Shown here piece by piece: positions 1-64,000 of a DNA stretch of 64,000 bases. The stretch is from the NCBI RefSeq assembly GCF_001540865.1, contig NC_033640.1, positions 1,413,866 to 1,477,865 on the forward strand. Direction: 5' to 3'. The notes beneath the pieces are model-generated. The model worked only from the letters and a program-made list of their open reading frames with translations, was not told the origin of the DNA and did not search any database. Position 1 is the stretch's first letter. Every line of letters begins with the position of its first letter. This DNA is from Ananas comosus (lineage: Eukaryota > Streptophyta > Magnoliopsida > Poales > Bromeliaceae). The translations under genes were made by a program, and so were the position numbers.

Positions 1-460
1 AACACTTCTGCAAAAGTTCTAACTGACCCAAATGGCCCTTTAGATTAAATAAATGTAGCACTTTCTACTTCCTCAAAAGGTATAACGTACAGATTTTGCC
101 TGAATTATACTGTAGTTTAAAATGGGACCTAAGTTTGAAAAGCTTGATTTTTTACTATATCTCCTTTGACCTTTCACTAATTCCATCAAATTATTTAAAA
201 CTTGATGGTTTGCACCAGATAAGTTATAGAACATTCCATAATAGTGTTATATTCTAGTAGAACATGATGTACACCAATAAGAAAGCTGAAAGTACCATTA
301 AATTCTGACAGAAAGGTAGTTAAATCAGATACTTTTATCGTCTGATCCTAAAATCAGAATGTTAAAGTTTAGGTATTCATTTCAAAACTCACTACAATTC
401 AGGTAATGTTTGTAAATTTTTGCTTCTCAAAACCAATCCACCAGTTGGAAGCTACATTAC

Positions 461-838
461 CTTATTTTTCACGAGACCACACAAAATTGCTGCATGAGAA
501 GGCATAGTTTTTCCAGCAAGGTACTTCAGCACTCCATTAGAACCAGGCAGACTGGACAATTCAAGATGATCCGATAAATCAAGAAAAAGGCGAGACCCAA
601 TAACTTTAGTTGTATTTAATAGATTTTCAAATGCTGAGCTGGTAATAGCCTCAAAATGAGCCATGCCTGTTACAACAACTTGTGGCTTTAATTTCTGGAT
701 CAACTCAATCATCAAATCCGATTGGCGAGGGGCCTCTATAACTGTAAGAATGTCGTCTTTTCTGTCATTGCTCATGGTTCCCTGAAAAGACAACATCTTT
801 TGTTATATGAACTGTACAAATAGAATTGACTTTTAAGG

Positions 839-895
<57 letters not shown>

Positions 896-3800
896 AATTG
901 CCAAGGATGTTAACCATTGCTTGGGGAGGTGTTTGGTTAAATGTTCATCAACAATAGCAAGTCTTGGGGAGAAAAGCCGAAGAGCACTCTCTATTGCCAC
1001 AGCCCGAGAAGGGAATACCACAACATTCTTGTGAACCACAGAAGCAGAGATCAGAAATAAATTGTCTACTTTAATGCATTGACAAATGTTACCTCAGAAA
1101 AGAGAGGTTAAAAAAAAAAACTACTAGAAGTTCCTGACACTATATCAATCATTACTGCCAAAAAGGATAAACATGCCTCTAGCATTTCAAATTTTCTGGA
1201 ATTTTACCATCTCTGTGAGAAAGTCAAACAAAGTTCCCATCATGTATCACATAGCCTAGAAACTCGAGTACTGTCAAAGAGAGTTATTTCATTCCAGATG
1301 TAGAATATGCAATACCCTCTAATTCTGGTTTCTATTTTGAGGAAACAATAGTCCTGGTTTCTAGAGAAGCACAAAATTCCACTAGGAAACATACATAGTT
1401 AGACAATAAGGTTGTAAATAGGAGTTGATATATCACATTGTTCCACATCTCAATATCTATCTAATTTGTAACTCAAAAATCAGATAAAAAATTAGATAAA
1501 AGAGATCTACTTTTACTAATACTATCAAAATTGATAGTTTATTGAACAATTTTATTCAATTTATATGAGTTTACTGCATTAATTATAACCAACTTCATTC
1601 ACCAATTTGTTTCTACAAAGTTTTACAGGTGAACTCAACAATTATTCCAAAATTTTGGACCTATTTAAAACAATGGTAAAGTGCCAGAGGGTAATTGACG
1701 CAATTTTAATGCAGCAAGGTACTTGATACATTCAGGGGCTAAAGTGCAAGGGGATTTTTTTGTAATTTAGCCTAGTTTATTCAACGGTTTCATAAAAGTT
1801 ACTGAAGTGCGTATAAGCTTTTAAAATTTCCATTGAAAAGGTGAACATGCCAAATACTGTTCAAGGCTCTAGCCTAAATACATATGCAGCAAGATACAAG
1901 TAAAACCAAAAATCTGAATCACGGAATTTGATCACTTACATCAGTGTTTAGAGGGATGTGATGATATATCTTCATAAACCCAGCAACAAGATTTCGGAAA
2001 TGCAAACAGCCAGCGGGAGGCTCATAAGGAATAAAAGAATTCTCTTTCAGAAAACCTGCTAGATACGCTAAGAATGGTATCTTTTCATCAGCAACAGAGT
2101 CATCATCAAATGACAAATCTAGGGAGCTGCCGACTTCCCGGAATCCATTTTTCAGAAAATCAAATATCTTCTTCACCTGCATACTACAAAAATATTAGAA
2201 TATGTGTACATTCATATTCCAGCAAAATCAGAACTCTCATGCATGCTTGTCAGAGATGCTGCTTCTTACAAAACTGTCATATATAGAATTGCGGAGCCAT
2301 CCAATTAATGGGTGGAAGTTGGTTTTATATTGGAACAGCTTATAGAATTTCATAGAAGGTGTATAAGAAATTAAATTGGAATTTTTTCATATATACCCTA
2401 CAGATATGGAAAATTGTGCAAACACCTCTACAACATTGGAATTTGCACGCATACCCTTTAAATTTTGTTTATTTGCTTTTGCCTTGCCAGATCTATCCAA
2501 AAACTAGGACTTGCGTTTTAGTTCTTTCTTCTTTTTTTTTTTCTTTTTTTCTTTTTAACAACTTCACCTAGAGCATACATGCAAATAAGTCGGTTTTTCA
2601 GGGATATATGTGTAAATGCCAACCTTACAATGATACTTGCAAAATTTTGCATAATTGCAGGCGTATGTGTGCAAAAGAACCTAATCAAGTGTTTGAAGGT
2701 ATATATTAAGAATCAAAATTAGCAGAATATATATCTTAACAGATATTTTACAGGGATGTATGTAAATATCTCAAAAATACAATAATGCACCTGATTTGGT
2801 AGGCGAAGTTGACAACTATACACAGACAAAGAATGAGAAATACGACCACCAGATTTACCATAAGCCCAGGCAGTACGTGCACAAATAGGCTGATCACCAA
2901 TAAGACCCATGAAAAACTCAAATCGATGGCGACTATTCTTCTCGATTTCCACCAAGGCAGAAATATCCGTATCAGCAGCCTGCAATATCTCATTCGAGCA
3001 ATAGTACTCCAAAATCAAATTCTCCACGTAGGAGAAATAGTGAGACAAGAAAAGGCACAAACAAACCAACTGTACATAGCAGTACAAATGAATTGAGCTA
3101 AATCATATCCATTTGATATTTCTTTTTGACTATGAGTACGAATGTAGATATCAGAGGGTCCAGTGCTTGAAAGCATATTTGCCAAAAGAGTGCTGCTACA
3201 GGTATATCCCCAAGTGTACCCTACAATGCTATTGATGGCATGGCAATGTCATCATTACCTAAATATTACTACTAAAGCCCAAACACCATCATTAAACACT
3301 AAGCACCATCATTATACCCTAAACCCTAAACCTTAACCCATTAACATGTGTATGCCAACACATCAACAATATAATGGGGTACCCAAAAGTGCGGTTACCC
3401 CAAGCATTTCTCTTTGCCTAATAAAGCAAAATTGGTAGCGTTCTTTAATGGTTGGTCATATTCGGGTAGAGAACTTCAAACCATACCCTTGTCTGCTTAA
3501 ATGTATCTTACTATGGATAAGAATATAGATTCACACCAGATAAAATTTGAATATGGAAATCGTATAAGACATATGTTATCCACCCTTGAAACAAGTAAAT
3601 TAAACCTACACACTCTTAAAGTAAAAGCATGACTCTATCGAAGCTCTACCAAGATCAATAATCCCTTTTTTTGGTCTTTTTCTTTTGGTAGGGGGGAAAG
3701 GAGATCAATAATCTCTTTCAGCAAATTACAATAAGGGATTTTCAATTATACAGACCTGCATAACTTTTGTTTGCCAAAGCTGTGTGATACGAAATCCACG

Positions 3801-6504
3801 GCGCTCAAACAAGCGCCTACAGACACCTTGCCCAGGTCGACCTCCCATATTAAAAATCATAAAGCCCATCGGCTTTATGACTGCTATTCCTTCTTCAACT
3901 GCCCGAGCAATTAAACCAAGACCGAATTGATCCTCAACAAAACCCTGAATTGAACGAATTATGCAAGAATCAATAAGAAGAATGTTACATATGAACTATA
4001 TGAAAGCCACAATCCATTGCTCACTTTAATGATAGAACTAAAAATATGAATGGACAAGAAGATTTTCATGTATACTATAAGTTTCATAACGTTCCAGAAT
4101 TTGTTGTAAGCTCATTATGGGTACATACAGTAGGAAAAAACTCATATTTGTGCCAAGATAAAGTGCAAAAAGATAAAGCGCCAGACACTTTCTTTTAATA
4201 GTTTCGCCAAAAAAAAAGAAAGTGCACAACAAGGATCAAATGAGAGATGAAACAAGTTAACAGATACCATGCATCTGATATTTTATAGATGTTTTTGCAT
4301 AACTTGGCATGAAAAGTTTGATGTCTCTCTGTGGTTTTACTAATATTAGGTTAAGATATAAGTAGCAGTTAGAATGTAAGTTTTTAATTGCAATGACTCA
4401 CAGACTGTACACAATAAGAATTTGTTTCATAAATAGACTTAAAATATATTATAATTATAAAGATAGTCCTTTAAAAATTTTATTTACAAAATCAGGCCTA
4501 TGCGGTGAATAAATGCAGCAAATCATTCACCGCTTTCTTCAAAGCATTAAAATTATTTTAAGCGTTTAATACTATACACCCTTCAGAGTTCCGATGTAAA
4601 AAATATGTAAGTTAGGTTGAAGCAGTAATTCAGAATTCGGTGGTAAATTATTTTAAGCGTTTAATACTATACACCCTTCAGAGTTCCGATGTAAGCGTTT
4701 AAAATTATTTTAAGCGTTTAATACTATGCACCCTTCAGAGTTCCGATGTAAGCGTTTAATACTATACACCCTTCAGAGTTTCTTCAAAGCATTAAAATTA
4801 TTTTAAGCGTTTAATACTATACACCCTTCAGAGTTCCGATGTAAAAAATATGTAAGTTAGGTTGAAGCGGTAATTCAGAATTCGGTGGTAAATCATTCCC
4901 TGCTGAGGCATAGTTTTATAAATAAAAATTTTGAATGCCTACTCTTATAGTTAAAAAGTTTTGTAGGCTTAGTAGCCCAAAAACCCTGCAGCACAACCTT
5001 TACATTAACTACTCACTTATTAAAAGTCAACTTGGGCAGCCATGATTGACAGATGAAATAAGAATGCAAGATTGGTTAGGACATCTACAGTGTGGTACCA
5101 TGGTCTGTAATTTTTAGACGCTATTGGAACAGTAATTGCAATTTAGGATGGACAATGCAAACCATTTTGAACCCGAGTCTCAGATCCAAAAAAAAAGGAA
5201 TTTTGAAGATGAGTATTTTTGCACTCAAAATAGATTAGGTTATATTTGACTGTCAATACTATCTAGGAAAACAAGAAGAGACATAGATGAAGTGTGCATG
5301 CTAACCTGAAGAGCACAGTAGTTACTTAAAGAATATAAGAACTCCTCACTTGAATTTTCCGTAATCATCTTTGACATGGCCTCAGGATTTGGGTTAAGAA
5401 TCTGTAACAAATAGCGAGGGAAAAAAAGCACCACAATTAATTACGCTACAGTAAACAAGTTACTTCCAAGTATGTTATTATAAAGTCATTAACTTTTTTC
5501 AGTACCTGAGGAATGCATCCAATAATGCGCTCAAGTTCTATTTTATTTTCTCTACAGTAAGATAGAAGGTCAGATTCGTGGAATTCCACTCTATCAAGCA
5601 ATGTTTTCCCTTCTTCATCATAGATTGGATTCCCATTCTCATCCAGCGCATTCATAAATAGATTAATCCATGCAACTTTGACAGCTCTTGGGTTTATGTC
5701 AAGCCCATAAACCTGCAAAGAACCATGTTATTAGTGTATCTGAAAACAACATCAAAGGATAGTGCAAATACTTGAAGTAGGGTTCTCCATGAGCAATCAA
5801 CAAACTAGAAAAAAAAAAAGGAAAAAAGAAAAGAAATATAATACTTACTGCAAGAATCTATTCATCAGGTCATAAAGGAGCAATACTAAAATTATCAATT
5901 ACTGATGCTATAGACGTTACCGCAGGATAATATCCTGGTTATCAGATACAAACCTTCAGAGGGGACCACTTCTCGGCAAGTGCAATAGAGATCCATCCAT
6001 TTCCACAACCCAGCTCAGCAACCGTCTTGTCCTTGAAAATGGAATCCGGATGCCGATTTATGCCTTCATAAAAGGTGAAAGACCAATCTTCTGGAATAAA
6101 AATACTAGGGATCTCCATCATTGTCAGTTTCTTTCTTTTCTGCTTCCCTATGAATAACCAATAAATGCAAAAATGAACAAATAGAGATAAACACAGCTCT
6201 TCAGACTAAAGAATATGGTGTGAATAAGTAAAGTGCAGGGAATACAATGTTTTGCCAGGAAAGAATTTAAATTTATGTCATGTAAAGTTTGAGATAGCAA
6301 ATTCACAACCTCTTGCCGCTTGTAGTAGTAATCTTTTCAAGTCAAAAAGCATGTTTGCATTGTTTGCTCGTCTACATAAACTATTAATATGATTTGCAGA
6401 TTTAATGATTTACCAACTCTCCAGTGTCCCAAAATAAAAAAAAGAAAATTTTACTTTACAAATCTTGACTAGAAGTGGGCAAATTAACCCCCCCCCATGC
6501 TTTC

Positions 6505-6583
<79 letters not shown>

Positions 6584-9081
6584 AATATATATATATATAC
6601 ATACATACATACATATATATATANATATATATATATATATATATATATTCCCCTTTACGTACCTTAAATGGAAATTTGCAATAATTGACGTTAGATCTTT
6701 GCAGCCTCATAGGTAGATAGAATCCAGAACTTGTATTAACAGGCAGTACCAACAATGCAGAAATACTAAAATAACAATATAAGTTTAGCAGTGTCATCAT
6801 TTCACTTAAGATTATTCTCCTTATTCTTACCTTGAGCTATTGCATTACTTAGTCTTTGCAAGTTCTTAATTCCTAATTGTATGATAGCACATTCACCAAA
6901 AGTAAAATAAAGAAAAAGGAAAACCAAACTACCAATTTAACTCAATATTTCTTTCTGTTCCTTATTCCTTATTCCTTATTCCTTATAATTATATTTGCAT
7001 AAAAGTAGGAATGATGACTTCACAAGCTACTTGTTCCCACTTTTCTTCCTTTTCTCTGTTCCGTTTCTTCTCTTTTTTCGCTCTGGTTTCTCTGTTTCTT
7101 TATAACCTCTCCTCTCTCTTGAGTGGCACCAGCAATAAACAACTGGTCAACAACAACAGTGCAGAGAACATCTTCATCCCACTGAGAAGTCCAAGTTCTT
7201 CGGTAGTAATACCATACACATACTTCAAAAAATGGTAAAAATGCGCCGAGATATACTGGCTTTTTTCATTCTGCCAATTGATTTCTAGGGATGAGACATC
7301 CTGCAAATCATTTCTAGACTAAACTAATAGAACCTTAATCAAAACTACTCTAGAAATAAAATAAAATCTCAGATCATATTATCTGATCTTATAATAAATA
7401 AAGATTTGGATATTCGTAAAAATCAACCTTTCAACCGGAACAGTCTTTGTTGTTAGAATAATTTCTCTAAGTTATAAGTTTAACTTTTATTGAATAAATG
7501 AAGAATATTGAATAAGTGAATAAATTCTATTTGCTCAATAACTTATTCACTCATAATCCTTTTTTCCCTTTGTTTGTCTACTACTCCTTATAAATCTAAA
7601 ACAAAGGAGTTCTGATAGACCCGGAAAAGAAGGAAAGGAATAGTAATCTTTGATGAACAGGAAAAAAAAAATTATTATGTTGATGCAAGACGACACAAGA
7701 AAAAGGAGACCCTGAATTTCTAGCCAACTATTTTTCCTAAAAGAGCATAATACATGACAACACGTTTTGAGATAATTCCAATTATAAATGGCTGTTGCTA
7801 TCGACCAATAAGGTTGTCTTACTAGTGGCAAGAATCAAGCCTGTCTCTTTCAAAGCTTACCACTCAGTTCCCAGAAGTACTTAGGCAGCTTAAAAAGGAA
7901 GCACTTCGTGTCAAATCCAACAAGTTCCTCATAAAGACAATCAACATAAGCAGGGATCTGCCACATCTGATGAATTCAAAAGTTGAAGAAAATGACACCT
8001 TCTACCCATCTACTATTCTGATAAACCCAACCAATGTGCCTCATAATGACCATGAGAAAATATACCAACACATTGGAAGGTATCCCAAAACAGTAACGTT
8101 TGTCAACTAAAACTAGAAAACAGACAAAATCAAAAGGAAAAGACAACCAAACAAGATCACATCAACTTCTGCACATAAATTCAGAGGAAACTGATTAATC
8201 AACTACCAAAATAATGACTCAAACCATCAAACTAACAAGGACGTCCAAGTCTCCAAAAGATAAGCGACCGATCCATCCAACAAATCAATCAGCAATTCAA
8301 ATCAGGATAAATAATTGAAAACTAAACTGAGAAACTACCAAATTACAACACAGTATCATCTTTTCCATGTACACTAAAACGAATATGTTCCAGAATCACT
8401 ATTAAATCACTGATTCGACAGTTATCCTAAAGAGATAGTGACATTAAAGATTAAAATTGCGATAATAAGTGGAAAATAAATGAAGACACGGAAATTACAA
8501 TACGATATCATCATTTTTTTGGTATATCAAACCACCGATTCCACATTTGATTTTATAAGGGCATTCGAATTACGAAAATTCGATCCGCTGATCGATCAAA
8601 CATATTGATCGATGATCCAAATCAGCATAATAAGTGGAAAATAAACGAAGAAACGGTCAAATGACCATAAGATATCATCTTTTTCACACATAAAACCACC
8701 GATTCCACATTTGATCGTATAAAAGCATTCGAATTGCCGCAAATTCGATCAACCGATCGATCAAATGAATCGATCGGCGACTCAAACCACGAGAGGAAGA
8801 GGGTTCGGGGTGGGGGGTGAGAATGAGAGCCGTAATCGACCTTGGGAATCGCCGAGGAGGATGTCGTGGATCCGGAAATGGTAGCTGCGGAAGCAGCGAT
8901 CCGCGGCGTCCTTGTCGGCGAAGCGGCGCTGGATCGCGGCGAGGAAGGCGCGCGCCGCCGACCTGGTGGCGGCGTCCTCGAGCCTCTCGAGGAGCGCCCT
9001 CATGGCGGCGTACGCCGCGTCGCCCGAGGCCTCACACTCCTTCAGGAACTCCTCCATCTTCGTCTCCTCCACCTCCGCCAT
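461..9081 (-). CDS. MMT: Methionine S-methyltransferase, 5' part (exons 1-9; 3' end outside window)
   Basis: Makes S-methylmethionine from methionine and S-adenosylmethionine in the cytosol (EC 2.1.1.12), the entry to the plant S-methylmethionine cycle. Exons read from GT/AG borders: 8841-9081, 5954-6147, 5516-5712 extended to 5506, 5306-5401, 3756-3944, 2791-2979, 1940-2176, 893-1027 and 461-781. All phases agree and give 603 codons of the usual ~1090. The start is [20 protein letters not shown]. Exon 2 carries the SAM-binding motif [10 protein letters not shown], and exon 3 continues with [18 protein letters not shown]. Exons 5-6 hold the glycine-rich [11 protein letters not shown] block and the conserved [20 protein letters not shown] stretch. 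Exons 8-9 start the C-terminal aminotransferase-like half ([28 protein letters not shown]). The catalytic methyltransferase half is complete and has no stop. The next exon must lie left of position 1. Identification is by family resemblance and is firm. Confidence 0.95.
840..889. repeat. (GA)n microsatellite at an MMT splice donor
   Basis: About 25 GA units. On the gene strand this is a (CT)n run that starts a few bases inside intron 8, directly after the donor GTACTC that follows exon 8 (893-1027). The splice donor therefore opens into a hypervariable repeat. Confidence 0.9.
3306..3341. repeat. Short telomere-like CCCTAAA stretch in MMT intron 5
   Basis: Two tandem CCCTAAA units and a degenerate third, within a C/A-rich stretch. 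Too short to be a telomere remnant with confidence; such motifs also occur by chance and in plant promoters. Confidence 0.4.
4547..4895. repeat. Higher-order tandem repeat in MMT intron 4
   Basis: Five copies of a core reading agcgtttaatactat followed by acacccttcagagtt. They are spaced irregularly and embedded in a larger duplication: the block with gtaagttaggttgaagc and gaattcggtggtaa occurs at both ends. Copies differ by single bases (for example tatgcaccc). The left flank (4500-4540) carries cggtgaat/attcaccg inverted motifs like those at 50490-50800. No coding potential. Confidence 0.85.
6504..6650. repeat. (TA)n microsatellite with an ambiguous base
   Basis: Long TA dinucleotide tract with interspersed CA steps in MMT intron 1. 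One N lies at 6624, so the length is not reliable. Open frames through it (IYIYIY) are repeat artefacts. Confidence 0.95.
7861..7966 (-). other. Candidate alternative first exon inside MMT intron 1
   Basis: On the minus strand a 106-nt block runs from ATG, just after a CAG acceptor-like site, to a good donor (AGTG|GTAAGC). It is open for 35 codons starting [20 protein letters not shown] and ending in PKYFWELS. It ends in phase 1, exactly like canonical exon 1, so splicing to exon 2 would continue in frame into [14 protein letters not shown]. If it were included between exons 1 and 2, the frame would instead hit a TGA within nine codons. I do not recognise the peptide, and it is absent from MMT proteins I remember. 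It could be an alternative first exon, a poison exon, or a captured fragment of another gene. Confidence 0.35.
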
Positions 9082-9180
9082 TGACGAGGTATCGAAGCTC
9101 TCGAGAGAGAGATATATAGAGAGAGAGAGGAGTGAAGAGAAAAGAGAGGAGGAGATATATATATATATATATACATATAC
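9082..9180 (-). promoter_or_regulatory. MMT 5' leader, CT-rich on the gene strand
   Basis: Immediately upstream of the MMT ATG (9081) the plus strand reads as GA-rich runs followed by a short TA tract (9154-9172). CT-rich leaders are common near plant transcription starts. No clear TATA box was assigned. Confidence 0.4.
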
Positions 9181-9515
9181 ATATTTGATGGGGCTGTTTG
9201 TGAAAAAAAAAATGTTAGGGGGCCAAATGCAAAAAAAACCCTGCTTTTTAAACTTTAACTGAGGATAGAGAGAGAGAGAAAGGTGGGGTAGTGAAAGCGG
9301 TGTTTGTTGGATCGGAGCACTCGCATTAACGTTACCGCCACCCGGTTGACTTTTTATTAAGAACAGTTGACATTTTATTAAGAGATAATTTCATATAAAT
9401 ATCTCTGTAAGCGTATTGAATAATAAATATATTGCTACAAAATTTAAATTTTCAATTTTTATTTTTTAAAAAATTTAATAATGTTCATATTTATTCTTCT
9501 GATTTATTATTGTTA

Positions 9516-10324
9516 GGACGTGTTTGCTTTGAAGTCGGAGTCGGAATCGGAATCGGAATTAAGATAAGCTGAAATCGGAATCAGAATGACTCATTACTTA
9601 ATTCTATTTGGTTCATCACCTGAATCGGAATCGGAATAAATCATTCCCATTGTCGGTGTTTGGTTCAGATAGATATAAAAAACGTAATCAAATTAATATG
9701 CTAACATTATCTTTATAATATATTAATTTAAATTCAAATTAAAAATTTAATATTAAAAATTTACATCAAAATTGAAATAATGTCCAAATTTTAAATCTAT
9801 TTTTTTTAAAAAAATTAAACTTTGAAGTTGAGTGGATAATTCAAAATATGAAACTAAATTTTGATTTATTCAAATTCAAACTTAAAATTACAATTTAAAT
9901 TTTAATTTGAATCCATAAATTTAATTTAAGTTTGAAATAAAATTTGAATAAAACTTTATATAAATTAAAATTTAATTTAAATTCAAATTCATAAGTTAGA
10001 TTCGAAATACTTGATTAAATTTTAATTTTTAATTTAAGTTCAAATTAAAATTTAAAATTATATATTTAATTTTTAAATTTTAACTCATATTTTAATTAAA
10101 AAAGTTGAAAAAATAAATTTAATCTGAATAAATATCAATTCCATCCGGATTCAACTTTCAATCCGGCCTCCTAGGCCGGATTGAAAAAAGAGGTGATTGA
10201 GGGATTCCCATTCCACTCGGGAATCGGAATCGGAATGAGACTCTTGCGTACCAAACACCCACAAACGGATTCAACCATTCCGATTCCGATTCCATGGTGA
10301 AAAAGAAGTGAATCAAACACGCCC
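9516..10324. mobile_element. PIF/Harbinger-like MITE (809 bp)
   Basis: The ends are inverted repeats: left GGACGTGTTTGCTTT, right ...CAAACACGCCC. They are flanked by a TTA trinucleotide on both sides (9513-9515 and 10325-10327). Internal ends are rich in cggaatcggaat and its complement. The centre is AT-rich with no coding capacity. The 3-bp TTA target duplication is the hallmark of PIF/Harbinger (Tourist) elements. Confidence 0.75.
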
Positions 10325-10337
10325 TTAAATTACTATA

Positions 10338-10660
10338 CGGAAAAACTTCAAATACCACCCCTAGGGTTTCACGCTTTCTCACTTTAATATCCTTCGGTTT
10401 AAGGTATATCAATTTAGTGCCATGTGGTTTATTTTTATTTTTTCATTATCGATTTTACTAATTTTTTTTGTTAAATCAGTAACAAAGTTAAAACTAGAGG
10501 ATACTAATATAAAGATTCAATAAACCTAGATGAGGTATCTGAAGTTTTTTCTATATAATTTAACGAAATATTAACGGAGAAACAGACGAAAAAATAAAAA
10601 TAAAACCACAGGATATTAACTCGATACATTTTAAAACGCATGGTACTAAGTGAGAAAGTT
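10338..10660. mobile_element. Long-TIR MITE, 'ctgtggttt' family, copy 1
   Basis: Starts aaaaacttcaaatacc and ends with the approximate reverse complement. The two arms together make most of the element, so it could fold into a long hairpin. Shares the internal block atttaacgaaatattaacg with the other copies. Diverged. Confidence 0.65.
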
Positions 10661-10855
10661 TATTCTATATATATATAAATATATTTAAAAAATGGTTTTA
10701 ATGGTGGAGTTAAGAGTGTTTGTTGGATCGGAGCACTCGCGGTAAGATTACCAGCCAACGGGTAATATTTTATTAAGGGATAATTTCATACAGCTTTGAA
10801 TAACAGATATATTCCTACGAAATTTAAGTTTTTTTTATATTTTATCTATAATATA

Positions 10856-11206
10856 AATGAAAATTTTCAAAAACCCCCCTGTGGTTTCATAGTTTTTTAC
10901 GTTGCCCACATGTGGTTTAAAATGTATCAAATTGTCCTCCTGTGGTTTCGTTTTTATCTTTTCGATAACTTTTTTGTTAATATTTCATTAAATTACATAC
11001 AAAAAACTTCAGATACCCATCTAGATTTATCAAATATTTACTTCAGTACCTTTTAATTTTAACTTTATCACTGATTTAAAGAAAAAAAAATAATAAAATT
11101 GATAAAAAAGAGAGAAAAAAGAAACCACATGGGGCAAATTGATACATTTTAAACCACAAGGGAACAAAGTGAGAAACTACAAAACTACAGGGGGTTTTTG
11201 AAGTTT
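10856..11206. mobile_element. Long-TIR MITE, 'ctgtggttt' family, copy 2
   Basis: Left arm begins ttcaaaaacccccctgtgg and right arm ends ggggtttttgaagtttttt. The internal part holds ttaaatcag/ctgatttaa-type inverted segments. About 350 bp, non-coding. Confidence 0.75.
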
Positions 11207-11724
11207 TTTCTAATATAAACTATAGTTACTATTTTTTATACTAAATTAATATTTTATTTTTTACGAATTTTTATTTTAACGGTACCTATCTACCGTAACG
11301 CGCAGCTCGCTATATACACTAATTTTGATACAAATATAATATACGCGTGCGTTCTTTAAATTATTTATTGTTTAATAACAAGGACGTTTACTTTTGTGAG
11401 GAATAAAATGAAATGCATTGCACATGTTACACTTAGTTTGGTTAAAGTATAATTTATGCGGAATCGTTAAATTATTTGTTGTTTAATGGCATGAGCATCT
11501 AGATTTGAACGTGTCCCTAATTTTGAAACTCTAGTGCTGAATAGAATTATAAATTCAAACTTTTTATTTTCAAAAATTTTTAAAAAAAATTTACGATCGA
11601 AACAGACACATTTCCATAAAATATTCAACTCTATATTAGACCATTTTCATTCATAAAACATAAAAAAAGAATATTGAGGGGACAAAGTAGTTTTTTTTGT
11701 CCTATTCTTAGTTTACTTTAGAAA

Positions 11725-12045
11725 AAACTTCAAAAACCCCCGTAGTTTCGTAAATTCTCACTTTGCCGTCCTGTGATTTAAAATGTATCAATTTGCTCTC
11801 CAGCGGTTTCTTTTTTTTCTTTTTCTTATTAATTTTATTATTATTTTTTCTTAAATCAGTGATAAAGTTAAAATTAAAGGGTATTAAAGTGAATATTTAA
11901 TAAATCTAGATAGGTATCTGAAGTTTTTTGTACATAATTTAATGAAATATTTACGAAAAAGCTACCGAAAAAATAAAAACGAAACCACAGGGGGGCAAAG
12001 TGAGAAACTACGAAACCACGGGGGGTTTTTTGAAGTTTTCCCTTT
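11725..12045. mobile_element. Long-TIR MITE, 'ctgtggttt' family, copy 3
   Basis: Same arms as copies 1-2 (left aacttcaaaaacccccgta, right ggggttttttgaagttttcc) and the same internal order. Non-coding. Confidence 0.75.
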
Positions 12046-12275
12046 ACTTTATGTTGAGTATCATATTAAATTATATTTATTTTTATTAAATTTTAAATTT
12101 TTGTTAAATAAAATATAAAATATACGAATGAACATAAAAAATATTAAATTTTAGTCAATACTAAATACAAATTCCATATTTATTTTTGAATGTAAATTTT
12201 CAAATTTAAGTTCACATCCAAAAAAATATAAATAAATATAATTTTGTCCAAAATTCGATCATCTAATATATTAAA

Positions 12276-12700
12276 GGAAAAACTTCAAATATCCTCATTG
12301 TGGTTTCACTTTTTCTCACTTTAGTATCTTGTGGTTTAAAGTGTATTAAGTTAGTACCATATGGTTTCGCACTTTTTCACTTTAGTACCCTGTGATTTAA
12401 AGTGTATCAAGTTAGTACCCTGTGGTTTCGCACTTTCTCACTTTAATACCCTGTGGTTTAATATTTTATTAAGAGAAAAATAAAACCACAGAATACTAAC
12501 TTAATACAAAAATAAAATTACAGGATACTAACTCGATACAAAAATAAAACCACAAAGTACTAACTTGATACACTTTAAACTACAAGATACTAAAGTGAGA
12601 AAGTGCGAAACCACAGAGTACTAACTTGATATAGTTTAAACTACTGGGTACTAAAATGAAAAGTCCGAAACCACATGGGTCTTTTTGAAGTTTTTCCTAT
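12276..12700. mobile_element. Long-TIR MITE, 'ctgtggttt' family, expanded variant
   Basis: The arm motif 'agtaccctgtggtttcgcac' is repeated two or three times on each side before the orientation flips, giving a palindrome made of internal tandem units. Same family as the copy at 36788-37166. Confidence 0.65.
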
Positions 12701-12718
12701 ATTAAACCTTTCTTAGTG

Positions 12719-12760
12719 CGGACCAATCAGAGCTCGGTCGGTTAACTGTGGTCCCCACAG
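12719..12760. repeat. 42-bp direct repeat, copy 1, left of hAT-like element
   Basis: Reads ggaccaatcagagctcgg, then gttaactgtggtccccac. The near-identical partner is at 13322-13360, directly right of the hAT-like insertion. The element appears to sit at the junction of a tandem pair. Confidence 0.8.
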
Positions 12761-12761
12761 G

Positions 12762-13314
12762 TAGGGTGTAAATGAGCCGAACACGAGCGAGCTGGGGTCG
12801 GCTCGTGTTCGGCTCGTTTATTAAACGAGCAGAAATAATCGAGTGGCTCATTAATAGTATCGAGCGAAAAAAATTTCAGCTCAGTGTTCGGCTCGTTATT
12901 AACGGCCGAACACGAGCTGGCTCACGAGCTGGCCAACGAATAATAAATTAAAGAATTAGATTAAATATATATAAAAATATAAATTTATAAATTTTATTCA
13001 TTAGACTTTGATCTAATAGTTGAAACTTTACATATAAATGAGTTTTTTATAATTAAGCTCGCATTTATATTTTTTTATTTTGCTAAAAATTAAATAATAA
13101 AAATATATTATATGTAAATTATTTATTTATATATAAAAATATAAATTAAATAAATTATATAATATAAATATATGTATTCGAGTTGAGCCGAACACCAAGC
13201 GAGCTGACCCCAGCTCGTGTTCGGCTCGTTTACTAAACGAGCGAGCGAATCTCGAGCTTATTTCGAGCCGAACACGAGCTGGCTCGCGAACAGCAAGCTG
13301 AATTGCCACCCCTA
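12762..13314. mobile_element. hAT-like non-autonomous element (553 bp)
   Basis: Terminal TAGGGTG...CACCCCTA inverted ends. Subterminal regions are packed with the palindromic motif gagccgaacacgagc and its complement. Imperfect 8-bp flanks are cccacagg (12754-12761) and cccacgcg (13315-13322). The core is AT-rich and without a transposase. An 8-bp target duplication and TAGGGGTG-type ends indicate hAT. Confidence 0.75.
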
Positions 13315-13321
13315 CCCACGC

Positions 13322-13360
13322 GGGACCAATCAGAGCTCGGCTAGTTAACTGTGTCCCCAC
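13322..13360. repeat. 42-bp direct repeat, copy 2
   Basis: Partner of 12719-12760; differs at a few positions in the middle (ctagtt versus tcggtt). Confidence 0.8.
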
Positions 13361-13399
13361 TTGTCTCCACGTCATCGCCTCGAGAAGTTACCCACTCAG

Positions 13400-13446
13400 G
13401 CCTTAATTATGTGCACGCCGAGAATCGTGCGTTGCCTCATATATAA
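13400..13446. repeat. Direct repeat bracketing MITE copy 4, left
   Basis: ccttaattatgtgcacgc followed by gagaatcgtgcgttgcctc. The partner lies at 13791-13837, immediately right of the MITE. Much longer than a normal MITE target duplication. Confidence 0.8.
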
Positions 13447-13452
13447 TTTTGG

Positions 13453-13790
13453 AAAAACTTCAAAAATTCCTGTAGTTTCGTATTTCTCACTTTACCCCTT
13501 CTATGATTTAAATATATCAATTTGCCCCGCTGTATTTTTTTTTTCTTTTTTCTTATCATTTCATTATGTTTTTTTCTTAATCAGTGATTAAAATTAAAGG
13601 GTACTAAAGTAAATATTTGATAAATCTAGATGGATATCTGAATTTTTGTATATAATTTAATAAAATATTAACGAAAAAAGCTAATCGAAAGATAAAAAAC
13701 GAAACCAACAGGAGGCAATTTGATACATTAAACTATAGGGGAGCAAAGTGACAAACAACGAAATCACAAGGGAGTTTTTGAAGTTTTCCC
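13453..13790. mobile_element. Long-TIR MITE, 'ctgtggttt' family, copy 4
   Basis: Typical arms (aaaaacttcaaaaattcctg left, gagtttttgaagttttcccc right). Flanked on both sides by a ~45-bp direct duplication of host sequence (13400-13446 and 13791-13837). Confidence 0.75.
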
Positions 13791-13837
13791 CTTAATTATG
13801 TGCACGCAGAGAGCGTGCGTTCCTTCATATATATATA
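13791..13837. repeat. Direct repeat bracketing MITE copy 4, right
   Basis: Second copy of the 13400-13446 host segment; runs into a TA-rich tract (13830-13910). Confidence 0.8.
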
Positions 13838-14049
13838 TATATATAATTATATATATAATATAATATATATATATATATATAATATATATAATAATATATA
13901 TATATATATTTTAGGCATCTCTTTTAGATCGAAATTAAATTATTTTTAGTATCATTCTAAAATTATACTTAAATATAAAGAATTTAAAGAGCACAGAATC
14001 GTGTCGAAATTTATTGATATGTACAATATGGTGCATAAAAAAATACATA

Positions 14050-14397
14050 TATAATGATGGAACTCTCCGTTCCGTAGTTTTCACTTTACCTCCCTGCCGT
14101 TTAAAATGTATCATTTGTCCGCCTAATGATTTTTTTTTTTTTCTTTTTCTAATCAATTCATTATTTTTTTTCTTAAAATCAGTGATAAAGTTAAAATTAA
14201 AGGGTACTAAAGTGAATATTTGATAAATCTTAAATGGAGCATCTAAGTTTTTTGTATATAATTTAATGAAATATTAACGAAAAAGCTACCGAAAAGATAA
14301 AAACGAAACCACAGGGGGGCAATTTGATACATTTTAAACCACAGGGGGCTAAAGTGAGAAACTACGAAACCACAGGGGGGTTTTTGAAGTTTTCCCT
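14050..14397. mobile_element. Long-TIR MITE, 'ctgtggttt' family, copy 5
   Basis: Left end is partly eroded; the right arm is well kept (ccacaggggggtttttgaag). Internal block as in copies 2-4. Confidence 0.7.
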
Positions 14398-14682
14398 ATA
14401 ATGATATATAATAATATAAAATATTTATTTTTTTGTAATAAAATATTCTAACTATTTATTATGTATCTTTGAATTTTATCAAAAAAATTATTTACTAATT
14501 TAAAGAATAAAAAAGTTTAAACTGTGTTATCAGTATGAAAACTGTATCGTGTCGATATTTTATTGACATGATACGGCATTAATAGATACAACTCGTGTTA
14601 ATAGATACTTAAATTTTTGTGCACGATACAGTACAATAGATATGACTCGTATCGATAAGCACTTAACTTTTTGTCAATGCAC

Positions 14683-15492
14683 TAGGGGTGGCAATCAAAC
14701 TCACTGTTCGTGAGTCAGCTCGTGTTTGGCTCGAAATGAGTTCGAGATCGAATCCCTGGTTTAGTAAACGAACCGAACACAAGTTAGGTGCAACTCGCTC
14801 GTATTCGGTCCGATAACAGCTCAGAAATATATTTTTTATATTTATATAATTTATTTAATTATATATATATATAATTATATAATATATATATTTTTATTAT
14901 TTGATTTTTAGTAAAAAAAAAACCGAGTTCAATTATAAAAAGACTCATTTATATGTAAAGTTTCAACTATTAGATCAAATTCTAATGGATAAAATTGTAT
15001 AAATTTATTTTTTATGCATATTCAATCTAATCTATTTAACTTATTATTCATTGGCCAACTTGTGTACGGCTCGATTATTAACGAGCTGAATTTTTTCGAC
15101 TCGATACTTCAACGAGTCATATCAAATGAGTCGAACACGAGCCAGTCTCAGCTTGCTCATATTCGACTCGTTGACACCCTTATTGAAAATGCCACGTCGC
15201 GAATATAACGGATGTATTATAGAACTTTTTCACCCTTTTCGCTTCTCTCGGTTAGAGAACAGGGTTTCAACTTCTCAAATTTAGGACCAGAGCTGCAGGT
15301 GTGGAGNATTTTTAATTTATTGTTCGTTGGCCAGCTCGTGAGCCAGCTCGTGTTTGGCTCGTTAATAAACGAGCCGAATACGAGCTAAATTTTTCGGCTC
15401 GATATTTTAACGAGTCAGCTCGTATTCAGCTCGTTTATTAAACGAGCCGAGCCCGCCCTAGCTCGCTCGTGCTCGGCTCGTTTACACCCCTA
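14683..15492. mobile_element. hAT-like non-autonomous element (810 bp)
   Basis: Perfect terminal octamers TAGGGGTG/CACCCCTA. Perfect 8-bp target duplication CAATGCAC at 14675-14682 and 15493-15500. Subterminal gagctcgtgttcggctcg-type palindromes match the element at 12762. A single N at 15307 sits between two partly redundant halves, so the interior may be misjoined. Confidence 0.85.
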
Positions 15493-15500
15493 CAATGCAC

Positions 15501-17135
15501 TAAGTGCAGGTAATAATTTATGCTCAAAATTGGGACAAGCAAGTGTACTTTACATGCCAGTTGAGAGATCTTTTGGGCCCATGTTAACAGTGTTTATCCA
15601 CATGTTATAATCATCACTAGTAATATGTGCTTTTCAAATTTATATAACTTTTTTTTTTTGTGTGGATATGGTCACCATATGGTGATTCTTGTGGTTTGAA
15701 CTCTTTTTTTTTTTCGCCCAAGCAAACATTTTTGAGTAAGCTAGTTCTCTATCAATTTAAATTTGATGTTGTTTCGTATTATTTAACATCGTATCAGAAT
15801 AGAAGATTCTAAATTCAAATTAAGATAGACTTCTAATATATTATTAATTTTTTCTCATATAATTCGAGCCCATGTTATTGAGCTGATAAAATATCTCAAG
15901 CCCAGTCGTAAAAAGAAGTGTTAAATATAAAAATATTTAAACACTGTTCTTTGCCAGCTTGAGCTTTTTTTACAAATAACAGTTGTTTCGTATTATTTAA
16001 CATTAAAAAAATTAATAATTTGTTAAATAATTCTATCCAAATTTTGATTAGCAAATTAACTTTACATCTTATCCAACTTAGTGACGTATGAGAAGAGAAG
16101 TGAAAGACGACGAATTATTTACCGTTTTTAGGTTGTTATCAATGTTTATGGGATTTTTGTACGAATTATGAGGATTTTTATGAGATTGGTAGGATTGCGT
16201 GTGGATTATTTATTTATTTATTTTTGTTTGACCTTTAAGGTTGTATATGTAGGCTGTTTATTTATTTGGTTTGTTGGAATATTTTTGTGGCTGTTATGAT
16301 TATCTATACTATTTATAAAAGAACGAGTTTTAAATTTTTTTTCTTTCCCAAAATGCCGGTCCCTATTAATATATTTACAATCATATACTAGCAACAGCAT
16401 TCATTCAACTTTAATGGAATAAATCAAAGTCATACAATTTTTATTTTATTTTTGAATTATTATAAAATATATTAATTCTTGGTCATTGGATCTAATCCAT
16501 TAACTGACGAATTAATTATATGTCACTTTTTCTACCTAAATTGTCCTCAATAGTGCACATCAAATTTCACTTTTTATATGCGCACTCTATCTCCTAATAA
16601 CTGCCGCCCACATAATATCATATTTTATCACAAATAATATTCGCAATTTACATATTTCTTAAATATTTTTTTTCACACGTAATACCCATCTACATAATAT
16701 CCAATCACGGAATATCTTCCGTATATATAATATTTAGTCATATTTTTTTAAAGGTGAATATATAAAAATTATCACAGTTTTATCTACTAATATTTAAAAT
16801 GTGAGATATTTTTCAATAAAATATAACATATGAATTTACAATTTAAAAAATTTAAATTTGTAAATAAATGTGATTCACAAATTTATATTGGTTTGAGATA
16901 ATTATTAAAATTGTTGTTGACAGACTTTTTTTTAGTAGAAAAAAATATTGCATTCCATTTACGAGAACAGCAAAAATTATCCAAATTTCTGTAAACCGAA
17001 GGATATCTGCTGTAAAATATTTTTCACAAACGCCCCATAAAAGAATTTCTATACTCATCAAAAAACGAAAATCTCTACACAACACACACTAAAAATATTT
17101 AGTATTCACTATCTCTTAATTAACTAACTAAAAAG
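15501..17135. other. AT-rich intergenic DNA without recognised content
   Basis: No long open frame, no RNA gene and no clear terminal repeats seen. Confidence 0.5.
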
Positions 17136-17140
17136 AAATT

Positions 17141-17572
17141 TGTGACACCCAAATAATCCCACATCGGATGGAAATGGGGTTGTCATTGGGTTTATAAGAG
17201 ACTTAGACACTAATAATAATAACTGATCTTAAGCATTTTGGGCTGGTGGTTTGGGCCCAACGAGTTATTGTTGCTAGTGGGCTGGGTCGTTACATTTGGT
17301 ATCAGAGCCGGTTCACCAGCTGGACATGTGTGGCGAGTCTCGGCTGAGCCAGGGTCTGGATGACGGGCTAGCGAGACGAGTCTCACATCGCCTGGTGACG
17401 TCCTTAACGTGGGGAGTCTGTGACACCCCAATAATCCCACATCGGATGGGAATGGGGTTGTCATTGGGTTTATAAGAGACTTAGACACTAATCATAATAA
17501 CTGGGCTTAAGCATTTTGGGCTGATGGTTTGGGCCCAACGAGTTATTGTTGCTAGTGGGCTGGGTAGTTACA
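17141..17572 (+). mobile_element. Complete TRIM retrotransposon (432 bp)
   Basis: Two 154-bp direct LTRs (17141-17294 and 17419-17572) begin TGTGACACCC and end GTTACA. Two bases after the 5' LTR comes TGGTATCAGAGC (17297-17308), the primer-binding site complementary to initiator methionine tRNA. A purine-rich tract ends directly at the 3' LTR (about 17405-17418, cgtggggagtc). A 5-bp target duplication AAATT flanks it (17136-17140 and 17573-17577). The internal part is only ~124 bp and has no gag or pol, so it depends on proteins from other elements. The LTRs differ at only a few positions, suggesting a fairly recent insertion. Confidence 0.92.
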
Positions 17573-17577
17573 AAATT

Positions 17578-18390
17578 AGTTTTGAAAAATAGAATGATTT
17601 AAATAAGCATATCAAATCAATTTTAAATTTTAAATTTGGTTCATAATTTTAAATATGAATTAATATTTTAATTAAAAATTTGAAATTAATTAAAATTTAA
17701 TATTTGAGTGTATAAATAGTATTTCAAATCGAAAATAATTAATTAAGTTGAAAATATGTCAAATTTGAAAATAGATGGGATGATAAATAAATCAATGCTT
17801 CTAATAACTATTTATATTCAAATTATGGATTCAAAATTAATTTAAAATTTTGAGTTTTTTTCATAAATTTAAATCTGAATTTATTAATTTAAAATTTTGA
17901 ATTACTTCAAATTTTTAAAATTTGGATACACATTAAACATATTAAAGTTAGAAAAAAATTAATTAATAAATAAATTTATACGGCCAATAATTATTTAAAT
18001 TTAAAATATAAATATAAATTTAATTTAATTAAATGTAACGTGCATCGCACGTGCACTATAACTAGTTTATTAAAAATAGAAAGAAATAGTAAATCATTCT
18101 GTATTTTTTTATAAAGAAAAAGACGATAAATGATTCACCGTATTTTAATTATTATTTGACAAAACAATTTTTTAACAAAATTATTTAGCAAACTATAAAA
18201 ATTTTAAGAATTAATTTTTTTAAAAAAATTCTTCTTTTGTTTTATTTTTCTTGAATCCTTTAACTTATTTCTTTGCTCTTAGTATCTAATTTTTATATTT
18301 TTATTTTAGTTAGGACCCAAAATTTTCATTAATTTCATAAAATAGGTTACATTAACTCCAATGAAGCCTAACTAACTTATCTAGACTATG
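17578..18390. other. AT-rich intergenic DNA without recognised content
   Basis: Composed largely of A/T runs; no gene or terminal-repeat structure recognised. Confidence 0.5.
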
Positions 18391-18447
18391 GTCATAATTT
18401 GGCAATTTCGATCAATTTTGGCACCGACTTTTTTAAGTTTTTAGAAA
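18391..18447. repeat. Direct repeat left of element 18470-18918
   Basis: gtcataatttggcaatttcg followed by atcaattttggcaccgac. The diverged partner is at 18919-18976. Confidence 0.75.
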
Positions 18448-18469
18448 GAACCTGGAGGAATGCGCAACT

Positions 18470-18918
18470 GGGAATATCAATGGGTCGGATTCGGGGCGGA
18501 TTTTCAAAAATCCAAACCTGAACCCGATTGCCCGACTGGAAACTCAAATCCGAATCCGAAGGATTTTAAAAATCCATATCCAAACCAAAACCCGACCGAA
18601 ATTGAAATCTGAACACAAACCCGAAAATCCAAACCCAAACTCTTTATCATATTTCAAAACATATTACATTGAATCTAAATTCTCAAAATGCAAAATTCAA
18701 ATATAACATCAAATTTTTATGCAAAATCAATACGGATTTGGATTGGGTTCAGGTTTGGGTCAGGTACAAACAAAATACATACCCGAATCCAAATCCGTCG
18801 GATTTTCGGTTTCTATATCCATATCCGAAACTACATCCATTTAGCATAAGGCAAATCCGTTTCATTCGGGTTCGAATTCTGATAAAATTTCGGATATTCA
18901 TAACCATCGACATCCCTA
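18470..18918. mobile_element. Non-autonomous DNA element rich in 'aatccgaatccg'
   Basis: Ends resemble inverted copies (left gggaatatcaatggg; right ccatcgacatccc). The interior has many gaatccg/cggattc motifs in both orientations. An open frame of 141 codons through it is composed of these motifs and is not a gene. The right end abuts a direct duplication of the left flank. Type uncertain, hAT-like by its ends. Confidence 0.55.
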
Positions 18919-18976
18919 GTCATAATTCGGTAGTTTCTGATCAATTTCGGCATCGACTTTTTCAAGTTTCTGAAAA
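18919..18976. repeat. Direct repeat right of element 18470-18918
   Basis: Partner of 18391-18447; followed by a poly-A run and a GC-rich patch (19000-19150) of unknown origin. Confidence 0.75.
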
Positions 18977-19353
18977 AAAAAAAAAAAATTGGCGGAATAT
19001 CGGGCCTTGGGTCCTAGGCCTAGTTAGCGGGTCGAAAGAACTCGGCCCAACACATCCCATCACTTTGGGCCGGGCCGGGCGAGGCCGGCTGTAATATCCA
19101 TGTCGCGCTTAAGCCCGGCCTGTAGTCGTGCATCGACCGCCCGGCACGTTTTACATTCCTAAGTAACAGTGAATCCATCCATGTGAATCTATCAACAGAG
19201 CCACTATCACCCTCTCTGAGGATGCCGATCAAAATTCTCTACAGCACTGAATATATATAGCACAATAAATAATAAACCTATTAAAAGGTGACGACTAAAA
19301 AATAAGCAAATGCTATATGTAAATTAAAAAAAAAAAGAAAAGAAAAAACAACT

Positions 19354-19634
19354 AAGGGCATGTTTGGTTGATGATTTGAATAGGAATAGAAAATGAAATT
19401 GTGTCGCACTAAAATGATAAACGAAATGATGAATTATCTAAAAATACTTATTTTATTATTGGAATGGAAAAATCTGATTGGAATGGACCAATCCGGAATT
19501 TAAAGCCAGAGTGGGCCATAAATAGATTCGGTTATCCGGAATCCGATTCCTGAAAAAAAAAAAAAAAAACTATTGAAATCAATAAATTCTATTTCCATTC
19601 CGTAGTCTAAAATAAATAAGCCAAATAAGCCCTT
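19354..19634. mobile_element. Small MITE (281 bp)
   Basis: Inverted ends AAGGGCATGTTTGG and CCAAATAAGCCCTT; interior AT-rich with ggaatcc motifs. Target duplication not clear. Confidence 0.6.
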
Positions 19635-20400
19635 GGAACTAATAAAACTATTAAACTTATTAAAATTTGCAAGTAACTAAAATAATCTAATTGAAAAATT
19701 AAAAACTCAGGAGCTGTACATAAAAAAGTTAAAGTTGAGGGATCAAGTTTCAAAATGATCTATAGATGAGAGGGTCTGTGTCACGCCTCGAGTCCCTTTT
19801 TATTGAAAACACCGCAAATTTTTTTTTTAAAAAAAACCTCCTGCTCACAGATCCGCCACATAGACAGAATTTTTTCTGAATGTGCACGGCGTTGAAATAC
19901 AAAGCAATTTTATAATTTCTCAAATACATAATTCAACAGTGTAACTGATATAAGATAATAACAGTTTAGCTAAATATTTTTTCAAACTTACATTAAATCT
20001 TTCTAATTTTTGGGCCATTCAAATTGGATTATTTTTAATTATGTTTATTATTTTTTTAACCTTTAGGGAATATTGAAATACTCCTTTTAACCTCCTCGCA
20101 TAAATATTATTAATTTTTCTTAACTGGAAGAGAATTGACAATTTATGTATTAAATTTTAAAAAAAAAACAAATTATGAGAATTTCATTAAGTAGTATAAT
20201 TTTTGCCTAATCTATATTTGATAATTAAACTTTGTGTGTGTTTTAATTGGGCTAAAGTGGGCTTGATACTCACATGGGCTTATATTTTGTTTCTTATTTA
20301 AGGGAAAAATGTGCAAAAGATCCCTTGTACTTTAGCCCTTTTGCAAAAAGATCCATTAGACCTTTTAAACTTGTCAAATAAGAAAATAAACACTCTCCTT
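19635..20400. other. AT-rich intergenic DNA
   Basis: No gene, RNA or repeat structure recognised. Confidence 0.5.
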
Positions 20401-20604
20401 AGGCTTCGTTTGGGATTGCGGAAAGATTGCGTTACGTGCGGTGGGAAAGTATATTGGAAAAATACCCTGTTTGTTTCCGTACGTAATATTACGTTCCGCA
20501 TATCGCAATTAGTCGGTTACGATATATTTTCTGCGGTCCCATCGGAGAACACAGAAGCATATTCCTATATACTTTTTCCTCAACTCTATTTTATCTAATA
20601 CCGG
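20401..20604. repeat. Dispersed repeat, copy 1 (partner at 21963-22262)
   Basis: Shares ggcttcgtttgggattgc, attacgttccgcatatcgc and tttctgcggt blocks in the same order as the downstream copy. Probably a transposon relic; the ends are unclear. Confidence 0.7.
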
Positions 20605-21141
20605 AGTTTTTTTTTTTCCCGAGGTTTTTTTTTTCCTCTAACTTCAATTTTTTTTTCTTTGTTCATGTACATCGAAGAAAATTTATAATTTTTTTAAGTC
20701 TAATCTAATTTTTTATTTTGTACTATAAATATTTAAAATATATAAAAAAATTGGATAAAAAAAGTTTTTGAAAGATTGGATTTACACTTTCATCCTTAAA
20801 ACTATAAGACAAATAACAATTTAATCCTCAAATTTTTAATGTATTATGATTTAAACAATGAGGTATGTGATATTTTTATCCTCAACCTTTAATTAGTTAC
20901 TTATTTTTCAGTTGTTTATTTTATATAATTCTTTGACTTTTTATTTTGTTATTTTTTAATTAATTAATTTATTTATTTATTTTTATGAAGTCGTCCCGCC
21001 GCAACGCGCGGGTCCTTCACTAGTGAGCATTAATGAGAACGTGTACTGCGCAGGTCCCACGGCTAAGAAAAATGTGGAGAGAACTTATTTAAGATTTGCA
21101 ATTCATGCATTCTTATTGATTAGGCACGATGATTGAAGTAT

Positions 21142-21494
21142 GGGTTAATTTCATACAGTTCCTGACAAATATAGTGAATTGCGAGTATATCCCTTAGTTT
21201 GTTGTTATTAAAATACTTTATCTTATAAATAAAATAATTTTTTTGCCATTACAAATATGTCCTTCTAAAAGTCCCAACTATTAATTAAAAAGGGGTAAAA
21301 AGATCAATTCACCTCATTAACTAACTAGGGTTAAGTATTTTTCTATGATTATCTAATTTTTTCTAACGGATCCTAACGGCAAGAATATATTTGAAAACAT
21401 TAAGATTTTTGTACAGATAATATATGAAAGTTGAATTTTATAGGGATATATTTATAATTCACTATGTTTGTAGGGACCTATATGAAATTAACCC
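21142..21494. mobile_element. MITE with GGGTTAATTTC ends
   Basis: Left gggttaatttcatacag and right ctatatgaaattaaccc are inverted repeats. Related sequence is at 37170-37600, and a right-half fragment is at 40375-40527. Confidence 0.75.
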
Positions 21495-21962
21495 TTCTTT
21501 TTATATCATTAGATGTACGAAGAAAACAACTTAATTGCTCTATTTTACAATGTAATGTATTGTTGTGAGTTTCGACTGATTTTAATAATTCTGTTAACCA
21601 TTGACCTTTAATTGCTTGGATTTTATCTTTTAAAAGGTGATTAAAACATTCAAATTTAACAGAATCATAAATTTGATAAAAAAATTTAAATTTTTATTGA
21701 CAAAACTTGAGAAATTTTAATTAATTAAAAGTTGAAAAGATTTTAATAAAAACATATAATGTTGGGGGGCTATTTCGGAAAGATCTATAGTTGAAGGGAT
21801 CTTTAAACATTTTTATCATTAATAGGGTTGTAACTTTTATAAGGAAAAATTTTAATTAGTATTGCTACAAAACAAAAATTTTATATGATTTCCACAAACA
21901 CAGTAACATATAGTAGGGGTAGCTTTTAGGGAACTCCGTTTTATGTCCACTGTAAACACACT

Positions 21963-22262
21963 ACAAACGCTTCGTTTGGGATTGCAAAGAGATTACGTTA
22001 CGTGCAGTGCAAAAGTACGATGAAGAAAATACTCTGTTTGTTTTCGTACATAATATTACGTTCTGCATATCGCGATGAGTCGATTTACAATATATTTTCT
22101 GCAGTTCCACCACTAGTCTGACTCTCCGAAAATCACTTTCGTTACCACAACAGAGACTAAAGCGAGTGCTGGATTAAAAACTGGTGTCAAAGAAAAATGC
22201 AGAAGCGTTTCCCTACATACTTTTACCCCAACTCTATTATATCTAATAGCGTTAACCAAACT
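21963..22262. repeat. Dispersed repeat, copy 2
   Basis: Longer relative of 20401-20604 with an extra ~100 bp inside. Lies about 200 bp downstream of the GDSL lipase stop codon. Confidence 0.7.
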
Positions 22263-22466
22263 AAGCCAAAATCTATTCTGTAAAAATTACCAAACACTCG
22301 AAACAAGTATTTCGTTTTCGGACTCTACAAGTACTTTTGAACTATAAAGCACAACTAAAAGCTTCATGTAAACTTATGATGATAACTATTGAGTATGAAT
22401 CAAAATTTGGCGGACAAATTTAAAATCGAGCTCGTGAAACTCGAGTGTAGTTTTGACGTCGATTCC

Positions 22467-24632
22467 TCACGCTGCTGCGAGTTGTCGTAGGTTCATCGGA
22501 TACACGTCGGCGGTCGAAGTCGAATTGTATGCTTTCATGGCATAGATAAGATTTCCAGCTTCTGTGGGGTGGAATGCATCCCAAAACAAGTACTTCGATC
22601 GATCGCCGCACGGATTTTGAAGCGGCAGGCACGTTATTTGCCCGTTGTTCCGCCCAACGCCGCAACACCCTCGGTTGATCACGCTGAACCCTGTTCGATT
22701 CATATCTAAGTTCGAAAGGATTCTTCGAAACGAGAAAGAAAGAAAGAAAAAGAGTATGAGGTAAGAAGTTACCGTAAGAGACTGCGTTCGTCGTAAGATC
22801 CTTCAAACTATCGTAGGTATTGACATAGACGAACTTAGCGCCGTGGAGTGCGGCGTTGAATTCAGTAACCATACGAACGAGGCCCGCGTTGAAAATGCTG
22901 ATGGCCTCGTTGATCTCCTCGTTGCAACGATCTCCGTTGCCGTCGTAGTTTCGGTTGTTGTATCGAGCTAGCTCGTAAGGTATGCAGCCGATTCGTCCGA
23001 CGCTGAAGACCGCCACTTTACGAGCACCCAAATCGTACAACTCCTGAAGTAAGAACCTTTTTTATAAGTTATAATGCTTCAATAGTCCCACATCGTATGG
23101 AAATGAAGTTCCAATTGAGAATATAAGAGGTCATGGCTCCTAATAATAATAACAACTGTTGCAGTTGGTAACAGAGCTAAATATGAACTGAAAGTGTGAC
23201 AGCTAAGTGCTATATAGGGCAAAATGCTACATCATATACTATGTTCTATTTGTCTGTGATCAGGTTATCTCACATTGCAAGTCTAATAGTTCTGATTTAT
23301 ATGTATGTGATCGGGTTTGGACCTAACGAGAACGTCAAAGGTCTAACGGTCCCCGACTTTCGACTTTTCGAGGATATATATCCGATGCTTACTCTAAGTT
23401 GTTGCGAGTAGTCTTGAAGGAGAAGCTCCGCGAAAACTTCAGGGTTGTAAAAATAGCTGGTTGGGTAAAAGAATGGCATGAAATAGTTGTTCAAGTAGTC
23501 ATTACTCCCCATCCCTGAATAGTAGATGCATTTGCTTAGATGAGTGGCAAGCTTAGTAGTGTTCCCCTTGAATATGCTCTTCATTATCTCCACCGCGCCG
23601 CGAAAATGTTCTACTTGTTTATACAGAGGGTAGTGTAGTCCCTATCAACGAAAAAAAAAAAACCATGGAAATTAATAACTTTACGGTGAACTTCTCATTT
23701 TTTACTTCGTTGTACTGTGGCTCAAAAAATTGCACTTAACTACCATTCGGTTTAGAGCATATTTTTCACTTTGTCACCTTGTGGCTGAGAATAGATTCTT
23801 TCGATAAAAACATAAGATAGTTTAGTGCAACTTTTTGAACTGTATGGTGACAAAGTGAAAATGAGGTAAATAACATGGAGGTGAATTGAAGTTTGCTACT
23901 ATAAACCCGAATGATAGGATTCGAACAATATGATTGAGAATTTCTTGTGAAATAAAGTTTGAATGTTAACAATAAACATTATGTAAATGTGATCTAAATT
24001 TCTTAGTCAATCAATAAACTATATATGGCATGGAGAAAATCAATCAAGTTGTATGTAATTGATAAAAAAAAGAAAACAAAAAAGTGATTCATCTCAAGTT
24101 GATTATATACCAAGTTGGACCCAGTTTCTCCTCTGATTCCCGACGCCCCCGACGCGAAATTCAAGCCTCGAACTACTTGTTTTCTTCGCGCCATCGCGTA
24201 TGGCGGAATGAACTCTCGAAACCCTAGTAGTTGTGCTATGTATCACCAACACAAACACGCGCAAAGCAACCTAAGTTACAACTTATTACCACTACATTAT
24301 TTTCGCGCGGAAACAGAAGCTCAGAGAAAAAGTTAAAAGTATAGAAAAATGCGCTCAAAACCTATGATATCGACGACCGTCCGGCCATTGGTGAACCTTC
24401 CTGACACACCCAGAGGGAAATCAATCCCATAGGGCAAGTAATTGGCCCTAGCAAGGGTTAGGATGTGATTGTTGTTCCCATTATCCACCAAAGAATCACC
24501 AAAAATGAAGAAGCAAGGGACTTGTTGGGTGTGTGTTTTTTTGGACCTAGCCATTGCCACAGTACTTAACATGGTTAGCATGGCTAGGACAAGAAGCAGC
24601 ACCCTAGTGTTAGAGAGAGAAGTTCCCTCCAT
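22467..24632 (-). CDS. GDSL esterase/lipase, intact, 379 aa
   Basis: Secreted SGNH-hydrolase-type esterase of the large plant GDSL family; the substrate cannot be told from sequence. Exons 24362-24632, 24111-24235, 23393-23641, 22773-23043 and 22467-22690 keep phase and give 380 codons, normal for the family. The N-terminus has a hydrophobic signal peptide ([18 protein letters not shown]). Block I is [14 protein letters not shown] with the nucleophile Ser. Next come [16 protein letters not shown] and block [17 protein letters not shown] (oxyanion Gly/Asn). The C-terminal block [12 protein letters not shown] supplies the Asp and His. The exon-2 acceptor at 24235 was chosen because it restores the conserved AQLLGF. 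A TATA box lies upstream, and intron 3 contains a retroelement relic. A diverged, broken relative lies at 59980-63433. Confidence 0.93.
23070..23190 (+). mobile_element. Degenerate LTR-like relic in GDSL lipase intron 3
   Basis: Contains 'agtcccacatcgtatggaaa', a 'tataagagg' block, 'taataataataac' and then 'ggtaacagagc'. This is the same order as LTR plus primer-binding site in the TRIM at 17141, but strongly diverged. The second LTR is not visible. Confidence 0.5.
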
Positions 24633-24713
24633 CTCACCAAAAGTGCTTCTTCAAAAAATGAGAGCTTGTTGTGATAGTAAAGAGTTTGTGGGCATGAAAG
24701 AGAAATAAGTGAA

Positions 24714-24725
24714 GAGTATATAAAT
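24714..24725 (-). promoter_or_regulatory. TATA box of the GDSL lipase
   Basis: The minus strand reads TTTATATAC about 85 bp upstream of the ATG at 24632, a normal spacing for a plant TATA box with a short leader. Confidence 0.6.
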
Positions 24726-24726
24726 G

Positions 24727-26392
24727 CCAAAAAGGAAAACAAAAAGGTGGGAGGGGGGGTGTTTCAAGTGAGAGAGGTGGCTCATGCAGCTCAATAAGAT
24801 TGCAATTAATGGTGGTGGTGAAGATGAAAAAGGTGGATGATGGTGGGGTAGTCTCAACTCTCAAAGGCCTTTTTGTTTGTGTTTTTGAGTGAATTTGAGG
24901 AAAAAAGAGATTTTGCATCTTATATGTAGAAATAGGGATTAAAAAAAAAATGCTAAGAACCTCATACTCTCGGGCTACTGTCCAGTATCAATACTGTTTT
25001 AGTATAACATTTCAACAAGAGATTTACTAGAGCTGACTCTGAAGCTTCTACAGAAGTGTCGTTTAAGTAAAGCTATTGTGTAAAATGTAATAGCTTGTTT
25101 ATTATACTCATCCTACAGTTTTCAATATAAAGATAAAAAAATAAAAGTTTTGTACATTAGAATTTAAGTTTTCAGATCTACATTGCTGATTTTGACTCTC
25201 TGCCCTTTAAAGGAGTCACAAACTTTTTGATACCCAAATAACTAATATGAAAAATTGAGTTGGTTCATATTTTATATTGTAATACAAAACCATTTAACTT
25301 GGTTGGAGCTTCTACAGAAGATCTAGCTACTGAAGAAACACTATCTGAGAAGCCTTTGCGGCTTTGCCTTTTGTTTCACTACATAAAATCTCACATCAGC
25401 TTCCATAGCAGCAAGAAGATTGATAAAAGTATCAAATTTTAGTTCCTCCTTTCAAAAAAGAAGATCCCAATGTTTTTGGTTGGTGAACGCATGATTTATG
25501 TTTCTCTGAAGAAGCTAGAGAATCTGATCAGAGTGCTTTGCAGAATCACAAAACTTAAACTACTTTTGATGCTGGATTAATTAAGCTGTCAAATTTATTG
25601 GGCTTCTGTTTTTGCCCTCTGGTGTTATGACATAAATTCCCAACCTCTTCCTAGACTTTGAATGCACTAAAAAAAGTAGCTCACTAACAATGGTGGAAGG
25701 GGTTCCACTTGTTTCCCTCTAATTAAGATTATCCAAGTTAATGCACAACTGCACCAGCTCAATGATTTATGAATTAATCTCTACTAAGTTTTCTCACCAA
25801 AAACAAAGGTTTGATCTTAACTACATGCACATGGTATCACCTCGGAATCAGCACCATACTCGACTGGCTTTTGAAACAACTTCTCTACTTAAGAAGACGT
25901 TGCTAGACAAAAACAAAATTAAAATAAAAACATATAAAAATATATTTCTCTAATTTCTGATAGGATCACATATTTGATATTCTAACTGAATCTATACAAT
26001 CTGCACAATGAACTGTCACTTGCAGAACAAATTTGAGTATTTTTCTATAAAATTTTCTCACCGGACGAAACGCATTCTCCCCGCCATTCGAAATCGTACT
26101 TAAAACTTTTGTAGTCACCAAATTTTTAGTGCTATTTTTTTTAACCTAACCACTGCCATTTTTTTTTTCTTTTTTCACATTTCTCTGATTATTCCACCAC
26201 ACTATGAGCTTTGTTAATGTTGCTGAATTTTAGCAGGCCTCTTTCCTTTTTGGTCAGAAAAAAAAAAGGGTGCAAGAGACCATTTCATTTGATATGCTCA
26301 CAGAACAGTCTAAAAGACATTAAACATCCTCTTCAAAAGACACTGTAGATACATGTGTTGAAACAAATCAACACTCAAATCTCTCAATACAG
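24727..26392. other. Intergenic region upstream of the GDSL lipase
   Basis: Promoter-side DNA without recognised genes or terminal-repeat elements. 24800-24915 has short T/C-rich stretches on the minus strand. Confidence 0.45.
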
Positions 26393-26569
26393 GGCTTTTT
26401 TCCACCTCATGCACAAGCTTTGCAAGAGTTGGTTTGCATCAAACTAGTAGACCTCTACACTTTCGTGCTTCTAGACGACAACATGCTCATGAATGAGGAT
26501 TGCGTCGGATCCCCGCCAGCTGTTGCTGCTCTCCTCGCCACCTACTTCGCCTCCAGCAGGGTGCGTTAG
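26393..26569 (+). other. Exon-like open block of unknown identity
   Basis: Begins after an acceptor-like CAATACAG and stays open for 58 codons to a TAG. A donor-like AG|GTGCGT lies just before the stop. The peptide contains QALQELVCIKLVDLYTFVLL, then DDNMLMNEDCVGSPP, with a more even base composition than its surroundings. I do not recognise it. It could be a stranded exon of a lost gene or a captured fragment. Confidence 0.25.
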
Positions 26570-27299
26570 CTTCTCAAATCTTGTATAGATCCCATTGCAG
26601 TATTTCACTGTATGCTTCATATCATAGACACAACCTCTAGAGTAGAATTTCTCTCACAACTGATCAACTATTTGATCAGCTAAAGTGATACGCGCTACGA
26701 AAGATCACCTAACTAACAGAGGAAACCATGATGTGTACCAATTGGAGCGAATAAATCAGATGAGCTCAAAGCCATTCAACACCATGAGCAGCTCTATGAA
26801 AAATCCATTTCGGGAGTTCCATGCCGTGAAAGGGGTTTGAACTTTATTTTAACTATAACTCGCCCCGCTTGTGCATGGTTTTTGTGCCATCGGGCCTTCT
26901 CCGCTACTCCGCCGTGAGATGAGTCATCTTTTATATCAGTCTACCGCGACAACCGCTACCTAATCAAATATCTCGTTGGATGAAAGTTACCGAGTTACTG
27001 AAGGACTTCCCAACTTTAGAGGTCGGGTCTGCAATATGAAACACATGATGAAGTACTGCAACGGAACTTATGGGGGGACTTGAGAAACTGGTGGGCCTGC
27101 TGGAAGTGAAGAAGGCAGTAGTAGGGGGTGGCAGAAAGGAGTGCAGCCCAGAAAGGTAGAGCACCGCTGCACTCCTTTCTATGTCAGTTGCTTATCAGGA
27201 TGGAGCAGATTATTTGCTAAGGACGACACGGTCAAGAAGCATGTAGGAGAAGTAGTCGATGGGAGGAGCTCTACTAGTTTGAGACAGTGAAGTATCGTT
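26570..27299. other. Region downstream of PPME1
   Basis: Holds the PPME1 3' untranslated region on the minus strand (below 27300). No other gene recognised; short open frames on the minus strand (26964-27164) look incidental. Confidence 0.4.
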
Positions 27300-30200
27300 C
27301 TATTGCTGCGACCGTCGAAGGAGACCCGGTATCTGTTGGAAAAGCATAAAAAAGCTTTTTCATTTTAATCACAGAAAAGGCAATCAGAAAGTAGTATTCT
27401 TCTGTGTTTTCTAAACTAAGGTGGAGGTCATGCTTGGAGCAGACTGATGCAGTAAAAAATAATGTAGTAAATAAACCAAAAGAATAAAACCACCCAGCTA
27501 GTGCAAGCATTAAAAAGTAAAGGATTTGAATAAAATGATAATCTATTTTCCACATAGACTAGAAATTAATCATGAAGCAAAGCCATGCATAAAGATTAAA
27601 ATCTTCAGAAAAGGTAAACTACGTACCTCAACACCATGAGGGCCTATCCTGTTGCGACCTATAAAATTCAGTATATATGATGCGAATTCCTCAGGCGCAT
27701 CTTCCTGAAATAGATATTAAGAAATTTTGTGAAGTACAATAAACTTTAACAGTCTCCAGTACTTTGATGTATTAACAGTCTCCAGTACTTTGATGTATTA
27801 ACAGTCTCCAGTACTTTGATGTATTAACAGTCTCCAGTACTTTGATGTATTAACACGTTATTTCACAAATATAAATGGATTCAATATAACAGACAAGGTC
27901 CATGTAAGCGTATTCTTAGAATGATGCTCATCACTATCCCCACTTGAACATCCAGCCTAGTTTTAAAAAATAAAATATAAGTCTGATAAGCATTCGGTCC
28001 CCCCTACAATAGTTAATATATGTGGGCCACACTTAGTTTATTATTTCTATGCATGATAATCGCCTTCATATATATAGCAAAATTCATTATTTATAAACAG
28101 TATTAATGGAAATATTAATTCATCCTAAATGGTTGCTGACCCTGTTATGCTATTAAGATCTTCCTCACCCAACAATGTTTGCTACCAGCAAAAAGTACTA
28201 AATAATAGTGACACAATAGCAACTGAACAATGAAATGAAAGGGATAAGTAAATACCACTTAAAACCTTAGTTGTCAAATAAGGCTTGCCCATTATTAATA
28301 ATCATAATCCATCAGAAATAAATTAGTTTTTCTCACAGACTGCAGCAATCCAACTAAAATTGCAGTCACCTCTTCCTAAAAGACGAAGAGTAGAAAAAGT
28401 AACAACCTGAATAGCATGTCCAGTATGGCGAACAACCACCATTTGAAATTTGCCTTGCATTTGTCCAATTGTTAGAGCTCTGTTGCAGCACAAAAAACAA
28501 CTTATATCAAATGACTGCAGAGCTTTCTCAAAGCAACCATGTGAGAAACAACCTCCAGTTCAATATGATTAGTTACTTGACTCAAAAAGTTAAAAGTGCT
28601 TTCACCTGAAGCCACTCTGATATCTCAATTTTCATCAGCCGGTGCTGGTAAGTCTCATAATATGTAAAAGCTTCAACAACTTATTTACTGACTGTATGGT
28701 TTTGAGTAGTGAGACAATTGACTACAAAATGTAGCATCATTGCGAACACGCATTTATTCAGATTCATTACTTCTTTTCATCTTTAAGCTCTACAGCATAT
28801 ATAAGTATTCTAAGATACCATAGATATTCTTAAAAAAGAATAATCAGTAAATAAGGTTTTAAGACCTCAAAAGGTTAATATGCCCAGCAGGTTGTGAGAA
28901 GGTTTGAAAGTCACAAGCATATGCATTGATTAAAAACCAAGGGAGGTCTCGCAAACTTAACAAAGGCTAAAAAACATGGGTGTTAACTGGCAATACTGTG
29001 AATTTCCAATGATTTTGGAGAAATAGCAATATGGAGATACAGATTTGAGTTTTCATTCTTCAATAAGAATATACAAACATTGTTGATATTATGATTACAG
29101 AAAAAGAATCTGTAAAACATATCTAAAAAAAGAGAAATCATCTTACATTTATATGTTACTATATATGAACCTCACTATAAAATGAGAAGACCCGGGGAAT
29201 AAGAGTTTGAAGATGTATAACTTTAAGATTTCCTGCTCCTAACATTTGTCTTAGATTGTGTCAAGCTCCCAAGTGGGATCAGTATAGGAAACCTCTCCAT
29301 TCCTATTAAGTTCTTAGTAAACAATTTTTATTAATCAAAAACTACAAATCTCATCTTTAGATGATTGGAAAACCTTTTTCTCACTATTTCTAGGAAATAA
29401 TAATGCAGTGAAACAAATGCATGCTTGCCGTTCAGATATTATACCCTTGATATGTCAAGTTTCTTGAAGAACCTACCAGTCCATTTATTAGTTAAAAATA
29501 ATATATACTAAAAGAATAATATGATAGAAATGATGGCAATATTGATAAGCGAAAAGGATACAAGGAAAGAGAACTTATATGATAGCAGTCAAATTCACAG
29601 AACATAGAAGGAATAATTTCTTGGTTTTCTTTTTTCTATTGTATTTAAAACAAACCTGTCTAATCTATCTGTCCCAGCTAACAACAAAAGCTTTGGCACT
29701 GGGCATGACAAGAACTTATCTGAGAGGCCTTCGTACCTGGAAAGCACATAAATATAAAATTCAAAGTAATCATTAAGATACAACTTCTCTAATACTGCTA
29801 ATAGTAACTGAAACATCGACCAAGACCAGCAAGATAAGTAATCTTTCCCTGTGCGGTTTGGTTTAACTACATTACTGTTACTGGTAATAAATCAAGTTGT
29901 CAACATTATTTTCTTTTCTCTATCGCCAAAACTCATGTAAAACTTTAGATGCGATTTGCAGTGCACATGGTTAAGCTTTACAGTTGCAACTCCAATCCAC
30001 CAGGAAAGCACCATGGGAGGTTTTATAATGGGCAAAAATTTACGAAAACCCCCAACGATAGGTCAGATTGAAACAAGTCGCTGAACTTCGATTTTATAGT
30101 CTCTTATTTGAACCCAAAACTAATGTACTATTTGATTTCTTTCAGGATATATCAGACATTAATGGTTTCTGTCAAAATAGATACAGAATATTGCAAAACA

Positions 30201-33200
30201 TTCTGTTAACAAAACACAGTGCAAACTATATAGTGTTCCATTAAAAACTTACACTGTTAACGTCTGCCGGTTTTTTCTGAAATCAAAACACATTAAGGGG
30301 AGTTCAAATCCAAAAGGCTGAAATTCAGAGAACTGTTTCGAAAGACCTATAATAGGGGTTAGTTTGTCCACACTTTTTGCCTATCCAGAAATTATCAATT
30401 TTTCCTGGAAGTAAAAAAAAATATGACTGACCAGCCTTTCCAGTATCGCTCTGATTCTTCAAGAGGAGTACGGTATGTATAGCTGCACAAATAAAAGAAA
30501 GTCATTTTATATGCCAAAAGCAGATTGCATGAATAGCAAAGGATTCCCTAAAGCAGTGTTTCTAAAGCATTGCTTACCATTTCTTCGATTCATCATACTT
30601 AAGTGTTGATGGAACAGATAGACGAGCAGATTCAACATTTCTTAATGGGCCGCCTTTGACACTCCACTCAACCTACAAAGATTTGAACACAAAAAATGGC
30701 TAGAAAGTGGTTAATCAATACAACTTAAGTCAACAGACTGTTATTTCCATTTCAAGGAAAAGTAGTATTATCGTGTAATAACTAATACTATACAGAAGTC
30801 TCTTTAGTACCTCTCAACATAAAAATTCCGAGGTCCACTGAAATCATCATTTCTAACTTCTATAGATTAATAACCTCTTCATATAATTATCTATTCTTGA
30901 TTTTTTTTTTTTTCACCTAAGTTCCTTCTGATTATATAATGATAATATTTCCCTTGGTGATATAAATTCAAAATGAACACTTCAGAATATGAATATATGA
31001 TAGTCAAAAGAAGTCTCTGTTGATAATATCAAGTACTTGGTCAATAATATTGAAGTGCTACCAAATCCTTCAACAATAATTCCTCCAAAGAAAAGTGGAA
31101 TTTTACTCAGATATTACTCCTTTCGAAAAAAAGTAAACTAAAAAATCACTAAGCACAATTTTGTATTATTTTTATCTCTATAATTATTCCCCAAAAAAAA
31201 GAAGGTACATTACACAATTGAATTTGATAGAGCAGATTAGATAGTATACGTACTGCCTTCTCGATGGAGGGGAAATGTTGCATTCGACTTGATAGAATTT
31301 TTTGCATATGAATCAATGACGCCATGGCCGTCCCCTATTTTGGAAGTAGATGAATAATAGTCAGGGATGGAATTGCAATATATACAACAAGTTGTCTAAG
31401 TGAAAAGTTTTTGATCCAAGTCACAACATTGGGATAGTAAATTTAGTATTCCAAATGACTAACGTGAAACAAACCTCAACTACATCGACAACAACAAGGC
31501 CTGTTATATTAGGCATCACTTTTCTTGCAGCCACATGCACAGCCACAGAACCTCCCATGCTGCAAAATGGCGGGAAGTAGGAATAAAGTTCATCCAATGA
31601 AGATAACATCTTTAAACATAATTACAGATTATTAAACACAAAAATGAATACCTAGGCAAAATTTACAAGATATGCTACTACCAGTAAGATAAATAATGAA
31701 CTATCAAAAGGGAAGGAAGAGAAGAAAAAGGAAACATTCTGTTCTATTCTTTTAAAAAAATATATTTTGTTAAGTAGGAAATGCTCAAACAAGTAAAGAA
31801 AGTATCATTGTCTTTTTGCAAAAGAAATGCAGCTATAAGTTAATAAATCTCATCAAGTTCAAACAAAGCCTAAAGTAGAAATTTTCATCATGAAAAAAAA
31901 AGAGAGAGGCTCAGATAATTGCTGCATAATCTAAAGTAACAGCTAGTTATGTCGGTTGTTAGTCATGCTGCGAATCTATCAACTAGTTGGATAAAGGAAG
32001 TAAATGAACATAATATGCCGTGCTCACATGGAAATGCAAAAATAAATTTTCCAATATGTTGGAAAAATATGGGTGCTGAGCAACTGAGAAAACTGATTAA
32101 ACTAAAATGGAAAGTTCTATCTCCAATAAAATAATTAGAATAAAATCTAGTTGAACTTGGTTTTAGTTCTCAACAAAGATTAATGTGCAAATGACAAAAT
32201 TAAGAAAAAAAAAAAATGAAGGCCACTGGTTCTGAACGAACCAGATGGGAGAATTAGTTTGGGAGAGTGCAAGAATATGAAATTATTACACATGGGTTAT
32301 AGGATAAGAATGTTTTATTGGGCCTTTTTTCCTGTTTTATTCATTTTCTTCTTTAACTTTGGAGACTCACTATGCGACTTAACATCATTGTCTCCATTAA
32401 GTTCAGCCTACAGAAAAATTTACAGATTCTACTATACAAGAAATTGATAAATTTAATTAATAGAAAGTCGTGGAGAATCCAAGTACAGCTTAGTGAAATG
32501 AAGTTCAATATATCAAAACTACTAACATGCAAAGAAGAGAACCTGTGGCCGACAAGTATAATAGCTGGTGGGGAATCTCCATACATTGTCTTCAAAACAG
32601 CCAATACATCATTGCATAAGGTCTGTTATTAAAAAGTCAATTAATTAACAAAGTTTAGAAAGTCGATGGTTATTATATATATGTATATATATGTGTGTGT
32701 GTATATATATATATATATATAGTAGGGCTACTGTGCTATTAAGAGCACAGCAGCCCTTGTGCTTCTAAGTTTCTAATCATCCATCAATTTTGATGGATGG
32801 TTAGGGTGAGAGAAAGAAGAGAAATTGGAGAGAAATTAGGTTTCTCAATTTCTCTTCTCTTTGAATATCTCCCCAATTTCTCTTCTCTCTCTCACCCTAA
32901 CCACCCATCAAAATTGATGGATGGTTAGAAACTTAGAAGCACAAGGGCTATTATGCTTCTAATAGCATAGTAGCCCTACTCTCTCTATATATATCTATAG
33001 AGCTAGGCTGATATACTATCGGTAGCACGGAGGTCTCCGTGCTACCAAGTTATTTTCAATGATGTGGCTTCCAAATCGACGATCGGCTCCGCTAGACTTG
33101 ATCTACACTATTGAAAGTATTTGCAAACTAAATTTTATAATTTTTCGGTATCATTTACCTATCAAACGAGTAGTCTAAAAATTAACGGCTGAAAATAAAA

Positions 33201-36200
33201 ATCTCATAAAAAATGATGATAAAAGACTTAAATTTAAGATCAGAGGTACTGATCTTACTCTAAATAGTGAAAATAATTTTCTATAAAAATTTCATCATAT
33301 TTGGATTGTTTTACACCGTTAAATTTACAAACACATCACATCTACCATTAAAATTGTCAATTTTGAAACCTTTTGATCACTAGCCAAATGATGTCAAAAA
33401 ATTATAAAATTTAGTTTCCAAATACTTTTAATAGTGTAGATCAAGTCTAATGGAGCCGATCGTCGATTTGGAAACCGCATCATTGAAAACAACTTGGTAT
33501 CACGGAGCCCTCTGTGCTACCGATAGTATACCAGCCTAGCTCTTTATATATATATATGCAGTGTAGACCTACTATGCTTTTGGAAACATAAAGGAGTTGG
33601 TGCTTCCGACTTTTTGACCCTTGGATCAAGGAATGTAGGGTCGGGATGATAGTGGTCCCCCTTAGGGCTGAGTGGTTCCCCTGGGGTTAAGTGGTCCCCT
33701 AGGATAATAACAATCCAAAGGTCAGAAATGATCAAAGGGTTTGATCTAAGGGCCAAAAAGTTGGAAGCACCAACTTCCTTATACTTTTGGACAGTATAGT
33801 AGCTCTACTATATATGTCATACACACACACACACACACACGCAAATCATCTATTTTACACATGTACCAGGTTACATATGAATTTTCATATATGCCATTGG
33901 AAAGTGCAATTTCTTGTAAAAACGCCCTCATCTTAAGGAATTATGAGTCATAGCCAGAAAATTGACTTATACTAGAAAATAGTTTTGAAAAGAGGCTTAA
34001 GTACAAGGGTACATAAACAAGAAATCAAATTTTTGAAGGGCATACATGAAATATTCAGATATTATATATGCAACAGATAATTTTGCAGGGTATATATGTA
34101 AATATCTCTAATATAAAAGAACTTTCAAAATGCCAGAGAACCTAAGTCTTCAGAACAACAACATAAGAAAAATCTTATCCAAAAATGCAATTAGATATAT
34201 GCATTTTCTTTGAAAACATTATCAAAGTTATAAGGAACATACTTCAATGGATAAATCAGAGTCATTCTCGGTGGAGGATTTTCCATGCCCCCTCAAGTCC
34301 ATTGCTACCACACGAGCCTTTTCCTTGATTTTACTTGCTGATAATGCAAAAGAAAGGCTGGTACAAGATGAATGCAAATACACCATGTTGGAAATAGAAT
34401 TTATAAAACTTGGTAGGATTATTCTAAATAGCCCTCGTGGGAAATGTAAAGCACAGCAGCAAACTTATATTCCTTCGGAAGTTCGGAATAAATTTGAACC
34501 AACAAAGTTTTGTCAGCTGCAAAGAAGATGATAATAAGAGTGCTTGATCCTAAGTATCCTGGATGATATTTCACTTCCAGGAAGATATTCGGAGTATCCA
34601 CGAAAAGACGAAAAATTTCTACATAACTGCCTTTAAGTATGTGTACCAATTAGATGATATGCTGAAAGTGTAGTTCATTAATCATTCCAGTAACATCTCA
34701 ATCAAGTTAACCCTTACAAAAATAATATTAGCTAGAAATCAGCTTTCTCAAATTCCAGCTCTCATTAAACAACAATCGAGAGTTTTTCTGACAAAGGAAG
34801 TGAACATGAACAGACATTTCATGCTTATCAACAATAAGATAATTTCAGCAGATTGGCGTAATGGGTAGTAAGGCATTAATCCTTTTTTAATCTATATACA
34901 GTAGACACACACTGCCAGATAACTTACTGGACATAAGACAGTAAAAATGCACCTGATAGACACAAAACATAATAATGGTAACATTTCCATGGATAAGTGG
35001 AAGCTAAATAACAATCACATTTCTAAGTAAAGTAGAACAACTCAATTGCTAGATCTCAGGTTTGAATTATCATCCTTCAACGATATTCACAGTCAGAGGA
35101 AACAGCAACATCAATTTGATAAATGAAATAATCTTGTGTATGGCAATAATACAGTTACTTTCGTTAATCAGCCGTAGTTGCACCAGTAATGGCATAATCT
35201 AGTGTTATAGGTTCGTGCATACCCAGAATAGCCACCTCCATGGAGGCAAAAAACAACTGGTCCATCTGATCCAGCCATATAAACATGAAATACCTAGACA
35301 ATAAAAATGAAATGAAGTAAGATACTATGTTCAATCCCTCTTTGGTGCAGGTCTGGAACAAACTTCTCTACTCCAGAAGCAGAAGACGAGCGTTTAACAA
35401 TTGAAAAGGGTAGAGCAGTTGGTTAGAACCATAAGCCAAAATAGGCTTCCTGACTGTCATAAGCTGCGATTCAAAGCTTCTATTTCTGGCTTCAAAATGA
35501 AGCAGATACAAGGATTTAAATGCAAAATAAAAACTCTCACGAAACAGCACTTTCACAGAAGCTCTAGACAAACCTTCATTCATTTATAGTAGAAAAAATA
35601 GAAGCTAATGTTAAAGAACATCAACACCGTGCTGATAATGCTTACATCATTTGAACCTGGAATTGTAATATCTTCTTCCTTGTCGAAAAACCTTGACCAG
35701 TCTAGTGGTGCATACTTTTGGAGCAAACTGCTGTGAGAATGGTTAGCAAAACAGGTAACTATTACACAACAAAATAGCTGCAGTATAATTCAAATAAATA
35801 CTCTAAACCATAAGGTCACAACCAATTAGCATCATTTCATTAGTCATTACACTTTTTAGCTTCTATGAACTCGAGATTTGCCGACTAGGGCATACCAACC
35901 TTTCCACTCCTAGAAACATGTGTAATTTCAATATACGGTGGGCTATAAACCTCCATCCCGACTTAGATATTTCAAACATCATGATTTCAACAACGAGTTT
36001 CTAATATTAGTAGGCACAATAGATCGGAATCACTCTAAACATTGCCAATCAAGGTTCTAAACATATCGTCCCATTAAAATGTCCATCAGTGGCGCAGCAT
36101 AAGGCAATGTCATCCAAATATCCTTAAATACATTTAAAAATGTAGATCAAAACCCTTCCCGAATACGCAATCTTACTAAAACAGAGATCATAGCAAGAAC

Positions 36201-36567
36201 CCCACAAAACTAGTCTCAAACTTGAGCATGCTGAGACTATACGAGGGTGGGTGTTTTCTCTCCGATCAATCTTTTGGGGTAACATGGCAGCAGAACCATG
36301 TCCTCAACAACCTCCATTGCGAGAGATTCTAAGTTCGATTCCTGCATCCACCATTTTACGGCATATTTTTCGTTGTTTTTCCATTCTTAGCGGCGTTTTG
36401 ATGAGATCTTACCGAGACGCAGGGCGCGGAGGGATCGAATCGGGTGAGAATGCGGAGGCGGAGGCGGAGTCGGAAGGGGGAGGAGGGGGAGGAGGAAGAG
36501 GGGAGAGCTCTTCGTCTTCGGCGGCGGCGGCTTCTTCTCGGAGGGTGGAGAGGTTCGAGGACTCCAT
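27300..36567 (-). CDS. PPME1: Protein phosphatase methylesterase 1, complete, 13 exons, 360 aa
   Basis: Removes the C-terminal methyl ester from the catalytic subunit of protein phosphatase 2A (alpha/beta-hydrolase fold). Exons: 36413-36567, 35646-35730, 35223-35293, 34243-34357, 32543-32622, 31475-31559, 31254-31334, 30578-30672, 30432-30482, 29656-29736, 28407-28479, 27627-27704 and 27300-27332. They sum to 1083 nt with every phase consistent. Landmarks: VFCLHGGGYSGLSFAL (oxyanion region), VAMDLRGHGKS, ILVGHSMGGSVAVH with the nucleophile Ser split across exons 5-6, LVVVDVVEGTAMASL with the catalytic Asp, and VRHTGHAIQEDAPEEF with the catalytic His. The last exon, 11 codons ending RRSQQ, was placed by matching phase and a VEIPGL join. 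The N-terminal ~50 residues are an acidic/proline-rich extension. Start: first ATG after a (GA)n leader. Confidence 0.95.
27747..27851. repeat. Four tandem copies of a 26-bp unit in PPME1 intron 11
   Basis: Unit begins taacagtctccagtacttt; the copies are identical. It lies in the intron just before exon 12. No spacers, so it is a minisatellite, not a CRISPR. Confidence 0.95.
30030..30382. mobile_element. MITE-like palindromic element in PPME1 intron 9
   Basis: Left end ggcaaaaatttacgaaaacc with cgataggtc; right end gacctataatagggg then tttttgcc. These are imperfect inverted repeats about 40 bp long. Non-coding. Confidence 0.55.
32721..32980. mobile_element. Hairpin MITE A in PPME1 intron 4 (260 bp)
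   Basis: Nearly the whole element is an inverted repeat. Left AGTAGGGCTACTGTGCTATT is matched by right aatagcatagtagccctact, and the arms continue through catccatcaattttgatgga to gtgagagag. Inserted at the end of a TA microsatellite. Confidence 0.88.
32999..33543. mobile_element. Hairpin MITE B in PPME1 intron 4 (545 bp)
   Basis: Ends AGAGCTAGGCTG...CAGCCTAGCTCT. Inner arms share actatcggtagcacggag and atcgacgatcggctcc. A solitary end of the same family lies at 51425-51480. Confidence 0.88.
33554..33815. mobile_element. Hairpin MITE C in PPME1 intron 4
   Basis: Left gtgtagacctactatgctt with ggagttggtgcttcc; right ggaagcaccaacttcc with acagtatagtagctctac. The interior has repeated agtggtcccc motifs. 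Confidence 0.8.
33819..33841. repeat. (CA)n microsatellite
   Basis: About eleven CA units directly right of MITE C. Confidence 0.9.
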
Positions 36568-36572
36568 GGGCG

Positions 36573-36573
<1 letters not shown>

Positions 36574-36622
<49 letters not shown>
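36574..36622. repeat. (CT)n tract in the PPME1 5' leader
   Basis: On the gene strand a (GA)n run ending 6 bp before the PPME1 ATG (36567). Open frames giving SLSLSL or RERERE repeats are artefacts of it. Confidence 0.9.
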
Positions 36623-36626
<4 letters not shown>

Positions 36627-36787
36627 GGGCAAATTGATGTGGAGCGAATGGAGAAGACGATCGGGGGCGAGAGAGAAGAAGAAGAAGGGCGATCGAAGGA
36701 GGTGTCGTGTGGCACGTGCGGTAGCTCGCCCTTCCGTACGAAAGCGCACGCGTCATGAGAGGGCCCACTCGGGGGGACAAACATTTT

Positions 36788-37166
36788 AGGGAAAACTTCA
36801 AAATATCCCTTGTGGTTTCATACGTTTTCATTTTAGTACCCAGTGATTTAAAGTGTATCAAGTTGGTACCTGTGTTTCTCACTTTCTCACTTTAGTACTC
36901 TGTGGTTTAAAGTGTATGAAGTTAGTGCTCTGTGATTTTATTTTTGTATCAAGTTAGTACTATGTGGTTTTATGTGGTTTTTAATCCACAGGGCATTGAC
37001 GTGAGAAAGTGCGAAACCACAGGGTACTAACTTGATACAACTTAAAACATAGGGTACTAAAGTGAAAAAGTGCAAAACCACGGGTACTAACTTGATATAC
37101 TTTAAATCACAGGGTACTAAAGTGAGAAAAAGTGAAACCACCAGGGGGTATTTCAAGTTTTTCCAA
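36788..37166. mobile_element. Long-TIR MITE, 'ctgtggttt' family, copy upstream of PPME1
   Basis: Variant with tandem 'agtactctgtggtttaaagt' units as at 12276. Ends gggaaaacttcaaaatatcc and tatttcaagtttttcc. Starts about 220 bp upstream of the PPME1 ATG, so it lies in the promoter region. Confidence 0.75.
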
Positions 37167-37169
37167 AAT

Positions 37170-37600
37170 TTAGGATTAAATGCATACAAGTTTCTACAAA
37201 TATAGTAAATTATAAATTAATCATTATAAAATTCAACTTTTCATACATTGTTCTTTCAAAAGTTCTAATATTTTCAAATATGACTTTCTGATTTGTTATG
37301 ATTAGAGAACAGTTTATATTTTAACAGCAATAAGTGAAATGTTAATTTTGCCATCACAAAATGACCCTCGAGAAGTCACAATAGTATAATATAAGATGTG
37401 TAAAAATATTAAGTTATCTCATAAACTAATCAAGGTTAAATATTTAATCTATAGTTAATTAAAATTTTCTAACATATTCTAACGATAGAGATATATTTAA
37501 ATATATTAGAATTTTTATAGGGACAACATATAAAATTTAAACTTTATAGAAATATATTTATAATTTACTATATTTGCAATGACCTATATATAATTAATCT
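37170..37600. mobile_element. Diverged relative of the GGGTTAATTTC MITE
   Basis: Left ggattaaatgcatacaag, right gacctatatataattaatc, with an internal 'gggacaacatataaaatt' block as in 21142-21494. Confidence 0.55.
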
Positions 37601-37805
37601 AAAATTTTATGAATTAGTTTGGAGACGATGTTGATGGATGCACATGGTCGATCTAATGGGCGACGTCCTCTCTGTTGCTCTCTCTTTCTCTCTCTAAAAA
37701 CACCGGGCACTTTTTTCTTTTCATAAGTCAAATGCATATCGTCGCCCATTCACGTCGTAACTAATTAGTTTGGGGATGATACTTATAAAATTTTTGTCCC
37801 ACTTA

Positions 37806-38345
37806 GGGTTCTTTCATTCAACGTAAAATTATAAAAAATAATTTTTCGTGAAAAGTATTTTCAATCAAAAAAAATTATAATATTTGATTTGTAAAAAAAA
37901 TAAATTCTCATCAATATTTGTTTGTTTGGATGAAAAAAATTGATATTTATTTAGTTCGATCGAAAAAAATGAATAAGATAAGTTTTACACAACTTGAATT
38001 ATTATTTTTTGACGAAAAATAATAAAAAATAAAAAATTTATTTTTTTCAAATCCAGAAAAATATTTTTTCATAAATTATTTTTACGTCAAATCAAAAAAA
38101 AATCATACTGAAAATAATTTTTGATTTGTTTTATGCCAAACGAAGCGCCCACTCAAGCAAACATGCATAGTGGCGCTCTCAACTATCGGCCCTTTCTAAG
38201 CGAGGTCCCCCCATCTTTTATTTTATTTTTTATTTTTTTTTTTTATCGAGACGTCTTAATTTTCAAATGCCAATTTGCATAAAAAATTTATTAGTTTTGA
38301 GCTTTTGCAAAAGTAAACTGTCTTTTTAGATTTTGCAGATTCGAT
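37806..38345. mobile_element. Repeat with MITE-like ends; inverted copy at 51505-52012
   Basis: Begins gggttctttcattcaacg and carries ttttatgccaaacgaagcg, then gcaccatgc-like and cgagacgtcttaattttc blocks. The same order occurs reverse-complemented at 51505-52012, where the element end coincides with a rearrangement breakpoint. 38350-38740 continues as C/T-rich DNA without a recognised gene. Confidence 0.7.
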
Positions 38346-38910
38346 CTAAATTTTAAAAAATTAACCAAAATATCTTTATTCTCTTTTCCCTCACCTTTTT
38401 TCTCTCTCGTTCTTTTTTTCTTTCTCTCGAAAAAGGTCGGCGGAGGCGAAGGCAGCTTGCCTCACTTTTCCACGCCCCTTTGCCCTCTCTCTCACCTGCC
38501 CACCCTTCCTCTGCCTTCCTCGCCTCTGATCCCGTTGAGACCGTGCCTACGACGCTCCTCAATCACTTCCAAACTCTTTACAACAGTAAAGAGCGTAGCG
38601 TCACGTTCTCTTCCTCTCCTTTTATTTTCTCGTTCTTTATTTTTTATCTCTTCGACGCCCCTTCACCGCTTTTACGACCCTCTGTGACGGTAACGAGGAC
38701 AACGTCGCATTCTATTCCTCCGCCTTCGCTAGTGTAGGCATCGACGCCGGCACCGGAAAAGAAAGACTTGAAGCAAGTGCAGGTGGGAGGGGGGCCGAGA
38801 AAAAAAATATAGAAAATAAATAAATAAATAAATAAATATAAAAAAAATATTTTTTTCTATAAGAAAATTGAAGAACCAGAGAGAAAAGAAAAATATGATG
38901 AAGTTGTACT

Positions 38911-39600
38911 GTTTCAAAAAAATGTTGCACTATTTCAAAAAAAATATTGCACTGTTTTAGAGAAAACTTAATAGTCTTTGAGATAAAAATTATATTTTTT
39001 TGTATGAAAGTTGGTTGAACGAAAGCTACACTATTTAAACGAAAGTTGTACTTTTTGGACAAAAATTACACGGTTTCTCCCCCTCTTCCTATTTCTTCTC
39101 ATTCCTCTTTGTTTTCATGTATTTCTTCTGTTTCAAAAAAATGTTGCACTATTTCAAAAAAAATATTGCACTGTATACATGAAAACTTAATAGTCTTTGA
39201 GATAAAAATTATATTTTTTTGTATGAAAGTTGGTTGAACGAAAGCTACACTATTTAAACGAAAGTTGTACTTTTTGGACAAAAATTACACGGTTTCTCCC
39301 CCTCTTCCTATTTCTTCTCATTCCTCTTTGTTTTCATGTATTTCTTCTGCGCCCATCTCTTCTGCACCCTCCATCTCTGTCGGTAGATCCTCCGCCCAGC
39401 TCTCTCCGACCTCTTTTTTTGAACGAAGCTACACTATTTGAATGAAAGTTGTACTTTTTGAACAAAAAATACACGGTTTCTTCCCTTTCTCCTATTTCTT
39501 TTCCTTCATCTTTGTTTTCATAAATTTCTTCTGCGCCCTTCTCTTCTGCACCCTCCACCTCCGTCGGTAGATCCTCCGCCCAGCTCTCTCCGACCTTTTC
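38911..39600. repeat. Tandem duplication, 219-bp unit
   Basis: 38911-39129 and 39130-39348 are nearly identical (gttgcactatttcaaaaaaa ... tcatgtatttcttctg). A third, partial and diverged unit runs 39420-39600 with the same 'acgaagctacactattt' and 'acacggtttctt' blocks. C/T-rich and apparently non-coding. Confidence 0.9.
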
Positions 39601-40546
39601 TTTTTTCCCTTTCCGGCAGTGGACAAAGGTCGAAGAGAAAAACAAAAAAAAAAAGAAAAAAAAAGAGGGTCGCGGCATGACCTCGGCAGGATTGGAGGCG
39701 AGGAGGACGGGGTCCACGGTCTCGAATCATAAAAATTACCGTTTTATGCCCCAAATTCATTTATTTATTCCATTTAATGACCCATTGGGGGCGGATCGGA
39801 GAGGGAGCTCCACCAACTTGGATCTGTTTGCATTCCTAGTCAGAACAAACAACAATGTTGCATCCATAAAATGCAATCATCCTGCATTTGGCAATAGCAA
39901 ACACTTCTGCTGATCAAATGCACTTGCAATAGTAATAGATCAAGGGGAAATAAAATAAAATAAAATAGGTAAAAACTTTTAGAACTTGCTTAAACTACAA
40001 TATGGACCATTTTAATGTGGCTATTTAACTTTTTCAAAATTTTTTGGTAACCAATATTTTAATTTATTTAATTTAAATCAGTCAACAAAATTATGACTTA
40101 AAAGTAACTGCTTCCTTTAAGTAGTAAATTTAGAGCTATCAAATTATATCAAATATACTACGTAAATTTATAAAGATAGACGTTTCGTTTAAATTTCGAA
40201 GTCAAAGTATCGTAGACTACGGGTGGTTATCCAGCTTGTTGTTCGTGAGCTAGCTCGTGTTCGTACGGAATAACGGAAGCTGTAGTAGGGAACGCTTTCC
40301 GATAAAGGTTGTTGTGGGCCGCAATCATCAGCCGTTTGTTTTGTTCCCATCGAACGGCCGAGAAAGAGCTTCGAATATATGATTAATTAAAATTTTCTAA
40401 CAGATTCTAATAGTAGGGATATATTTAAAAATATTAAGTCTTTTACGGAGACAGCATAGGAAAGTTGAATTTTATATGGATATATTTAGAATTCACTACA
40501 TGTACAGGGACTTGTATGCAATTAACCCTATTATTATAATTATTAT
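39601..40546. other. Intergenic DNA with transposon fragments
   Basis: 39650-39720 (ggtcgcggcatgacctcgg, gaggcgaggagg) resembles the GC-rich patch at 44566-44690. 40240-40265 is an end fragment of the hAT-like family. 40375-40527 is the right half of the GGGTTAATTTC MITE. No gene seen. Confidence 0.5.
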
Positions 40547-40555
40547 TATAATGAA

Positions 40556-41204
40556 GGCTAAATTACAGAAAACTCCCTGTAATTACCTGCTTTTTCACTT
40601 TCCTCCCTGACATTTAAAAACCTACACTTTACCCCCTTGTAAAATGAAAAATGTCCACAGGGGGGGTTACGGTGTGTAAAATGACCATTTTGTCCCTCGC
40701 CATTTTCGTCTTCTTCCTCATCTTCCTCAGCCGCCCCTTCGATCGGCCGCGATTCCAACCTCAATCGGCCGCGATTTCTCTCCATTTCCTTCTCCACCTG
40801 CTCCCCTTCTCCTCCTGCACCCTCCCCGCCCCTCGATTTCGACGATAATAGGGATGAAATCGAGGTGGGTGTTGATGGAGAGGTAGGCAAGGGCAACGAG
40901 GGCGAAGGCGAGGTGGCGGAGGAGGGCGAAAGGGATGTAGGCGAGGGCGAGGCGACGGAGGAGGGCGAAGGGGATGTGGAGGACGGCAAGGCGGCGAGGC
41001 GGCGAGCCGGAGGGAGGTGAAGCAACAAGGAAGCGGGCGGAGGGGTATTTTCGGCATAAAAAAATATTTTATAATGGAACCCTAACGGTAGGGGGTGAAG
41101 TGCATATTTTTCATTTTATAAGGGAGCAAAGTATAGGTTTTTAAATGTCATGGGGGAAAAGTGAAAAAGTGGGTTATTATAGGGGGGTTTTCTGTAATTT
41201 AGCC
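40556..41204. mobile_element. Pack-MULE-like element (649 bp) with GC-rich cargo
   Basis: Terminal inverted repeats of about 105 bp begin GGCTAAATTACAGAAAAC and end with the complement. A perfect 9-bp target duplication TATAATGAA lies at 40547-40555 and 41205-41213, the length made by Mutator-like transposases. The interior (about 40680-41045) is far more GC-rich than the arms. It is open on the minus strand for about 150 codons of Ser/Pro/acidic low-complexity peptide, consistent with a captured gene fragment whose source I cannot name. No transposase. Confidence 0.85.
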
Positions 41205-41273
41205 TATAATGAATTCAAAGGGCTATAAATAAGAAAGTTGGAGCTGCGTTCGCGCTCTTCACTCTCTCTGTTC

Positions 41274-41332
<59 letters not shown>

Positions 41333-41344
41333 GCGCTCGCCACG

Positions 41345-42016
41345 ATGAGCGACCAGGGAGAGCGAGGTCCCTCTCCCCCATTCCCATCGAACCCTAACCC
41401 TAGCCCTAACCTTAACCCTCCTCCAAGCCCCAGTCCCATTCCTAACGCCGATCGTTACCCACCGATCAATGGTGCGGCGGCGGCGAATGGGATTGAGGGA
41501 GATGAGGTCGATGATGAAGGAGATGAGGAGGGGGAGGACGATGGTGATGGTGCGGGGAATGAGGAGGGAGATGATGAGGAATAGGGCATTGATGACGATG
41601 ATAAAGGGGAGGATGATGATGATGATGATGATGAAGAGAAGGTGGATGATGGTAATGTTCCGAAGTTCTTTAGTCCTCTCGAGATGGAGGTCCTTTATTG
41701 TCTGAACAAGATTTATCTCAACGCCGTCAACGAGGCGAATCGACCGATCAAAGCGGAGATGAGCGATCTTAAATTCTCGCACCTAATGGATCAACCGTGT
41801 GCGGTTGCTAAAGAGTGCTTGCAAAAGGCCGACGAGCTCGAGCAATCCACAGCAGTCTTCGATGCGGAGTTGGCAGAGTTGGAGAAGTCGGCGGAGTTGG
41901 AGGATAAAGACGAGAGTATCGGAGCTCAGGACGGCGACGACAATCATGTTCATGACCATGATCATGATACAAACCGAGGCAGCATTACCATTATTTCGGT
42001 TAGAGAGTTCAACTAG
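41345..42016 (+). pseudogene. Acidic protein gene interrupted by one in-frame TAG
   Basis: One reading frame runs from ATG 41345 to the stop at 42014-42016, broken only by TAG at 41582-41584 (probably a GAG or GAA changed). Without it the product would be 223 residues: a Pro/Asn-rich start (SPNLNPPPSPSPIPN), a very acidic Asp/Glu stretch, then an ordered-looking half (PKFFSPLEMEVLYCLNKIYL, AEMSDLKFSHLM, VAKECLQKADELEQSTAVFD) with a helical/coiled-coil look and a His/Asp-rich tail. A (CT)n leader (41275-41332) lies upstream. No intron, so it could be a retrocopy. Translation could restart at ATG 41642, giving 124 aa. I do not recognise the family. The ATG is only 141 bp right of the Pack-MULE-like element. 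Confidence 0.5.
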
Positions 42017-42440
42017 TGGTACTGAAACATCACCTGGCGCCATTACCGTTATTTCAGTTGGTTACTCATAGTCCTGTTTCTAACAAGAGTTTGGAGTTTA
42101 CTCTGGTAAATATTCATGAGCTCAAGATAAGCACATGGTCATAATAATGCTCAACAGTTATAAACCTCTTTAGATATCTGGATAATATCATAGGTAGGGT
42201 GCTGTCAATTCTAATATTAAGCGCTTTGATTGAATCTGCGAACACCTTCACTACAATGTTGAAGATACAATTTCGAAGATACTCACACTAATTGAAGGTG
42301 TAAATTGAAAAGATATATCTTGCAAGCATGTATATGGATCGTACAATCTAGTGGGAGATTGTTTGAGTAAAATTGTGAAATTGAAAGATCATACAATCAA
42401 CTAATCTTGCCCAATTCTCTCTAAGGTTATGTTTGTGAGT
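42017..42440. other. Sequence 3' of the acidic-protein gene
   Basis: No gene seen. 42440-42503 is a leftover Mutator-like terminal repeat (ends ttttctgtaatttcacc) where the left arm of the MOCS2A inverted repeat begins. Confidence 0.45.
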
Positions 42441-42503
42441 TTTGAGAAGTTAGGGAGGGAAAGTAAAAGAAGGATAATTACAGGAGGGTTTTCTGTAATT
42501 TCA

Positions 42504-44118
42504 CCATTTTAGGAACAATTTATAATCAAACTACATACAGAAGGCCTATATTGATAGGCTCAAAACTTCTGTAGAAGTGCTTTCTAAGATAGAGCTGTTC
42601 AAGATAAAACTAACATCCTTTTTTTGCATCAACTCACCGCAACAGCTTCCTGCAAAAGCTTCAAATTGAAGTGCCCACTTTTAAAGCCTAGAAACTTGTT
42701 TTAGCTTTTAAACACAGTAAAGCTTTAGAAAAATTTCTTGGATATTGCTTCTCAGGTTAGAGAAACTATTCTGAAGCCAAACCAAACAGGCACAAAGTTC
42801 AAAATAACTGACAGTAAAAGTTGCAGTTATTGTTAGTTCAAGCTTTTAGGACAGATGAAATAAAATATCCAACAACATAAAGAGCAAAAACCTCTTCTAC
42901 AAAGATGCAATGTATATTTTTCTCCTCATTTTTGAACAAAATGTTTTACAATCCATGAAAACTATTTTTGCCAAAGCCATTAACAAAAATCAATACAAAA
43001 ACATAACAGCTATACCTATTTTATTTATTATCCTCCACTGATTGGGGGAATGATTGCTAACTCATCCGTATTTTTCAGAACTGTTGATTCTAGGGCATAC
43101 TTCTCGCTTAGCGCCAAAATCATTGAATTTGAGATCTCTTCTAAGTTTGGAAATTTGGTTAAGAGCTTACTCATACAGTCCCCAGCAGTGCTCCCTTCAG
43201 GCATTTCAATAGAGGTTTTTGATAACCCGGTTAAGTCGCGAGCTCTCGCGAAGAAGAGGGCTTTTATTTCGATCGACGAATTTATATGAACCTTAGATTT
43301 GTCATTTTCTTTCAGGATTTCGATCAATTCGCTCGTCCCATGCACAGACGAAGTATCTGAAAATCAGCAACGAAAGATAAGAGGTAGTGTTGTCAGCTTT
43401 ATAATATTTCCCTCGCTTATATATTACTAAATAATACATAAATCATTACATAGAAAACCTATTGCAAGGATAAAATTAAGACGAGATTATTCGACCTTAC
43501 AACCTTTTTGATGCGATTTTGATTTGGTCCTCAACCATAAATCTCCACGTAATTTTCATAGTTATCACAGTTTTCTACTATTCCAATTTCGAAAAGCATA
43601 TGAATCCAACTTTGAAGATTCGATAGATTAAGGACTAAGCTGAAAGAGTGGTAAAATGTTACTGAGCTCTTCTAAACTCCATCTATAAATAAGTTAGACA
43701 CCATCAATTAGAATAAACATCATGAAACATCCTGAACAAATCTGGATAAAGAAGCAGGAAAATTGCCAGTTGACAGATAGATTTGCCAACAAAGGTTGAG
43801 ATCAAGTTTATGAGTATTATGTTCAACAAATCCAAATATGCTGTTTGGCTATGAATGATCGTTGAATTAGAGGGTCTTTAATTCACTTTTTCATAATCCC
43901 TTTGTTTCGAACTCATTGTCAATAAATTACAATGATTTTCCTGGACTTGGGTGGATTTTGATAAGCGTAAGCAAATCATACAATTTGAGATCTGATTCTC
44001 CATGATTTATGTTTAACAAATGTAGAAAAATACTTGTACGTCAAATTTTCTCTCTCTCTCTCTCTCTTTTTTTTTTTTTTTTTTCTAATTGCCATGTATT
44101 GTAGAAAAAAGATAGCTT
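42504..44118. repeat. Left arm of the MOCS2A inverted repeat (1.6 kb)
   Basis: The reverse complement of this segment matches 48641-50249 over its whole length: MOCS2A 3' flank, exon 2 and ~760 bp of intron. The exon part is 307/329 identical by my own count; the flanks look similar by eye. Loop about 4.5 kb. Confidence 0.9.
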
Positions 44119-45047
44119 CGCGTCCTTTTGGCTACGTCAAATCCTAAAATTATAAAGGCCTGTTTGGAAACTCTTGAAATAATTATAATGGTTTTTTTTT
44201 TTTTAATCTATAGTTGATGTGCGTGTCCCAATACAACATTACCCTATTTAAAAGTACTCCATTTCTATGTTGTTTCAATTTTCAAGAGCCCTCAACTTCA
44301 TGTTCTTTTCCTTTTTTTTCTCAACATAGCAAAGAGTGAATTTCTATGTTGCAAAGATGCAGATACAGGGATATGAATATGATCATACAACACGATACGG
44401 ATACGATCATATGACATGATACAGATATAATGATACAACAATTCCAAAAACTCTAGGATATGATATAGGGGCTATAGTTGAATAAAATATTAGTTTAAAT
44501 ATATTTTAATATATATTGATTATATGTAATGATATATTGAGGATAATCAGCATCTCTGTGGGGCCGATGTTGGCAGAGAGGCGTCGCCGTCGGAGGCAGT
44601 GGAGGAGGGTCGGAGAGGGGAAAAAAAAATCGCAGCATGGCCGGCGGGGTCGGAGGCGAGGAAGTCATACGCGGACGAGGGTAAGAATGCACCGGACAAA
44701 ACCGAAGCTGACCGTCTCCGCCTCCGCCTCCGCCTCCGCCGCTCTTTGGGAAGAGAAAGAAAAAAAGAACGAGAGAAAAAAAAAAGATTTTGGTCTTTGT
44801 TAAAAATTCGGTTCAAATATTCAAAATTGTAAAAGGTGATCCATTTTTGCAAAAGTATAAAATTAGTGAATTTTTTATGCAAATTGATCTTAAAAAAAAT
44901 AAAAACAAAAAAATAAAAATTATAACCCCCAGCCTAAAATTCCCAAAAAAATAATTCCAACCCCAAAATTCCCGAACCCGAAGCCGCAAAACGCTCGGAG
45001 CCTCTCCCTCTCTCTCTCTCTCTCTCAGATCTCTTCTTCGTCCCCTT

Positions 45048-45080
<33 letters not shown>

Positions 45081-48000
45081 ACCCCCTCTCTCTCTCTTTG
45101 TGTGCTCGATCTCCGAGGATCCATGGCGGATCAGCTCACCGACGACCAGATCTCCGAGTTCAAGGAGGCCTCCAGCTTGTTCGACAAGGACGGCGATGGT
45201 CAGATCCCGATCCCTCTCCCCCCTTCCTCTTTTCCCTTTCCCTTTCCATTCCCAGATCATTTCCCCCTTTTCCAGATCCGTGAGATCCTCTTTTGCGATT
45301 CGATTTGATGCGATATGTTTTGTTACTTGTATTAGCCATGATCTATTCTATTTATTGGTAGTTGTTAGGTAAAAGTGCATGGATGGAGACCCCCTCAACT
45401 ATAGTCCATTTTGAAATAGGCCTCTGAACTTCTCTTTTTTGTGGATCAAAAATTTTATTAGAATTGATAGCTCCATTAGTTTTTGATCACTAGTTATTAA
45501 TGGAATGCGCACTTCGGATAAAAAAACGTAGCTGGAAACGTGAAATGTGGCGAAATCGTTGATTTATTTATTTAACCAAATTCGTCAATTGAAATCAAAA
45601 CGAATGAAGGTTGAGAGGATGCAAATGGAAACAAAAAGTAAAAAAAAATTAAAATTGAGGGTTGAGGCCTGAAGAGGGTTTATGTACATATTCACTTGAT
45701 TTTTAAATTTGTTTATTAAATCTTTTGGGTCAAATTAATCTGAAGTGTTGTGTCTGTGGCCATGATAATTCTGCGAGTACTCGTGACATTAATGTGGCTT
45801 GCGATCGGATTTAAGGCTTGAACATGTGGTGTTTGTTTACGGTACGATAGAAAGAATACTTTGTGTTTGTGTCACTCTAGTAATTCCTGGTCATATCCAG
45901 GTTGTAGTTGTTGCGTAGGTTCTTCTTGCTTATCCACTTGATGTGACAAGCTCATGTCGTGTTTATTCTAGCGCGAACTAATTTGAGCTCATAATAAGAA
46001 ATTTTTGAACTTACTTTAAAACTAATTTCTCTAAAAAGTGGTGTCTTTTTTGTTGAATTCTTCGTGGACATTACAACTTGCTTTTTAGTTGGAAACTAAT
46101 AGATGTTCTGGTACGGTACGTTTTGTGTGTATGAATTAGCTAATTGTTGCCATTGGTAAAACACGTGCAGGTATTCTTTAATTAGTTAGAGTAGAGCCTT
46201 TTAATGGCATTGTAGTTAAGATGGGAACCTACTAATCTTAAAGTTCTTGATGTAATGGAAAGTACATTGTCAATGAATTGCCAGTTGAGAGATAAGATTT
46301 GCCAACAAAGGTCGAGATCAAGTTTATGAGAATTATGTTTGACAAATCCAAATATGTTGTTTGGCTATGGATGATCATTGAATTAGAGGGTTTTTAATTC
46401 ACTTTTTCATAATCCCTTTGTTTCGAAGCTCATTGTCAATGAATTACAATGATTTCCCTCGACTTGGGTGGATTTTGATAAGGGTAAGCAAATCATACAA
46501 TTTGAGATTTGATTCTCCATGATTTATGTTTTACAAATGTAGGAAAATACTTGTACGTCAAATTTTCTTCCTTTTTTTTTTTTTCTAATTGCCATGTGCT
46601 GTAGGAAAAAGATAGCTTCGCGTCCTTTTTGGCTACCTCAAATCCTAGAATTATAAAGGCTTGTTTGGAAACTCTTGAAATAATTACAGTGGTTTTTTTC
46701 TTTTTAATCTACAATTGATGTGCGTGTCCCATTACAACATTACCCTATTTAAAAGTACTCCATTTCTATGTTGTTTCAGCTTTCAAGAGCCCTCAATTTT
46801 TTGTTCTTTTCCCTTTTTTTTCTCGACATAGCTAAGAGTGAATTTCTATGTTGCAAAGATACATATATGGGGATATGACTACGATCATACAACACAATGC
46901 AGATACGATCCTACGACACGATACGGATAAGATGATACAACAATTCTAAAAACTCTAGGATATGATATAGGGGGTATAGTTGAATAAAATATTAGTTTAA
47001 ATATATTTTAATATATATTGATTATATGTAATGATATATTGAGGATAATCAGGATATTTGTTATATGCTGATATATATTTGCTTGCATAATTGTTTTAGA
47101 TTTGTTCATCAAAAAAGATAATCAATCGTATGAAATAATAAATTCAAACAGTATTAATCAACTATCATCCAACTTGATCAAATAATAACAATAGATATTT
47201 AGTGGCACAGACTAGAAAATTAGATGAATTCATCATATATATCTGTTTTATTATATTTTATTATATAAAACAGTAATAAAAAAAATGCTAACACTTTGAT
47301 AGAAGAAGGAAAAAATCACTCTACGGCCTTTGTTAATTAGTGCTAGGTTGATAAATTAGATAAGAGAAAGTAAAAGCTAAGTCATAAAGGATTTAACCAT
47401 AGCTTAATCATGCATGGAGATAGAGCGAGAGAGAGCACCTTCAACCATCCACGAGCAAAGAGATCAAAGAAATGACGAATTGAAGAGAGAATGACATTTT
47501 TCTCACTCTTTCTTTATTTGCAATGGTTCAGGATGTGGGCGATTTGAAAAGTTTTGAGTTCCGATCATTTTAGACCAAAAAAGAATCCGACCATATCCCC
47601 CATATCCTCCCGTATCCCTCCCGTATCTGAGTCATATCCAATATTTTTTCTTAGTTTTTAAAAATGCCGAGTACTTCATTCCCATATCGGATACATATCG
47701 GGCGCGTATCGGTATCCAATATAGGAACGGCATGAAATTTGAAGTATCCGTGCTTTAGAGGTGAATTTTTATTTTACCCAAAGATAGAAAGTTTTAGAGA
47801 AAACATAATGTATCTCAACGCTTTATTTTAGATATCCATACAGTTCTTTGTAAAAACAATTGTTCATTGTGTTGAAAAACCCTCTTTTTTTTTCCATTAC
47901 AATGTTTTTATATGGTTCCCAAACAGCATAAATTATGCAGATCAGGTTGGGATTGGGAGCAAAAAATAGCAGCACAAAAATACCGAATGGGGTTGGAGCT

Positions 48001-51000
48001 CTCGCCTTTTTTGATGTTAGTTTTTTGCTCTCGATTCCGCCCCAATGTATCGCTGCATAATTTGGAAGAAAAGGATTTCAATTCATGTTATTTTTACATG
48101 CTCTAGTTAATACTATTTCAAATGATTCAAAAGCATTTGGTGGGTTTGTTTGAGGCCGAATTTGGTGTTAGTTACAACATATGCATAGTCTTTCTTTTTT
48201 TTTTTTTTTTAAAAAAACCCTTCTTAAAATGAACATACTAGTTTTCTCACTATTCAATGCAACTCCAAATTAGTTTAAACACAAAAATTCATATCTAATT
48301 TAATTAAATTGAATACCAATAAAATTCAAAATCAGTTGGATTATGGTCATATTAGATTCAATCACATATCATTCCAATTCCTGACCAACGATTTCAACCC
48401 CAAATCAAACTCACTCAAATTCATTCAAATTGCGAATCAAATCCAAATTAAAATTTTGATTCTAAGCCAAGTAACTAAAGTTCCAACACGACATTCAAAT
48501 TGGAGGCTACTTACGAACCCTAATTGTTGGAATTTGGGAGAAATTGAGAGCAAAAGGTAGGTAAATTGGAATGATTTCGCAATGGAATTCAATTCAACTC
48601 CAAATTAGTTCAAACGCAACAATCCACAACATACTTTTTGAAGCTATCTTTTTTCTACAGCACATGGCAATTAGAAAAAAAAAAGAAGAAAATTTGACGT
48701 ACAAGTATTTTCCTACATTTGTAAAACATAAATCATGGAGAATCAGATCTCAAATTGTATGATTTGCTTACCCTTATCAAAATCCACCCAAGTCGAGGGA
48801 AATCATTGTAATTCATTGACAATGAGCTTCGAAACAACGGGATTATGAAAAAGTGAATTAAAGACCCTCTAATTCAATGATCATCCATAGCTGAACAGCA
48901 TATTTGGATTTGTCAAACATAATTCTCATAAACTTGATCTCAGCCTTTGTTGGCAAATCTTATCTCTCAACTGGCAATTTTCCTGCTTCTTCAGTTAGAT
49001 TTGTTCGGGTTGTTTCATGATGTTTATTCCGATTGATGGTGTCTAACTTATTTATAGATGGAGTTTAGAACAGCTCAATAACATTTTACCACTTTTTCAG
49101 CTTAGTCCTTAATCTATCGAGTCTTCAAAGTTGGATTCATATGCTTTTTGGAATTGGAATAGTAGAAAACTGCGATAACTATGAAAATTACGTGGAGATT
49201 TATGGTTGAGGACCAAATCAAATTCGCGTCAAAAGGGTTGAAAGGTCGAATAACCTTGTCTTAATTTTATCGTTGCAATAGGTTTTCTATGTAATGATTT
49301 ATGTATTATTTAGTAATATATAAGCGAGGGAAATATGATAAAGCCGACAACACTACCTGTTATCTTTCGTTGCTGATTTTCAGATACTTCGTCTGTGCAT
49401 GGGATGACCGAATTGATCGAAATCCTGAAGGAAAATGACAAATCTAAGATTCCTATAAATTCGTCGATCGAAATAAAAGTCCTTTTCTTCGCGAGAGCTC
49501 GCGACTTAACCGGGTTATCAGAAACCTCTATTGAATTGCCCGAAGGGAGCACTGCTGGCGACTGTATGAGTAAGCTCTTAACCAAATTTCCGAACTTGGA
49601 AGAGATCTCAAATTCAATGGTTTTGGCTCTAAATGAGGAGTATGCCCCAGAATCAACAGTTCTGAAAAATAGGGATGAGTTAGCAATTATTCCGCCAATC
49701 AGTGGAGGATAATAAATAAAATAGGTATAGAAAATAACGCTTCTGTTATGTTTTTGTATTGATTTTTGTTAATGGCTTTGGCGAAAATAGGTTTCATGGA
49801 TTGTAAAACATTTTGTTTAAAAATGAGGAGAAAAATATACATTGCATCTTTGTAAGAGAGGTTTTTGCTTTTTATGTTGTTGGATATCTTATTTCATCTG
49901 TCCTGAAAGCTTGAACTAACAACAAACTGCAACTTTTAATGTTAGTTATTTTCAACTTTGTGCCTGTTTGGTTTAGCTTCAGAATAGTTTCTCTGACCTG
50001 AGAAGCAATATTCAAGAAATCTTTCTAGAACTTTATTGTGTTTGAAAGCTAAAACAAGCTTTTAGACTTTAAAAGTAGGCGCTTCAATTTGAGAAGCTTT
50101 TGCAAGCAGCTGTTGCGGTGAGTTTGATGCAAAAAAAGATGTTAGTTTTATCTTGAACAGTTCGTTCTCAGAAAGCACTTCTGCAGAAGTTTTGAGCCTA
50201 TCCATATAGGCTTTCTGTATGTAGTTTGATTACAAATTGTTCTTGAAATGGCGAAACTACAGAAAATCCTCATGTAATTTTTCGTTTTTTCACTTTTCTT
50301 CCTTGACTTTGAAAAATCTACATTTACCTCCTTAAAATTTCAAAAATATTTTCAAAAGGGTTCGGCATTAATAGAGAGGACAAAATAAGGCCTTTTTTAT
50401 AAAATGACCCTCTAAAAATTTTAAATTGGCAAAATAATCCTATCAAAATTTTATTTGAAAAACTAACCATCTTTTCGCCACGTAGGATTTTTACTATAAA
50501 GGCGGTGAATCATTCACTGCCTTTAAATATATATAATAAAGGCGGTGATTCACCGCCTTTATAATATATATGTAAAGACGGTGAATGATTCACCGTTTCA
50601 TTCACCGTCTTATCTGTGTTTATCTTCATGACTTAGATAAATTTTGATAAATTTAGGATATTTTGCACTAAAGACGGTGAATCATTCACCGCCTTTAGAT
50701 ATATATAATGAAGGCGGTGAATTCACCACCTTCATTATATATATTCACCGCCTTCATTATATATATCTAAAGGCGGTGAATGATTCACCGTTTTTATAGC
50801 AAAATCCAACGTGGCGCCCACGTGGCGAAAGAAGGGTTATTTTTCCAAATAAAATTTTGAAAGGATTATTTCTCCAATTTTAAAATTTTGGAGGGTTATT
50901 TTATAAAAAAGCCCCAAAATAACCAAATTGTCATTACTTTTTCTATAAATAAAAAATTATTTTTTAATATATTTTTGTCATTTTAAAGGATATTTTTGGT

Positions 51001-54000
51001 ATAAATTATAAGAAATGGATGGAATAGTGATGAAACCCTGACAGAGGGGAGTTAAATGCAAAAACTTGAAATTTTCAGGGGGTAAAATATAGAATTTTAA
51101 AAGTCAGAAAGTGAAAGTAAAAAAGCTGGTATTTATAAGAGGGTTTTTTATAATTTAGCTTGCTAAAATTGCTTATGAATTATCTGTTCTTATTTGTTGT
51201 ATTCTTGTTAATTTGGTTCATGATGATTCTGCCATGCTGATCAGAAAAAAAAAAAAAATTTCTTTTTCATTCTATCACATAAAAATAAAAAAATAATAAA
51301 TATTGAAGCTAGATCACTCATTTTCCAACTTTGATGCCTAATAATTATTATTATAATTAGAGCACAAAAATAGGGTTTTTTTTTTGTCCTGAGATTTGAA
51401 TTTAACAAAATTTTGTGTAAAACATGCGAGCTAGACTGCTATACTATCGGTAGTATGGACGCCTCCGTGCTACTAAGTTGTTTCAATATATTTTGATCAA
51501 TTTTTAAAAAATTTGGTGCGAATCTGTAAAATCTAAAACGACAGCCTATATTTGCAAAAGCAAACTAATAAATTTTTTATGCAAATTGGCCTTTGAAAAT
51601 TGAGACGTCTCGAAAAAAAAAAGAAAAAAAAGATGGGGGACCTTGCTTAGAAGGGCCAACATGCATGTTTGCTTAAGTGGGCGCTTGGTTAGGCATAAAA
51701 CAAACCGAAAATTATTCGCAATATGAAATTTTTTTTTTTTGATTTGATGTAAAAATATTTTTTCATAAAAATATTTTTTTGGGTTTTTATTTATTATTTT
51801 TTATAGAAAAATAAAAATTTAAGTTGTGTAAAACTTATCTTATTCATTTTTTTTATTGAACTAAACAAATATTAATTTTTTTCTTCTAATCAAATAAATG
51901 TTGATGAAAATTTATGTTTTTACAAATCAAATGCTATAAATTTTTTTTTGGATCGAAAATATTTTTCACGAAATATTTTTTTTTATAATTTTAGTTAAAC
52001 GAAAGTACCCTAAATGAATTACAATGATTTCCTTCGACTTGGGTGGATTTCGATAAGGGTAAGCAAATCATACAATTTGAGATATGATTCTCCATGATTT
52101 ATGTTTTACAAATGTAGGAAAATACTTGTACGTCAAATTTTCTCTTTTTTTTTTTTTTTTCTAATTGCCATGTGCTGTAGAAAAAAAGATAGCTTCGTGT
52201 CCTTTTTGGCTACCTCAAATCCTAGAATTATAAAGGCCTGTTTGGAAACTCCTGAAATAATTACAGTGGTTTTTTTCTTTTTAATCTACAGTTGATGTGC
52301 GTGTCCCAATACAACATTACCCTATTTAAAAGTACTTTATTTCTATGTTGTTTCAACTTTCAAGAGCCCTCAACTTTTTGTTCTTTTCTCATTTTTTTCT
52401 CAACATAGCTAAGAGTGAATTTCTATGTTGCAAAGATACATATACTGGGATATGAATACGATCATACAACACAATACAGATACGATCCTACGACACGATA
52501 CGGATAAGATGATACAACAATTCTAAAAACTCTTGGATATGATATAGGGGGTATAGTTGAATAAAATATTAGTTTAAATATATTTTAATATATATTGATT
52601 GTATGTAATGATATATTAAGGATAATCAGGATATTTGTTATATGCTGATATATATTTGCTTGCATAATTGTTTTAGATTTGTTCATCAAAAAAGATAATC
52701 AATCGTATGAAATAATAAATTCAAAAAGTATTAATCAACTATCATCCAACTTGATCAAATAATAACAATAGATATTTAGTGGCACAGACTAGAAAATTAG
52801 ATGAATTCATCATATATATCTGTTTTATTATATTTTATTATATAAAATAGTAATAAAAAAAATGCTAACACTTTGATAGAAGAAGAAAAAAATCACTCTA
52901 CGGCCTTTGTTAATTAGTGCTAGGTTGATAAATTAGATAAGAGAAAGTAAAAGCTAAGTCATAAAGGATTTAACCATAGCTTAATCATGCATGGAGATAG
53001 AGCGAGAGAGAGCACCTTCAACCATCCACGAGCAAAGAGATCAAAGAAATGACGAATTGAAGAGAGAATGACATTTTTCTCACTCTTTCTTTATTTGCAA
53101 TGGTTCAGGATGTGGGCGATTTGAAAAGTTTTGAGTTCCGATCATTTTAGACCAAAAAAGAATCCGACCATATCCCCCATATCCTCCCGTATCCCTCCCG
53201 TATCTGAGTCATATCCAATATTTTTTCTTAGTTTTTAAAAATGCCGAGTACTTCATTCCCATATCGGATACATATCGGGCGCGTATCGGTATCCAATATA
53301 GGAACGGCATGAAATTTGAAGTATCCGTGCTTTAGAGGTGAATTTTTATTTTACCCAAAGATAGAAAGTTTTAGAGAAAACATAATGTATCTCAACGCTT
53401 TATTTTAGATATCCATACAGTTCTTTGTAAAAACAATTGTTCATTGTGTTGAAAAACCCTCTTTTTTTTTCCATTACAATGTTTTTATATGGTTCCCAAA
53501 CAGCATAAATTATGCAGATCAGGTTGGGATTGGGAGCAAAAAATAGCAGCACAAAAATACCGAATGGGGTTGGAGCTCTCGCCTTTTTTGATGTTAGTTT
53601 TTTGCTCTCGATTCCGCCCCAATGTATCGCTGCATAATTTGGAAGAAAAGGATTTCAATTCATGTTGTTTTTACATGCTCTAGTTAATACTATTTCAAAT
53701 GATTCAAAAGCATTTGGTGGGTTTGTTTGAGGCCGAATTTGGTGTTAGTTACAACATATGCATAGCCTTTTTTTTTTTTTTAAAAAAAACACTTCTTAAA
53801 ATGAACATACTAGTTTTCTCACATTCCATGCAACACCAAATTAATTTAAACGCAAAAATTCATATCTAATTTAATTAAATTGAATACCAATAAAATTCAA
53901 AATCAGTTGGATTATGTTCATATTAGATTCAATCACATATCATTCCAATTCCCGACCAACGATTTCAACCCCAAATCGAACTCACTCAAATTCATTCAAA

Positions 54001-54542
54001 TTGCGAATCAAATCCAAATTAAAATTTTGATTCTAAGCCAAGTAACTAAAGTTCCAACACGACATTCAAATCGGAGGCTACTTACGAACCCTAATTGTTG
54101 GAATTTGGGCGAAATTGAGAGCAAAAGGTAGGTAAATTGGAATGATTTCGCAATGGAATTCAATTCAACTCCAAATTAGTTCAAACGCAACAATCCATAA
54201 CTAATTATTAAATTAAAATGAATACTTCTGAATTCAAAACCAATTTGAATTCCATTCGTATTTGATTCAACCACACATCATTCCAAGTTCCAACTAACAC
54301 ATTTTTCAGTCAAATTCATTCGAATTGCGAAGCAAATCCAAATTAAATTTCGATTCCAAACCAAGTCGCTAAAGTTCCAACACGAAATTGAAGCGGAGGC
54401 TAGTTACAAACCCTAATTGTTGGAATTTGATCCGAAATAAAAAAAAACGCCATAGGAAAGAGGATCGAGCGAAAACCCTAGATTTGGGTAGGTGGGGTTA
54501 GGGAGGGGGAATGATCGAACCTTTGGGTTGCTCCGTCGCCAT
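43028..54542 (-). CDS. MOCS2A: Molybdopterin synthase small subunit (MoaD-like), two exons, very long intron
   Basis: Sulfur carrier of molybdopterin synthase: its C-terminal Gly-Gly is thiocarboxylated and delivers sulfur to cyclic pyranopterin monophosphate in molybdenum cofactor synthesis (cytosol). Exon 2 (43028-43356) encodes the ubiquitin-like fold ([52 protein letters not shown]). Exon 1 is inferred at 54521-54542: ATGGCGACGGAGCAACCCAAAG followed by GTTCG, eight codons in phase with exon 2, total 116 aa. The join is supported because intron-side sequence next to exon 2 is repeated contiguously up to exon 1. The implied intron is 11,164 bp and holds several insertions, including an inverted exon-2 copy. 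Exon 2 here departs from family consensus at several sites (Ala, Lys, Met, Ser for Val, Glu, Leu, Asn), so function may be reduced. Confidence 0.6.
43762..44550. repeat. 0.8-kb direct repeat, copy 1 (partner 46275-47052)
   Basis: MOCS2A intron sequence beginning attgccagttga and ending gatatattgaggataatcag. The second copy lies 2.5 kb to the right. The 1.7 kb between copies (44551-46274) is foreign and includes the calmodulin exon. Confidence 0.88.
44551..44900. mobile_element. GC-rich transposon fragment
   Basis: Blocks gcagcatggccggcggg with gaggcgaggaag, repeated ctccgcctccgcctccgcc, and then 'gaattttttatgcaaattga'. The same blocks occur dispersed at 38250-38460 and 39650-39720. Family unknown. 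Confidence 0.5.
45003..45122 (+). promoter_or_regulatory. CT-rich 5' leader of the calmodulin exon
   Basis: Three (CT)n runs precede cgatctccgaggatcc and the ATG at 45123, as in ordinary plant calmodulin leaders. This suggests that a genuine 5' gene end was moved here. Confidence 0.55.
45123..45198 (+). pseudogene. CAM: Orphan first exon of calmodulin
   Basis: Encodes [16 protein letters not shown], then [10 protein letters not shown], and stops at donor G|GTCAGA, exactly where plant calmodulin genes have their intron, inside the first EF-hand loop. The usual Phe after KEA (Phe16 of the mature protein) is Ser here (TCC for TTC). The following exon, expected to encode the rest of EF-hand 1 to EF-hand 4 in ~370 nt, is not found anywhere to the right in this window. 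It lies antisense inside the MOCS2A intron and inside a segment bracketed by a 0.8-kb direct repeat, so it is almost certainly a broken-off 5' fragment. Confidence 0.85.
45199..46274. other. Remnant of calmodulin intron 1 and unknown DNA
   Basis: Follows the orphan exon's donor; T-rich on the plus strand like a plant intron. No exon-like block. Ends where MOCS2A intron similarity begins at 46275. Confidence 0.45.
46275..47052. repeat. 0.8-kb direct repeat, copy 2
   Basis: Partner of 43762-44550. Its first part is also found reverse-complemented at 48641-48980 and directly at 52013-52230. Confidence 0.88.
46438..48630. repeat. 2.2-kb direct repeat A1 (partner 52013-54201)
   Basis: MOCS2A intron sequence. 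Matches A2 almost base for base; the offset shifts only between 5571 and 5577. A 64-codon open frame (47912-48106) recurs at 53489-53683 with one residue changed, but it is just repeated intron. Confidence 0.93.
48641..50249. repeat. Right arm of the MOCS2A inverted repeat (1.6 kb)
   Basis: Reverse complement of 42504-44118. It also starts head-to-head with A1, forming a second, smaller inverted pair with 46275-46630. Ends exactly where a Mutator-like element begins at 50250. Confidence 0.9.
49384..49712 (+). pseudogene. MOCS2A: Inverted copy of MOCS2A exon 2, consensus-like but without exon 1
   Basis: 329 nt from the acceptor CAG to TAA, no indels relative to the minus-strand exon, 22 substitutions (12 amino-acid changes, 9 silent codons). 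Its residues agree better with the family ([44 protein letters not shown]), so it looks more constrained than the linked copy. No first exon lies upstream on this strand. An in-frame ATG at 49404 (MTELIEIL) could start a 102-aa protein if transcribed; the other copy has ACG there. It may be an inverted functional exon, a relic, or misoriented in assembly. Confidence 0.6.
50250..51160. mobile_element. Mutator-like non-autonomous element with internal palindromes
   Basis: Ends GGCGAAACTACAGAAAATCC and ...TAATTTAGCT belong to the same terminal-repeat family as 40556-41204. The 9-bp flanks tcttgaaat/tgctaaaat match at 6 of 9. The centre (50490-50800) has several copies of aaggcggtgaatgattcacc in both orientations, able to form cruciforms. 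No coding capacity. Confidence 0.65.
51505..52012. mobile_element. Inverted copy of the 37806-38345 repeat
   Basis: Same blocks in reverse complement (gcaaattggcctttgaaaat, cgagacg inverse, ccttgcttagaagggcc, gcttggttaggcataaaac). Ends gaaagtaccct exactly at the left breakpoint of repeat A2. Confidence 0.75.
52013..54201. repeat. 2.2-kb direct repeat A2
   Basis: Partner of A1. On its right it continues without a break into the MOCS2A exon-1 region, so this is probably the original location. Confidence 0.93.
54190..54425. repeat. Diverged tandem relative of 53830-54135
   Basis: Both contain gttccaacacga, aaccctaattgttggaattt and aattcaattc-like blocks in the same order, about 300 bp apart. 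An older local duplication. Confidence 0.65.
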
Positions 54543-55010
54543 GGACACGACCTTCGCCGTGGCCCTCGACACGCCCCAAAAAGCCCTAAAAATAGGTTAT
54601 GAGAAGGAGGAAGAAACAATATTCAACGGTCAACACAAAGGGCGATACACACAACTCCAACTTAGAGTGCTATATAGGGATATGTAATATCTGTCTTTGT
54701 TAGGGAGAAAATTGCAAATATGCCAGATTTATGTGGTAAATTTACGGATAACCCCTAAATTATATGACATTTGGAAAAGAATCCTTACCTCTTTTATTTC
54801 GGCACGAACTTCTTAGGTAAAATTTATGGATAAACCCCCTTAATTAATGCTCCGTTCTGAAAAGATTCCTCAACTTAAAAAGTAGTGTCATTTCATGCAA
54901 TGCGTATAGTTGAGGGGCTTTCCATACAATTTTTCTCCAAATTAAAATTCTATAAATATCAAATAAGAATTTGTATATGCGCTTATGAAAACAAAAAAAA
55001 AAGAGAAAAT
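54543..55010. promoter_or_regulatory. Putative divergent promoter, MOCS2A (-) / CRM gene (+)
   Basis: About 470 bp separates the inferred MOCS2A ATG (54542) from the likely CRM-gene leader (about 55010). It contains tgctatatagggata near 54670 on the plus strand. No certain TATA assignment. Confidence 0.4.
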
Positions 55011-56328
55011 TTTAGCCCTTCGTTCCTCTCGGCGCCGCTCTCCCCAAACCCTCGTCCCGAGTGTAACTTTAATGTCTCCATTCCTTCCCCCTTCATCTCC
55101 GACGATCTCTCCTTTGGGTTAGGGTTCGGATTCAACGCTTATATTTTAATTTTTTTGGGAATTTTTTCACGATTTAGTTGTATAAGGAAGTGCTTCATTT
55201 GGGTGGTTTTCGAAATGGGTTCTGCTTTTGCTGTTGATTTTTGCTGCATCAGGAAGCGGAAATTAGCTTCGGAGCCGTAAAAGAAGCAGCTTTGGTGAAA
55301 AGCTTCTGCTTTTGCTTCAGAAGGAAACTGTTTAGCAAACCGAAATTCTGTTCGGGAAGAAGCTTAGGGTTAGGGATTATTGCGTTTTACTTGTGACGTG
55401 AAATGGATGTTGTTTGCTGTAATATAGGGTAGTGCGCAGGAAAGGTGTTTGTTGAAATGCCGAAGAGAAAAAAGTGCTTCTTTTTTTTGGGTTTAAAATT
55501 TTGACTATCTGAATCGTTTTGTTAGTGTAGCTTGTGGAAAGTAGGATTTATTTTTCCGTTTACAATAACTCAACGAAAAACTTTTACACTATTAAATCGG
55601 ACCATCTAAATGCATTTGCGGCTTTTGGATTAATAAACTGTCCCTCTCATCATAATAAGGGGAAAAAAAGCAAAAAAAAAAGGGACAACAGTCTCTTGCG
55701 GAATTTAGAAGTAGAAGTTTAAATTAAAGCTTCTGCTTTTGATGTTCAAAAATTCATTTTAGCTTCTTATTGCAGCCAGAGGCATGTTTTTGCTTTTGGT
55801 TCGCAAAGCCATTCTTCTCCTATACTCGAAGCTTGGACAAACAAGCACCCAGGGCTTGTTTGGCTCTACTGTAGGGTGTATTGCTGTCCGATGAAGTGTT
55901 GTTTGGATAGTGCTTTTAGAAGAAGCATTGTACTAAAAATTCCTTCAATAGATTGTCTCTGCAGTAGAAGTAGGAGCACCAAATTCGAGCTTCTAGCTTT
56001 GGGCTTCAGAATCTCATTTATCATTCCCGCTGCAGTATAAGCACCAGATTTTTCCTGTTTGCCAAATGCTCTATTAAAAGTGACTATTGTTGAGAGTAGA
56101 AGTAGAAGCGGGACCAAATAATCACTTAGTACCCAAGTTCGATTATTGTTGCTTTTCCTTTTCAAAATCTATGCATTTTTTTATCAATCTTCTTCTTGGA
56201 TTTCATCGCTATCTTTTGTAACACGTGTGTTAAACTAATTTGTATTCAAATGATTTTTCAGGAAAAATGGTGAACAACTGAACTAGATGTTGATTGACTC
56301 CACCTCCTCATGCATTTAGTAATAAGCA
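55010..56328 (+). promoter_or_regulatory. 5' leader and probable leader intron of the CRM gene
   Basis: C-rich leader-like DNA (55020-55120: ctctcggcgccgctctcc, ccttcatctccgacgatc) is followed by ~1.1 kb of T-rich DNA and a good acceptor (tgatttttcag, about 56262). The segment before the ATG has two short upstream frames (M-V-N-N-stop; and a 10-codon one). Part of the intron (55850-56130) resembles a MITE. Inferred from composition only. Confidence 0.4.
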
Positions 56329-58954
56329 ATGGCACGCTGTTTCCTCTTTCTTCGAAGGCTGCAAAGGCCGCCTTCTTTATCTCTTCATAATTTGCTTTTT
56401 TCTAGAGCATTTGCTGCCCCTCTCCCTCCATCGTTATGGTCATCACTTTTTCTTTTTGATTCTCGTAACTTCCCTAATTTGTTCGGTGGAGGTTGTCCTC
56501 AATCTTTTCTCCTAGTTTCGATTAGATTCCTTTACCAAATTATACAGAACTAACTATGTAATCGTCATATACCTACCATGTAACTTTTTGATTTGTGTGG
56601 ATACTTCGATCCTATTTAACCCATAAATTTAATGGAAATGTTATGATTGTAAACATTAGACATTTTCTTGTGACAATGAAAAGGTTGGGGACCAAACTGA
56701 AACCTTCTAAAGAGTTTGGGGAACTCTAATGCAATTCACCCTCAGTTCGTTCCTCATCATCTCTCGTCGCGTTTTAAAGCAGGTATTCTCTTAACAAAAG
56801 TTCACACTCATTTCACCCATTTGGAAATTTATGGAATATAAGGAATGTTAGCTATGGATCAGTGAATCTCGTCCTTAATGACGGGATGCCAAAATTCGAG
56901 ACCCATGAGATAGAGCCTTTGAAAAAGAGGAAATGGCTCACGAAGAAGCGACTTAAGCTCAAAAGGAAACGGGAGAAGAGTAAAAGGAAGGACGCAAACA
57001 AAAAGGATCCACGACGAATACGGCCGAAAGGGTTGAAGAAAAAGCAAAAATTTCCCACTGCCGAGGCTCGGATCAAGTATAAGATTGAGAAGGTATCTAA
57101 TTTACCCTTTTGTGTTGCTACTCTCTTTGGTTTTAGATTTTATTTATTAATTTATTTTGTAAGTTGTTAAGTGTTAACTTATACATTCATTTGAAATAAC
57201 CATCCATTTATTTGAAGAAACCATCCCAGTAGGATGCTTGGTTTGGCAGACCCTATGTGATCGTTCATTCAAAAAGAGTAGGAATGGATTTTCCATTTGC
57301 TTATCCAGTCTAATCTCAGACAAAGTCAGTTAGTGTAGGACTGTAGGCGGTGTAAGATAGTTAGGAAGTCTTTCTATTTTACTGTGATATATGAATGATA
57401 TTAGTTATAAATATATATGTTTAGCTATTGACAAGCCCCTTTTTTTTTTTTTTTCAGTTTACACTAGGGAAATTTTGTGTCATCATGTCCTGTAACTTAT
57501 TATAGATACTAGGAAAATTTTGTATCATCATGTCCTGTAACTTATTATAGATAGGAATTTTAATTTAGTCGATCATTTTCAATGCAGGCCAAACTAAAGG
57601 AAGCTATGCTTGTCGAAAAGCTAAAGAAATATGAAGTCCCGGAAGTTCAAGGCCCGATGGTTAAACCTGAAGAACTGACGGGTGAGGAACGATTTTACGT
57701 AAAGAAGATGGCTCAGAGAAAATCTAACTATGTTCCCATTGGACGGCGAGGCATATTTGGAGGAGTAATACTCAACATGCACTTGCATTGGAAAAAGCAT
57801 GAAACTGTTAAGGTTATCTGCAAGCCTTGTAAACCAGGCCAAGTTCATGAATATGCTAGAGAATTAGAAAGGCTTAGTGGTGGGGTAGCTATTCAGGTTA
57901 TTGGGAATGACACGATTGTTTTCTATCGTGGAAAGAACTATGTTCAGCCTGAGGTTATGTCACCGATTGATACACTATCGAAGAAAAAGGTACTTGCAAT
58001 TTGAGTTTTTTTTTTTTTAGTTTTTTTCTTTTAGTTTTTTAGTTTTTTTTTTAATAATTTGCTTCTTTGATTGCACAACTTTTCAACTACACAATTTAAC
58101 TACTTGGGAAGCAGAAGCCAAGCATTTGAAAAACAAGGAATTTAGAGATTTTGGCTTGAGTTATATATTGAAATGAGCTTCTAGGATGCAAAAGGAAAAG
58201 CTCCACTTGAAGCTTGTGCTGCAGCATTCTGCTGTTAGGAGTGCTTGTTTGGCTTGGTTTCTTGAGCACCTCATCTGCTCGAGAAGCATATGCCGAGTGT
58301 TTCAGAAACACAAATATTTAGGCTTGTGAGTTGGCACAAAAGCAAAATGAGCTCTGTGCACCAAAAATGGAAGCTCTAGTTTGGGGCCTCTTTTTCTATT
58401 TTCATACTGGAGCTGTTGGGAGCCAAACAAGTCTGCTTACACAGCACTTCTGCATAAGCAGAACAAGTTCTTAAGAAGAAAGCTGCTAGGGCTCCAAGCA
58501 GCTCTACTGAAACATCTTTCAAGCAGCTAAATTTTAACAATTTTGTTCTTAGGCACTTGAGAAATCAAAATATGAGCAGTCGCTTGAGACAGTTAGGCGG
58601 TTCATCGCGATATCTGAGAAGGAGCTCGAGCTTTACTACCGACATGTGGCACTTTACGGCGACCCACAGACAAGGAATGCTGATTTAGTTTATGGTGATG
58701 ATCAGAAAACCCCTTTTAGCATGGGAACAGAGGAATTGAATTTTTCCAAGGAAGAAAGAGTTTGTTCTTCTGATCATTGTGATATATCAGAAGATTTTTC
58801 TGGCATGGAAGTTGACTCAGATTATGAATTTGATTCCAACGAAGGGGAATTCACTGAAGATGAAACTGATTCTGATGTGGAAGAAGAATCTAATTGTCAG
58901 GTGGATTTAGAGGATGGAGAAGAGGAATTTGAAGTGCCAAAATATCCAGCTTGA
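56329..58954 (+). CDS. CRM-domain RNA-binding protein (At3g25440-like), organelle-targeted
   Basis: CRM (YhbY-like) domains bind RNA and serve in group II intron splicing or ribosome maturation in plastids and mitochondria. Exon 1 starts MARCFLFLRRLQRPPSLSLH, a basic, Ser/Arg-rich targeting peptide; its 3' border is uncertain (56432-56516). Exon 2 (about 56783-57092) has VNLVLNDGMPKFE and a very basic stretch (KKRKWLTKKRLKLKRKR). Exon 3 (57588-57989) holds the CRM core: TGEERFYVKKM, VPIGRRGIFGGVILNMHLHW with the GxxG-type loop, KHETVKVICK and DTIVFYRGKNY. Exon 4 (58553-58954) has KYEQSLETVRRFIAISEKEL, then a long acidic tail ending VPKYPA. All internal phases agree. Which organelle cannot be told. 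Confidence 0.88.
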
Positions 58955-59979
58955 TGATATTCTGATTCATCAAGTCAAAAGAGTGGACTTCCAAGCTATA
59001 TTTTCTTCATGCAAAGGTGCGCCTAGTTTTGATTTATTTGGTAATACAATAGCAAAATTCTGCTTTATGTGAATACCTGTAAACTGATTGTTTAATTGTT
59101 CCTTCGATGATTTTGTTTCTTTTCTAATGTTTTACTTAGAATTATTCCTGTGTAAGTTAGAAAGAATTATTTTCTGTGTAGATGGGCCTAACATAACAAT
59201 ATAGGCTACAAAGTTCAAGTTCACTAATATGTAGATGTTATCAGGGGAAAAAAAAGGTTGTTAATACGTACTAGATCATTCCTTTTAAATCTGCTTTTGA
59301 TTCCCTGTTTGATACAGTTGCTGCCTGTTTGGTAATCCTCATAAGTATAGGTTAGCTGTATATAACATGGGGCTATAAATGAACTCTGGTTTTCGATAAA
59401 CAAACATCTAAGCACACTTGTTCTTAGATGAAACTCATTGTTGTTGGCAAACATCCATTACTGGGTATGGCTTGATTCTTAGGTATTCTCTTCTACTATA
59501 TTTTGGGGAACGACCTTGTTTTTATTATGAGGTCCTCTTCACTAGCATGCTGCTTGAAGTAACCTAACATAAAAAGGCTAGTAAACTCTTTTGTTACTGG
59601 CAAACTGCCCACTACTGTTTATAAGCTTAAATCTTAAATATTATCTTCTTTTAACATGCTAGGTGTGCCCTGGTTTTGGAACCTCACAAAACCGATAATC
59701 TTTTGTTTTTTTTTGGCTCTGTCCGAGATCAACCCCATACGAATTAAACGCATGCTAGATTTTGTTTCGGATAATCTTTTTGAACAAGAGAAGTTGCACT
59801 TCTATAAGGTTCCAACCATGCTTCTGCAAAGTCTACTGCACTTACATATGTAGAGGACACTCAGATATTGTTACCTGAAAAAGAGGGTAAAAAAGGGAGA
59901 AAGAGATAACATGCAGATGTTGATTGATCCATCATCATATTTGTGGGATTGATGTACTCTTGTACAAGTTGCTTGTAAT
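58955..59979. other. Intergenic: CRM-gene 3' UTR and DNA before the GDSL pseudogene
   Basis: T-rich plus-strand sequence consistent with a 3' UTR up to about 59150. No further gene seen. Confidence 0.45.
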
Positions 59980-61646
59980 CTATAGTTGAGCCAGTTGCTG
60001 CACATTGATGGGGTAGACATCATTTTGAGGCCCAGTATATGCCCTTTGTGCGAGGATCAGGTTCACGGCCTGTGTTGGGTGGAACGCGTCCCAAAATACA
60101 TGCTGATTCCGATTAGTACAAGCCACGGCAAAGGGAAGGCATGTTACCTGTCCTTGGTTCCTTCCTAGTCCACAACAACCGCGATCAACAACTGTGAAAC
60201 CTAGAAAAAGAAAAAGAGAAAAAACAAAATTAAAAAAGAAAACATGAAACAAAGCTTGATATAATATCATTGAATTTGAATACTTTCTTAGAAAAGGAGG
60301 GTTAATAGTTTTCCTATCTGAAGTGAATAATCAAGAAACGAATCAGAATCAAATGGATTAAAGCATCTGGAAACTAAAAATCCCACTATTTTAGAGAAAT
60401 AATGCAGTTCTTTTATAGGTTTTCGGATAATATACTTCCCATCTGTTGTGACATGGTACTGGTTGCTTTTATTTTTCTTCCCTTTTGGTATTTTTAAATA
60501 AAAATGGGAGTGAATTCAATGTTATAATTTTATGAATTTAATTGATTGATTTGATGAGAATAAAAGTTATGCTAATTAGATCGATATGTTAGAAGAATGA
60601 ATAAAATAAGTTAATTTTGATGAGAATAAAAACTTATGCGTAGATCAATATGTTAAGAATAAGTGAGAAATTGCAGTATTGTAAAAGTCGATTAATTGGC
60701 TGCTCTTTGTACTGCTGTTAAACTTAAATTTTGGGTGTGTGGGCAAACCGTAATTGGCGGATTGTTGAGAATGTCTCCCACGCATATGTGTTGCCTTAAA
60801 CAAAGATTGCTCCTGGATGGTTGGTGTTCAACTGCTGGACCAGTGATCTCAAGCCCTATTGAAGAAACGACCATCTGATTCACCTGATCGACGCACCGAT
60901 CGCGCTGGGGCTATACGACGCCCTCTGGCTTGGGATGCACCCTAGCGGCCCCCCTCTGCGGCAGGAATTTTTGCAGCCCATGCTGTATAACCCTGTGGAG
61001 AATGAACAATGAGAGCTTATCTCAATTGAAAAAAAAAAAAAATTTTAGCTGCAGCGGACCTGATGAAATAAGTAAATATAAGGAAGCTTATCTCAAATTG
61101 AAAAAAAAAAAGAAGAAATTGAGGAGCATAAAAGTCTCGATTACAAAGAGAGCATGAAGGAGACCACATGAAGTGAACGAGCCAATAAAAGTGTTATAGA
61201 AAAACAGATACTGATACGAAACAGTTTATCCTAGGAAGTTAAACTGATCATAAGCACAGCTATAAAGAGATGATACTGAAAGACATGTCCGCAGAAAAGT
61301 AAGCCCAATGAGAAATTTCTGTGTATAAATAATTGATTATATGAACGCTCGTCTATCAAGCATTTAATCATAATTTGCTAGGGTTGACGTTTGACAACAA
61401 TTACTTGCCTTGAAGCACCACATATTGTCTTGAATTCATTCTAGAATGTATAAAGAAGCTTACCTACTCTACTGGCAAGTAAAAGAAATTATTAAAAAAT
61501 TCTGCACGATGAACTGATTAGTACCTTTTACAGAAAGAAAAAAAAAACATCTGGCTATTTGCATAATATTCATTTCTTTTTTTTTCCTTTTTTCGGAGAA
61601 AAAGGAGATAATACGTACTATCATCACTATCTTAAGTGGAAATCAA

Positions 61647-61723
61647 AGAAAAGAAATCGCAAAAGTAAAATCACAAGATTTAAGTAACATCCGACGATTT
61701 TGTAGTAATTATTTTCGCTTACA
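61647..61723. repeat. 75-bp direct repeat, left copy, with duplicated splice donor
   Basis: Contains atcgcaaaagtaaaatcaca and ends attttcgcttac, the reverse complement of GTAAGCGAAAAT. Partner at 62415-62489, whose end is the true exon-3 donor. Confidence 0.88.
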
Positions 61724-61727
61724 TAGA

Positions 61728-62415
61728 GCTTTCTGTATTGTAGTTATGATTCAAATTGTTCTTGAAATGGCCAAAACGTACAGAAAATCCTCATGTAATT
61801 TTTCGTTTTTTCACTCTTTCTTCATTGACTTTGAAAAATCTACATTTACCTGCCTTAATTTCAAAATATTTTTCAAAAGGTATTCGGCATTAATAGATGG
61901 AGAGACGGACAAAATAAGGGCTTTTTCATAAACAATGACCCTCATAATTTTATTAAAATTTTATTTCGAAAAATAACCCTCCTTTCGTCACGAAGGCGTC
62001 ACGTCAGATTTTTGCTATGAATGCGGTGAATCATTCACCGCCTTCATTATATATATGTAAAGGCGGTGAATGATTCACCGCCTTTATAATATATATGTAA
62101 AGACGGTGAATGAGTCACCGTTTCATTCACCGTCTTATCTGTGTTTATCTTCAGGACTTAGATAAATTTTGATAAATTTAGGATATTTTGCACTAAAGAC
62201 GGCGAATGATTCACTGTCTTTATAGCAAAATCCAACGTGGCGCCTACGTGGTGAAAGAAGGGTTATTTTTTCAAATAAAATTTTGAAAGGATTATTTCTC
62301 CAATTTTAAAATTTTGGAGGGTTATTTTATAAAAAAGACCCAAAATAACCAAATTGTCATTACTTTTTCTATAAATAAAAAAATATTTTTTAATATATTT
62401 TTGTCATTTTAAAGG
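61728..62415. mobile_element. Copy of the MOCS2A-flanking Mutator-like segment inserted in a GDSL intron
   Basis: Matches 50210-50989 in order and orientation, with an internal loss of about 90 bp of the cggtgaatgattcaccg palindromes. It includes ~40 bp left of the element's terminal repeat (ctttctgtat, caaattgttcttgaaatgg) and lacks the right terminal repeat, so it is a copied segment and not a clean transposition. Bracketed by a 75-bp direct duplication of host intron. Confidence 0.85.
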
Positions 62416-62489
62416 AAAAGATAATCGCAAAAGTAAAATCACAAGATTTAAAGTAAAATCACGAGATTTGTATTATTATTTTCGCTTAC
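62415..62489. repeat. 75-bp direct repeat, right copy
   Basis: Partner of 61647-61723; borders exon 3 of the GDSL pseudogene. Confidence 0.88.
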
Positions 62490-63521
62490 CAATATCTGCC
62501 TTGTGTAGTGATTGAGGAGGAGGTTTGCGTACTGCTCAGGAGTGTAGTTGTAACTGGAAGTGTATAAAGAAGGCAATAGATAGTTGTTGATGTAGTCATT
62601 GCTACCCAAGGCCATGACCACGATAGACCTTGCAAGGTATTGGTTGTAGCTGTTACCACCACCCAATAGGGCTCTGATTTCATTCAAGTTGCTTTGGAAG
62701 TTCAACACTTGCTGATTCAAGCCAAATCTGTCTCCCTGGTATCATATTTCGACATTATAAGGAACCCTAAGGTGCATTTGGTCTGGGGTCAAGTTCTAAG
62801 CAGAGAGTAGAGTTAAATTTGTAATGAGTCTTTTATTTAAGTGATATTTGTAGTACTTACGAGGATAATCCCAATGATCATGAGAATATTTAATGGAGGA
62901 CTTAATTTCAGAGATTGCATGGAAAAACAGTTTTCCTCGTAACCCTTGAATTATTTACAGTAGGTTAACTCATAAAGAGCTCAGGTGAGACAAGAATTAG
63001 AAAAATGAGGAATGAAAAGGAAAAAAAAAAGAAGAAGAAAGGGCAAAAGATAGTTATCACAATATCTGCAGCTGGAATTTATAAATCTAAGATAGATAGT
63101 CTTACTATAATCCAAGTAGATTTGTGCTGAATAGGACATCTCCGTGGGCATATGACCTACTTTTCTCCAATATCTAGTGCCTTGTTTCTGTATATACACA
63201 TGCGAGCACGTGAGCATGTGAAGGCATGCACACGTGCTCATAATATTTTCGTGTGTATTAGAAAAACTTTTTAAGGGCGAAAGAAAGAAGAGGGATAATG
63301 TATACAAGATATCTGCCGGTCTCATCCATGATGCCTCCTGCTGCTGAAGCATAATTCACTCCACCAAGCAATCTTGTTCCATTAAGACCAGGGCTTGTAT
63401 ACGGTGGAAGATATGGAAGACCCAGTAAATCACCTGAAAGAGTGAAAAAGAGAAAAACCAATTTAATTACTTTCTATCCCATGAAGTGGTTGGTAAGATA
63501 GTTAGGATTTCTGACTAGATG

Positions 63522-63916
63522 TAGCCTCTAGTAGTCATTTATTTCCGCTTCATCTAGCCCTCTAAAGTTCGAGTTTGTGGTTGCATACTTTAGATTTGTC
63601 TACAATTGTGCGAATGCCAATCTACTCTTCTTTTCTTTAGAATCACATTGTAAACAAATAAAACAAACGTTGTGAGACTAATTCTTTTATCAATTACTTA
63701 AAATGTCTATCAGTGAAANTAGCCTCTAGTAGTCATTTATTTCCGCTTCATCTAGCCCTCTAAAGTTCGAGTTTGTGGTTGCATACTTTAGATTTGTCTA
63801 CAATTGTGTGAATGCCAATCTACTCTTCTTTTCTTTAGAATCACATTGTAAACAAATAAAACAAACGTTGTGAGACTAATTCTTTTATCAATTACTTAAA
63901 ATGTCTATCAGTGAAA
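63522..63916. repeat. 197-bp tandem duplication around an N
   Basis: 63522-63718 and 63720-63916 are identical except for one base (tgtgcgaatg/tgtgtgaatg), separated by a single N at 63719. Typical of two overlapping contig ends placed side by side. Confidence 0.92.
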
Positions 63917-64000
63917 CTAAAAATCCAATTTACAGAGTCATTTATCAGTTTTAAAGCATATGTTGTGGTAAGGTTAGAATTTAGAATTCAAACTTACATA

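Follow-up and report, generated by a model that had tools for sequence, protein, structure and literature searches.

The MOCS2A locus of pineapple (Ananas comosus) is probably a fusion gene that was born by rearrangement and is nested in an intron of its sibling, with the fusion predicted to have taken over the MOCS2A role while the gene with the ancestral exon 1 decays. Within the window, by which we mean the whole 64,000-nucleotide stretch of DNA analysed, a calmodulin exon 1 on the forward strand (45123-45198) has a phase 1 end that puts it in frame with the conserved MOCS2A coding exon (49384-49712). This fusion gene model lies inside the 11 kb intron of the sibling, which is encoded on the opposite strand and joins an ancestral-type MOCS2A exon 1 (54521-54542) to another copy of exon 2 (43028-43356). 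The preliminary description had taken the inverted exon copy to be a mere arm in the intron of a MOCS2A gene; it was instead the coding exon of a second, forward-strand gene model, and the better conserved of the two. The assignment of the gene to MOCS2A was upheld by the ThiS family match and the best PDB sequence match, 5mpo_A.

If this reading is right, a fusion that carries the start exon and 5' region of another gene stands in pineapple in place of an essential, ordinarily unremarkable housekeeping gene, and the ancestral form has been caught decaying around the fusion. Takeover of a gene by fusion could then be tested directly at one locus, with parents, copies and junctions still readable. 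The nested, opposite-strand layout would provide a natural test of how a working gene copes with an inverted repeat inside it, by tolerating it, removing it fast by splicing or using it for RNA silencing, and whether cofactor supply follows calmodulin-like expression becomes a simple expression question.

The inverted repeat and silencing

The inverted repeat at the MOCS2A locus is real. Its left arm (42437-44119, reverse strand) carries exon 2 of the sibling and its right arm (48640-50318, forward strand) carries exon 2 of the fusion, and the right arm was 90.7% identical to 44119-42437 over 1702 columns (blastn). In a MAFFT alignment, 1534 of 1701 columns were identical, with 25 perfect runs of at least 21 bp, the longest of 64 bp. 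The inverted arms had been described earlier at about 1.6 kb, an extent that proved slightly too short, the arms measuring 1.7 kb; the loop of about 4.5 kb (44120-48639) and the count of 22 differences in the 329 bases of the exon copies were confirmed. The region 42000-54600 held 1044 inverted 21-mers, all inverted repeats of the stretch pooled, and each of 20 mononucleotide shuffles held 0.

It is unlikely that the reverse-strand primary transcript forms a 1.7 kb hairpin, is processed by Dicer-like enzymes and yields siRNAs against MOCS2A, sibling and fusion alike. The length and likeness of the arms, with their 25 perfect runs, speak for such a fate, as does the annotated sibling protein (P0003), whose gene model implies transcription through both arms. 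The soybean GmIRCHS locus, a 5' piece of another gene with an inverted repeat, is moreover linked to CHS silencing in the accessible text of PMC13051633. However, only 40 of 309 exon 21-mers were exactly common to both exon copies, no Rfam family reached its gathering score in 40000-57000, and the target would include the sole well-conserved MOCS2A copy found. Plant survival depends on the molybdenum-cofactor pathway, according to the available portion of PMC5694649. Strong silencing thus appears disfavoured, given that its siRNAs would act on the one MOCS2A copy found to be well conserved; pairing of the exon arms would be confined to the primary transcript of the sibling, with a probably weak effect. 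We consider it quite improbable that the displaced ancestral gene acts as a regulator, its long reverse-strand transcript (antisense of the fusion exon plus its own sense copy) forming dsRNA that tunes the fusion; if true, the parent gene would be the silencer of its own replacement, the fusion, driven from the calmodulin start and 5' region, having wholly taken over the indispensable cofactor gene.

The fusion gene on the forward strand

Exon 1 of the fusion is calmodulin exon 1, comprising 25 residues plus 1 nt, with GATG at the exon end and GTCAGA at the start of the intron (tblastn with a plant calmodulin, E 7e-11). Exon 2 is the conserved MOCS2A (ThiS) coding exon (PF02597; PDB 5mpo_A) and ends in the C-terminal GG and the stop. 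The joined product of 134 aa was, letter for letter, pineapple protein P0001, and the same fusion with 3 aa different was present in var. bracteatus (P0002); P0001, P0002 and P0003 are database protein models, and annotation pipelines may share errors or borrow mutually. The calmodulin 5' end in the loop and the in-frame forward-strand fusion were absent from the preliminary description.

The fusion protein scored 64 bits against PF02597 (ThiS family; cut-off 22.5). The best PDB sequence match was 5mpo_A, the sulfur carrier subunit of the human molybdopterin synthase complex, and the top Foldseek match of the AlphaFold2 model was human MOCS2A in the same entry, 5mpo_A (E 3.6e-09). In that model the ThiS core (residues 51-130) had a pLDDT of 91-96 and the first 50 residues 39-50 by block, with a whole-model pTM of 0.58. 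The frame ended in ISGG-stop, leaving a free C-terminal Gly-Gly. A calmodulin-type start was seen in 2 of the 120 homologues listed, both from Ananas.

The protein holds calmodulin residues 1-25 only, which amount to half of the first EF-hand and no complete EF-hand, and is therefore no calmodulin. The EF-hand motif has an acidic residue at loop position 12; the loop in the fusion reads DKDGDDTSSVHG and lacks one there. No Pfam match was found for the calmodulin-derived 25 aa, a short length for such a test. We infer that this part of the fusion forms a flexible tail and has no calcium site.

Rather unlikely, too, is an annotation artefact, in which the forward exon 2 would be expressed from another start, such as the ATG that it contains at 49404, while the exon from calmodulin would be dead debris. 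Codon 49404-49406 reads ATG in the forward copy and ACG in the reverse copy, and a start there would keep the whole ThiS domain; residue 17 of the fusion (45171-45173, in the calmodulin part) is serine, elsewhere phenylalanine, which suggests little constraint on that part. Yet the donor and acceptor of the fusion are intact with matching phases, and the identical fusion is annotated in var. bracteatus.

Both parents of the fusion gene were present in the genome, calmodulin on contig C14 and MOCS2A, with its copies of exons 1 and 2, on contig C20. The calmodulin parent was intact: its exon 2, which was not detected within the window, matched calmodulin residues 26-149 at 100% identity. The captured segment (44891-46264, forward strand) comprises exon 1 with the 232 bp that precede its ATG and about 1.07 kb of intron 1, and was 93.5% identical to C14 (L027 3111-4507). 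A dispersed repeat lies at its edge (44575-44886); among the 40 candidates scored out of 1600, query 25-336 matched numerous contigs at 68-82%. The C14 parent becomes alignable only from 44891, and the repeat also occurs in the second C20 copy.

The sibling gene and the conserved copy of exon 2

Exon 1 of the sibling encodes MATEQPK plus 1 nt, and similar starts occur in Typha (P0005) and Musa (P0018). The exons are phase-compatible, as had been proposed: 54542-54521 has a phase 1 end with GT directly after it, CAG precedes exon 2, and splicing leaves a frame that runs uninterrupted to the stop. The earlier spliced model (54542-54521 plus 43356-43028) proved to encode exactly a public pineapple protein, the 116 aa product being P0003 letter for letter. 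Exon 2 of the sibling has an intact frame and the protein keeps a ThiS match (PF02597, 47 bits), with the substitutions N83S, E85K and V79I, and also V32A and E46K.

Conservation was assessed in the best 120 of 370 matches, 117 of them non-Ananas; the forward copy served as the query, which biases the set toward that copy. Over the last 80 residues, 32 columns were conserved at 95% or more among the 117 listed homologues. The fusion broke 0 of the 32 and the sibling 3, including an asparagine found in all 117; in a leave-one-out score, 114 of the 117 homologues broke 0 or 1 conserved columns and 3 broke 2. The exon copies differed at 12 amino acids, the first four in the poorly aligned N-terminal part, and the forward copy had the residue commoner among the listed homologues at 10. 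Terminal branches in an unrooted protein tree were about 0 for the forward copy, 0.010 for the bracteatus copy and 0.077 for the reverse copy; rooting was abandoned, the clade with both copies spanning all 120 leaves, and branch lengths only were used.

The intact reverse-strand frame says little either way, because it stayed open 60-77% of the time in a neutral simulation. K between the exons was 0.0705, versus 0.065 in the adjacent intron and 0.113 in the 3' flank, and 12 amino acid changes were seen where 22 neutral ones would give 15, a slight deficit (11% of simulations had 12 or fewer). Constraint on the exon pair as a whole therefore appeared weak. A genome search found no third copy of exon 2, leaving two in the 382 Mb assembly.

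We give little credence to the possibility that both genes work, the reverse-strand gene being a redundant or newly specialised MOCS2A without decay. Its frame and splice sites are intact, its ThiS match is retained at 47 bits and it is annotated as P0003, but chance alone would be expected to leave the frame intact, and N83S and E85K hit positions common to 117 of 117 and 116 of 117 listed homologues. In addition, a var. bracteatus counterpart was named nowhere among the best 120 of 370 matches, where many rows are nameless, and all 117 non-Ananas rows were at most 81% identical. Decay of the sibling beside a fusion that keeps the MOCS2A function remains our preferred reading.

Origin of the locus and known fusion genes

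Three copies of MOCS2A intron sequence, all on the reverse strand, surround the exons. R1 (52013-54201) adjoins exon 1 of the sibling; R2 (46276-48630) lies antisense in the fusion intron and was 97.7% identical to R1 over 46438-48630; R3 (43761-44559), a partial copy, adjoins exon 2 of the sibling and was 90.3% identical to 46276-47061. Neither these copies nor the difference in conservation between the two exon copies appeared in the earlier account. An inverted copy of 46276-46619 (48640-48979, reverse strand, 96.2%) forms a second hairpin within the fusion's own intron. At the junction of calmodulin and intron, 15 bp (46265-46279, forward strand) equal MOCS2A intron 46431-46445 and, inverted, 48824-48810, and are the mark of a templated insertion.

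Within R1 and R2 lies a dispersed repeat of about 0.85 kb (46912-47755; query 637-1480 matched many contigs at 74-80%). A transposon origin of R2 and R1 was rejected: matches off C20 were confined to query 583-1491, around this dispersed middle, and the remainder had matches on C20 alone (both searches with 40 of 196 candidates scored). An element whose terminal inverted repeats are 75% alike sits just 3' of the forward exon 2 (50251-51159; partial relatives at 40557-41204 and 61723-62416), and a further repeat abuts R1 (51485-52016; inverted relative at 37800-38376).

In the mechanism we propose, the 3' half of MOCS2A would have been copied and inverted, with a template-switch-like junction, and the flipped coding exon would have ended up under the 5' region and start exon of calmodulin. 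This fusion would then have retained the predicted MOCS2A role, that of a C-terminal Gly-Gly sulfur carrier for molybdopterin synthase, and the sibling would meanwhile have drifted. A single inversion was rejected as the full cause, since more steps are needed to account for the calmodulin insert, a second C20 locus and the presence of several copies of the intron. One age for all blocks was likewise rejected, K spanning 0.011 to 0.113. Between the window locus (A) and the second locus (B), K 5' of exon 1 was 0.057 (A-B1), 0.040 (A-B2) and 0.061 (B1-B2), and at the intron start 0.029, 0.018 and 0.035, respectively; it was 0.013 (A-B1) in a CRM-like stretch and, for calmodulin, 0.016 (A-B) and 0.046 (A-C14 and B-C14). 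No dates or order of events are given, as the block ages conflict. Homology of the two loci stops at window 64046 and B 1833711, the 49 kb of locus B hold one N (1814436), and locus B is likelier a paralogous segment than a structural haplotype of the window locus.

An assembly artefact, a spurious inverted repeat made by joining two haplotypes or repeats, is very improbable. The F153 pineapple, which may be the assembly here, has a contig N50 of 0.02 Mb (PMC8824783, in a table whose column was matched by its BUSCO value), and R1 and R2 share seven successive 100-bp bins without a difference (1-9 in other bins), but the arms are about 9% different, far above the need of allelic stitching, var. 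bracteatus has the identical fusion, and the locus is free of Ns (the window holds Ns only at 6624, 15307 and 63719, and none across 15308-63718).

No description of this locus was found among the open-licence papers listed. Fusion genes in Oryza arise after duplication of a parental gene, as stated in the available part of PMC9199173. The closest there is Type I (Fig. 6C), in which one parent is likewise duplicated locally and a copy of an unlinked parent is inserted nearby and then fused, and both parents are detectable, as in pineapple. Unlike in Type I as presented there, the fused exon in pineapple is inverted relative to the local parent, the fusion is nested in an intron of that parent, and conserved residues are apparently being lost from the latter; a nested case like this one does not occur in the available account of the Oryza genes (PMC9199173).

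GmIRCHS at the soybean I locus, as described in the sections of PMC13051633 at hand, likewise combines the 5' part of an unrelated gene with its promoter (DnaJ) and a rearranged copy of a biosynthetic gene, and both loci contain a kilobase inverted repeat of the gene. In GmIRCHS, transcription from the captured promoter enters both arms of an inverted repeat of a pseudogene, which are separated by 78 bp, whereas in pineapple the calmodulin start leads into a single intact exon that is read as protein, and pairing of the exon arms is possible only in the transcript of the other strand, with a 4.5 kb loop. MOCS2A/CNX7/MoaD is the small subunit of molybdopterin synthase, and the fusion resembles it in the ThiS fold and C-terminal Gly-Gly (PMC9370521, available text). 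The fusion differs from it in carrying 25 calmodulin-derived residues in place of the usual first seven. From calmodulin the fusion gene has exon 1 and part of intron 1, and it differs from that parent in keeping only half of the first EF-hand.

Two MOCS2A gene models on opposite strands

The preliminary description placed an inverted copy of the MOCS2A exon within the gene's own 11 kb intron, and the sequence bore this out. The left arm of the inverted repeat (42437-44119, minus strand) and the right arm (48640-50318, plus strand) were 90.7% identical, and the two exon copies differed at 22 of 329 bases. The loop between the arms had the described size of 4.5 kb but was not empty, as it contained a calmodulin first exon (45123-45198, plus strand), located by tblastn with calmodulin; the same search gave no convincing match to the second calmodulin exon anywhere in the window. 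The stretch 44891-46264 matched a gene on another contig (C14) at 93.5%, and the second exon of that gene was intact.

Calmodulin exon 1 ends one base into a codon, which is the phase of the MOCS2A exon acceptor, and joining 45123-45198 to 49384-49712 gave a fusion product of 134 residues, identical to P0001, an Ananas comosus model among the best protein matches. P0002, a 134-residue model from var. bracteatus, had the same build with three differences, one of which puts phenylalanine in place of serine at residue 17, within the calmodulin-derived stretch. The corresponding codon (45171-45173) encodes serine here and phenylalanine in var. bracteatus, in the C14 parent and in a second copy on C20, the contig holding the window.

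The spliced minus-strand gene proposed earlier was also an annotated model: joining 54542-54521 to 43356-43028 yielded 116 residues identical to P0003 (Ananas comosus; among the best protein matches). As its start, MATEQPKD, resembles those in Typha (MGEQLKD) and Musa (MTEEPKD), we take this sibling's first exon to be ancestral-type. The fusion gene model is wholly within the sibling's intron, on the opposite strand.

Conservation of the exon copies and the predicted protein

The ThiS family match scored 64 bits for the plus copy and 47 bits for the minus copy. The plus copy carried the commoner state at 10 of the 12 amino-acid differences (p 0.039 by sign test, although the sites are not mutually independent and four fall near the N-terminus, where the alignment is poor). 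Across the 32 columns of the last 80 residues that were conserved at 95% or more, the plus copy broke none and the minus copy three (V79I, N83S and E85K, where the residue was kept in 116, 117 and 116 of 117 homologues, respectively), in a set comprising the 117 non-Ananas sequences among the best 120 of 370 matches, retrieved with the plus copy as query and hence favouring it. Under leave-one-out scoring of these homologues, 91 broke none, 23 one and 3 two. The minus frame was open, but 60-77% of simulated neutral outcomes also kept it open. In the simulations, 22 neutral changes altered 15 residues on average, and 11% of runs gave at most 12; taken together, the two copies therefore show little constraint, the pattern anticipated where one of them is drifting. 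No third copy of exon 2 turned up in a genome search.

AlphaFold2 predicted a confident ThiS core in the fusion protein, with its first 50 residues at low confidence, and the core's best fold match was human MOCS2A of the molybdopterin synthase complex. The C-terminal Gly-Gly end was intact; its thiocarboxylation is assisted by Cnx5/MOCS3, and it provides sulfur for molybdopterin (PMC9370521). With most of the EF-hand missing, the calmodulin piece probably serves as a neutral tail, and its contribution may instead be the 232 bp of calmodulin 5' sequence and leader.

Hairpin potential and origin of the locus

The arms shared 25 perfect runs of at least 21 bp, and inverted 21-mers in the region far exceeded those in 20 shuffles of it. 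Pairing of the exon arms is possible only inside a minus-strand transcript, the existence of which is implied by the P0003 model. The hairpin of such a transcript could lead to siRNA silencing of MOCS2A, and the GmIRCHS case in soybean illustrates that silencing may be associated with a captured 5' end combined with an inverted repeat of a gene (PMC13051633); however, strong silencing would strike the conserved MOCS2A copy, and we consider this reading unlikely. Another inverted pair, shorter than the arms, lies within the fusion gene's own intron, where 46276-46619 and 48640-48979 match at 96%.

MOCS2A intron copies lie at 43761-44559, 46276-48630 and 52013-54201, the latter two sharing a dispersed repeat. 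The calmodulin/intron junction has 15 bp that also occur inside the MOCS2A intron, and the right intron copy starts at a site equivalent to the interior of that 15-mer, a configuration suggestive of a template switch in the course of repair. Among the intron blocks, those on the exon 2 side of the minus strand were the most diverged (K 0.053-0.093 to other copies), with the others closer to each other (K 0.011-0.045). Between 47338-48037 and the matching part of 52013-54201, seven successive 100-bp bins had zero differences, compared with 1 to 9 in other bins, which suggests gene conversion or assembly smoothing. In the order we favour, an older duplication would have been followed by calmodulin insertion, after which the second exon would have been copied and flipped; block ages at a second C20 locus conflict.

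This second locus (C20:1816002-1833711), ca. 350 kb away, holds another calmodulin 5' fragment, flanked on either side by an orphan MOCS2A first exon (at 1825420 and at 1831612); exon 2 is absent from it. The locus is an inverted segment that repeats much of 53-64 kb of the window. An open frame at 57564-58004 (plus strand), presumably of a CRM-domain gene, recurs there with 100% protein identity over 136 aa; another, at about 62448-63473 (minus strand), we take to resemble a GDSL-lipase gene. The element at 61723-62416, a relative of that at 50251-51159, is missing from the matching site of the second locus (1817871-1817948) and was therefore probably inserted after the segment duplication. 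At 63522-63919, a single N (63719) separates two copies of 200 bp that are 99% alike, which looks like an unmerged contig join.

Comparison with known fusion genes

A survey of four Oryza species reported 310 fusion genes, most typically following duplication of a parental gene (PMC9199173). The individual parts of the locus are of known kinds. Their arrangement, in which the apparent replacement sits within an intron of the very gene whose place it seems to have taken, is a variant that had no match among the literature listings searched.
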